DNA from: Dermatophagoides farinae | Taxonomy: Eukaryota; Arthropoda; Arachnida; Sarcoptiformes; Pyroglyphidae | DNA length: 64,000 nucleotides | Reading direction: 5' to 3' | Assembly (NCBI RefSeq): GCF_024713945.1 | Contig: NC_134677.1 | Coordinates: forward strand, 5,459,001-5,523,000 | Shown here: piece by piece, positions 1-64,000 of the stretch | Numbering within the stretch: the first letter of the stretch is position 1 | How the letters are laid out: every line of letters begins with the position of its first letter | Translations under genes and position numbers: made by a program | Notes under the pieces: model-generated | Told to the model about the DNA's origin: nothing | Seen by the model: only the letters and a program-made list of their open reading frames with translations | The model's database searches: none

Positions 1-509
1 GATGTTTTTTCCCTTTTTAAAATAGTAAATTTCTAAAAATTTGAGAATTTTATCATTTAATGAATCCTTGATGATCGAATGACATCTTCATTTTCATAAT
101 AGAATTCATATGATTATTTTAAACTAGAATAAACAAGACTTGGTTTTGTATATTGATATCCTCTTCACATTTACAGATAATGTAATGTTCAAGTCTATGA
201 ATAATTTATGCCTGCGTCCAATGGATGCTAAAATTATACACATATCATAGAGATAGATGAATTGGTTATCATTATCGTAATGTTTTCCACTATTAAACTA
301 AACTAAATACAAACAATTTATTTGTGTATGATAAATCAATGATACTTGGAATGAAGATCTGAAATTATTATTTTTACTTTATTGCTAAAAATACTTTTGT
401 TTATTAGTCCTTCGTTTTTAGCTTCTTGAATTTCAATTTTTAAATTTTCATTTTTATTTATTAATTTGTCGTTGTTGATCTTCATCATTTTTGATAATTA
501 AAAAAACAG
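1..509. other. Intron or upstream sequence of Gasp, no gene seen
   Basis: AT-rich sequence that ends in an AAACAG splice acceptor at 509, directly before the first visible Gasp coding exon. The signal peptide and first half of chitin-binding domain 1 are not recognisable here, so they should lie left of the window. Confidence 0.6.
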
Positions 510-1971
510 GCACGGCTACATTGAAAACCTGTGGTAATGGTTTAGTATTTGATGATTCCGATACGAGACGTGAAAATTGTGCCTATCCATTTTCTGTCGA
601 TTGTGGTGAACGATCTGATCTAGGTATGACATAATATGTTAGTAATCAACAATTTTACCATTGATTAATCATCATTTATTTATTTCGAGTAGAACCACCA
701 ATCAGTACGCCACACTGTCCAAGATTATATGGCATTTTCCCTGATCCATCAAATTGTCGAATTTTCTATTCGTGTTGGAATGGAGAAGCTTCCCGTTATG
801 AATGTCCACCAGGCCTAGCCTATGATGATGATCAACGTGTATGTGTTTGGGCTGATCACGTCGATCGCTGTGATCAATCAGGTAAGTTTATTGCTTTATT
901 TTTTCCATTTTATTTTGCTTATCTTCTGCTTTGTAGAAGTAAGCGATGGCTTTGTCTGTCCAGATCCAACTGAGACCGATCAACCAGGTCATTATACTCG
1001 ACATGCTCATCCAACTGATTGTCGTAAATTTTATGTTTGCATTGAAGGTGTTGCTCGTCCTTATGGTATGTAATTGCCAATGAAAAATATGAATTATAAC
1101 AAATTGAAAATCTCTTAATCTCAATTTCATCAATGAAAATAGGTTGCAGTCTTGGAACTGTATTCAACGTCGATACACTTCAATGTGATGATCCAGAGAA
1201 TGTACCTGGATGGTAATTATCATTTTAATTGCATTTTAATTTGAATGTCGTTTAATTATTTTATTTATAAACACTTTTGTTGCATTCAAACTAACATAAG
1301 CTTAAGCTGTAGCTATCTATAGGTGTCAATGATAAAATTTTTTTTAGTAATGAAACATCAAGATAAAATATAATTATTTTTTTTAAAAAAAGGAAAATGA
1401 AAAAAATATGAAGATTGCGCTATTTGATAAGGGTCAATGAATATTTTAAGATTTATAGGAATCAAAAATTTTAGTTACCATCGAGTAGTATCATCGTTGA
1501 ATCAGAAATTTTAAGATTACAAACAAAATTTTGTTTTTCTTTGAATTCGAATGATCATATTCAAGATGGAAATCTAGACAACAAAGATGATGGCCAATAA
1601 TGCCACTGGCGATTTTTTTTTTAAGTTTGTGTTCATGATCATGATGTCCCTAATTTGTTTTGTGTGTGTAAATAACATTGTGACACGGTTGTCAATTATC
1701 GTATTGAACACTCATAAACAATGACCTAGTTTTCCTAGTCATCATCATTTTTAGTCTTAAGTAGTTCCAGTTCCAAAAGTTCCAGGCCAACGTTTTGTTT
1801 ATGTTTACTAATTTCATACACATTGTCACCAATCAATAGAAAATAATATTTATGTTATATCGTCGTTTTTTAAAATTTTTATTTTTATTTTTTTTCCTGT
1901 TTTCATCGTCTAGTGAAAAATACTATGGAGATTTGGACTCGAAACAAGTGAAAAAGTTGCAACGAAGTTAA
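510..1971 (+). CDS. Gasp: Gasp (obstructor-C) chitin-binding cuticle protein, 3' exons
   Basis: Five exons are visible: 510..623, 693..881, 937..1065, 1143..1212 and 1914..1971. The 5' part lies outside the window. They encode the end of the first and all of the second and third peritrophin-A/CBM14 chitin-binding domains, each with the usual spaced cysteines. Recognisable stretches are TCGNGLVFDD, EPPISTPHCPRLYGIFPD, CWNGEASRYECPPGLAYD and RHAHPTDCRKFYVC. This matches arthropod Gasp, a secreted protein of the tracheal and epidermal chitin matrix. Reading past 1212 gives a false stop (GGATGGTAA). Using the donor at 1213 and joining to 1914 restores the family C-terminus GCEKYYGDLD. A possible poly(A) signal AATAAA is at 2634, giving a long 3' UTR. 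Family assignment is very secure; the 5' end is missing. Confidence 0.93.
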
Positions 1972-3032
1972 TTTTAAAAAATTTTTCATTGATTCCAAAG
2001 TATCGAACCAATTAACAGGATAATTATGATGCCCCATTACTGCTGCTGATCATTTTTTCATTTTTTTTCATCACATCTGACTATCAATCGACAACATATT
2101 CTACACACACACACACACATACACAGACAATCATCACAGAGCACAGAATATTTTCAGAGGAAATATTTCGACAGATAAAACAAACAAGTCACTGTTTAAT
2201 TTTTGGAATTTGAAAAAAAATTTTCACATTTGACTTGATCATGTAGACCAGAATTGTCTTTATTGGAATGAATCGGTCAATGTTTGTCCCATCATTATCA
2301 TCATTCATTCGTTACTTTTTTTATCAATTTCATCATCAATTTTTTTTTCTCCAATTTGCCATTATCAAAAAATGTCATACACACAAAAAACTGTTGTATT
2401 TTCGGCAAACAAATAATTTATTATTTTAAATCTGGATCAATTAATCAATCATTTTTTTCCATTGTTCAAATCAATCAAAATACGAACAAACGACTGTCTA
2501 ATTTATTATTATATAATTGTTATATTGTATTCTACTCATTCATTACATTTGATTTGTATTTTTTCTTTAAATAATAATTACATTTTAATTCTTTCTGTCT
2601 CGTATATGGATCCAGAACTAAACACAAAAAAAAAATAAAACACAAATCATGCATCAGATTTATGAGAAAAATTAAAAAAAATGATTGACTTGATAGTAAA
2701 AAGTTTAAAAAAAATCAATTTGATTCGATAAATTGTTAGACAATTTAATGATGTCACTGATTATTGCATCATCATCAAAATCAATTTTTATGGCTTATAT
2801 TAGCCATAATTACTTTAATTAATTAATTAATTATCAGACCTTGGTGATCATCGGACCATGAATGTGGTTCTCTCTATCTCTCTCTCTCTTTGATCAATTC
2901 ACATACACAAAGTAGAAATTTTATAATTTGGTGAGAAAAAAAAATTTCGGTTGACATTAATCTTTCCTTGTTTTCTAAGAAGTGGCTTTATGTAGATTTA
3001 AATCAATGCGATAAGTTATCTTCAATCGAAAT
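1972..3032. other. Gasp 3' UTR and intergenic DNA
   Basis: AT-rich. It holds an AC dinucleotide run at 2103..2119, an AATAAA at 2634..2639, a TTAA tandem run at 2815..2833 and a TC run at 2869..2890. The open frame at 2284..2574 is low-complexity Phe/Ile/Asn sequence and is not credible as a gene. Confidence 0.6.
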
Positions 3033-3669
3033 ATGGCTCATACACGAATCATTAAATCAATATGTAATAGCGTTTTAATCACAAACATCATCATTTTGAT
3101 ACAATCAAATGTTTACAATGGTAAGTATATTCTAATAATGTTTATTTTAAAATTCTTTCACATTCAACAGTTTAAAAAAAATCAAAAACAATAACATATA
3201 TTTGTTTTTTATCAATGAATTAGGTTTGTTGGATGGCTTGAAAATTGTCAACGGTCAATACGACAATAATGTTGATTGGACATGTCGACCATTATCATCG
3301 GAAACGCCGATAATAACTGGTTATAGCTGTTGGCTTTGCCATTTAAATAAAAACAATGGGACAAATTTTCGATCATGTGTTATTAATTCTAATGAAACAC
3401 TATCTTATGGCCGAAATAAACATTTTTCACCACCACCACCACCACCACAGATTACGTTTTCAACACAAGGCTTGGTATATCCAAGATATCATTATACGCC
3501 TTCAATAAAAACAGCAGAAAATGAATATTATAAACCGAAAATAAATCAGACTATGATTGATAGACAACGAGTAGAATTCCTTGGCTCATTTGCTTGTGAT
3601 TTTTTCAAAATACTTGGCAATTCTAATCGTGTTTGTCCTAATAGGCCTCGACCAAATGATAATGGTTAA
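3033..3669 (+). CDS. Small secreted Cys-containing protein, unknown
   Basis: Two exons, 3033..3120 and 3224..3669, joined through GTAAGT and TTAG, encode about 177 residues. The N-terminus (MAHTRIIKSIC then a hydrophobic stretch ending near QSNVYNG) looks like a signal peptide. The mature part has scattered cysteines, including a CWLC motif and FACDFF near the end, three N-glycosylation sequons (NGT, NET, NQT) and a six-proline run. No known domain is recognised. AATAAA at 3704 lies 35 bases past the stop, and the convergent gene ends only 75 bp away. Expression in secretory or cuticular tissue is a guess from the signal peptide and neighbours. The gene model is supported by the signal peptide plus clean splice sites. 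Confidence 0.6.
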
Positions 3670-3743
3670 TTTTTTTTGTTGTTGCTGGTATTGTGACATT
3701 GTGAATAAATTAAAATAATTAACTAATGTCAATTCAATCAAAA

Positions 3744-4301
3744 TTAATTTCTAAAACAACTACTACTGCCACAATTTCCATTAATTGTCTGATCAACATT
3801 ATCACCAGAAGACGAATAACTAGGTTTTTCTCTTGTCTGTGACAATGAAACTTTATTTGATGATATCGATGGATATGGTGGTGGTGCCATATCATCCCTG
3901 ACCAATGTCCATAGCCAACGATAATCTGTGACAGCAACATCGGCACTGTAACGTGCTTTACCTGATGTTCCTACACCGGATCCTGCCGATGCAACGATAC
4001 GATATCCATGTGATACAAAACGGCCTAAACCAAACAGTTATTTTTAATTTAAAAAAATTTTTCACTCAAAAAACTTACTCAAAACAGTTGCCGCTTTCAG
4101 ATTAGTGGAATAAGTTTGTTCACGTACGAGATGTACATTAAGACTTTTGTACAAAAATGTCTCATCAGGTGGGATACCAAATTCATCACGAGTGATGAAT
4201 GTTGGACCTTCAAAAATACCATCATTAAGTATATGATCATTTAGTTCGGTTGCATTCACCGAAGTCCATGTTCGATCGGTCGCTATTAACACGACTGGCA
4301 T
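3744..4301 (-). CDS. GTP cyclohydrolase I feedback regulatory protein-like
   Basis: Two exons on the minus strand, 4301..4079 and 4024..3744, are joined by a 54-bp GT-AG intron and encode 167 residues. The N-terminus MPVVLIAT, a following GPT, the block VLSRFVSHGYRIVASAGSG and a final WLWTLVRDD follow the order of GFRP (GCHFR), whose human form starts MPYLLIST and ends with GFRVLSMTGVGQTLVWCL. GFRP is about 84 residues and binds GTP cyclohydrolase I, passing phenylalanine activation and tetrahydrobiopterin inhibition to it. Here there are insertions before GPT and before the final Trp, and an added Ser-rich tail with CGSSSC. The assignment is my inference from short conserved blocks; an unrelated small protein remains possible. 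It converges with the upstream secreted-protein gene. Confidence 0.45.
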
Positions 4302-5039
4302 AATGATTAATTTATATTTTATTTATCGATGGGATTATGATCAAATCTGACAATGAGAAAAACACAAATTTACTCAAGATTTAGGACTGATGTAAACACC
4401 AAGAGGAGGAAGAGGAGGACAACCAAGGTCTTTAATAAATGATACTCAATAATGTTGAAGGGAAAAATTTTGTATGCTCAAGCCCAAAGAAACATCATGT
4501 TCATTTAAAAGGATAATATAAACAATTGAATCCTATAGAGAGATTCTGGCGCCATTTTTGCACCCGAAATATATAGAATCATATAGAAGAAGTGGTACTT
4601 TTATTTGTTCAAAGAAAAAAAAACTTTATGGGCCTGATCTTAGACATTTCTTTTGCAATTTATCAAGAAAATTAAATCAATAAATAATCATAATTATACT
4701 GAATCTAAAATTTATGTAACATTCTTTTTATTTGGAAATTACCAACTATGACCTCAATCATGAATCGAACAAATATGTTTCAAATTTAAACGGAAAAATA
4801 TCGTTGACAAATAATCAATGATAAATGAATAGGCAAAGGAATTGCAATTTCCTGTCAACATCTGCCAGGACGACAGCAATGATGATTAGAAAAGAACTTG
4901 ACAAACATACATATCCGTGCAATCGCTTCATATGATAATATGATAAAAAAACCAATAAATGGAGAATAGCTACAAATGTCCATGTTTCACTTGGATTTAA
5001 CTTATTGTGACATAAACACAGAAACCTAATTGAAAAAAA
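4302..5039. other. Intergenic, shared 5' region of divergent genes
   Basis: AT-rich spacer between the minus-strand GFRP-like gene and the plus-strand acidic secreted protein. A purine-rich AGAGGAGGAAGAGGAGGA stretch lies near 4400. No coding signal was seen. Confidence 0.5.
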
Positions 5040-5991
5040 ATGTTTATCGATAGAAATTTGACCAAAACTTTGGTTATAAACATTTGGTTGATAAGCTTTG
5101 TTTGTGCAACTCCAGTGTTAGATCAAAAGGTCACCGAAGAAACGATTCAGGTATGTGCTCAGCTCAATTTTAATAAAAAAAATTAATCATATTCAATAGG
5201 ATGTAAAACCAGAATTTTCCAATGAAGAATCACTACGACCGAATCCATTAAATGAATTTACGAAAATTCTATTCAATCATAAAACTGAAGAGAACCAACC
5301 GGATATTTCCGAATCTGAACCTGAATATCGTCCCTCATTTCGACCAATGTTTGGAATGCCATTCATGAAACCTATGAGTGGTTGTTGTGGAGGCCTAAAT
5401 AGACGTCTTCCAATGGTAGTTGAACGTGTTTTAATCGTCAAACCTGTACCGATTCCAATCTTACTAAATTTATTGATTCGTAAAGAAGGTATTGAGCAAA
5501 GTGAAAGTAAATTACCAATTGCACCGGAAGCACAATCGGAACCTGATTATTCAACATCAGATATTCCATTGGTCAAACAAGGAGCACCAGAACCGGATTC
5601 ATCAGCACAACCACAGCCAATTGATGAACCGATCATTGAGGATAATTCAATTGATCAACAAAAAGATCAGCCAAATGCATCTGTGGACCAAACTCAAGAA
5701 GAGACCAAAGTAGATGATCAAAAACAAGAACCAAAAAGTTCTGAAGTTGCATACTCGGATAATGATAGCTATGATGTTCAGAAAGGCTCGGAAACTGTAG
5801 TTGCTGAAGAAACGAAAGTCGATGAATCATCACCATCCATTGACAAAAATGAAGAACAAAGTGAAAATAAAGCCTATAATGAAGAGAACAAAACCAATGA
5901 TAACGATGATGATACAGCTAAATATGAGGACAATGAAAATTATGATATAAATGGCGATGAAAACACTATTAATGAATCACCATCGTATTAG
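5040..5991 (+). CDS. Secreted acidic low-complexity protein, unknown
   Basis: Two exons, 5040..5150 and 5200..5991, encode 300 residues. The start is chosen because it gives a signal peptide (hydrophobic LVINIWLISFVCA, cleavage near ATP). A central segment around residues 80-125 is Met/Pro/Gly- and hydrophobic-rich (FRPMFGMPFMKPM, GCCGGLNRR, VKPVPIPILLNLLI). The C-terminal half is strongly acidic and polar (Glu, Asp, Gln, Asn, Ser) and probably disordered. AATAAA occurs at 6142, about 150 bases past the stop. No family is recognised. The composition would suit a cuticle, salivary or other extracellular matrix-type protein, but that is only inference. Confidence 0.6.
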
Positions 5992-8379
5992 GGAAAAATG
6001 TAATGAAAAAACAATGGATCGAGAAAAAATGTTCAATATTTAATTAAGAAAGACATTCGATTTTTCTATCGATTGTGTCATTTCAATCTATGTTAAGTGA
6101 ACCAGAATAGATAATTTGATTTTCGAGAGCGACAACTAAATAATAAAAGCATTTGCAAAGAATCAGTATCGACCAAATAACACAATCAAAGATTGTGTGC
6201 TTTAATTTTTTTTTTACTTTGATTAGCTTCAAAAATCTTGCCTGTCAATACATTCATCCATTTTAATCACAAGAAAACCATGTATAGCAGCAATCAATTA
6301 TGAAACATTAAAAACTGGAATTTTTATTTTCTACTAATATTATTCTCTTGGCACAAAAAAAAACAATTCACAAGATTCTGGATCCGCGTTTTGTTCCTGA
6401 GTGGTAGTGGCAAACGGAAAGATTGTTTTTTCGATTCTGGTGTCCCAATTTAGATATAAGCTCATTATGGATAGCTGCATTCCGTATGGTCTTTTAAATT
6501 CTATGTGTTTCTAAAACATATATGGTCATAACAACAACTATTGATAAAACATTGTTTTAAATTGGTGATACTACCACTGTCACCATTTTCATTCAATTAT
6601 TAATAGTTTATAGACGTAATAATAATTTTGCGACGCAAGTTAGTAGAAAAAAATCTTTTTTTTTTGGTCACCATAAGGATCAGAAATATACATCGAGAAT
6701 CAAAACCAGAATCTAAATTATAAATGAATGCAGATGTTCAAAACACACATATGTATGCAAACACACGTATAAAAATCAGACTGCATTTCTGTTTGTTCTA
6801 TGCCAATCGAATTCATGTAATCTGTTTTTATTTTTCGTTCGATCATCACTTTCATCATTGTAATTGCTTTTGATTAAATTTGATCAGGCTAAATTGATCA
6901 TGCAAAGGCTGAAAAAAACTTTGATTTGTTGTATAATGTTCTCAATGATCGATGATGATTCATCATCTAACGGTGTTTTAATGTAATGCAATACCATCGA
7001 AACCAAACACTGTGTTGAATAAAATTGTGTATAGGAGACCGAATTTTTGCACAAAATTTTATGAAATCGAAAAAACTAAAACTAAAATACGAATCGTGAC
7101 ATTACAATTTAAATCAAACAATCAAAACAACAAAAACAACGAGCAATCATCATCATTAATCATTAATTAGATTATGATTGTTTAAATTTTCACTTCCTTC
7201 TGCTTGTGATCCGATTCCTCATCGACAGAATCCAGAATGATTCATCAGAATATCTCGTTAGGTATATTGATCTTTGTATTTTTGATCATAAACTACATAT
7301 GAATATTATACATTTCAAATTATTAATATACACATAGCTTAATTTGATTCAATTTCATTCTTTTAGGTTGTCATTCTATTCAATATATTAATCGTTGTCG
7401 AAACAAAATTTCGTTACCACTACGACTGCATCAGTAGGAAAAATTCGAGCTCACTAAAACATAATATGGTAAAAGCGTTGTAAACACGAAAAGACACATA
7501 CACATAAACATTGAAGCCTCGAAGTCTTTTTATTCGATTTGGATTCGAAACGAGTTTCGGAGCCCGAAAGACAACGAAGATTTTTGTGAGATAAAACACT
7601 GCGTTTCAATTTGTGAATGCGCGTGTATGTTTTTGACATCATATCATCAATAACAATAACAAAATAACAAACATATTTTTTCGATATTGTTTATTCATTT
7701 TAGAATTCAAACCATTTGGATTTTGCTCCATTTATTTTAGTGATAGCATTCCTATCATCATATCAAAATAAAGCAATTGTTTTAATTAACAAGTAAGTTG
7801 AATCATTTTTTATCAATAAATTTTGTACAAATTTATCTGATTTTTTCCTATTCAATCCCCTATAGGTGATAAAAATTGAATAAGTGACAATTATTGAATG
7901 AATGATTTAACGCTAAGGTAAATTCCATCGAATCATCTTCATCGAATCATGACAAGTGAAAAACTTGCATCAACAACCTTGAATGAATAACAAAAAATTA
8001 ATGATTACACAAAAGCTTGCTCGAAGCTACTATAAACAGAAGCACTTGAAAGAACCATTATATTATCCTTTGAATTTTTATTTCATTGTTTGTTTGCGTA
8101 CATACGCCTAGAACATAACATAACATCATCCACTAAAAAAGTCACATCGGTACTTTTTTCCTATTGGATACAGATTCATTTCGTCGATCTAACGCATCAT
8201 CGCTGTTCGACAATCATTCATGAAGCTTAATTTGTTCCAGACATATACACGCTCTATTTAACACGGTACGTGTAGTATCCATTGGTTACCGGTTTTAGAA
8301 TTGACGTAGACAAAAAAAAACAAACAAATACGAATATCAATTGTTTGCTGATCATTTTAATCTAATCTATAGTTACAAA
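5992..8379. other. Intergenic DNA and NDRG 5' UTR region
   Basis: Contains the 3' UTR of the acidic protein (AATAAA at 6142), then AT-rich spacer. A possible untranslated first exon of NDRG may end at the donor CG|GTACGTG (8266). The matching acceptor CTATAG at 8372 lies just before the NDRG start codon. The minus-strand frame at 7454..7642 is not credible. Confidence 0.45.
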
Positions 8380-9804
8380 ATGCCCATCTACTATAAAAAA
8401 GTTAGCCATGATGCTAACGACCTAAGCTTAATCGAATCTGGACTTGGTTCAACATCAACAGCCAATGTTGGCATTGGTGGAAATTCATTTTTCAACAATA
8501 TCGGTTCAATACCTAAAAAATTAACGAATAATTTTGGCTCAAGATCAAGTATCAATGAAGTAGAATTGGAAAAGATAAGCTTTAGTTTTCCTGGCTCAAA
8601 CGAAGATTGTGAACATGGTGGTGATGAATTTGATAAATCAAGACTATTGTCAAAAACAAGCGATGCTGATCGTGATCGTTTGATGACCAGGTTTGGTCCT
8701 GTCGTAATTGTTAAACAATCTCCAACGACGACTGTGGATGGACAAAATAAATCACAACCATCGGTCGCACCGAGACCAGTGATCATCACTTATCATGATA
8801 TTGGTCTAAATTATTTCTCCAATTTCGAATCATTCTTTTCTCGTACATATATTAAACAGATGCTACAAGATTTCCGTATCTATCATGTTAATGCACCCGG
8901 ACAAGAAGAAAATTCCGCTGATCTTTCTTCAAATTATCTGTTCCCAACCATGGATGAATTATGTGAACAAATGGGTGAAATATGTCGTTATTATAATATT
9001 CAGGAATTCATTGGTTTTGGCTACGGAGCTGGTAGTAATGTGCTCAGTCGTTTTGCTCTCAAACATCCAGATATGGTAGAAGGTTTATTTTTGATCAACC
9101 CATCTGCGACGACATCTACGTGGACAGAATGGTTCTATCAGAAATTGAATCTCCGTGCATTGGCTCAAACAACAGCGGCACCATCGACAACAAATGTATC
9201 GACTAGTTCATTAGCTCCAAATCCGGATTTGCCTATTTCTGTTCAGGATTATTTCCTCTGGCATTTGTTTGGCAATTTAAGCTTACCGGATCGCCCAATC
9301 GATGATGAAGCAGTAACATTTTATCGACGATATTTTAGCACCGGAGTGATCAATAAACACAATCTGGCTCGCTTTTTGGAATCATATCTGAATCGTTCAG
9401 CATTGGGTATATCGCGTGATGATCGCATCACTAATTTCAAATGTCCTGTAGCCATCGTTAGTGCCGATTATTCTCCACATGTAGATGAATCTGTAAAAAT
9501 GAATTCACGATTAGATCCAACCAATTCAACTTGGGTCAAACTTGGTGATTGTTCAATGCCTTTAGAAGAACAGCCAAATAAAACGGCCGAAGTTTTGCGC
9601 TTGTTTCTTCAAGGCTTAGGCTATACGTTGAAAAAGGCATTAAATCGAAGCCGTGGATCATCATTGTTGAGTGGTAAAAGCATGCCTTGTTTGCAATTTC
9701 TTCAAGCAACAAAACAAAATTCGTCCACAGAACCAACAGCTACAATCATTCCAGATTCCAATGGAACAACCACATATGCAACTGTTTCATCATCATCACC
9801 ATAA
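8380..9804 (+). CDS. NDRG: NDRG family protein (alpha/beta-hydrolase fold)
   Basis: A single coding exon encodes 474 residues. The start is the ATG at 8380; the frame stays open upstream but has no other ATG. Residues about 130-410 form the Ndr domain: RPVIITYHDIGLNY, NAPGQEENS, then the elbow GFGYGAGSN and LFLINP. As in the family, the hydrolase catalytic triad is not evident, so the protein is probably non-enzymatic. Relatives act in stress response, trafficking and differentiation. A Ser/Thr/Ala/Pro-rich insertion (about residues 266-285) interrupts the cap region. The C-terminus has a basic Ser-rich stretch (NRSRGSSLLSGKS), which in relatives is a phosphorylation region. Poly(A) signals AATAAA lie at 10350 and about 10374. 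The gene converges on IFT172. The absence of coding introns is unusual. Confidence 0.9.
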   Translation: MPIYYKKVSHDANDLSLIESGLGSTSTANVGIGGNSFFNNIGSIPKKLTNNFGSRSSINEVELEKISFSFPGSNEDCEHGGDEFDKSRLLSKTSDADRDRLMTRFGPVVIVKQSPTTTVDGQNKSQPSVAPRPVIITYHDIGLNYFSNFESFFSRTYIKQMLQDFRIYHVNAPGQEENSADLSSNYLFPTMDELCEQMGEICRYYNIQEFIGFGYGAGSNVLSRFALKHPDMVEGLFLINPSATTSTWTEWFYQKLNLRALAQTTAAPSTTNVSTSSLAPNPDLPISVQDYFLWHLFGNLSLPDRPIDDEAVTFYRRYFSTGVINKHNLARFLESYLNRSALGISRDDRITNFKCPVAIVSADYSPHVDESVKMNSRLDPTNSTWVKLGDCSMPLEEQPNKTAEVLRLFLQGLGYTLKKALNRSRGSSLLSGKSMPCLQFLQATKQNSSTEPTATIIPDSNGTTTYATVSSSSP

Positions 9805-10446
9805 GACAATTGACAAGCTATACTTGCCGATAGTGGTCTAAGTGTTTAACTTGTCAAATCAATTCATGATAATCACAAAAAAAAATATTCAGCCGACAAT
9901 TCAACTTTAAACCACAAAAACCATATTTACCGAATTTTATCTGGATATCTTTTAATTTTTTATCAATCATTTTGTCTACGGCATTTCTATCTACCTTCAG
10001 TATAGCATTTGTTTCAGTTATTTTACCAGTTTTTAAAAGTTAGAATCAATCCATCTGCTGACCAACGAAAGACAATCTGAAATTTTCTTATAATTAAGCA
10101 ATCATTTTATATTTCATGAGAATCCATAATTGCCGTTTCTTGTTTATTTTATAAATTATTTTTTTTTGATTTTAATACAATTATCAATAAGTTTATCATT
10201 TTGTTAGATACGTATTATTTTTCGATAAGTTTTTTTTTGTTTGATTTAATCTCTTTACATTGTTTCCTATATGTGATAAAAAGCAGAATTTTTGTTCTTC
10301 AAAAGAATCGATTGAATACCCAAACAGAAATCACAAAGACAATTTAATCAATAAAAACTAAGTTTAATTTGAAAATAAAAATATATCCACTTATAGATTC
10401 TCTTAATGAAACACAATTTCCACGTTATTTAGCGCTGACTAGAAAA
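9805..10446. other. Convergent 3' UTRs of NDRG and IFT172
   Basis: AT-rich. A plus-strand AATAAA at 10350 and another near 10374 would end NDRG. The closest minus-strand signal I see for IFT172 is near 10143, so the two transcripts probably overlap at their 3' ends. Confidence 0.5.
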
Positions 10447-13400
10447 TTATTGAAATGAATATTTCACAATATTCGTATTGCCACATAATGTACCGATGAA
10501 TTGCAAAAGTTCGCGTAATTTTTGATTATCCAATACTTTAGCAATCATTAACAATTTATTCCAATCTTCTTTGTTGGCCACATATTTACCAGATTCGAAT
10601 TCAATCATTTTATGTTTGGCAGCCACAGGATATCCAGTCACCAAACATGGTAAACATCTTGTATGATCTCCGTTAATCAAACTTGCTTCATATACTTCAC
10701 CATCACGCATTGGATCCAACGGTAATGATTGCGACATTTCTGTATCCATAGATGTTTGCAATACCCAACTTTTAATTTCCTCTATAGTTGTTTCATCGAA
10801 CGTAATCTTTGATGGAAGGGGTACTTCGAATGGTATATCCGTATGAACAAAATCCGAATGATCGACATTGAAATTTTGCTCTTCGATAGCATCCAATAGA
10901 TCTAGAAAATGATTTAGGAATACAAATGCCATTTCCAAACGGTTCGCCTGATCGACAAGCTAATCCCGCTTCATAGAATGCTTTATCAGCACGTACAACA
11001 TCCGTATAACGCAACATCGAAATCGATAGTTTGAGATGTAATTCCCGAATACTACCAATGGCGGGTGATTGGGGATATGTGGTGGCCAATTCTTCAAGTA
11101 AACATTTCAACGTCAGATAATGAGATATTAGTAGATATTTTCCAAACGATTCACGTTCCATTTGATTCAATGAGGAATTCTGCGTCAATAATTGCTGGAA
11201 CGAATCTCGTAACAATGTGTACATTTGACTTGAGTTAGTAGTTGGATCAGCGAAATCTTCCATTTCGGATAGTATTACTACAGCTATTCGAGACATTAAC
11301 TTTTTTTGAATCAGGCAAAATAAATGTTGATGACGAATGCTTGGCCAAAACTTTGAGAGAATCATACGCCTGATGTTCTTTCAACAAATGACTGGCCAAC
11401 AACATTGAATATCGAAAAATGGATTCTTTATCTCCGTTTTGTTCAGCCGTTTTTAAAGCTTGTGTCAGATCTAATTCACTCATTTTATTTGATTGTTGTT
11501 GTTGGACATAATCAGATTGATTCATCATCCGTGGACTATTTACTCGTGATGATTTAAGTGAAATAGATGGATATGTTGAAGTCGCATGAGCTGTAGTCGA
11601 TGTAATCATATCACGTCGTAGTGAATCCAGTAAGTGTGGTGCATATTGCTCGGCTACATGGACAGCTTCATCCCATAATCCAGAATCGCGAAATAAACGC
11701 ACAGCCATTTCGATACGGCCAGCTCGAAGCAATAATGTTTCAACACGATCAATTCGATCAAAATCGTTATATTGTTTCATCTGATCGAAAAGGTAACGAG
11801 CTTGAGCTGTAAGTATATCTTTGACAACTTCTTCATCATCTTGTTGCACATATTGTCCGGCAACACGAAGTGCATCGTCGAAATTATTATGATGAAGATA
11901 CATGACTACCGCTTCTTTGGGTTTACCAGCCTCTACATACATTGTTTCAGCTTCATTGAAAAGATTTTCATTTTCAAGCCAACCAGCGTACTTGAGTTGA
12001 ACATCAATTAATTTATGCTATATAAGAAAAGGATCAAATTTTAATCATTTATAAATGACAAAGAAAAAATCATTACCTTTAAATCTGAAGAATTACGAAT
12101 CAATGAAAGAGCGAATTCAAATTCATTATTTTCCAAGGCATAATCTACAACCTGATTCAATAAGCCAAATCGATTCAATAGGCTAACCGCTTCTTGTGAT
12201 GTCGACATTGTTTGGGCCCAATGGAATGCAACCTGTTTGGCAGCCGATGCACCGCCATTTGCACGTGAAACCCTATAGGAATCTTCCCACTGAGAAGCAT
12301 TACGATACATTAGAACTGCTTGTTGCCATTCATTAGCCATTAGATAATATTGTTCTGCTTGTTTGTACAGATGATCCGATTCTAATTCTCGAGCCAAGTA
12401 AATACAAGTTTCATTTAAAAGTCCTGGGTGATGTTGCCTAACCAATCTTAGCATCGAATCAAATTCGCGATTATTCTTGTACATTGAAATGGCAGCATCA
12501 ACATCACCACAGGCTATATAAATTCTTTCGGCTTCTTTCCATTTACCATTCGATTCATAGGATTTAGCAATCATTTCGTACATTTCACGAGCTTCATCAG
12601 TCGACATTAATTGTTTGGCGATTTTAAATGCCCGTGCATATTGACCACGATCATTCAAAAGTTGAACAGCTTCACGAACACAGCCCATATTTAGATACAT
12701 TTCCAATGCCGGTTCGATTTCATCACGTTGAACATAATGTTCGGCAATTTTTTTGCCATAATGAGTTGGAATTTGGTCCATAATCGAAGCAATTTCAGCT
12801 GCACGATCAAATTGTCGAGCCATAACGGCTGCTTCTAATGCTTTTTCCGTACGACCAGCTTCGATAAAATGATTGACAGCATTGGACGGATCATCCATTT
12901 CATTGATAAGATATTCGCCATATTGGCTCTCTAGCGTTACAACTTCATCAGGGAAATGTGTTCGTGCAAGATTGATAGCCTTAGAAAATGCTTTGGCCTT
13001 GGTGAATGATCTTAATGCGTTTTGTTTATTATCTATTATGGGAAGCTGATATAGATCACCTGCTTCTTCGAATGCTTCAGCTCGTTCAAGATCGATGATT
13101 ATTTTATCGACTAAATCTTTATTAATAATTTGATTTTGATCGCCACCTTTTTGATTGTTACTTATACTGAAATGATCAACAATTAATTTGGTAAGCTGAA
13201 CTAATCGACCGGCTTTCATATATAAACCAATAGCTTCTTCTAATTTCCCATCTTGTTGCAAAATCATGGCGGCAATTGAATGCTGTCCTGTGTCCAATAA
13301 CCATTGATAATATTTTTGTTGTAATTCTTCAATTAGATCATGACGTCCATATTTTGTTGCAAATTTGATCGCACGATCCCAATTATATGTGTTAAGATAA

Positions 13401-15708
13401 ATTGAAAGAACCTTATCAAAATTACCACTTTCAAAACGGTCCCAATCGCCGTCTAACAATGCAAGCATGGATGAATCAAGTTGACACTGCTGAATGAAAT
13501 TCACTTTAGCTAAATCACCGATAGCGGCAAAAGAACGTTCAGCAACGGTAAGATTCAAATTTTTCAACGCTAAATTTCCAAGCTGTAGCCACATTGAATT
13601 GGTATCGGTTATGGTTGCTGTTTGCGAATTTCGTTGTTGTTCACCCAATGATTCCAGGAATGATTGAGCCCTGTGATTGAATAAAATGTATAAGTACATG
13701 AACATTGTATAATATGAATACCTTTCTAGATCTCCATCATCGATGGCCGTATCATATTCCAACAAAACTTCATTCAATACAATATCTGTGTTGGGTTGCA
13801 TGAACTTGACTTTCGTAACACCATTGGTGCGTTCAATTTCGAATGCTTCATTTAATTCTCCTCCAATCACTTGATGAATAACCGGTTTACTATAATCATA
13901 CCAAACATAGAGTTTATCTCGGCATTGAGCTACAATAACATCGGATCCAGGTACCCATTGTACAAAACCACAGCCATGATTCAACAGAACCATCTGATCT
14001 TGATGTACGACATTCAATAATAGGATTAATTTCAATGCCTTATCACGAAAAATCATACGATGACCAGTTTCATTCAGTTCAATCCAATCGATACGTTCCG
14101 AATGAGCCCAAGTGTTCAGTTGTAATCCGGTGATCAAATCAATTACGGCAATGCTTTTAGCGTCTAATAGATAGGCAAAAATTTTTGATTTCGAATTACG
14201 TTCATTCATTCGGACCGATATCAAATGAGGTGATATGAAATCAGTACGAACTGATCCAAGAATTTGATTCTGACCCAATTCGACAAGATACAATTCACCA
14301 ACGGCACTGATCAGGGCAACATTTTCATAATCAAATGAAAATTTCACACCATGGGTTGTCAATCCAAGCCACTCTATTTCTGAGCGTTGTGAATCATTCG
14401 ACAAACTACCCATGATTAATGTATTTGTTGTCCAAATTACGACAAAACTTTCTTTGATAATTTTCACTTCTTGAATATCGAAATTCGATACAAACATTTT
14501 CGATTGATTTGTCTGTAAATCTCTGATTACTAATTGTCGATTTCCAACATAATTGATTTCGAATCGATTTCCAACCAATTTTGATTGCCATTGACATCGG
14601 TATAATTCGACAGCTTGATTCAATGTTGAAGCAACCAATTTTGTTCCATCAGATGACCAACAAAGTCCTGTAATCAAAAGTGAACCATTCATATCTACTG
14701 TTAATTGATGCTTCCATATTCGTGATTTTAATTGAAATACAAGTAATGATTCTTTGGATGCCAATATTAAAACTGTTCCGGATGGTGAACTGACAGCGAT
14801 AGAGATGTCTTGACCATGATCAATTGTTTGTCTATTGACTGATGTTGCAGTTGAATTGTTGGACGCAGAAATTTTTCGTGATTTTTCAAGAGCCGAACTG
14901 CTTGCAGAACTAGATCCTGTAAGTTCTTGGAACAAAATACGGCCATCACATCCAGCTGCACAAATATAACCGGTCGATGTTAATTCTAATGCAAACGGTG
15001 GAGTCGGGTGATTGGCCACCAATTGTGCTGAAGATTCACGAAGATTTGAAGCCAATGAATTTGACCAGATTTCTCCATTAAGAAAACCGGCTATAATTTG
15101 ATCCTGATTATAGCACATGGATACACAGATAGAATTTGGAACATTGATTAGCGTTGACATTTTGTTAGTATGAGTTTGAATGAATTTAACACGACCATCG
15201 ATCGATGCAAAAACAATTCCGGTGGAAAGCCAATGCAGTGCACATACGGCACTTTGAAGTGAATATTTGTTGACAATCGACTTTTTTTGCCCCCTATGAA
15301 ATCAGATAAAAAGTTTTTCATTATTGTTTCAAAAAATCAGGCTCATAGTAATATATATTCAAACCATGAATTGCCGATTTTATAGATGTAGATAACATGA
15401 TCCGATTGCCCAATGGCTAACCGTTCGGAATCTGCAGAAAATGACATGCCATTCACTTGAAATGAATGTCGATCCCCCGATTGTTTATCAGCAGATTTCA
15501 ATGCAAATTTATCTTTCACTTCGTTGGTCGATAAATCCCATAATTCAACGCGATTCGTTTGTGAATGACAAATGGCCAATTTGGTCATATTAGCCGAAAT
15601 GGCCATACATTGTATACGATAAAGTTGAACAGAAGATGGTTTGTCTTCGAAATCAATACTCTCGAATCTTTTCGGTTTCAATAATGTTTTTTCATGTTTT
15701 AATTTCAT
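10447..15708 (-). CDS. IFT172: Intraflagellar transport protein IFT172 (two frame breaks)
   Basis: Minus-strand exons are 15708..15365, 15293..13722, 13670..12077 and 12017..10447. The N-terminus MKLKHEKTLL, IGQSDHVIYIYKIGNSW, NMGCVREAVQLL-type repeats and the end KEDWNKLLMIAK match IFT172, the largest IFT-B subunit. IFT172 drives tip turnaround and anterograde transport in cilia. Residues 1 to about 530 are WD40 repeats; the rest is TPR-like helical repeats. The 51-bp intron 13671..13721 has no stop and is a multiple of three, so it hides inside a long open frame. The last exon needs one base removed near 11301..11307 (a seven-A run in the coding strand) and one near 10948..10958. With both removed, the total is 1,692 residues, close to the human 1,749, and both joins keep the family alignment. 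These are assembly errors, or the allele is damaged. Confidence 0.92.
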
Positions 15709-16490
15709 ATTTGATGATAGTCTTAAAATTCTTCAAAGAACGTAATTGTAAGAAAATTGAATAACTTTTGTTAGAAACATTGATTCCGTTCCATATTGTT
15801 ACCATGGTGATACTGAATAATAAAATGCATTTTATGTTTCATCATTTCGAGTCATAAATTTTATATAAAGTTGTATTCTAATAAATTTCTAATTCCAATA
15901 CATAAAATATAATAGGAAAACAAATATTTATTTCTAATAATATTTTCATCTCGAATATATTTAATTAACTGGTTATCATTTAGAATCTAAATTTTAGAAT
16001 CATCTATTTGAGCGACATCTATTAACGATAGTTTTCCATGATGGCAATCGATTTTAAACGTTCATCACAGTATATTATGATAGTGTTTGGAACTTTCGCT
16101 GCATTAATGGCTTTATTTGATGAAAGTGTGGCTCCATCAATATTCACTCAATATTCTCAGTTAATTGTGCGTCTGCCCTTTTTGTTCTATGTGCTGCGGC
16201 AAAGATTTTTTTTTTTTCATCATTCACTCCGTCTCAATTGTGACATAATTTATTTTGGAATTTTGCAACTTGAGATTCATCAAATTTCTAATTTCTAAAT
16301 CCCAAGTTAAAAAGTGAAAAAAAACAATAGAATCGTATGTGGTTCTATTCAAACAAATTATCTTACTTTCTGTGAGTATAATTTACAATGGTGGGATTGA
16401 TTTTTGATAGTTCTTTTTTCCATCAATAGACGTTTGATTTGTCAAGATTCTGTGTGCTTATTTGTTTGTGAATGTGTTCGGAAATTTTAA
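15709..16490. other. Divergent promoter region IFT172 / MOF
   Basis: The 782-bp spacer between the IFT172 start codon (minus) and the MOF start codon (plus) presumably carries both promoters. It includes the small open frame listed separately at 16038..16298. Confidence 0.5.
16038..16298 (+). CDS. Possible small membrane protein, unknown
   Basis: An 86-codon frame begins MMAIDFKRSSQY. It has a hydrophobic segment (IMIVFGTFAALMALF), a short loop (DESVAPSIFTQYSQ), and a second hydrophobic part. After about residue 55 it becomes low-complexity (a phenylalanine run from a T tract), so only the first 50 or so residues look like protein. A donor-like GTGCGT lies after QLI. It could be a short membrane protein, a first coding exon, or chance within the MOF 5' region. 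No family is recognised. Confidence 0.25.
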   Translation: MMAIDFKRSSQYIMIVFGTFAALMALFDESVAPSIFTQYSQLIVRLPFLFYVLRQRFFFFHHSLRLNCDIIYFGILQLEIHQISNF

Positions 16491-18242
16491 ATGGTCAGAT
16501 CAAATTCGTCAACGACGACGACAGGCGCCAAAAATTTAAAAAATAGCAATTCAAATCAAAATATATCATCATCGAACAAAACAAAGAATGATGAATCTAA
16601 TATTAAAACCAATATTAATAATAATAACGACAGTAATAAGAAATCCGAAATGGTTGCCCTAACTTCATCACCGAATAATAATAATGGTCATTCGGTGACA
16701 AAATCATCATCGTCAACAAATGGAACAAATAATAAACGGTCTAGCAGTTGCAGTAATAAAAATCTGATCAATGACAGTCATCGTAATAATAATACGTCGA
16801 CACCATCACCACAGACAACATCATCATCTCGAAATGATACCGAAGATGAGGATACTTCAACAACGACGAATCAAAATTCATCAGACATTTTACCGCAAAT
16901 CGGGGAATATTTTATGGTTAAATCGAAAACCGATGGTGCCTGGCATTCAGCGCAAATAATCGAAATTCGTAAACGTGACCATTATACAAGAAAAAAGTAT
17001 GCCTGCAATACAAGTGGCAACGATGGCCAAGTTGTCATGGATGATGATCCAAATTTTGATTATGAATTTTATGTTCATTATGATGGTTTCAATCGACGTT
17101 TGGATGAATGGGTACCGCGATCGGCAATTAATTTCAATCAAAAATGTGTGGTCAATAATAATGAATCAAAGGATTCGTTCGCCGATGTTTCGGTTTCGGA
17201 TCCAAATGTTAAAAAATTGACAAGGAATCAAAAGCGCAAACACGATGAAATTAATCATGTTCAGAAAACTTATGCTGAAATGGATCCTACTACGGCTGCT
17301 TTGGAACGAGAACATGAAGAGATTACCAAAGTTAAATATATTGATAGAATACAATTTGGCCGTTATGAAATTGATGCTTGGTATTTTTCACCATACCCTG
17401 AAGAATATGGAAAACAATCGAAATTATGGATCTGTGAATTCTGTCTCAAGTATATGCGATTTGAAGAATCGTTTCGTAAACATCAATTAGAATGTCGCGA
17501 ACGACAACCACCAGGTATTGAAATTTACCGTAAAGGAACGATTTCAGTGTATGAAGTTGATGGTTATGGAAAATCGAAAATTTATTGTCAAAATCTATGT
17601 TTATTGGCCAAATTGTTTCTCGATCACAAGACTTTGTTTTTTGATGTCGAGCCATTTTTATTCTATGTACTGACCGAAGTGGATAAAGAAGGTGCACATA
17701 TAGTGGGGTAAGTTATTGTTGAAGTATTTATCTATTTCCATTGATTAATAAATTGATTTTGATTCAGGTATTTTTCAAAAGAAAAAGAATCTGCTGAAGG
17801 GAACAATCTGGCTTGTATATTAACATTACCGCCATTTCAGCGAAAAGGCTATGGGAGATTTTTGATTGCATTCAGCTATGAATTATCCAAAATCGAAATG
17901 GTACTTGGTTCACCAGAAAAGCCATTATCCGATTTAGGAAAATTAAGTTATCGAAGTTATTGGTCATGGGTATTGTTGGAAATTTTACGCGATTTTAAGA
18001 CAAACATAACGATTCGTGATCTTTCACATATGACATCGATTACAAGTACAGATATAATTACAACATTACAGACATTAAATCTAGTTAAATATTGGAAAGG
18101 CCAACATGTTATATGTGTCACTCCCAAACTAGTTGAAGAACATCTTAAAAGTGAGCAGTTTAAAAAACCACGTTTGAATGTCGATGTATCGGCATTGCGA
18201 TGGAGGCCACCGAAAAGGCTACAGAGAATAAATAAAAAATGA
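16491..18242 (+). CDS. mof: MYST histone acetyltransferase MOF (KAT8)
   Basis: Exons 16491..17707 and 17768..18242 encode 563 residues. Residues 1 to about 135 are Ser/Asn/Thr-rich and disordered. A chromo-barrel follows ([20 protein letters not shown] to [12 protein letters not shown]). The MYST domain has a C2HC zinc finger (CEFC, then His and Cys 13-17 residues on). It also has the regulatory lysine in LFLDHKTL, the substrate-binding GYFSKEKES and the acetyl-CoA loop QRKGYGRF. The end, [18 protein letters not shown], matches KAT8 closely. MOF acetylates histone H4 K16 in the MSL and NSL complexes. The only intron falls inside the codon for the Gly of VGYFSKE. Poly(A) signals cluster from 18489. 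Confidence 0.95.
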
Positions 18243-18641
18243 AAACTTTGAAAAAAATCCTCATCAGCATTGCCATCGCCAATCAATATGATTATTCAAA
18301 GAAAGAAAATTCTCTTAGAAAGTCCGGATCCTTCTTTTTTCCTGTATTTTGGTTTTTTTTTTACTATCAAATCATCAACACATTATTCCGCCATTTCAAC
18401 AACCATACGCCACTATATTGTCAGGGGAAAACAAAAGAAAAATTTCCTTTTCTATTACTTTGATATATTTTAATTGTATTTAAACAAAAATAAATAAAAT
18501 AAAAATAAAAATATACTATTTTCGGCGCCTAATCTGATTTGTTTAATTTTAATGATATATGAGAGTTTGTGTGTTGATATAAAAATGCTACTAATAACTG
18601 GTTTGTGTGGTTGATTGCGAGAAAAAAAACCAATAGGTATA
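18243..18641. other. MOF 3' UTR and short intergenic DNA
   Basis: Contains several overlapping AATAAA motifs from 18489. Small open frames here are T-rich UTR sequence and look non-coding. Confidence 0.55.
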
Positions 18642-19461
18642 ATGGGCAATGTTTGTTTCAAAAGTAAGTTAAATGCAAATTCATTACAATTATTATATTT
18701 AGAAGACTAAGTTATATTTCAAATATTAAGAGAAACGACAAAGTCAGAAAATTGATCATCATCATCATCATCATGAAAAAAATATCAAAAGAAAGGATGA
18801 AATTCAGCCTCTAATAAAATTAAAGGAAAAATCTCTGTCATTAACTATCGAACGAAAACCTAAAGATACGACAAAATTCATACACAAAGACAAAGAAAAT
18901 GACGGCATGAATAAAATTAAAAGTGATTCTTTTGTGACATTAAATTCATCTGCGCTTGTTTCAGGAGCTGGATCAATACTATCCTATTATTCAACATCTA
19001 AATATGAATCACGGATTAGCGATAATCCAATGAGCAATTTCGAACAGACACCAGAATCTGGATTGTTTAGTGATGTTTCATCATTCATATATAATGATTC
19101 CATAGATTCAAATGAAACGTCTTCATCTATCCGCCATGATGATCATCATGAAAGTTCAACTGCACATTTATTCAGTACATTGAACAAATCTGATAATGAA
19201 CATGAAAAGAGGGAATTGATGATCAAAAAAACTCTTGCACCAGATCTAATCAAATATAAAAGGCCATTAGGTTTAAAAGATGAACAAGAAAATAATCCTA
19301 TTATTAAGAGACCTGCACCCGTACTGAGAAAGACATTAGCCACAATTTATAAACATTCTCAAAGTTATGATGATTCGATACGAATGTGTAAAAAAATTTG
19401 TCCATATAAAAAAAAGGAACAATCAGAAAAATCATTTTCAATGAAATTAAATTTGAATTAA
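18642..19461 (+). CDS. Putative dually acylated protein with MGxxC N-terminus, unknown
   Basis: A tiny first exon, 18642..18663, encodes MGNVCFK and ends at GTAAGT. Its phase fits an AAG acceptor before 18731, and exon 2 runs 18731..19461, for 250 residues. MG followed by a cysteine at position 5 is the classic pattern for N-myristoylation plus palmitoylation. The following KKKRQ would add a basic membrane-binding patch. Next comes a seven-histidine tract, then a charged, Ser-rich region (LSYYSTSKYESRISDN, SGLFSDVSSFIYNDS). The C-terminal segment, KKTLAPDLIKYKRPLGLKDE to IKRPAPVLRKTLATIYKHS, looks the most constrained. No domain is recognised. A signalling adaptor or membrane scaffold is a guess. 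A possible poly(A) signal is at 19650. The acceptor has a poor pyrimidine tract, which limits confidence in the join. Confidence 0.5.
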
Positions 19462-20717
19462 ATTACCGTTTATTCACAGTTTTCATATAAGTAAAATTTA
19501 TTATATTTCGAAAGCGGAAAACAGAAAGCATTATAGAATTTATGGAATGAATAGTATTGCCCATAATCAGGGTGTGAACAGTGAAAAAATGATACCTTGA
19601 TCTAATTCATAGACGAGGTATTGGATATAGCTTGGAGAAATCCAATGGCAATAAAGAGAATGTAACACGCAGAAAATTATTTAAAGGGAGAATAGTAAAT
19701 AGTATAAGAGCAAGAAACAGACATGAATGCAGGCAGGCAGGCAGCCAGACAAGAAGGCAAGATAGAGGGGCGATCCGTGGATAAAAAATATTTGGATACT
19801 TTGGCAGGCGCTCAAACTCGAGTTTATATTGTTTGTCGTTTGTTGTCTGTTTACCCCAAAATAGTGTTCAATATTATTGATGTTTGTTTTGACTGAAATT
19901 CTCCATAGATCTCTCATGTTTATAATAAATTCATCTATTGATGGATCTGCTTATTTCTGACATAATTCATACTTTCTATGTTATTCGGAAAAAAATTTCA
20001 ATTGAATCATATATGATTAGTGATTTTAATTTAATTATTACCGTGCATTTCCAAATGATGATTTGAATAAGAAACAAAAAAAGCGTTCGATAACTCGACA
20101 ATAATTTCGGCCAACGACCAACAAATCTATATTCATTATAAAATGTTTATTTCTATTGATACCAAAAAGAATCCGAGAAAAAACTCGGACAGAATTTGAT
20201 GCAATCATAAAGTTTTTATTGAATGTATATATCCTCAAAGAACAACGAAGCAAAATAAGAATAATATAAATCATCCTCGACGACTTTTGGATTTTTTTTA
20301 TAAAAACATTTTAGTTACTGAGAATTTGATCGCCATTTTCAATGACATTGACATTCAAGAAATTTTGCTTGACAACTAATGAATAAAAATGATATTTTTT
20401 GAGTAATGATATATTATAATTCAATGAAAATATGATCAGAAAGATGTGAATAATTTTGTTTGAAACATAATCATGAAATGCAATTATTGATGGAAATCAA
20501 TTACATTCTTACATTGTTTACATTGAATAAACTGAAATGGATTAAATCCAAGTTTAAACGATCATCACTGATCATACATCTTACCGGAAAGTAATTGTTT
20601 CCTAATTTAAAGTTGCCATAATTTTATTTTTTACTCTCTGTGACCATTTTTTCGAATTTATCTACATACACTCATAAATACACTAAACACGGAATAAACC
20701 AAATAAAAAGAAAGACA
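19462..20717. other. Intergenic DNA upstream of hep
   Basis: AT-rich spacer. Notable items are AATAAA at 19650 and a GCAG tetranucleotide run near 19730..19745. The minus-strand frames at 19681..19917 and 20038..20274 look non-coding. The hep 5' UTR should lie at the right end. Confidence 0.5.
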
Positions 20718-23700
20718 ATGGAATTCTTTGGAAAATTTACTGATCATCTTAAAGGTTGGTTTCAGAATCAACGATCATCATCATCATCATCATCTTCGAC
20801 GACTGTGACACAAAATTCATCATCGTTAAACATGGCCAGTGGTTTAATACGACCACATACATCACCACCATCAACATTATCATCAGCTAACAATGATAGA
20901 ATAGCACATTTTCTAATCGAAAATAATGCCGCCGATTTAAAATGCACATCCACAACATCATCAACTACAACAACAACCATGATTCGATCTCCAAATTCTT
21001 TGACAAACAATACGCCAATACGAGCATCATCAACGTCATCAAAAAATACGACAACAGTCAATAATAATAATAATAGCCCATCATTATCATTGGCCATAAA
21101 ATCATCACATCTTCATCAACAACAAGTATTGCCGCCATCATCACTATCATTATCATCACCACATTGGCCGACGTCAAGATCGCCCGGCACACCTGGTGGT
21201 ACAACTAGCTATAGTACAATGAATTCAACATCACCCACCAATGCATCCAATCATCATCATTATCCAACTTATAATAATAATAATAATAATTATCATAATA
21301 ATACAACGCCATACTACCAATACAATCATCAACAGCAACAACAGAATATTAATCGTTCTTTTGAGCATGGTTACCAAATGCATTATAATAATAATAATAA
21401 TCAATCGACAGCATCGTCATCATCATCATCAACATCTTTCGGTGCTCAAGTTCCTTTAACACCAGGACCTAATACTACTTCTATCGGCCTTGGTCCACGA
21501 AGCTATTCAGCAATAAATACACCCGATTCTCCAGTTAATTTTCGTCGTCAATATTCACTGAATGTGAATCAACGTGGTGGCCATCATAATCATCATCATC
21601 ACAATAATAGTAGCTCTTCCGGAGGTAATACTTCTCGTCTTCAATTAGATTTACGTTCGCAAAAAAATTCACCAGTTTATCAACAACAATCTGCTAGTAC
21701 CGATTTGATTGACAAACATTCATTAAGTCCTAGACCAAGGCCTAAAGATTGTAAGAATTTTTTCATTAATTTAATTCAAAAATTAATTATTAACACATTC
21801 ATATTTATATCCACAGTGAGTCTTTCGAATAGTCAAGATAACATGTTGAAACACATGGATGGTCATCATAATTCTAGTCGTTTTGGCGATATTAATTCTT
21901 ACAGTGGACCTAATCGTATACCGAAACCATTGAAATTGACATCATCATCATCATCTTCTGTACAGAATCGATCACAACCTCGACCTTGTGATGGTTTATT
22001 CGACAATCCCAATAGTAGCGGCAACAGTAGCAATCATTATCATCATTCACACAAACAAAATTATCATCATAATTCCAGTGGTAAAGCACCAACAAATACT
22101 GTTTCGAATCCAAGTGGTCGTGGTTCGGCTAGATGTACAGCTACCGGTGTTTCCACTCCACATAGTGTTTATTATCAAAATCGTTTCGAATTATCTCGTA
22201 ATAGTTTCCTATTAAACATTGATGAAACGGTAATTTTATTTCTTAACAATAATTGAATATCATTAATTCATGGTTTATTTACACATTTTGTTTTTCATGA
22301 TGATCCCAACAGAAATTTGAAAATGTCAAAGAAAGTGATTTTATTCAGATACGTGAACTTGGTGCAGGTAGTTTTGCTCAGGTGTATAAAATGCTTCATC
22401 GACAATCAAATGTTCATTTGGCTGTCAAGGTATTTGTTGTTGTTATTATCCTGAATGTTTATTGATCATTTTATGATAACCAATTATTTTTAGAAAATGC
22501 GTCGAAGCGGAAATCCGGATGAAATCCGACATGTACAAAGAGATAGGGATCTATTGCAAAAATCAAACCATAAGCATGTGGTACAATGTTATGGATATTT
22601 AATACTCGAAACAGAAATATGGATATTCATGGAATTGATGGCCACATGTTTTGATCGATTAATTAAACATCTATCAAAACGAAACGAAACCGTTCCTGAA
22701 CGAATAATCGGAAAAGTTGCCGTCGCTGTATGTTGATTATCTTATTCTAGATCTTCATGTTTATAATATTTTTTCCTTAGACAATCGATGCATTGGATTA
22801 TCTCAAAAAAGAGCTTCAAGCCATACATCGTGATATTAAGCCTTCAAACATATTAATCAATGATCAGGGCATTATTAAATTGTGTGATTTTGGTATTTCA
22901 GGCTATCTAATTGATTCAAAAGCTCATACAAGAACCGTTGGTTCAACACCTTATATGGCTGTGAGTTAATCAAGTTTTCGTTTTTGATATATACAAATTT
23001 TGTGATATTTTTGTCTCTAGCCTGAAAGAATACAACCACCATCAGATGGAACCTATGATATACGATCCGATATTTGGAGCATGGGAATCACATTGATCGA
23101 GATAGCCACCGGACAATTTCCATACAAAAATTGGTCGACTATGTTTGAAATATTATCGATTGTGATTTCACAAGAACCACCTCGATTACCGGATGATCAG
23201 GGTTTTTCCGAAGACTTTCAATCATTCATTGAAGCATGGTATGTATAATATTATAGGGATTCAAATTTAATTTCATTCATCAAAAATTGTAATTAGATAA
23301 GAAATACAATTCCGGACATTTTTTTCAATTCGCTTGTTGGTAACAAATTGTCGCATCAATTCAATCAATTTATAGACATCTTTGAATTCAGAATTCTGAT
23401 GCTCCTTGTATTTCTTTTTTGCAACAAACAAATGGTCATGAAACAGAATGATTAAGTCGATCAACTGTTGATGATCTTTGATTTGTACTAATTTGCTTTC
23501 ATCCACCATAAGATAGTTTTCAAATTGTTCACAAAAATATCTAAACAAATACATTTGTTGTTCTTTAGATAGTGAAGGATAAAATATTTTACCATTTTCA
23601 ATCATTGAATCCAATTGTAGAGATTCTAATTCTGATTCTGATGGTGATTGTTTATGATAACAGTCCAGAAACATTTTTGTTAATTTTTTGATATGACATC

Positions 23701-25010
23701 GGTTTCCTGTAATTAATCGTAGCCATGGAAGACTTGCCAACACAATTCTCTTATCATTTAAACTTAAAGCATTGAATAATGGCTCAAAAAAATGAAAATA
23801 CACAGAGTCATATTTCAACAATATAGTTAGTAATTGAGGAATGAATCGGCTTGGATTGCAAGGCCATCGTATTAATAAATCTTTATGAATGGTCCATTCT
23901 AGCCTAACCATTCCAAATCGATTGCCTAAATTTATCATGTACCCTGTGTAACCGGAAATATCCCCTTCTTTCATCGATCTATCAATTATAAGTTGATTAC
24001 AATGATCAGTAATCTTGATATTGATCATACTGTTTCGCATAAAATTACATTTAATCTATAGTTTAAAAAACATTATGAAGGTGAATCACAAATAATTTTA
24101 CATACACACTTACTGGCAAATCAATTTTTATTGGTTCATCATTTGATTTTAATCGACATTCTAGTTCGAATATGATATTATTAGTTGCTTCTTGAATTTT
24201 CAAACTTAAATTCAATTGATGTTGTTCACTTTCACTGTTGCAATATTCAATTTTCGAGTTGATCAAATGAATCAATAGTGTTCTTGGAAAATATGTGCGA
24301 GCCATTTTAGTCGAATAAGATCGTAGTTGATCGAATGTAATATTGTTGTTATAACGATTTTCGCTAGAACTATTCGTAAACATTTTTTCAAAAATTCGTA
24401 TACGTTCATCATAAGCATTTGGATGATGCTGCATATAACAAGTATAATATGTTTGATAGATGGTCATTGCCCAAAAATGAAATCGTAATGCATCATTCTT
24501 TCGCAGCAATTCTCGTTGTATTATTGCATAATTTTTATTTACTGATTGATCCAAGTTTTTGTTGGTTTCCATATTATAATTTTCCAATTTAAATCTATGA
24601 ATTATTATATTTTATTATGTTATGTTTTATATGGACTAGAAAATTAATCTAATTTATTGCTAATTTTATTTATTTTTGTTTTAATTAATTAAAGCTTGAC
24701 CAAAGAATCGGATAAACGTCCCAAATACAAAGAACTTATGGTTAGTGCATTTGTCCATATTTAATGTTATTATTAATCATTTTTCAATTCATTTCTTCTA
24801 TAGAATTATTCATTTTATCAATATTATTCAAAAACTTACGTCGATGTTGCTGATTGGTTCAAACATGCATACTATGATAATGTTACAATAACGACGACAA
24901 CTGCTATAAATGATAATAATCAATCGTCAATGGCTGATATCCAACAATTAGCTAATCCAAGTCATTCATCATCAGCTTCATCATTGGCTTCAAATTCCAC
25001 CCTCAAATGA
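20718..25010 (+). CDS. hep: MAP kinase kinase 7 (hemipterous), JNK activator
   Basis: Eight exons: 20718..21750, 21817..22229, 22313..22429, 22494..22727, 22781..22960, 23021..23238, 24695..24740 and 24804..25010. They encode 815 residues. Residues 1 to about 480 are Ser/Asn/His/Gln-rich and disordered. The kinase domain has the loop GAGSFAQV, Lys521 in [12 protein letters not shown] (Asp617), DFG (635-637), and the MKK7-type activation sites S645-K-A-H-T649. ATGQFPYKN and the docking segment YVDVADWF near the end support MKK7 over MKK4. Intron 1 (21751..21816, 66 bp) has no stop and keeps frame, so it is easily read as coding. Intron 6 (23239..24694) contains a complete antisense gene. The protein phosphorylates JNK, which in flies controls dorsal closure and stress response. 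Confidence 0.93.
23273..24587 (-). CDS. Nested antisense gene in hep intron 6, unknown protein
   Basis: Minus-strand exons 24587..24114 and 24055..23273, joined by GTAAGT and CTATAG with a 58-bp intron, encode 418 residues. The frame sits entirely inside hep intron 6, ending 34 bp from hep exon 6 and starting 107 bp from exon 7. The protein has no signal peptide and looks alpha-helical, with many Leu/Ile/Phe and charged residues (for example [51 protein letters not shown]). That would fit a helical-repeat or scaffold-type soluble protein. No family is recognised. An intact frame over two exons with a proper splice junction argues for a real, expressed gene and not chance. A fast-evolving lineage-specific gene, or an ortholog too diverged to recognise by eye, are both possible. 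Confidence 0.65.
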
Positions 25011-26682
25011 TGTTTTTCACTGTCCAAATCAAATCAATTGGCTGTATATTATTTTAACTCGATTATTTTTCAACAACAAAAAAATTTCTTTTTGTTTTTT
25101 CTGTAAATACTATAATATTCCTTAATTCTTATGGATGGACTTTTTAATGCTTATAAAAAAAAAATTCTTAAACTCTGTGACATAATCGATTTCATATCCA
25201 CCCGCATTGCAATCGATGACATAATGATCTGATTTTATGAAAATTAAAAGAAAGTTGTTTTCATTACCGACAAAAGAAAATTAAAAAAATTCATAGTATT
25301 CATTATTTGATTCTGATTTACTAATTTCTGGGTAACTCATTATCATATTTTTAATAATCTGAGCTTCCGATGTTTAACTATGCTTATTATGTGTCAATGT
25401 ACTTGTATGGATCAATATTTTCAACTAGCTTTATGCTGTTATGAGCCAAATTTTGGTTTTTGCCATCATCAAAACTTTCGTGATAAAGTGAACATGAAGG
25501 CAACAAATTTCATTTTTTTTTTGACATAAGCAAATTCTCACTGTTTCCATATACAATGAAGAACCTTCTCGTATAGAATTTTTTGAGTTTATCCGCTAAT
25601 GATGATGATGGCGATAAAAAATATGTTTCTTTAAATAGAAAATTGTCATACCGCATCTATGCGTTGTTGTCATTATTGTTAAGCGCGGAGGCGTGTAGAT
25701 TGATGTATGATGATATTAGATTGTCAAAGGAATTTTTTTCTAACTGCAGTAACAGTTAAAGAAACGACGACCATTCATAATGAATTATCTTCAAAAATTA
25801 CACATTATAGACCTAAAATAGATCGAAAAGATGAACGTTATTACATAACAACAATGATTCAAAACTCATCAGAATACGATATACTGATATTTTGGACGAT
25901 TCGAAATTTTTTCCAGAAGTATATATATGATTTAAGATATTTAGGATATCCTATATGGAATATTTCATGATTCTGAACAAAAGTCTGCGATTTGATTATA
26001 AATAGTATTATTGCACAGACCAAGATGGAAAAATTCTGTATGTAAATGGATATGTAATCCAATTCGTTTTTTCCTATTTTCCATAAAATCATAATTAAGG
26101 TTCACCATGATTTGAAAGAAAATGAACACAACCACTTTTGTCATAGAATGATGACGAGGAATTTTAGACAAACAAAAAATCTAAATGATCAGCTAAATAA
26201 GGGAAGCTTACTGAATCGTGAATGAGAACAAGAAAAATTGTTCCCTTCCCTTAATTTGTCTGAATTCATTCTTCTTTGTTTCATTTCATCTACTATAGCG
26301 ACGAAAAAATGTAATAATCAACGAAACCGAAATTTCAAAAAACAAAAAAAAAACCATCAACTATTCCTAGTTGTTGTTGATGTGTTGTAATGAGAATGAA
26401 TGGAAAACGGCATACACAAATTCACCCGGTACAGATGTATAGATTATGGCACATTTCTGTCAAATTCTTTATTCAGGGTGTGGGTAGAACTTTTCTTCCC
26501 TTGTGTTGTTTTGTTCATCATGTATACGATCGAGTGAAGAATTTAGTATCATTATAAATTCTCTCAGTTTCTCTTGACTGAAAATAGAGATGCTGAGTGA
26601 AGGAAAAAACGACCAATGACAACAACAATAACAACTATGAGAATTACATCAACTGATATAAAGAATCGTAGAGACAAATACC

Positions 26683-26700
26683 AAAAAAAAAAAAAAAAAA
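26683..26700. repeat. Poly-A run, 18 bases
   Basis: Uninterrupted adenine run. No target-site duplication or retroelement body was seen next to it, so simple slippage is the plain reading. Confidence 0.9.
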
Positions 26701-26936
26701 CATTGAAATGATTTCGTCGTCGTTGAGAAGAAAAAAACGATCTTCTATATACATATGTGTTGATAGATACACACGGGCAAATATAAAGCAAAATTGTCGA
26801 ATAGGAACTATTCTTTTTGATTTGTGCAAAAAAAAATCTGATCGAAACATCGAAACATTAAAAAAATTTTAATCTTTAGTTTTTTCTTGTTATAAGTATG
26901 ATAAAAAAAATCAAATTTTAATCGGATCCACATGTT

Positions 26937-26987
26937 GATCATCATCATCATCATAATCATAATCATCATCAACATCATCATCATCAC
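26937..26987. repeat. ATC/TCA trinucleotide microsatellite, interrupted
   Basis: Repeats of ATC with AATCAT interruptions. This trinucleotide is common throughout the window. Confidence 0.85.
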
Positions 26988-27889
26988 GATTATTGGTAAA
27001 AAGAAAAACAAGAACAAATATCCGGAAATCCAAATCAATGAACCAATGATCATCCAAACAAAAGCAGACACATCATGTGTCTGGATTTTCTTATTCTCGT
27101 TTTAGCTACTATTTTGATGTTCAAATGATCATTGTGTAATTTTGTTATTATTATTGCTATAATCAGGAATTGTATTGATGAAAATGTGTGCAAATGTTTC
27201 TTTGTGTGTGTGTGTGTTCATTTAATTCGATTTGAGATGCTACAAACGACGACGATCGACACGACGGATTATTTTACCACTAACATCGAACATTCGAAAT
27301 TTACAGACGTCGAATTTTCTACAAATTTTTTGCAAAAGGAAAGTTTATGTTTTCAAAAACAAAAAAAAATCTGTCGCGCGGTTTATAAGCGAAAAAAAAT
27401 TTGTATTTATGAGTCGAAATGGTGTTTGTTTGTTTATCTTTCAATCATTGTTGCATTTTAATTTATATAATCAGATAGATTCGGAATGAAAGATCATTGA
27501 TTTTTTCTTTCAATCATTAAATTTGAATTTAACAGCTTCAGATCATTATATCCAAGAAAAAATTAACCAATTTTGAATACAATTCATTTCCAAATTTGAT
27601 CAAAAAAGTTGAATACACTTTTATAAAAATAATTACAGATATATTATAGATCAAGATGAGTAATCCGATCACTTTATGAATGTGATAGCTTTAATTCCTT
27701 TTTCTATTACGGTTCATTGAAAAAAAAGAAAGACAGAGAAAAGAAAACTTTAATTTATCAGACCATAGACTAGACAAAAATGATCCTATTCCAAGACCAT
27801 CCATGTCATCCTTATTTAAGAATCGAATATACATAAATCAAGACAAAAGACTAAAATAAGACACAATGAACGAAGGGTCGCGAAATACA

Positions 27890-27902
27890 GCCGGTCACCG
27901 GC
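27890..27902. promoter_or_regulatory. GC-rich 13-bp perfect palindrome
   Basis: GCCGGT-C-ACCGGC is a perfect inverted repeat around one central base, in otherwise AT-rich DNA. A dimeric transcription-factor site is possible, but no specific factor is assigned. Confidence 0.3.
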
Positions 27903-28272
27903 CGTTTAGAATGTAGGGTCAAACTCCATATGTATGAAAATATATGAAAGGCTCTAAAGTTATAGTTTGTCTTGTCTTTTTCCAAGGTCGACACTTAATA
28001 TCGACAAACGGCAATGGATTTATTTTTCATTTTAAAACAGTAGCTGTCGTTGTTTTATGAATTTTTCAAAAAACTATAAATAATTAAATCTTGATGTTTG
28101 GCATCTTGGCCATCATTCGTGAAAAAAAAATCCGCTGATGTGATGGCGGATGTGAATTCCTTTGCATCAATTTAATTCATTCATCAGCAAGAATGATTTT
28201 TTTTATTTGTTCCCCATTTTATATTGTTCTATTTATAGAATAGTTCAAATAATTATTATCAACATTTAAAGA

Positions 28273-28536
28273 ATGAACAACAACGATGAAAACAGAGAAT
28301 CTGTCAGAGAATCTTATCCACAACCATAATCAAGACATTGGCTTTGGTCCAATACAATTCAATATGGTTGCTGTTATGGATGGCCGATTGAGCTGCCAAG
28401 ACAATGTAAAATGGGGCTCTTATGCTTCCTAATATGGATTATATTTGATGCTATCACAACTGTATTACTGTTGATAATAATGGTGTTGAGAATATTCAAA
28501 AATTCTTATGATGAAATGGCACAGAATCTTGATTGA
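28273..28536 (+). pseudogene. Small membrane-protein frame interrupted by one TAA
   Basis: From the ATG at 28273 to the TGA at 28534..28536 there are 87 codons plus the stop. A single in-frame TAA occurs at codon 19 (28327..28329). Before it lies a hydrophilic N-terminus (MNNNDENRESVRESYPQP). After it come a Trp/Cys-rich part (HWLWSNTIQYGCCYGWPIE) and a long hydrophobic helix (LLCFLIWIIFDAITTVLLLI), ending KNSYDEMAQNLD. Composition, with W, C and G, is unlike the surrounding AT-rich DNA and reads as a single-pass membrane protein. Options are a recently broken gene, a base error, stop-codon readthrough, or a shorter protein starting at the internal MGLLC. No family is recognised. Confidence 0.3.
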
Positions 28537-29186
28537 ATGACACACAGAATTACGGCGTATGTAAAAATCCATTGAAGCTGTCGCCGGTTAGTTTTGGTCG
28601 TTTACATTACCAGTGCCTGTTGCGCATTTTGTTTGTAATGGGAAAAAATTTTTCCACAATCACAAACTAATTTTGCCACTCCCCTGATCCTTGATCAACA
28701 TCATCACCATTGGAATTGAAGCCTCTCCTCTATTTGATAGTTTCTGTGCTGAATCCAAAAAATGACATGCTTTGTTCGTCTGGTATATGACTATGGCTAT
28801 TGATTATTTGGTAGCATGGTACAATATTATACTGTAGCTGTTGATCTTCCATTAACCATCTTAAACTAATTTGAGTTCGTGTATGTTCATTATGTGGTGG
28901 TGGTGCTCCAAAAAAAAAAAAAAAAATTCAACATGCAACCAGAAGTAGAGAAAATTTTTTCGGTTGCATTTATCGTATGTGTGCTCAAATGACGACGATG
29001 GCATTTTTAGTTCTAGGGGGTGGATTAAATGAATGGTTGATGGTTGTCTGAATTAACATCACTATTACTAGAGCGACCACCACCACAATCAACGAACAAC
29101 CACCCATGTCATGTTACAGTTAACTAACCAGAACTTTTAGCTTTCATTTTTTTAAGCAACGATGAATATCTACAAGCACATGTGTC

Positions 29187-29205
29187 TGTGTGTGTGTGTG
29201 TGTGT
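29187..29205. repeat. TG dinucleotide microsatellite
   Basis: A TG run that, read on the minus strand, supplies the His-Thr tail of an open frame at 29144..29428. Confidence 0.9.
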
Positions 29206-31602
29206 AGATATTCAAACTTAGAACCATAATGAAATATAAATATTCAGCAACCACACCAGCCAACATTGCTAATGACCGAACCGATTTCTTTGAATACACA
29301 TTTTCACAATATATTACACATTTTAATTTTAAACGTTCTTGGCAAACATCATCATCATCATCATCTACTACCATCGACATGGCCATATAAGTAACCAAGA
29401 TCATTCCGATTCTCTTGCCAAATGCCATCAGTCGTTCTTGACGAACGACAATGTTGAATCTTTTTCAAGAAGTTTGAAATAATCATCAAATTTGATTTTG
29501 CCCTTTTCTTGTCTTATTTGATCTTCTTTGAATTCTTTCCTAAGATCTATCTATTAGGGAAGCCATTAATGGTCCACCATTATCATCACCAAAAATCGTC
29601 ATAATCATCATAAACCGATTGCTCATATATTGCATGATGAATTGTATAAATGATTGAATAAATCGATTATCCATAGCCATTGCTATGACTGATGCTTATC
29701 CCGAAAAAAAAAATTCAGATTTCATTCATAATTGTTATCGATTTCAAAATCGAATCAAAGCTTGATATGATTGTATGCGACGATTTTTGATGATATCCGC
29801 CAAACATTTACACACACACATACACACACACTCGCAAATACTCAATCACACGGTTTCCATTCACAATGAAATCAACAATTGATAAAGTATTCAAGCTACA
29901 TCGACATTACTGACTTCTTCATTGCTTCATTATTGATTTGACTTCATTTTTTATTCAATGTTCATATTTTTAATTTTCAGATTAATTGTTAAACTCTGTA
30001 TAATAATTTTAAATTTATCTTTACATAATACGATAATGACATGAAAATTGTACAAAATTCGTAACAATGTTGTGAATTTCCCAATTTATTTATCAATTTT
30101 CCAATGTAAGAAATTTCATTTTTGTCCATCTCCCATATGATGACGAAAAATTGGAAAAAGTTACTCGCCAACCAATCCCTATATTTAACAAAAACAAAAA
30201 ATACGTTGTTCCTAACATCTATAATTCTAACATCGCCTGTTGTTTAGTCTGTTCCATTATCATCATTATTCATAGAGATTTTGGTTCAAAAGATCGTCGA
30301 ACGATTATAATGACCCTCAATGTTTTTTTTTCGAATGATTTTGTTGTCTATTTCTACTTACGATCTTTTGTCTTTTTTTTCAAACCCATCTGTTGAACAC
30401 ATGTTATTTAATCGGGTCTCGATTTGACTTTGTATAATTTTTCTTTGTTTTCAGATATTTATCTTCTTGCTTGCATGAACTTTTTTCTGCTTTTTAAAAC
30501 TTTATTTAATTTATTTTTTTTTTTCATTAGGTTTTAATTATGTTTCCGGAAGAAGTACAACAATATAATTAAATGTCCACCAAAATTCCGTGCTTCTTGA
30601 TGTTCCCATATATGATAACATATAGAAAAATCCATTGATTTATATGTTACACAAACGAAAACTATGGAATGTAAAGAAGTATGGAGTTTTGGGTTAATAT
30701 AATAACTCGTATGTTGTTACTGGCTCGTTCGTGTTAACCGTTGTAGTTTATTTTCATCCGAAATGGCTACTAAATCAGTATGAGTATTTGATTTATCATT
30801 TGTTCGTCGATTTTTGGTAGATCCAAAGGATGATCATGAAATATGGAGTGAACACACGAACGAGCGTAAACAACAAACATACGAATGGACACAATCAACA
30901 GAATTCATCATCATGAAGAATTTTATAATTATTTTATTCTATATTTATTCTGTTCATCCTCAATGCTTGCCTATTTATTTGCTTGTTGATTTTCCTATTG
31001 TTGGTCATTTCATACACGAAAAAAAATGAACGAAAACAAAATATCAAACCCTAGATTTTAGAAGAAATTCAAAAAAAAAAATAAAACTTTGGGATAAAAT
31101 TTCACTTTTTATGCATCGATAATGAGATAAAAGAATTTTTTCCGTGGGAAAAATGGAATATGATACGTGTAGTTCTAATTTGGATTAGGAATAGATCAAA
31201 AAATTTAGATAAATGATGATAAACAACACTGGATTCAAAAAGGATGTGAAAAGTTTTTTTTTCTTTATCCACTTATCGGAATTTCTAATTCTAAAAACTT
31301 ATTCATTAAAAAATAAATATTTCAACAAGTGACACAAACGATAATGACAACTAGCAATGATAAGATGACGCATCCGTTTTACATCTAAATTTAGAGCTAA
31401 ATATTGCACCACAATTACACAAGGATATTAGGCGCACAAACAAAAGAGAATAATGATGATGATGATGAGAATCATTATTAACAAGAGAAGAGGATAAAAT
31501 AAGAATCATAAAAAAATCTTAGCTGTCGTTTTTGAAATTTATGGAATAAAAATAAAAGTTCAAAAAACTATCCAACAAAGAATTGTAATGCTTTAAGGCT
31601 TT

Positions 31603-31625
31603 TAGTAGTAGTAGTAGTAGTAGTA
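31603..31625. repeat. TAG trinucleotide microsatellite
   Basis: About 7.5 uninterrupted copies of TAG. Confidence 0.9.
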
Positions 31626-31698
31626 TAAGTAATATTTTTTTAGACTTTCTTCATAAAATTGAAAATTCTTTCATCGAAAGCAAGAAAAAAGTGCTTGC

Positions 31699-31921
31699 CT
31701 ATAAGCCGGTTGAATTCGGGCCAAATTTCGTTTCGATATCGGTTCCACCTTGTGGCAATATATGTGCCTAAAAAGGAACGACAATAATCAACAGACATGG
31801 TTGTTTGTATTTTTCGTTTTGAAATTCTGCGATCTATATAGATATATTAAGATATAAATACCATCCAAACATGATCACAAAGCGGAAAACATTCGATATT
31901 ATGTCCGAGATTATAATCGTT
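31699..31921 (-). CDS. Orphan 3' coding exons on the minus strand, unknown
   Basis: Two short exons with good splice signals. One is 31921..31862 (NDYNLGHNIECFPLCDHVWM), with acceptor TTTTTTAG and donor GTATTT. The other is 31767..31699 (AHILPQGGTDIETKFG, then PNSTGL and a stop), with acceptor TTCCTTTTTAG. Both exons are phase 0 and the joined reading looks like a conserved C-terminus. Just upstream, 32010..31926, another minus-strand frame reads LSDTRPQLVEGDQILGQTIL. It may belong to the same protein but would need a small intron or a one-base correction to join. No family is recognised. The region is GC-richer than its surroundings. An unresolved alternative is that plus-strand frames here are the coding ones. 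Confidence 0.35.
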
Positions 31922-32073
31922 CTAAAAAAGGTCAATATTGTTTGTCCAAGTATTTGGTCCCCTTCAACCAGCTGTGGTCGAGTATCGCTTAAACATCTTT
32001 ACATTTATTTTTAAAAAATAAGAAAAAATTAAAAATGAGAAATAACATTCATGTTTTTATTTAACTACAAAAG

Positions 32074-33020
32074 ATGGCGCAATGTTTGATGAACTGGTAT
32101 CCAATGGTAACAAGATTTTCAGGTATGTGAATTTTGAATTGTTCATTCATTCAAGAGAACAATAGATTCGAAAACAATGCATAACAAACAAGCAAACAAA
32201 CCTAATGTCTTCCTGGTTTCTAGTTCATCATATTTTATTCGATTAATATTATCATAAATTATACTGAGTACTTTCATCCCTAAGGTGAAGACAAAACGAA
32301 TAACCTTCATGTCTGATGGATGATGACAATCAATCCTCATTGTTAACTCGGAATTTTTTCCTAGTCAATATTCATGGACAAATCGAAAGCAGTTCGTTCA
32401 TAGGCCATGATTATGAAAATGTTTATTGCAAATGCTTATTTCGTTATGGACCTGATTGGGCGTTGGTCAACAATACCAATTCAACATCATCTGATAAACG
32501 TAACAACAATAAAGATATAGTATTTATATCACAAATGGCTAGCCGAAGGCCAGATCAACCAGTGGAACTACCATTGTACGTATGGAATCTACCAATTGAA
32601 GCTACTTTCAAAAGTACAAACGTATTTGGATGGCCACAAATAATTGGTAAAAATTTTGTTTGATATCAAAAATCAAGAATCTAATTTTTTTTCCATTTCA
32701 CTTTTTTAAAAGTTAGCGTTTATGGTATGGATAATCTTGGCAATGATGTCATTCGTGGTTATGGATGGACACATTTACCTATACGACCTGGTGAACATCG
32801 GCTACAAATACGTTTGTTTACCCCTCAATCTTCAACGCTGTTAGCAAGGATAGCCAATTGGTTTGTCGAATCACGTCGACCAGAGTTTATTGACACACGA
32901 TTGGCAGCTGGACATGAAGGTAGACAATTGGTGACAATCGAAAATCAAGGAGGTGAAGTGACCATCCTATTGAATGTTCTTTTCAAGGATTTCAAAAAGT
33001 ATGGATTCATTTCGAGATAA
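32074..33020 (+). CDS. B9D1: B9 domain-containing protein 1 (transition zone)
   Basis: B9D1 is a transition-zone (MKS complex) protein that gates entry to the cilium. The B9 domain is clear: HGQIESSSF, YVWNLPIEATFKSTNVFGWPQII, VSVYGMDNLGNDVIRGYGW, WFVESRRPEF and LLNVLFKDFKKYGF all match B9D1 over MKS1 or B9D2. The certain coding parts are about 32365..32646 and 32713..33020. The start has two options that happen to give the same length, 212 residues. Model A uses a first exon 32074..32122 (MAQCLMNWYPMVTRFS) with a strong CAG|GTATGTG donor and the TTTTTTCCTAG acceptor at 32364. Model B starts at the ATG at 32316 and reads through that acceptor as NFFLV. Poly(A) signal at 33056. Confidence 0.93.
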
Positions 33021-36000
33021 TGATCGCTATCGCCTCCAACATCATCATCAATGCTAATAAAACTTTGACTGTCGTCAATATTTACTAATCATTATTTCAC
33101 AAAACGTTCAAAGAAACCTTGACTCTTTGATTAAATTTTGTAAGCAAATGTAAATTCTTTCACACGAGAATGTCACTAAAAAATTTTTTTTCAAGCCTTA
33201 ATCAATTATATGATCAAAAAAACAATAAGAACAAGTTTTAAAAATTTTCAACTGCTCAACAGATAATGATGAAAATGATCTCCGCTGATCATTATCAATG
33301 ATTCGAATCATGTTTTTGATCCATTCGATCGAAATTAATTGTGTATAATAATAGCCTGCCTCTGCATATATTGGCTACTGACAAACAAGCAGGCAAACAT
33401 CCAAATTAAATGAAAAAAAAATGTACAATCAATTTAAAACTGGAATCAACAATCATCAATTTGAGTGGCTGAAGATTTTTATTCGTATTTAGAATATAGC
33501 TACGAATAATAACGAAAAAAGTAATGACAATAAAAATCGAGGTCAAATACACATATCAACACAACATCAACCGCTTAAATACAAAACAAATTCACTGAAT
33601 CTCGATTATTTCAAGCCCACACCGACACATATAGAGCAATTAACTATAGTTATGAGATTTCCAAACAAATAAATCCTCACCATTTGTTTCACAATGTATG
33701 ATCAGATAAACTTGATAGATATGTTGGATATACTTTTAAATACGGAAATACATCAATCTTTTGTTTATCATCAGGATTTTTCACACAGACACGTTTGATG
33801 ATCTTGATTTGTGGTTTTATTCTACCCGCAATCCAAATGACTGATTAATATATTTCAAAGTCATCTTCAGGCTTCAACGACTTTTTCAGTGACTTTATTG
33901 ATTTTCTCTATTTTTTTTTGCCTGTGTGTCTGCATGTGAATGGGTGGAAATCAATGAAGCTAAATAGCATTCACCTGTTGCTCATTCTATAATAATTATT
34001 ATCATTGTTATCATCAATGTCATCATCATATTCATATAAAAACAAGACCTAGTTTCATAGAAAACAAACAAGAATAATCAGACCAAAAAAAACAACAACA
34101 ACAATATTCAATGTCTCGGTTCAGATGATTTCATACAGCAAATCACAAATAACAAAGACAATAAGAAATAAAAACGGATATGATGATATAATGCGCCTAC
34201 ATACTTTCATTATAAAATAACGACAAAAAAAACTTGTAATTTTGAATGTTTGAACTTTGACCTAACGATCATCATCACTGACAAGAAAACAGCAAAAACC
34301 TAACCAACGAGTTTTCAAATTGCAATGATGAATGTTGTACCTGCCCAAACATTGCATAAATTAGATGGAAATTCCTATATCTAGATAGTAAATACTAATA
34401 TCATTATCATGTCAAGGAACAATAACGAAATTTTTTTCTCGTTGTAAAGTAAAATTTACGTTTGTTTTAGTCGATGATGTTTAGAGAGGAAAAACTTTGT
34501 TCCCTGTGCGTGGATGTGTATGTGATGTTATGAAATTTCGATTCAAACCGAAAATCAAGTTTCCTCACTGTTTCTATGAATCAAGGTTAAGCTGATTAAA
34601 ACAAAATCATTTGTCAGGCGATCATTATCGTCTGCTTGAATATAAACTACAGTGATAGCCCGTGATACGTTCCAAAAATTTTGAGCGTAAAGTGAATCGA
34701 GGCAGTGTATTACTGTATAAAATAATGGACACGAACATCAATATGGATTTTCATTTTGTCATCAAATGTCAGTATCGTCATTGTCGTATAATGAAACAAT
34801 TTTGTTTTTGTTTTTTTTTTGGCTTTTTGTTATTCATTTAATCGGTCACCTAGGTGCCAACGTGTCGTCGGGGTTTCGTTATGACAACCAACTCAACCGA
34901 ATCAATTTGCAAAAATTTGCACAGTGAAACACACAAGTTAACTATCCAGTAGCCCGAACAAAAAGCATTAGTCACAAATAGTAGCAGGTAGATCAAACCC
35001 AAAGGAAAAAATAATAATGTCAATTTACCCTATACGGATAAGGTTTTCATTTCATTTTAATCAATGTACCTGATGACAATGATCATCATCAGCTATTCGG
35101 TTGCTTGCAACATATATTTGAATTTTGAAAATTTAATTGTTCTGGTTGCAGGTTGATATTGCTGTTTGGTCGACTGACAATCACGAATTCATGATGATAG
35201 TCATGAAAACCACCACCACAATCAGCATAGCTACGCCATACACATGAATGGCAATTCTCTCCACCTTTACTTCCTCACCTGTCTCCATACCTAGCTTGCA
35301 TGATTTTATTTGGTATGTGTGTGAGCATGTATGTGTGTGTGTGTGTGTGATTCACTTTATAATGGTTTGGCTACAGTAAAAAAAAATTCACATAGTCAGC
35401 GGACTTACCACCACCATCTATGACGACTTTGAACAGAAAAAAATACTTCAACGGCTCCATTAATAGTTGTCGTTTTTGTGGTCCTTGACTGGATAGAAAG
35501 AAAAATCTTGTTTTCCCGTTTTTTTCTGCTTGTTCTCTTCGTAGATGAGTTCGAGATGATCAGGCTCCAGTTAGCAGTTTTTCAACTTTATTTTCTTTCT
35601 CATTTGCCTCAAAATATTCATCAACAAGAGAACTAAAAAGTCAGCAGACAAGATATTTGAAGATTCAACAACAATTTTTTTTTCATTTACCTGCTGCGCG
35701 TTTTTGTGTGTATGTTTACATGATATATCTACTTTAAACTGGCGCCATTCATTGTTTCTTCACCTTAAAATTCTTGACAAAAAAATATTCATACACCATA
35801 CACAGGTCATCACTATCATCTCACGCGAATGTTCAATTTTTCTAATCAGTTTAGGTTGCTATTGTTATTTTGGATATTGCATTGTCTATATGGATGTGAT
35901 GTTTTATATTCATGTGAATAAAGAAATAAAAAAAAGAAATGCCTACACATTTCATCAATGTTACTTCCATACAAGTTCACCTATATATTCAGCCTATTGA

Positions 36001-36627
36001 CCAGAAGAAAAAACAAAATATCAAAATACCTACAAGTTAAATACACTTTGAACAACGGCTCTACTTTTCAAAATATATTGAATATCATCAACTTGGTGAT
36101 GATAATCATCATTCAATTGGCTAACTAACCAACTTGATCATTATAATCATCATCAATTTTAAAGCAATGTCGTGACCTACGGCACAATTTTTCACATAAA
36201 CACAAAAATTCAAAGGGCTAGTCTTGTCTTGTTTTTTTTTGAAATAATCTAGATCATCATCTACAAACTCAAATAATGTCATCATCACCGTCAACAACAA
36301 CAACAAAAACTACAGCAAAACCATCAACAATACCGACGATAAGCAAACATCCGGCCATGTGTTTCGGCAGATCATCGACATAGTTTCCATGACGACGGAC
36401 ACTGGCAGCATCAAACATCATGTTTTTTCCGTCAACAATCATCATCACCAGTAAATAATGAGATTCGGCATTATGATGATTATGATTATTTCAATGCTAA
36501 ACAATCAACAAACAAAATACAAATCAAAAAATTCAATTTGAAACGTCGAAACAACAAAATAAATGATTGCTCAACAACAAAAAATGATAACACCTTTAAT
36601 AGTAGTAAAAAGCTGCCATCATCACTA
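33021..36627. other. Intergenic DNA upstream of bark
   Basis: AT-rich spacer with a poly(A) signal for B9D1 (33056), a CACCTAGGTG palindrome (34847..34856) and a TG run (35332..35349). From 36343 onward the bark frame is already open without an ATG, so the right end may be coding or 5' UTR exon. Confidence 0.5.
34847..34856. promoter_or_regulatory. CACCTAGGTG palindrome, two opposed CACCT sites
   Basis: This perfect 10-bp palindrome consists of two CACCT half sites, the core bound by ZEB/zfh1- and Snail-type zinc-finger repressors. It lies about 1.8 kb upstream of the first bark ATG. Function is inferred only. Confidence 0.25.
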
Positions 36628-39600
36628 ATGAACACCGTTAAAAAGACGAATACAGTACCTCAAACAGCAATACCTCAATTATTTTTGCCATCACAATCAT
36701 CAGCATCAACTTTACGGTCGTCCAGGAGATGCGGCAACAACAATCCAATATCATCTCAACATTATAATCTGAGTAATTGTCCAGATCATGATTCTTTTGT
36801 CACCACCACGACCACCCACGCCTCAATTATTATAGAAACAATATCCAACAAAAATGATGATAATAATCATAGATTAGATAAATTTGTTAGTAAAAAGCTA
36901 AAAAATCGACAAAAGTCAACAACAAATATAATGAAACAAGTGCATGAATTTCAATCAAAATCAAATTTTTTCAATTTACAATCCATACGCAGCCAAAATC
37001 ATTATCCGTCAATAGATCGTAAGATTTATATGGATTCTCAACAAAAGTTTTGTAAAATTTTACATCATTCATCAATAAAAAAGTTGAATATGACTGACAA
37101 ACAAATTTTCAATCATAGTCATGAAAATACAATAATGAGTGCGCCAAGTGTAAAATTAAAACATTGCTATTGCAGCTATGTTTTTGAAAATAACTTAAAC
37201 AATACAACGTATTCACATTGGCTACGCCAACCACAACAATGTATTTTATCAAAATTATTCTTCATCTCCATATTATTATTATTATCATCAACACAATTCT
37301 TAAATATAATTATACCTGTGATCTCAGCCCAATCTCTTCAACAACAATCATCAAAACATTATTCTCGACATTATCCACCATATGTGATTGAATCACAATC
37401 TCAACAACAAAATCAAAATCAAAATCAACCATCATCTTTTAATCAAAGACAAGGAAGGATAAATGATTATGATGATCAAAATAAATTATCTTCAACATTT
37501 GATGGTGGTGAAATATTTGGTCAAAAAATTTTAGCCAAACAATCATCATACCGTCATGATGATTATACTACTGCTAAAAATCAAAAAGCTGATTATGAAA
37601 TACGATCCAACATTCTTATACATCAAAATAGTCATTTGATCATCGAACCAGGTGTACGATTAGCATTTTCACCCGGTATCGGTATCATTGTTCATGGATC
37701 ATTGAATGCAACGGTAAGTGTGACTATCATCACCTTCATTGCTATCATCATCGTAATTATTGAACTAGGTCAATTTTTTTTACAAAAAGTTATGAATGAA
37801 AATATCATAATCCATAATGATAATCATTTTGGAACACACATACATGGGCATTTAATTTATGGCTGAATGACAATCAATCCTTGATTTTTCTATTATGCAA
37901 ATCAATTCAAACATCAAACATTCAATCGAATTACTTTCTCACGAAAAAAGAAAAGAGAAAAAATCCCATTAAAATTGATTATCATTCATTTTCAGGGCGT
38001 GTGATGCATGTTATGCTTGCTTTTTAAGTTCGTGTGTAAGACACAAGACATTATTTATCAAAAAAAACAATCAATTTGAAAAAATGAATAGAAAACATGT
38101 AATCATTGTTATCCACTTGTAATATCTCTATAATATTATTATTTACCTAACCCAATAAGAGCAACAAAAAATTTCTAATATTTGCCTAATATATACATAA
38201 ATAAACCCTGGCGAATAAATAAATAAACAGATAGTGATTGTGTTTGATAAACGTAAAACCGGAATCGATTGATCGATTGATAAAGACGGATTGCTTAATA
38301 TCATGATCGTGCATCATGGCTTTGATTATTGATTATTATGAGGAAAATAAATCCAAAAAGATCGAAATATTTTATGATCATCAAAAACATATGTCCTGTG
38401 TATATGTTATTTTCGTTTCAATCAACAAAACATTTTTTGTTTTCCATTTTTCATTGATGATTCATCATTTTAATCATCAGGATAAAAATTCATATATGAA
38501 TTGGTGACAGAAAGAAAAAAAAATAATAAAAAATCACGTACACAAACAAAAAAAAAGTATTATGACTAACGGCAATATTTCTATTATATACATCTTTCTA
38601 ACTGTAAAATCTATGTATATGCAATAGCTAGTTACCTGTTGCTGTTATTGCTATCCATAGCAACAAACCAATGACAACAGTGAATCCAAACATATAATGG
38701 CAAGAAATGAAAAAAAAACAAAAAAAACTTGATTTATCAAAAATTCAATACAAACATGCATACAGGAACATCATATAAAAAATGAAAATAATATACATCT
38801 GTGTATGGAATAAATATTATTATTATTATTATTGAAAAAGGGGTAAAAATATCACCATCAATTGGTGGATTGCAACAATGCAATGATAATGTTGATGATG
38901 ACTAATGCTAGAAAAACGTGCAAAAATGAACAAGGATGGATATATAAGGACATATGTAAGATTACACTTTCACATCCATCCATCCATCCATTCATTCTAT
39001 TCAATGATGTTTGATGATGAGAAATCTATTCAAGCTGAAAATCCATTATTATTACGGCCACCACCTGAACACTATGTTTTTTTTTCTTTCTTCATTCCCT
39101 TTTCTCACCTATTCAATTTTGATGCTATATTCAAATAAATGAAAAAAAAATAATGTTAGATTTATATAATAACAATAATAATAATAATACTAATATTATG
39201 ACACATGACACATTATCATTGTGGTAATATTGATGATTGAAACCTGTTTTCATTTGTAATTCAATGTATTATTATATCAAGGTATATCAAATATATCGAA
39301 AGTTTTTCAGTTTTGTTTATCATCATGAAGTAAAATGAAGAAAAAAATGTTTCATTCAACCAGAAAAAAAATTTATTTATGTGTATTCGAGTGTAAGTCT
39401 TATTATTCCCATTTTTTATCTCATCAAGAATGTGGGACAAAAAAAAATTGTCTTTTGACATTACTGCAAATAAAGAAATTCATTTATTGCATTTAATGGT
39501 CTTATGAGTTGAAATTTTTTTTTATTCTAGAGCTATATTCATTTGAAATCTTACAATAGGGAAAATGTATAAATCAACAGAATAACAATTGTTCAAAATC

Positions 39601-42600
39601 AAATACACCGCTACTTTGGTTAATGATGATGACAATTAGTTTCGATCCCCTACAAACTGTATTATTAAATTTCATAATGTCCTTAATCGAGATATAACTG
39701 TATTCAAATGCGAACTGAATTGGAAAAATTAATTAGCATAAAAATTTAAAATTACAAAAATCTCATCTTATATTCTATTTTGGGGGTTTTTCGGACACAA
39801 CTTGTTTCAATTCAGTTCAACTAAATGAAGCATTATTTTCTTTTGTCAACTCTTAATCTTGATGGCAAAATTGGTCAACGATTTTTCTTAACTGTGTTAA
39901 CATCACCATCGTAATGACCGGTAATCGTCATCATCATTATAATGAAAGCTACAGTCGCTATAAGTAATGGTCAACGAAATAAAATAAAAAAAATAATGCT
40001 AGTAAAACTTGCTTTAGCCAAAAAAAAATAGGATATCTTAGAAAAAACGGTGATGTCAATTAATAACAAAAACATGCAGTTGTTTTGTTTGACAAAATTC
40101 GTTTGTTTGACTCATAGATAGCTAGATAGATAAAATAGAGACAATTCAAAAGACGATTGTTTTTTTTGATATGTTGATTGAATAAACTTGGATTCTAACT
40201 CAAATTCCATCGAGTGTGACGACGAAAATAGATGTAATCTTTACATTGCATAGCAAAAAAAAAAAAAAAAAAAATATGAATGACAACACCTTTTTCAAAC
40301 ATGAAAATCCTGTCTATTTATTATTGAATTTATTCAGTTGTATCATTTGAACAAAATTGAAAAAATTAATATGAATTGAAAATTTTAAAAAAATACTACT
40401 AATCGATTGTTAGAACTTAACGATTTGATATCACAAACAAGAGGATGACATTGAATGAAAAAAATCATTAAGAAAATCATAAATCATTAAGAAAACATGT
40501 AACAATTAAAAATGATTGAAAAAACCAAGCGAGTGTGTGAATCCTACTACGATGATAGCATTGATGAAATTGACAATAAAAATGAATGAAATTGATTAAT
40601 TGCTGACTGATTTTAATCTCTTACCTAACACAAATATATAGGGCACAAGCACATCAAAAATAATACTTACAATAAGTAATGGGGCAACAAAGTTACCAAT
40701 GATCAATGCCGAAGGTATTCATCATCAAAAACCATTATGGCCCAATATACGATTAGTCGATGGTCAACGTGTGGAACAAGGACGGCTACAATTAAAATAT
40801 AAAGGCCATTGGCATTCAGTTTGTACAAATTCCCGTAATTGGACACGAAACGATGTTGAAGTTGTATGTCATCAACTTGGATTTACTGGTGGTCATTGGT
40901 TTCGATGGTTTAAGCGTAATAATGATAGTCGACAATTTATGTTAGAAAATCCTGGATGCCATGGTAATGAACCGACCGTCCAAGATTGCCAAAATTGGTC
41001 GCAAAGACGTATCGGCAGTGGTGTTTGTGATTTTCACCAAGACATTGGCATCAGGTATTTTCTGTCATTTAATCAAAATATTGATTAATTGTTTTTCATT
41101 TTTGACAGCTGTGATAATAACCAAGATTCTCGAAATCATTGGCGTGGTATTGAATTCATAAATTCTGACTCGCGTGTAACATCGATTATGTCAAACAAAA
41201 TGGATTCACGTAGATCCAATTCGGCCATCGAACATGTAATCATTGAATATGCAGGCCAACAATCAGATGGGAAATTACTGCCAGCATTATCATCCATCGG
41301 CAGTGTTCCGCCACATATCAATCATCTTGCCATTTATCGTTCAGCATATACAGCATTAAATATTACGGATCCAATCAATGGATTTGAGATCATGAATTCA
41401 AAATTCATAGAAAATCGTGCCTATGGTGTTTATGTTAATACTTCAACTGGTCGAGTTCATTTATCGAGTGTCGAAATTGAAGACAATGGAGCCGATGGTG
41501 TTCGTTTTGTTCATTTCGATAAAACAGACTATTCATCAGATAATTTCTGTGAAACACCAAATCTAGGAACCAGCCAAGTGTTTCCGATCAAATACACGTA
41601 TCGACAATCAGCTTCAAAAGCACCTACAGAAGAATGTTGCCAAGAGTTCTATTCCAAAGATTGGGAAGGTCAACGGATAACGGTTCATTTTCCATTACTA
41701 ATGAGTGGTGTTGAAGATTATGGCGCATTAAATGAATATTTAGTACAACCATATATACCACATGTTGGCCGTGAAGGATCCATTTATATTATTGATGGTC
41801 ATTCTGGACGGATTATCGCCGATTTTTTTATCCGCAATAATACAAAAATACAAAGTGTTTCATCAATCATTGGAAATGGTCCATTACGAATTTGTTATCG
41901 TCCAGCACATTATCGCCGAGTATTGTTCACCATACAGGTTGTTGTCGATTATGGTAGAGAATATGATGTTACCGTATCAAATAGTCGTATTGTGGCCAAC
42001 AATGGTCGTGGATTATGGTTTCAAGATCTACGCAGTGGAGCCGTTGTGAATCGTACATTAATTTCCAATCATGATTATGTGGCCGGTTTGAATATAGACC
42101 GTGGTGTTGGCACAATAATTGTTAATAATAGTATCATTAGCAATAATATTGCTGATGGTGTCAACATTACGAACGGTGGTGGATATCTTCATATTGATAG
42201 AACCGAAATCGTTAACAATACAGGCCGTGGAATTGCCGTATGGTTTAATGAATCCATTAATCTTGGAGCATTCAATTATAGCTCACATGTTACCAGATGT
42301 TCCGTGTCTAATAATCAGATTGGCCTTTTGATTTTTAGTGGTTGTCATTTTTCATCAACTTTATGGCATCAAGGTGCATATTGGAATATTAGTCTTAATG
42401 ACTTTTTTGATCAACGCGAACAAGGCCTACTATATCATTCATGCATTCCAAGACCCAGAATATTGAAAATGCAATTGAAACCATTGGTGACCAATATATC
42501 CATCGGTCATAATCGTTTCTTATCAAACGAATTACATGCAATACATGTGGCACCCTTATTTTTCACTAAATTGAACATTGCCCATAACGAATTTAGTGGA

Positions 42601-45600
42601 CATAAAAAAGCAGTCCTATATATAAATTCTCAGGATCATTTTTGTGTACAACAATTTGTTGAAGATGCCGAACGTTTTCCATTTTCTTTCTTCAATGGCA
42701 ATGCAAACAATAACGATGGTGGACATACATTGATGAATCAACGAAGTTTAGCACTAGATTTATGGCCAACTGTCGTTCGCATAAGAAATAATAATTTTCA
42801 CAATAATCGTGGCTATTATGTTGCCAGCATCGGTTTATTAGAACCAGAATCATCAATTAACGTGAATTTTAGTTCATTATCTCAAAAAATATTGTTCACT
42901 CGAAACATTCTACATGATAATATTATCCGTGAACCATTTGAAAATCTAAATTCACGTTCACGTGTTGCAGCGGTTCTATGTGTCACTTCAAGTAATGTTC
43001 TCATATGGCGAAATGAATTCATTAATCCAAGTTCCAAGTATGAATTAGGAGTTCACTTAGGCGTTCAATATCGACTTGTGAATGCTTCGCTCAACTATTG
43101 GGGAACATCAAGTTCATCTATCTCGATGCGTATGAATTTTGGTGAATACCACGCTGATAAACATCTTGATTCAGCTGCAGAAGTTTATGAGAGGATTTTC
43201 GATCGAAAAAATCGCTACAACTTGGCTCAGGTTGAATTTCTTCCATATATATTGATACCGAATGCATTGGAATCGGATCGTAGTGCATTGTCGTTGATCA
43301 ATGATCGTGAAAAAATTTTGCAATTTTTTCATGGAAATCCAACTGGTGAAATCGGTGGTCAAGTAAAAGGCCAAGTTAATTTACGATCAGGAAAATATTT
43401 TGTCAAACATGATATTTACATTAGTCCCGAAGGCGAATTGGTTTTGAATCCGGGGACCGTGTTACACTTTGATCAATCTGTTGGAATATTCGTTCAAGGG
43501 AAATTTAAAGCAAAAGGACACAAAAAGTCAGACATCAAATTTTTGTTGGCCTCACACAAATCAAGCAATTATCGTTCGAAAAGAAATGTAACACTTCCGA
43601 TTGAGGTGGACAGTGTCATCAATTCAACAATGGCAAAATTTAACAATCGAAGTATAGCTGCGTTAGACCAAAAATCCCCTGTGTCATTCAAATTAAAACA
43701 GACATCTTATTCTAGCCAAAATATAAGACTATCGAATGGTACTGAAGGTCTGTTGGAAGTGAAAATCGGTAACGATTGGGGCACGGTTTGTGGCTATAAT
43801 TTTGATATTGAAGATGCTTCTGTGGCTTGTCACCAATTGGGACTAGTTCTTAATGAACGGGATTGGCGTCTTGAAAAATCGGAATTCTGGAATTCGAAAA
43901 ATTCTCGTATCATTTTGTTGACCAATGTTCAATGTACACATCTCGATACTGATTTGACTAAATGTAAAGCTGAACGAATGAGTAACAATGATTTTGAAGG
44001 TGGTTGGTGTCCAAAAGGTGAAGTAGGCATACGATGTTTTCCAGAAGCTTGGGCTGGAATTCGTTTCGGTATGCTCACACAGGAAGTAATTCTCGAACAT
44101 ATTACGGTGGAAAAAGCTGGTCTTATTGATTACCGTACCAGAAAATTCGGACCGGCGCTACAATTTGATTTCAATCGATTTGCTATTAGAGATTCAATTA
44201 TAACATCAAATATTGATTCTGGAGTTGGCATTTTGTGGAATGATGTGATCAGTGAACCTAATGATGATCGATTATTAACGATTATCGACACAAAAATAAT
44301 GGGAAATCTAAATCATGGTATTGTGACCAGTACACAGGGAATTCGAATCGAAAATTGTTTAATTGCCGATAATAAAGTTTCCGGATTTCATTATGAGCCC
44401 AATTTTAGCCGTGAAAAACAAGAAGAATTAGCGTCATGGATTGTGAAGCAACCAATCCATAATAGAAAAACATCGGTTTTCATAATCATACCCGGTGAAA
44501 CGGCCTCAGATCAATCAATATATCTGGGTGATATTGGTCGACAAGTTTATGTTTATGTGCCACGACGACCGACACCGATATCGAAACCTTTCCATCTATT
44601 GATACGAACCGATCCCGGTAAACGTATCGGTGTGATGGCCATAAGTCCAATATTTTTGACAAGATCATCGGAATCATTAAGACTTTATTCGCCATTGATA
44701 GATAGTATACATGCTTCAAAAATGATGTGGGATATACGTCGCAATCTTACCACATTTCCATTCATATATCCAGGCTATCGTCTCATGTTAGAATATTCTA
44801 CTGGGGAATTACCTTACGGTGGCATTCTATTGTTGTTCACACCAAAACAATATCTTCGAAATATACCGGGTGAGCCCAGTTTTGTCGAAAAAAGTCTTCA
44901 AGAACAACGTGAAATGAATACAATGATATTAGTAAATAATGAATTCATTGAAAATGGAAAAGGAATTTCAAGTGCACATTGTTCAATGAACATTGATTTG
45001 AATGGAAACTATTGTAAACGATATGGAAATGAAACGATAATTGTAAGAAACAATTTAATAACGAAAAGCAAAGGAGCCGGGTTGTTTGTCAATTCATTTG
45101 CCTATTCATCAATGATACCATATTCATTATTGGTGAATATGATTGAATTCAATGAAATGCCACAACAAGAATATGACATTACATATGCTTCATCTGTAAT
45201 TGCCGAAATCAATTATACATTGATTGAGAATCGTTTTGTCGAAAATGCCGAATATGGCTCTATCGTTTTATATGACCATTCTTTATATGCAAACAGTGAT
45301 ATGCAACAAGTTACGGTTCAATCGATGCCTGGTTTTGTTTTATCTAATGCAATCGGCGCCAACTATCCATCCAATACTAATCTTTTCCATTGGAATATTC
45401 ACCACTGTACACTAGAAGGTAATAAAAACGGTGGAGTAGATCTCAAACTACCATATACGTGGCTATATAATGAAAATTTTACGCATACTGTTGTGGTTGA
45501 AGATTCAAACTTTTTGAAAAATCAAAATTTCGAATTTGTCATTGGTGGTCATTATGCAAGAGTGAATATTACACGGAATAAATTTCTAGATAATCAATGC

Positions 45601-48600
45601 AAAATTGGTCTTGTATCGATTCTTGGAATGGAAAAATTAACACGAGTTGTTCAAAATGAAATGAACGATAATTATGTTCAACGATATGTGATTGAAATGA
45701 ACATGGAAAGTCATGCAGATAAATTTGGTACTGTTACGGCCATGATAAATCGAAATAAGATTCGAAATAATCGTTTTTCCGGTGCAGCTATACAATTTAC
45801 GAATGCAGAAGAAATGAGCAATGCATATACGCCAGAAACATATGCCATTGCAATTCGTGGACTACAACAAGTTAATGTTACGCGTAATATTCTAACCAAT
45901 CGAAATCTTCAATTCGAATTATTGGCCGGTGTTAAAGCTGGATCAATACATAATGAATTAAATGCAAGAGAAAATTTCTGGGGAATTGGTTTTGACCCGC
46001 AAACAATCCGGGAACGGATATTCGACTTTGATGATTGGAATAGTTTTTCGACAACGATATTCTCACCATGGTTGTCTAATGATCATAGTGATGCTTCTTT
46101 AGTTCATGATCAATCTACAATAGATGCTTTAAGCCAATCATCATTAATACCACAGTTATTAGGTGGCCGATTAAATCAATCATTAGTGTTACATGCACGT
46201 GACCGTCCTTATGTGGTACAGACAGATTTAACAATTATGCCGGACACCACTTTAACTATAAGACCAGGTGTCGAAATTGAATTCTATCCATCCGTTGGAA
46301 TATTAGTTCTTGGAGATTTGAACGCCATAGGGATTGAAAACAAACCGATTTTATTTCGACCGATAACACGAAATTCAAACCATTCGAATATTTTACAACC
46401 GAAAATGATGAATTCATGGACAGAACGATCGAAAAGTTATGGCCGAAAACGACAGATTCCAATGACAGAACAATTAGTGTATAGTAAAAGTGATCATGGT
46501 GGTGTACGACTTTGTCTAACGGAAACCTGTGATCCTGAAACCGAAATAAAAGCAGAAGAGAAGATGAAACATCAGCTTTCATGGTTTGCCGATTCAGGTT
46601 ATCCGAAATTGGCAAGCAATGACCGGAGACGTCATGGATTCATGGAAATCTACAACCTAACAACATTACAATGGACACCTATTTGTGATCCCAGATTCAC
46701 TGAACGTGATGCACAAGTTGTATGTCGACAATTGGGTTTTTCCACACTGAATGTATTTGTACGGCGTGCTTCTCGATCAGATATGGATCCAACATTGATA
46801 ACAAGAGTCTCTGAATGGCCTGAATCATTGGAATGTAAAGGATCCGAATCAAATTTAGCCGAGTGTGATTTACGTACATTTTCTAAAGATAGCTATGATC
46901 GAAAATCAACCTTATTCGAAAATGCACCACTTTATCATTCTAAACTTTTATCAACGAATTTTTATCGTAAAACTCATCAAAATCAAATTGTTGATAATCA
47001 AACTCAAGAACTGCTTTTCTACATGAATGATGATTGGCGATCACTGGAGGAACGATCATTAATTCAAAGTACGGCATGTCGTCACGATGGTGATGAATTT
47101 GTCTATATATTTTGTGGTGAAGATAATAACAGATTTAACAAGGATGATAGTCAATTGTTTGAACATTGGGGAGGCATACGATTTGCTTTGCCTGAATTTG
47201 AAGAAGACGATTCTAAGAAATTTTTGGCTAATAATAATAACAATAATCGAAAACAATTTCAGAAAAGTGCTATGCATTATGTCAATATTATTGGTGCTGG
47301 TGTATTGCATGGAGAAAAAAACGCGGCAGTACAAATGATACAACGTTCAATACCGTTGGAGTTTGTGACAATACAAAACAGTGCCTATCATGCTGTAGAA
47401 ACTTTAGCACCACCAGAATCTCTAAAAATACATCGTCTTCGAGCTGAGAATAATTTGGGTGCCGGACTAAATCTATTGTTATCGGGCACCTCAACATCGG
47501 AAAGTTCACGCGTTCCTTATGAACCGATTACAGATGGATCAGTATTTACCGTACCATATAACGCATTTTCAATGGTAGATATTTGTGATGCAAGAAAACA
47601 ATTGCGTGTTAAAGAAAAAATAATTGTTTATTATAAATATGATAATCGTCCAGTTGATTGTGTCAAAATATTTACCAGCGCTAATCCATTGAAAAACATT
47701 GGTATAAGATTTTTACAATTAAATCTATGGAGTAAATTTACTGAAACGGCCGGTAAAGTGAATACATTTGAAGAGGATTATATTCAAGGCAAGAAATTTG
47801 CCTATCAAACCGAAGATATATTTCACAATAAAATCCATGAGCTCATTGATGAAACAACCGATTCATATGTGGATGCATCATTGATCACTTCTATGTCTGA
47901 TTCGATCATGATTTGGGATGGCGATATTTTCAACGAAACAACTAGACATTTGATTGGTGAAGTTTACAGTGATTCTACACAAGAATTTTTAAAACGCACA
48001 TCGATAAATTCACTATGGCCAAAAACATTATCTAGACAACGTCGTTATACTACATCAACACGACGGCCACCATTAACAACGAATGGTCCAGAATCATCCG
48101 CAAAGAACATACTTTATAAATCCACTGGTTTTTCAATGAGTCTACAGCTACATGTATCAGGCGCATCTGGTCGTTATGGTTTCATAGCCGAAGTGACAAC
48201 ATTACCCAGTGCTTATCATGATGAACGAGATATACAGCATAACATTACATTTTCAGATATCAATGATAATAATGCCGGTGCATTATTGTATCAGAGCGTT
48301 GGTGAAAGTGTGCCACAATTAGCTCTGTTGAATAATATGTTTAAACGAAATTGCCGAAATCTATGGGGCAATTTTAGCACATGTGAAGGACAGACCATCG
48401 ATCTTAAGATACAGAATTCTCCGCATCTATACTTTCAAAATAATTTGATAACTGATAATCGTGCAGGTGGCCTAAAAATATCTGCTACTTCATTTACTGC
48501 TGTTTCGGCACTCAACGCACATCTGATCAACAATTTATTTGCCGATAATTATCAGAAAGAAGCCCTTTATTTTGAAGGTGCTAATAGTTATCAGAAAGTT

Positions 48601-50844
48601 GATGTGGATAGAAATTATTTTAGCCGAAATCGATCACCACATCGATCAAACATGGTGTTCGGACGTGCAATCGTCGAGTTTCATGAGAATGTAATAATTA
48701 ATAATTATGGTGACAATCAATTGTTTATGGCCGGATTTGCTCATGCACAATCATCATCAAAACTTCAACGATGTACAAAGAATTTTTTCTACAATAATCA
48801 TGCCAAAAATGAACGTGGTGAACAGAGTACAATCATTGTTAGCACCATTGGTCAGATTTATAGTGACAATTATTTAGTAAATCCAGATAATGATTTTGAA
48901 TTATCTACACGAAATCGAACAATCATAAATGCAGCAACGTATTCACTCAAACAAAATCTGATCGAACCAACATCATTTGCCGCTGTATTGGCATCAGCAA
49001 TTGTACAAGCTCCTTATAATTGGTGGGGTTTCAATGAAACCAGTGCTATTGAAGCTCGTATTCGTGATTCACGTGATTCATTTTATCTCATACCGGTACA
49101 ATTTGAACCGTTCTATTCTGGAAATTGGTCAGTACTAAGTGGTTCATGCTATGGTGGTTATCAGAAAATTGCCGACACTTGTTTTGTTTATGTCGGTGGT
49201 CGTATGACCTATGATCTAGCACGGAAATTCTGTGGTAAAGATAATTCATCGATGCCATTCATACGAGCATCAAATCAAGAAGAATTGATGCATTATATTT
49301 ATCTACAACAGCCATTGTTTAATCGTCGTCGTCATCCAGTATGGGTTCAATCTTTTGATGTACCCATTGGTTCATGTTCAGTACTAATCGATGGCCATGT
49401 CCGTGTACATGATTGTAATGATGAGCTGCCATTTTTATGCGAACGAGATCCAGAGATTGGAATCAGTACGGCAACATTAGATTATTGGTATCAAGAACCA
49501 TTAGGAATGGCTGTTATTGGCATATCTTTCTTAACAATGCTTCTTACGATGGCTTGTATTTGTTGTTGGATTTGTAAATCTCGTCATAGACATTTGGAGA
49601 AATTAGAACGCCGTAATTCAATTCGTGCTTCAATAAGATCAAGTCGATCGTTGGCTTCTATGAGTGCATTGAATGATAGTCAATATTTCACGAATAGAAA
49701 ATTATTGTCCGAATCGAATCCAAATGTAAATGGATCCATTAATGGTTCAATCAATCCATCATATCGACCTATTCCTTTGCATAGTGCTAGTGGCCATCAG
49801 CGGCAATCACAATCGATGCAACAGGATCATTATGGGGAATCATTGTCATCAACATTTCCCATATATACAAGCGATCATAATGAACGTCTTGTATTGGCAC
49901 AAAAACGTTATGATGATGCCTTCAAATATGGCCAAAACTCCCGAACATCGAATACGGATATAATGAGATCAGCCAATTTACAGCAACCTACGTTCGACAT
50001 GGTATATGATAATCGTGCATTTAAACAGGGACCAACTGATCAATCAACACCAATGATGTCACCACTATCATTCTCATCGAGAGAAGAACATCATAATCCT
50101 ACATTACGAACATGGACACCAGAAACGAATTCCACATTGGATTTCAAAGTTAAACCTGCATTAGATCCACAAGAATTATCACAATATACGGAATCATCTG
50201 AAGATCTACATAAACCACCACCATCTACATCATCATCGACTGCATCAGATTTACCATCGCCAACATCCGGACAATTATCAAATAGACCACGTTTTTATCA
50301 GCCTAGATTGCAACAATCCACCATGATGAAATCTCAACCAATACATCCTCCTCCACCACCACCAATTCGTCGTTTAATACAATCAAGAGATCAGAGAAAC
50401 GAAAATAGACAACGTCGTAGTATGGATCCGACAATGTTCTTACATCATGAAGATGAAGAGCCATCCATTTCACATGAAAATAAAGACATGCCTATGGAAA
50501 CAACATTCGATGGTGAACTATTAACATTCGATCATCATCAGAATGAGATTCATAATAGAAAAGAATTTAAAAAACCTATTTATCATCAAACAGATTTAGA
50601 TGGTGTGAATACAAATTATCATATGGGAGGTAGTCAGCCGTCATTGACGTATGGTTCATATGCACCATCAACCATCGAAAGTGAATCGAATAATCCTTAT
50701 CTAGAAACATCATTAGATAATGATTCATTTCATGGTAACAATTTTCCAGCCATTGCCAACTCTAAACACAATATATCATCTTCAACGAATGCTGCCACCA
50801 AAGCAAGATTATATGCCAGTCAACCATTAGAAACTTCTATGTAA
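36628..50844 (+). CDS. bark: Bark beetle / Anakonda tricellular junction protein
   Basis: Exons 36628..37713, 40642..41054 and 41109..50844 encode about 3,744 residues. Bark organises tricellular septate junctions in fly epithelia. Three modules repeat a PGV-F-P-VGI-V-G strand block (residues about 330-362, 1230-1270, 2190-2230). Each is followed by a scavenger-receptor Cys-rich domain (about 395-500, 1372-1478, 2344-2502) and parallel beta-helix repeats. A C-type lectin domain (about 3178-3281, CYGGYQK to LPFLCERD), one membrane helix (about 3300-3325) and a 420-residue tail follow. The tail has a proline run and the C-terminal class I PDZ-ligand pattern ETSM. RSKR (about 1323) and RQRR (about 2809) are possible furin sites. 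Exon 3 spans 9.7 kb. The start is uncertain: the hydrophobic signal segment lies at about residues 204-230, and a nearer ATG at 37135 or an upstream exon is possible. AATAAA at 51036. Confidence 0.93.
38815..38833. repeat. ATT trinucleotide microsatellite
   Basis: Six copies inside bark intron 1. Confidence 0.85.
40255..40274. repeat. Poly-A run, 20 bases
   Basis: The longest homopolymer noticed in the window, inside bark intron 1. Confidence 0.9.
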
Positions 50845-51345
50845 ACTTTTCATTATGATGAATTACTGCACATTAATCAATTTAATTTTTTTTACTAACA
50901 ATTTTTTTGATGTTATAATCATTTTTATTTTATTAATTAATTATTATTTTTGATAAAGAATTTTTTACAATTTGCCATTTTTGATCAAATGTATAAAGAA
51001 TAATGTAAATTTTTTTTGTTAATATTAATTCATCAAATAAATAAATTATTATTTAAATTTTTCAAATGTGATTGTTCAAACAAATTAATGAATATATATC
51101 TTCAGGTATGACCGGAAACAAAACAATAAAAAATAGTGTAAAATCTACCTTAAATTAGTTTCATCATTTATGAATGCCCCGTATTGAAGCAACAAGTCAT
51201 GCGCAATTCATACATTCCACGTTCTGTTTTTCATATGATGATCTGTGTTTAGATGTTTATGTAAATTAATAATCAATAAATAAATTTTTCATGTCCGATT
51301 TTGAATTATATTCCATTGAAAGATTTTATATTTAGTTTTATTAAA
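50845..51345. other. bark 3' UTR and SLY1 promoter region
   Basis: An AT-rich 501-bp spacer between tandem genes, with the bark poly(A) signal at 51036 and nothing else recognisable. Confidence 0.6.
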
Positions 51346-54300
51346 ATGATTTCCTCGATTGCATCATCATCATCATCATCAAATCTTAATGCTTTAGCAT
51401 CTTCAAGTGGAAATTTTTCCATCACTGGAAATGAATCTGAATCAACGTTAAATATTCGTGAGAAACAAAAAGGTATCCTTTTTTATTGTTTGTTTTTAGC
51501 ATAAACATTTATTTTGTCATGATTTTAGATGCATTGAAAAAAATGCTCAATCTTAATACACCCATACCTATGAATACGACGGCCAATGAACCCGTTTGGA
51601 AGCTATTCATCTATGATCGTTATGGACAGGATATTGTTTCACCGCTTATGAACATTAAAGAATTACGGGAATTCGGTGTCACACTTCATATGTTTGTGAA
51701 ATAATGATAATCTTTAATATCCCTTTTAACTATATTTTTTTTATAAGAATAGGCAATTACACAGTGATCGTGAACCTATTCCTGATGTACCGGCTGTCTA
51801 TTTCGTTATGCCAAACGATGAAAACATTATGCGTATTTGTCAGGATTTTCGTAATCATCTGTATGATCATTACCATCTGAATTTCATATCGCCAATTTCT
51901 CGTGCTAAACTCGAAGAATTAGCATCGGCTGCGTTACAAGCCAATTGTGTGACTAACATTTCTAAAATCTATGATCAATATCTCAATTTTATTTCATTGG
52001 AAGATGATGTATTCATATTGAGGCATTCGGATAAGGATAAGATTTCATTCTATGCAATAAATCGTCCGGCAAATCAAGAACCAGAAATAGAATTTATTAT
52101 GGATCATATTGTTGATAGTCTTTTCTCATTTTTTGTAACATTGGGTGTTGTTCCAATCATACGAACACCGAAAGGAAATGCAGCTGAAATGGTGGGAGAA
52201 AAATTGGACAAAAGGATTCGTGAAAATTTGCGCGATACGAAAAATACTGTGTTCAATGGTTCAGATATTCAACGTTTAGGAGTTTCATCCTTGTCCTTGA
52301 TGTTCACAAGACCTTTGTTGATCATTCTTGATCGTTCATTTGATATGGCTACTCCTCTATTGCATTCTTGGACCTATCAATCACTCTTACATGATGTATT
52401 GGATTTTAAATTGAATCAGGTTTTCATTAAAGAATCAAATTCATCGGATAATAATGATAGTCAAAAAGTGATGAAAAAATCAAAAATGACCGCCTATGAT
52501 TTAAGCAATCAAGATAAATTCTGGAATCAACACAAAGGTAGTCCATTTCCACAGGTAGCTGAATCAATACAAGAAAAATTAGATTCATATCGTTCATCCG
52601 AAGAAGAAGTGAAACGGCTAAAATCCGAAATGGGTCTCGATGGCAACATACCAGATGCAGCCATTTCATTGTTGACTGATAACACACATAAATTGAATAG
52701 TGCTATAAATACATTACCAAATCTGTTGGAAACTAAACGAATAATCGATCTACATACAACGGTGGCCAGTGCAATATTAGAACATATTAAAAATCGAAAA
52801 CTAGACGTTTTTTTCGAAATAGAAGAAAAAATTATCGCATCGAAAGGACATTTGGATCAGAAATCTGCTTTAACGCCGTTAGAATTAATACGTGATCCGA
52901 ATGCAGGAACGCCTGAAGATAAAATGCGTTTATTCATCATATATTATCTTCATCATAATTTTAGCGATGCTGAATATGAACAGTATGTTGCCGAATTACG
53001 TAATGTCGGTTGTGATCTATCGCCAATCGAATACGTGAAACGATGTAAATTCCTTGCAAATCCAGCTGCATCATCATCAGTATCGTCATCAAATCAAAAT
53101 GTTGATAGTATATTTCAAAGCCTTGGTGGTGGTACTAAAACTGTAAATATGTTCTCGAAACTCATGTCTCAAGGATCACAATTTGTCATGGAAGGCGTGA
53201 AAAATTTGGTAGTCAAAAAACATACCCTACCCATTACACGTGTTACAGATGCATTAATGGAAGCCAAATCGACGCCCGAAACTGATGAATTCCGATATTT
53301 TGATCCTAAAGTATTGGCTAAAGCACAGAATCTTTATGGTGAAGATGGTGGAACATTTGGATCTTCATCATCACCATCATCAAAAAATCCATTTCAAGAT
53401 GTAAGTTACCATGATAGATGATAGATGGCACTATCTTTACTCTCTTTAATATTTTTTAGCGCAATAATTTAAAAAAAATACAAGCATCATAATGGATTAG
53501 ATTAGATTAGATTAGATATATAATATCAAATGCTTAGTTCATTGAAAATGAATGGAAAAGTTGATGATCCGGGTGATGAAATTTTATGTATTAGTTTACT
53601 TCACTTAAACTCGATTCATCTTTAGCAGATATTTCAAGAACAAAAAATAATTTTTTTTTGGTACCATGTACATGTTGCAATAAGCTAAGATTTTATGTGT
53701 TCATTCTGAATGGTCACTGTTTGTGTGTATGTGGAAAGGCCTGAAGCTAAGTTTGCCAACATTATACTGTAGTTAACATTCTTTTTAAAAAAAAAGTTAG
53801 TGAGTTGGTTTCTTCATTCAATTGGTTTGCCTTGTAATTTATGATAAATTGGACCTCCATGAAGGATCATTTTTTTTTTTGGTTGTTTGGTTAGCTTCAA
53901 AGTTTTTCGAATATTCGATGATGATGTTAAATTGTGTTTGTGATCTTGGTCTAGACCTGAGAATTTTTTCCCCATTATTATTATTGTTTTTGAATGTTTA
54001 TAAACCAGAAAAAAACATCATCAATTTTTGAACAAAGCAACAACAATGGCAAATTGGTTTTTTCTTTTTGATATTACTGACCAATCTCGAAAAGTCATGC
54101 TCCTAAATCTCACACGTACACGAACATAGACATTTGATGATTTTTTTGGACAATGGCCTTCAAAAACATTCGATTCAATAGTAGAAATAGAAAGAGAGAA
54201 AGAATCGAATCGAGAGAAAAAATCTAAATGGTCAAAATGTCATAATAATAATCTTGTCATCATCGTTTTTTGTTGTTGTTGATGGTCTCATGTCATTAGC

Positions 54301-55859
54301 TTCACATTTTTCTTGTGAATATAAATAAATGAATGAATGAAGATCCGTGATGAGGATGATGATCATAGTTGAAATTTTACTGTCTTTATTATCATTATTA
54401 TTTGTATTTGACTTGACTTATTTCCATTCATTTATTCATTCATAGAAGATTGGTTGTCGAATCAAATGAGAGAGAGAGAGAAAGAGATTCATCTTTCATG
54501 ATTATGACATGATCTTTTTTTACGCTCGCACACCTTTGTTTGTATTTGAATGCTATGTATCTGAATTCTGCAAGTAATTGTTCATGTGTGCATATGATCA
54601 ACATTCCATATCTTATCTCTTCTTCTTTATGAATGTTATTATTGTGCTGTTTTTTTTTCGTTTCTTTTTTAGTTTTACTAATAATTAAAATGGAGATAAT
54701 ATAAGAATTATATTCTTCTAAGAAATATTTTTTTTTTTTTGTAGTTTTGTTATCTAAAATTTTTTGATCTTTTTTCTTGTTTTTTTTGTTGTCGTTGTTG
54801 TTGTTGTTGTTGTTGTTGTTTGGATTGTATACTTTGTTGATTTGTTTGTTTTAAACGATGAATTTTTATTTTAATCAATTATTGCTAGATGTAATTATGT
54901 ACAATTAATCCTTAATCTTTAAAAAAAAAATTAAGAATCCCTAATCTGTGACATAGTAAAGATGATGATGGGCTACTTATCAATTTATCTCTCTCTTTCT
55001 CTCTGTTAATTATTATCATCATTATTGAAATGTATGAATGAATGAATAAAACGATAATGATGATGATGATGATGATTATACATGAGTAAATGAAGACATT
55101 CAATTCGTCTTTATTTTTTTTCTCGCTCCTGCTGTGTTTGTGAAAATTTATTTCATCATCATCATTATTATGAACACATCAACCAATGATGATGATGACA
55201 ACCGAATTACGCCCGAAATTAGCAAGGTATGGTAGCTTTCTTTTTTTTTAAAAAAAAGGAAAGAGATAAAACTTTTCTAAAATCACCAAGTTGTTATTAT
55301 TATCGTTATTGGAATTGAATATAAAATGAACATGAAATGAAAATTTTTTTTTTTATTCTTTGATGATGATGATTTTACCGAGAAAAAAGAACTGATTTTG
55401 ATCCGTTTGTTCTCCACCCGATTGCCAAATTTTTTATGACCATTTAAAATGAATGAATTTAATAGTTTGTAGTAGTTTACTTTATTTTGATTTAGGATAA
55501 AATAATCGTTAATTTTTGTTATTTTTCTTTTGATCATATCTGATACAAATAGCATCTTTATTCCGATATTGTCGCTGAATAACTTGTCCTTTACAAATTT
55601 TTTATTTTTCAAATTTTTCAGGCTATCGTATTTGTTGTAGGCGGTGGTAATTATATTGAATACCAAAATTTGGTCGATTATTGTAAAGTAAGTAATGGCA
55701 TCCATATGGATTTTTCTTTTTTTATCAATGTTTTTGTTTTATTTTGTTCAGACAAAATCAAAATCATCACCAAAACATATCATCTATGGTTCAACGGAAA
55801 TATCAAATGCGCAACGATTTTTATCACAATTGAAAAAATTGACCAATGAAATGATCTAA
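51346..55859 (+). CDS. Slh: SLY1 / SCFD1, Sec1/Munc18 vesicle-fusion protein
   Basis: Exons 51346..51472, 51529..51691, 51753..53400, 55622..55687 and 55752..55859 encode 703 residues, against about 640 in human SCFD1. SLY1 binds syntaxin-5 and related SNAREs for ER-Golgi and intra-Golgi fusion. Family blocks are EPVWKLFIYDRYGQDIVSPL, REPIPDVPAVYFVMP, QDFRNHLYDHYHLNFISPIS, DLATP-type RSFDMATPLLHSW, KMRLFIIYYLHH, and the end AIVFVVGGGNYIEYQNLVDY. The N-terminus adds a Ser-rich extension of about 30 residues. Exon 2 ends at a non-consensus donor AT|GTTTGT, chosen because it keeps TLHMQLHSDRE in register with the family. Intron 4 is 2.2 kb, far longer than the other introns. Poly(A) signal at 55966. 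Confidence 0.95.
53495..53514. repeat. GATTA pentanucleotide tandem repeat, 4 copies
   Basis: Four perfect GATTA units in SLY1 intron 4. TAATC/GATTA is also the core of Bicoid/Otd-type homeodomain sites, but slippage is the simpler reading. Confidence 0.85.
54786..54821. repeat. TTG trinucleotide microsatellite
   Basis: About 12 units with one TCG interruption, in SLY1 intron 4. Confidence 0.85.
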
Positions 55860-56374
55860 ATTTTTTTTTTCGTTCATCTTTGTGAATTTTTTTTTTATAT
55901 GGTCAAATTTAAAAGTTTTTATATTTATTATTATCAAATATTATTATTCATATTTACATATTTCAAATAAAAAACAAAACAAAACAAAAAATTATTTTCT
56001 ATTGTTCCATGAAATCTGTCAGAAAAATCCCGGACATATAAACGCCACACACCATGACGAAAAAAATGTGTGTGTGTAGAATACATAAGGATTGACTCGA
56101 ATAGCCGATAAAATATGTAAATCTATCCTCTATGTAGTTGGCATTTTAAGATGGAATTTTTTTTTCGCAACAACTAAACGAAACGAAATCCAAGCAAGCA
56201 ACTCGATTACATTTTCGAAGATGTAAATATTTTTTTAGTTTGTACTTTCTTCTAAAGTTTTAGCCTAGTTAACAAGGTTGATTCTTTTTTCTTTTTTTTG
56301 GTTAGTTTGCTTGTTGATTTATGTTTTTTTTTGTTTGCCCGTTTGTGTGTGTGTCCAAGACTAAATCATCGTAA

Positions 56375-56429
56375 GATGATGATGATGATGATGATCACAT
56401 TGGTCATGATGATGATGATGATGATGATA
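56375..56429. repeat. Paired GAT trinucleotide microsatellites
   Basis: Two GAT runs, 56375..56395 and 56406..56429, separated by about 10 bases. Confidence 0.85.
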
Positions 56430-59097
56430 GTTACACAGCAGGAACTTATTCATTTATCATCTAACTGATATATGATGAAAGAAATTGGAAAGAGAGAAAT
56501 TCTTTGATGTAGAGCCTATCATCGCCATTCATTCAAATTCACTGATACATACACAAACCGACTACGTGTGTGTGCGTCGTTACCATGAAACGTCAAATGG
56601 ATTCGACGACCACCTGGTAAAATATCTCCAACCTATGATGCTGATCATCATCATCATCATGTATTTACATCGATTTTTCAATCATTATAATCTCTCCTGC
56701 CGTGTAAGTGAATTTATTCAAATTTACATGTGCATGCATTTGGTCTATAAGTCAAATAAACAAACACATAGATAGGTATACAATTTATATACTGGAATGA
56801 TTATCATCATGTCACCACCTTGCTTGTTTGTTTGGTGATGGTGATCAGGATAATCTCTTATTGGATCAATTTTTATCAAAATCATTGTTTGAAAATCTTT
56901 TATTTTTTTGATGATTTAAATTGACAAGAATTTACATACGCTTACCACCATGGCTGAGATATAAAGACTTTTTTCTGTTCAGTATAAGTTTATCAGTATT
57001 CTACTGATTCCACTGTTTTGGTGTATTCATATCCTGTGAAGACCATCCATCTATTACATGAGATCCTTATGATGTTCATCATTTCTATTATTGTTGCGTG
57101 TCTAATTAATTTTCCTTCATTGATATTAATGTTCGTATTATTGAAAAAAAGAATTTGCCAAGTTGTTGTTTTAATTAGCATTAAACATGCGTGTCTAAAA
57201 GTTTTTTTTTTATTATCATATTGTATTGAAGGCTAAAACCCAACAAAAAAAAACGTATTCGGTGATGGCAAAAAGATGAAGATGTGAAAGCCATGTTGGT
57301 AGAATGGCAAATGAAGATATCTTCAATCATTCATCGTGTTTGTGAAGGTAAGGTGATGGCTAGTTTGGTGGTCTTACTCTTGGCATGTAGAATGCTATTT
57401 TGATGATGATGACAAGACACGACCGTCATGATGATGATAATGAACATTGTTGTGTGTCAGTTAGAAATTTTATCATATTACTACTTTTGCCACTATTGCT
57501 GATTTTTTATATTTGAAACAAATTTTTGTTCATTCCATAAGGTCGTGAGGTCACTTTTTTTCAATTTTGTTCATTGTTTGTCAATGAATTGATTGAAATT
57601 CTCAATTGTGATTAGTGCTGTGAAATGAAAATCATTTGCCCCTTTTTTTCATATACAAGCCGACGTTCAATGAACATTTTTATATTTTTGTTTGTTTTTT
57701 TCGATAATGTTAATGTTATCATTATCTACCGTCGATCTATTGATTGGTTCTCGTTTGTTTTTTTTTTCGTGGTTGACAACCGTTGTTCTAGTTGTCATGG
57801 ACCACATGGACCTGGGATTGTATGTTTTTTTTCTTTTTGTTCTTGGAAAAGAATTTCAGTTTGATTGATTAAAACTCGTTCGCGGGAAATCCTTATCAAA
57901 TATTTTAATCTTTATTCAATATAATCAGTACCATTGTTTGAAATGAATAAATTTTCTCTGCTGCTGTTCTTAATCAAGTTGTTATTGATTGATCAGCTAA
58001 ACTCACTTGTAGCAGGTCCAGGTGTGTTGCTCATTCCTTCAGGTTGATAAACTTTGGTGTAATGAGAAAAAAACTTGTTGAAGCTCTTTGATCAGAAATC
58101 AGACAGCACGACGACAAATCATGGCCATTGGCTGTTTTTTTTCTGGGGATGTTCGACTATCGATTGTGAAAACGAGTTAATTGAAAGTCCTTGAACAGTT
58201 TTGATGTGCTTTATCTCTTCTATCGATACTTTCAATTCTGTACATTTCTATGAAAAGAAAAATCCGACTTTATTTATAATATCAATTCATTAATATTCTT
58301 TCAAGTTCAATCAACAAAAAAAAATATTAGAATCAATAAAAAATACTTAATTTTTGATTTCGAAAACACCGACTAAATTATCACCGATGGTGATTTTTGT
58401 GGTTCAACAACAAAAATCGTGTATTACGAAAATTGCACGCGTTCATCATCATCATAATCATCAATATGACATCGATATCCTTGTTCATGAATTGAAAAGA
58501 ATGAATTGGATTCTATTATATATGTTTGAAATTCCTTTTTTGTACGCAATTTTAGCGAACAAATTTCTTTTTTACCTTAAATTGTCCTCGTTCTCATGCA
58601 TGATGATGGTCATTTTTCACAATGACATAGAAAGTTAAAAAAAGCCGAACTTGAAAAAAAATTCTTGTAATATCGATTTTCTTGGTAATGGTATTTTAAT
58701 GATTCCGAGATAGATAGAAGGAAAGAGAGGACGAAAATGCCGAACGGTCCACGTTTTTTGTCGATTCATTCTACCATCGACTGTGTATTCAAAGAATTTT
58801 TTTTATCATTTGTTCATACCTTGAACAAATAATAATTATACTACATGAAAAACACACACACACACAAAGTGACCAAACATTATCATTATCTCCTCCTCCT
58901 CCTCTTATGACACTTTGATTCATAAACATTCTTCAATTTTGCCATTTTCGATATATAATAATTGGAATAGTCAATCTTTTTTTTTTGCTATGGATATTTG
59001 TTTTTTCAAACGATTTGAATTCAATCATATACTATTTATGTGCAGCTGTGTGTGTCAGGAAAGAGAAGAAAAAAAAGTTAATTTAGGTTTTTTAGGA

Positions 59098-59219
59098 CTG
59101 CTGCTGCTGTTGTTGTTGTTGATGATGATGATGATGATGTTGTTCAATTTTTGTTTCGATTTTTTTCAGTAGGTTTTGTTGTTGTTATAAAATCGTTGAT
59201 ACAACAGCAGCAGCAGCAG
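59098..59219. repeat. CTG/TTG and CAG runs forming an inverted repeat
   Basis: CTGCTGCTGCTGTTG at 59098..59112 is perfectly complementary to CAACAGCAGCAGCAG at 59202..59216, with an 89-base loop that includes a GAT run. Transcribed, it could fold as a 15-bp hairpin with triplet-repeat arms. Confidence 0.7.
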
Positions 59220-59261
59220 TAAATAGCCGGATATCCTTTACGTGCAAGAACATCAACAACC

Positions 59262-59297
59262 TTATTATTATTATTATTATTAGCGTTATTATTATTG
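59262..59297. repeat. TTA trinucleotide microsatellite, interrupted
   Basis: TTA repeats with one GCG interruption. Confidence 0.8.
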
Positions 59298-60734
59298 ATG
59301 AAATGGAATGAATTCGTTCATTCTGTTTTCTTCGATGTAAAGAAAAATGTTGAAAAAAATTCGTTTTCATTTTCTCGGGCGAACCGAAAAAAAAACTTGA
59401 CCGAAACTAAAACGAATAAATGAATGAAGTAGCCGCCTTTATGTCACGATTGAATGAAATTTCGTTCATCGTTTTTTTTTATTTGGACCTCGCTTTCAAA
59501 TGATAATTTTTCCCCTCGATTTGATGATGATCATCTCCATCATAATAATTTGCCCCTGTTCATTATGTGTATAGCTATGTTGTTGATTATGTATCTCACT
59601 CAATAAAATACGCTCCGTTGCACACCGAATTTTTTTTTTTTGAAAGCTTGAATGAAATGGAATGAAATCAGTAAATCAAAGTTCCAGAGAAAGAGAGTGA
59701 GATTTTTTTTTGATTGTTTTTGGCCTTTTTATGGTCTGACCTTTGACCAATTTTGAGATTTGAGAAATGATGATCATCGTTATTTTGATGAATATCACGA
59801 ATGTAAAAAATGCCATTGAATCGTGGGACATGATACATTCACAGTAGCTCTATTGGAATAATTTGAAAAAGAAACAAATGAAAAAAGAGAGGAATTCTCG
59901 TTGTTTTCGAGTGCCAAGAAAATTGACGTAACTCAAAAAAAAAAAAAAAAATTCGACTGATGTCAAACTACCATCCTGATGATTGCTAATAGTGAAACAG
60001 TAGTGTAAAGATAAAGCTTCAGATTTCGAGATAAATCTAGTTGTAAAAACCAAACATTAGTTGTGAAAATAACGACCTTTTTATCGGAATCTGAATTCCA
60101 ATCATCGATCGATATATTCTAGCTGTAGTCATCATAAAGTTCTTGATGTATACGGATAAGGTTGCATTCCTTGTCATTTGAAGTTTGAAATCAACAGCAA
60201 AAATTGAAATGAATTGCCTCCCATACAAATACCAAAAGCTATATAAATTTATAGCAATGTTCAAAAGATAATAATGATTAAACGCAATTGAAGGGGGAAA
60301 ATTTTTCAATTTTCGATGTGACCAATGATTATATCAAAAGTAAAAAAAAATCAGAAAAAAACTCCACAATTACATCTTGCTTCTGTTCAAATGATGATTA
60401 CGATGATTTGGTCACACAGAATGTGACTAATTTACCGTGAGAGTGGCCGTATCTTCAATGACAATTTGCTCGCTTGGACATATTATCATCATTAATGATG
60501 ATGATGATAATTTTATCTTTAGGTGAAATTTAACTTTACATTTTGACATTGATCGAAATTTTAGCGCGCCATGGCATGTCATCAGTAATCATCGTTTACA
60601 TTCAATGGCCACTTTGTTTTCTCGTTATTAAAAGCAACAAAAAAAAATACGAAATGAAAAATAAGCAATAATCAAAGTTAATGAAATTATAAAAAAAAAC
60701 AAATTTGATTTTTGTCATTTTATTGCATTTTTAG

Positions 60735-60873
60735 TGTCACATATACACAACCATATACGATTTAATGATGATTCAAATGATCGACATTTGTGTCAGTGAT
60801 TTTAATGGGCCATTGAAATATCCATACACATTGAATGATGCAACAGATGATTTTTTCCATTATCAAAATAATG
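60735..60873 (+). other. Weak candidate coding exon, unknown
   Basis: A TTTTTAG acceptor with a T-rich tract precedes an open 139-base stretch that ends at ATG|GTAAAA. It reads CHIYTTIYDLMMIQMIDICV then SDFNGPLKYPYTLNDATDDF. Composition is more protein-like than its surroundings, but there is no partner exon and no recognised family. Confidence 0.2.
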
Positions 60874-61782
60874 GTAAAATCATTCTCATCATCATAATTA
60901 TAATCATAATAATGATCTTAAATGACGAACAAAATTTTTTTTTGTCATCATCATCATAATCGAACTAAAATGTTGTTAATGATGACTAATCTGGTTACAA
61001 ATAAAATTTGTATGTGAATCTGGCTATTGGTGGCTATTTGATCGATTTAAAGAAAAAATTCTTAATTGACAAAATGAATTAATTGCAAAGAAATATAGGT
61101 AAAGTTGATCTCTCTCTCTCTCCCTCGTTGTGTATACATGTTTCTTTCGTTGTGTTTATGATGCTGTTGATGGTAACAATCTTGGCCCAAACATCAATAT
61201 ATTGCCAAACGAAATGAAACAAGAACATAATAAGCGCAAAAAAAAACTAATCCTGATCATCGGCCATAGCCATGGCGTTGCTGATTATCTTATCTTCTCA
61301 GCCATTAAAGGGGAATTTTTTTTTCATTTTACATTTGTTCATTTTAGGCCACAATCGTACAGCATTTGTTTTTAAGATATTTTTTTCTTGCTTTTTACCT
61401 GAAATGAAATTTTTGGCATTGATGGTGGCGGCGGCAACGTTGACACCACACAAAAAGCAATACCAATCGTCGATACAATAAATGATTTTTTTTTTGGTCA
61501 TTTCAAAATTCATGACATTCTTTCAATCACACTATTTGGCAATATTATTTTTTGTTGGTTTCTTCTTATCTCTTGAACTTATAAATCAATCAATATAGAT
61601 AATATGATGAGGTAAACAGTTTCCGGTACATTTTTGGTTTGTTCGTTGGTCACAAGGTTCAAGGTCTTGGAATACAAGAAATTCCTTTCAGCATTTTTTC
61701 TTGGTTGAAACATTTCAATGAATCTGATATGGACTTTTTTTCATTTAGATTTTTAGCCGAAAAGTCATTCCAAATTTTCGAA

Positions 61783-61799
61783 TGTGTGTGTGTGTGTGT
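61783..61799. repeat. GT dinucleotide microsatellite
   Basis: A simple GT run in the SLY1-dpp interval. Confidence 0.85.
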
Positions 61800-63319
61800 T
61801 AATGCTCTTCATTTGGCAAGAAAAATTATTTAAATCAACGAGAAAAAAAAATTTAAATTCTACCCTTTGTTGGATTTTACCGACCCTCTAATTTGCTGTT
61901 CATTCTCTCCTTCTCTGTGTCAATGTTGTCAATTACCGGCAAAGTTTTTAGAGTTTTTTCAACGACAACCACGATGATGAAAACCTGTAGACGGTGAATT
62001 CAATTCGTCAATGGTAGTTACATTTGTCATTTCATTGATTCGATGATCAACCAAACAACCTGCCGAAAAAAAAACCAAACTCACATACACAAATAAATAA
62101 AAAAAAACGTGTGTGGCTTTCTTCGGTCTTTCTGATACTTGTAATTTGGACCTACTACAACCACAGCAATTGATTAATTTATTTCAGAGTATTTTGATTT
62201 GTTCTACCATTCATTCATTTAAAATTGTTGATGATCATCATAACAGAAAAAATGGACATAATTATTGCTCTGATTGATATTTCGGTCACTAAGAAAAAAA
62301 AATGAGTGAAATTCCTATTCGAATTTTTAGTCTATTCAAAAACTGAGTTGACTTGTGCCGACATATAACTATTCAGGAATGATTGAGTGGTCAGATAATC
62401 ATAGCCTTTTTTGAATTGGAAAAAATTTTTTCGTTTCCGTTTTTAAAAACACAAACACTATACAAAAACATACAAGCATTTCCATAGTTAGTATACTTGA
62501 TTCTCATAAATCAAACAAAAAACCAATTCATATATAAATATATGATGATATAAAGTTTTAATTTTTTTTTAACTCGCTTTTTCTCTCTCTTTCTCTTTAC
62601 GATTCATTTCTAATTACAGCTTGTGACAAAATATATATGTTCATTGATTGTTGTGATTTATTCGAAAATTTTATCGACAATGGTTCGATGTATTGTGATG
62701 GTGATGATAGTAGACGAAGATTTTTTTTTCTTTTTTTTTGTTGTATGTGTGTGAGTTCATGTTTGTGTGATCGGGTGTGTTGGTTTTATGAATCTTGAGA
62801 AAAAAAAATTACAAAAGATAAATAAAGAAAAGAAAAAAAAAATTCATAATAATCAATAATAATTTATGTAAAACAAGGACAATCATCAAAATTAAAAAAT
62901 ATTTATAATAATCAATAATAATCATAATGGTTGCCATTCGAAAAAATATATTTTGAATTATTCTTCATTAACTCGAAAAAATGATGATGATGATGATAAT
63001 GATTCTTCATTGATGAGAATAAGATTATAAATCTTTTTCTTAATCTGTGCATTTTTTTTTAATATGGAATTGATGTATTTATTTCATTGGTTTAGGTGGG
63101 TACGCTTGTGTTTCATGCGTATTTATAATTTAATTAGTAGTGAATTTGTGATTCAAAATGGAGGTTTCGAACAAGAACAATGAGATTTATCATTTTTTTT
63201 CCATTCAAAATTTTATAATCATAATAATACAGAAAATATATCTCAGATCGTCTTATTATGGTATTCAGATTTTTTTCGCCGTTTTTTTTTGCCAACTCAT
63301 ATGGAATTATTATTTTTTT

Positions 63320-64000
63320 CTAACTACAACCACATCCTTCGACAACCATATTTGGATAGTTTTTGAGCACCACTTTTTCTTTATGATCCAGATATAGTAA
63401 CGTCACAGATGATAGATCAGTAGGTATACAACATGGCTCTGGTACGACAGCAGGATTGACCGAATTGATTAGCGATTGTATGATGGCATGATTCGTTTTA
63501 TTCATCTGTTGTGACATCGGATATGAACATTCACCTTTACAATAGAATGCCTGATAACCAGGAGGTGCAACGATCCAATCCATCCAGCCTACATCTTTAA
63601 AATCGAAATACATCTTATATCGGCGACAATATTGACGTCTTCTGGAGCTATTTTTATGATTTTTCTTCTTTGATCGTTGTTGGCCATAATTATTTGATTG
63701 ACCATTTCCCATTTCTCCACTTCCTCCTCTTTTTCGTTCACGTTTAGATCGATTCAATAGCTTTTCCTGACTCAAAAGATAATGTTGGTGCGTTTGTGCA
63801 TCATTTGAAAATGTTATAATCAAAGGCTGTAGCTCATGCCATTCATGATTTTCATCGATTTCTGGCTGTTGTTGATGTTTTTGCTGTTCACTTGTTGCCG
63901 ATTGCACTTGGCCAGAATTAAATACGAACAAATGGGAATTTAATGATTCACGTCGGTTATCAAGATCTTTAATGGTGATCAATAGGCCATAATTTTCCGT
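63320..64000 (-). CDS. dpp: Decapentaplegic (BMP2/4-type TGF-beta ligand), 3' part
   Basis: The last exon is open to the right edge, so the gene's 5' part lies outside. The 226 visible residues start at the end of the prodomain ([20 protein letters not shown], as in fly Dpp NYGLLVEV). Next comes an optimal furin site RSKR followed by further basic residues. A basic, Asn/Gln-rich linker ([15 protein letters not shown]) is probably a heparan-sulfate-binding stretch. The mature cystine-knot domain ([15 protein letters not shown] to VEGCGCS) has all seven cysteines and ends at 63320. [14 protein letters not shown] and [16 protein letters not shown] favour BMP2/4 (dpp) over BMP5-8 (gbb). The secreted ligand patterns axes and appendages through Tkv/Punt-type receptors and Mad. 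It converges with SLY1 across 7.4 kb. Confidence 0.93.

Follow-up and report, generated by a model that had tools for sequence, protein, structure and literature searches.

SLY1 and dpp as convergent neighbors in Dermatophagoides farinae: a possible counterpart of the dpp–Slh neighborhood of Drosophila

Gene identities and arrangement

The window analyzed here, a 64,000-nucleotide stretch of the Dermatophagoides farinae genome, contains at positions 51346..55859 of the plus strand a gene whose complete coding part could be assembled from five exons (51346-51472, 51529-51691, 51753-53400, 55622-55687 and 55752-55859). Joining the exons resulted in a single open frame that translates to a protein of 703 amino acids, with the sole stop codon at its end, and all four introns possess GT..AG ends. 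The intron lengths are 56, 61, 2221 and 64 bp; the third (53401..55621) is about 35-40 times as long as the other three, in agreement with the initial annotation, which had called it unusually long. A Pfam search identified the Sec1 family within exon 3 (1.6e-103). When the same exon was compared with PDB sequences, the best match was ‘Sly1 Protein’ (1mqs, 239 bits) and the ‘Sec1 family domain containing protein 1’ (1y9j) scored 111 bits over 77 residues, whereas the remaining 14 PDB sequences listed (UNC18, VPS45, syntaxin-binding proteins 1-3, s-SEC1 and VPS33) reached at most 54.4 bits. This difference in score places the gene in the SLY1 subfamily, and its predicted product is therefore SLY1 (SCFD1) and no other member of the Sec1/Munc18 group.

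The second gene is read from the minus strand and is represented by its last coding exon (63320..64000), which is open at the window edge and holds the whole mature ligand domain; the window ends inside this gene, with the flank beyond it lying outside. The exon encodes a TGF-beta domain, as recognized by Pfam. Engineered chimeras aside, the PDB sequence with the highest score was BMP2 (172 bits), followed by BMP7 (157), BMP6 (151), GDF5 (128), BMP3 (117) and BMP10 (114 bits), and the mature part of the predicted protein shared 62% identity with BMP2. Ranked by pairwise score only and not by a tree, the ligand resembles BMP2/4 more than it does the BMP5-8 or GDF proteins, and by this similarity we designate the gene dpp (BMP2/4 class).

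SLY1 (plus strand) and dpp (minus strand) are convergent and lie tail to tail. With the gene identities confirmed, the adjacency, the orientation, the coordinates and the spacing of 7.4 kb that had been claimed for the pair all held, the measured distance between the two stop codons being 7460 bp (55860..63319, a feature without strand). This interval contains no recognized gene. None of the 11 ORFs scanned, out of 27 interval ORFs of at least 60 amino acids, reached a curated Pfam cut-off; Rfam returned nothing above threshold in the interval, with one weak match to SCARNA7 (21.5 bits, where 65 are required), and ARAGORN, used with the bacterial code, detected no tRNA in the whole window. To describe the interval as gene-poor is fair as far as these Pfam and Rfam scans reach, though the property is not unique within the window. 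A comparable gap extends from the end of an ORF at 24611 to a B9 gene at 32304, where some of the ORFs were scanned and a mir-1 precursor alone was recognized (30579-30693, plus strand; 58.3 bits against a threshold of 45.6). The latter was the sole Rfam match above threshold in the window. The SLY1–dpp interval has a composition of 30% G+C, and simple repeats account for 7.6% of its length compared with 1.3-6.3% in four control stretches. Three tandem-array rows were recorded within positions 51000 to 64000.

The next gene upstream of SLY1 (40642..50844, plus strand) ends 501 bp from the SLY1 ATG. Its main open frame measures 3251 codons from stop to stop and encodes an SRCR and beta-helix protein, a domain architecture by which we take the gene to be bark beetle/anakonda-like. 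To regard it as a possible further member of a block with SLY1 and dpp would be speculative. In Tetranychus urticae, the anakonda gene carries the identifier tetur04g07130 (PMC9019602). The other features recognized in the window were a CBM_14 chitin-binding exon (665-970), an Ndr protein (8305-9801), an IFT-type WD40/TPR protein on the minus strand that is tentatively WDR35-like (about 10450-15732), a MYST acetyltransferase of the Tip60-like type (16491-18239), a kinase-domain fragment (22494-22733) and the B9 ciliary protein mentioned above (32304-33017). An arthropod source is consistent with the chitin-binding domain and with the bark/anakonda-like protein.

Motif counts in the SLY1–dpp interval

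A total of 18 consensus patterns were counted in SLY1 intron 3, in the SLY1–dpp interval and in a control region (24700-32200), and the counts were compared with those of 100 dinucleotide shuffles of each region. Three patterns were elevated in the interval: Ci/Gli, with three sites observed against 0.36 expected (a count reached in 1 of 100 shuffles), GATA, with 39 against 24.4, and GAGAGAG, with five against 0.14 (no shuffle as high for either of the latter two). By the same comparison, no elevation was found in the interval for the TCF, Mad, SMAD, Su(H), Dorsal and Zelda patterns. In SLY1 intron 3 the raised patterns were GAGAGAG (five observed, 0.08 expected) and GTCTAGAC. The control region was raised for certain patterns too, with two Ci/Gli sites (0.37 expected), three Ets sites (0.76 expected) and one site of a CTCF-like pattern (0.02 expected).

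Further counts were made over the window. The whole window contains 12 Ci/Gli sites, and the sole perfect one, at position 36810, lies outside the interval; the three sites within the interval each carry one mismatch. Sliding windows with three Ci/Gli sites numbered 7 of 114, four over the interval and three over the bark coding region, and because the coding region of bark reaches the same count, we rejected Ci/Gli enrichment as a sign of an enhancer. After masking, GATA was counted 34 times in the interval, 34 times in a control stretch at 1000-8300 and 28 times in the control at 24700-32200. The SMAD-type palindrome GTCTAGAC is present as one copy at 53949, within SLY1 intron 3; it was not significant over the window, at least one copy being found in 13 of 100 shuffles, and it was likewise rejected as a regulatory sign.

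The distribution of GAGA-type dinucleotide runs of at least seven bases was more uneven. Seven of the ten such runs in the window fall within 53401-63319, four of them in SLY1 intron 3, and the 87 same-sized windows tried on its left never contained more than three, in a part of the window of which much is coding. This concentration was spotted post hoc, after the 18 patterns had been examined. The runs could represent regulatory DNA of the GAGA-factor type or merely microsatellites; they are a weak and ambiguous sign, and we left the odds of the competing explanations unchanged. Apart from the GAGA runs, the motif counts are mostly unremarkable and for the most part fail to distinguish the interval from other DNA of the window.

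Comparison with Drosophila and with genomic regulatory blocks

In Drosophila, dpp, Slh and oaf are located within 70 kb, and several enhancers in this region activate the dpp promoter only, according to a 2023 review (PMC10298269, citing Merli et al., 1996). A leg disc enhancer was localized 20-30 kb downstream of dpp in a 2007 paper (PMC1764032). Drosophila melanogaster and the mite share dpp and the SLY1 homologue as close neighbors; the dpp-only enhancers are described for the fly (PMC10298269). The dimensions also differ, with 7.46 kb between the stop codons in the mite and three genes in 70 kb in the fly. Of the fly-like neighborhood that had been proposed for this DNA, the juxtaposition of SLY1 and dpp stood, matching the fly dpp–Slh–oaf linkage with dpp-selective enhancers. 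No OAF family was detected among the 27 of 129 unassigned window ORFs that were scanned with Pfam.

As neighbors, SLY1 and dpp are already known in fruit flies, and the linkage of the putative target and bystander has been seen in two taxa, the fly (PMC10298269) and the present window. Within the literature searched, the coverage of which excluded most subscription papers, no report of dpp–SLY1 linkage outside the fly was found. Viral contigs were scanned with dpp, with SLY1 exon 3 and with a dpp and BMP2 alignment, and they yielded no arthropod relative. One scan of genome contigs returned a single locus (L001), again not an arthropod relative. This locus, at positions 740-1690 of DKPL01000047.1, which is filed under a Bacteroides metagenome-assembled genome (MAG), reads by eye as a vertebrate-like BMP2/4 exon, which the contig joins to bacterial genes (from 2527 on), an assembly chimera or contamination, and it was rejected as an arthropod synteny comparison.

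The locus can also be compared with genomic regulatory blocks that contain bystander genes, as these are characterized in PMC5585340. Both combine a developmental signaling gene with an unrelated housekeeping gene beside it, and in both a stretch poor in genes is accompanied by a bystander whose intron is long. The blocks of PMC5585340 are defined by conserved non-coding elements that act on the target gene, whereas the locus described here is known from its gene layout.

Discussion

To account for this arrangement we propose, tentatively and with a confidence somewhat short of even, that SLY1 and dpp form an ancestral pair that has been kept together in flies and in this mite by dpp regulatory DNA that ignores SLY1. 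The two genes would have been neighbors in a common ancestor and would have been retained as such by descent in both lineages, with SLY1, a housekeeping gene lying 3′ of dpp, as the bystander. Regulatory elements of dpp would reside in the 7.46 kb interval, and possibly in the 2.2 kb intron of SLY1, and would not act on the SLY1 promoter. With elements for dpp in and around the interval, breaks between the two genes would therefore be selected against. SLY1 intron 3 may be named as a candidate site of dpp regulatory DNA, and the earlier idea that putative dpp enhancers in or beyond SLY1 hold the pair together is plausible as a conjecture. The reading of the locus as a regulatory block is favored by the assignment of both genes to the right subfamily, by the dpp-only enhancers (PMC10298269) and the downstream leg disc enhancer (PMC1764032) of the fly and by the presence in SLY1 of a sole long intron.

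A bystander gene within a dpp regulatory landscape appears, by analogy with the fly, to be the best-supported mechanism, and passive retention is its close rival. Under the latter, the linkage would be ancestral and two genes that lie near each other in a compact genome would simply never have been separated, with no regulatory landscape shared between them. Just 7.46 kb separate SLY1 from dpp, its distance to the next upstream gene is 501 bp, and the motif counts offered no clear regulatory signal, all of which suits passive retention and makes it a possibility to be taken seriously, if on the unlikely side. In the Acari, however, gene order decays fast. Little microsynteny is left between the phytoseiid Neoseiulus cucumeris and Tetranychus urticae, for which only two well-recognized blocks were reported, compared with many blocks between two phytoseiids (PMC6902594). 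This loss, together with the dpp-selective enhancers at the fly pair (PMC10298269), makes pure inertia less expected.

Chance is an improbable explanation of the shared linkage. It would require that the two genes became adjacent independently in this lineage and that the match with the fly is a coincidence picked from among many known neighborhoods. One genome was examined, which leaves some room for such an event. The fly has about 14,000 genes, with some eight on each side of a given gene within 70 kb, and rough arithmetic on these approximate counts put a random match for the SLY1–dpp pair at about 0.001 (1 in 1000). Some 12 adjacent pairs of the window could be compared with known neighborhoods, and over all of them the estimate, equally rough, rose to 0.01-0.02, which corresponds to prior odds of roughly 1-2%. 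Coincidence would nevertheless need the same pair to be drawn from thousands of genes, and SLY1 is found 3′ of dpp here, as Slh is in the fly, in cytological region 22F. Since a random match has a probability of about 0.001-0.02 and gene order decays fast in the Acari, the SLY1–dpp linkage, in the two taxa that bear on the question, is more likely to have been inherited than to be coincidental.

A long dpp 3′ UTR, or else an unrecognized lineage-specific transcript, might make up most of the interval in place of regulatory DNA, but this seems very unlikely. AATAAA/ATTAAA signals do occur from 188 to 1139 bp past the dpp stop codon (2.3 kb examined) and 16 of the 27 interval ORFs lie beyond the Pfam scan, but the 11 that were scanned held no Pfam family above cut-off and the interval held no Rfam family above threshold.

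The reading of SLY1 as a bystander in dpp regulatory DNA also has a wider form, in which an arthropod-wide dpp regulatory block would be older than the chelicerate–insect split, with enhancers in the SLY1 intron and the 3′ interval, and would perhaps reach as far as bark/anakonda. We consider this wider form doubtful. If the linkage of SLY1 and dpp fails elsewhere, the arrangement would be a coincidence of little interest. If the two genes are linked across arthropods, the stretch at 53401-63319 would be a short and directly testable piece of a compact genome, and the position of the dpp 3′ enhancers may far predate the imaginal discs, the setting in which it was worked out in the fly.
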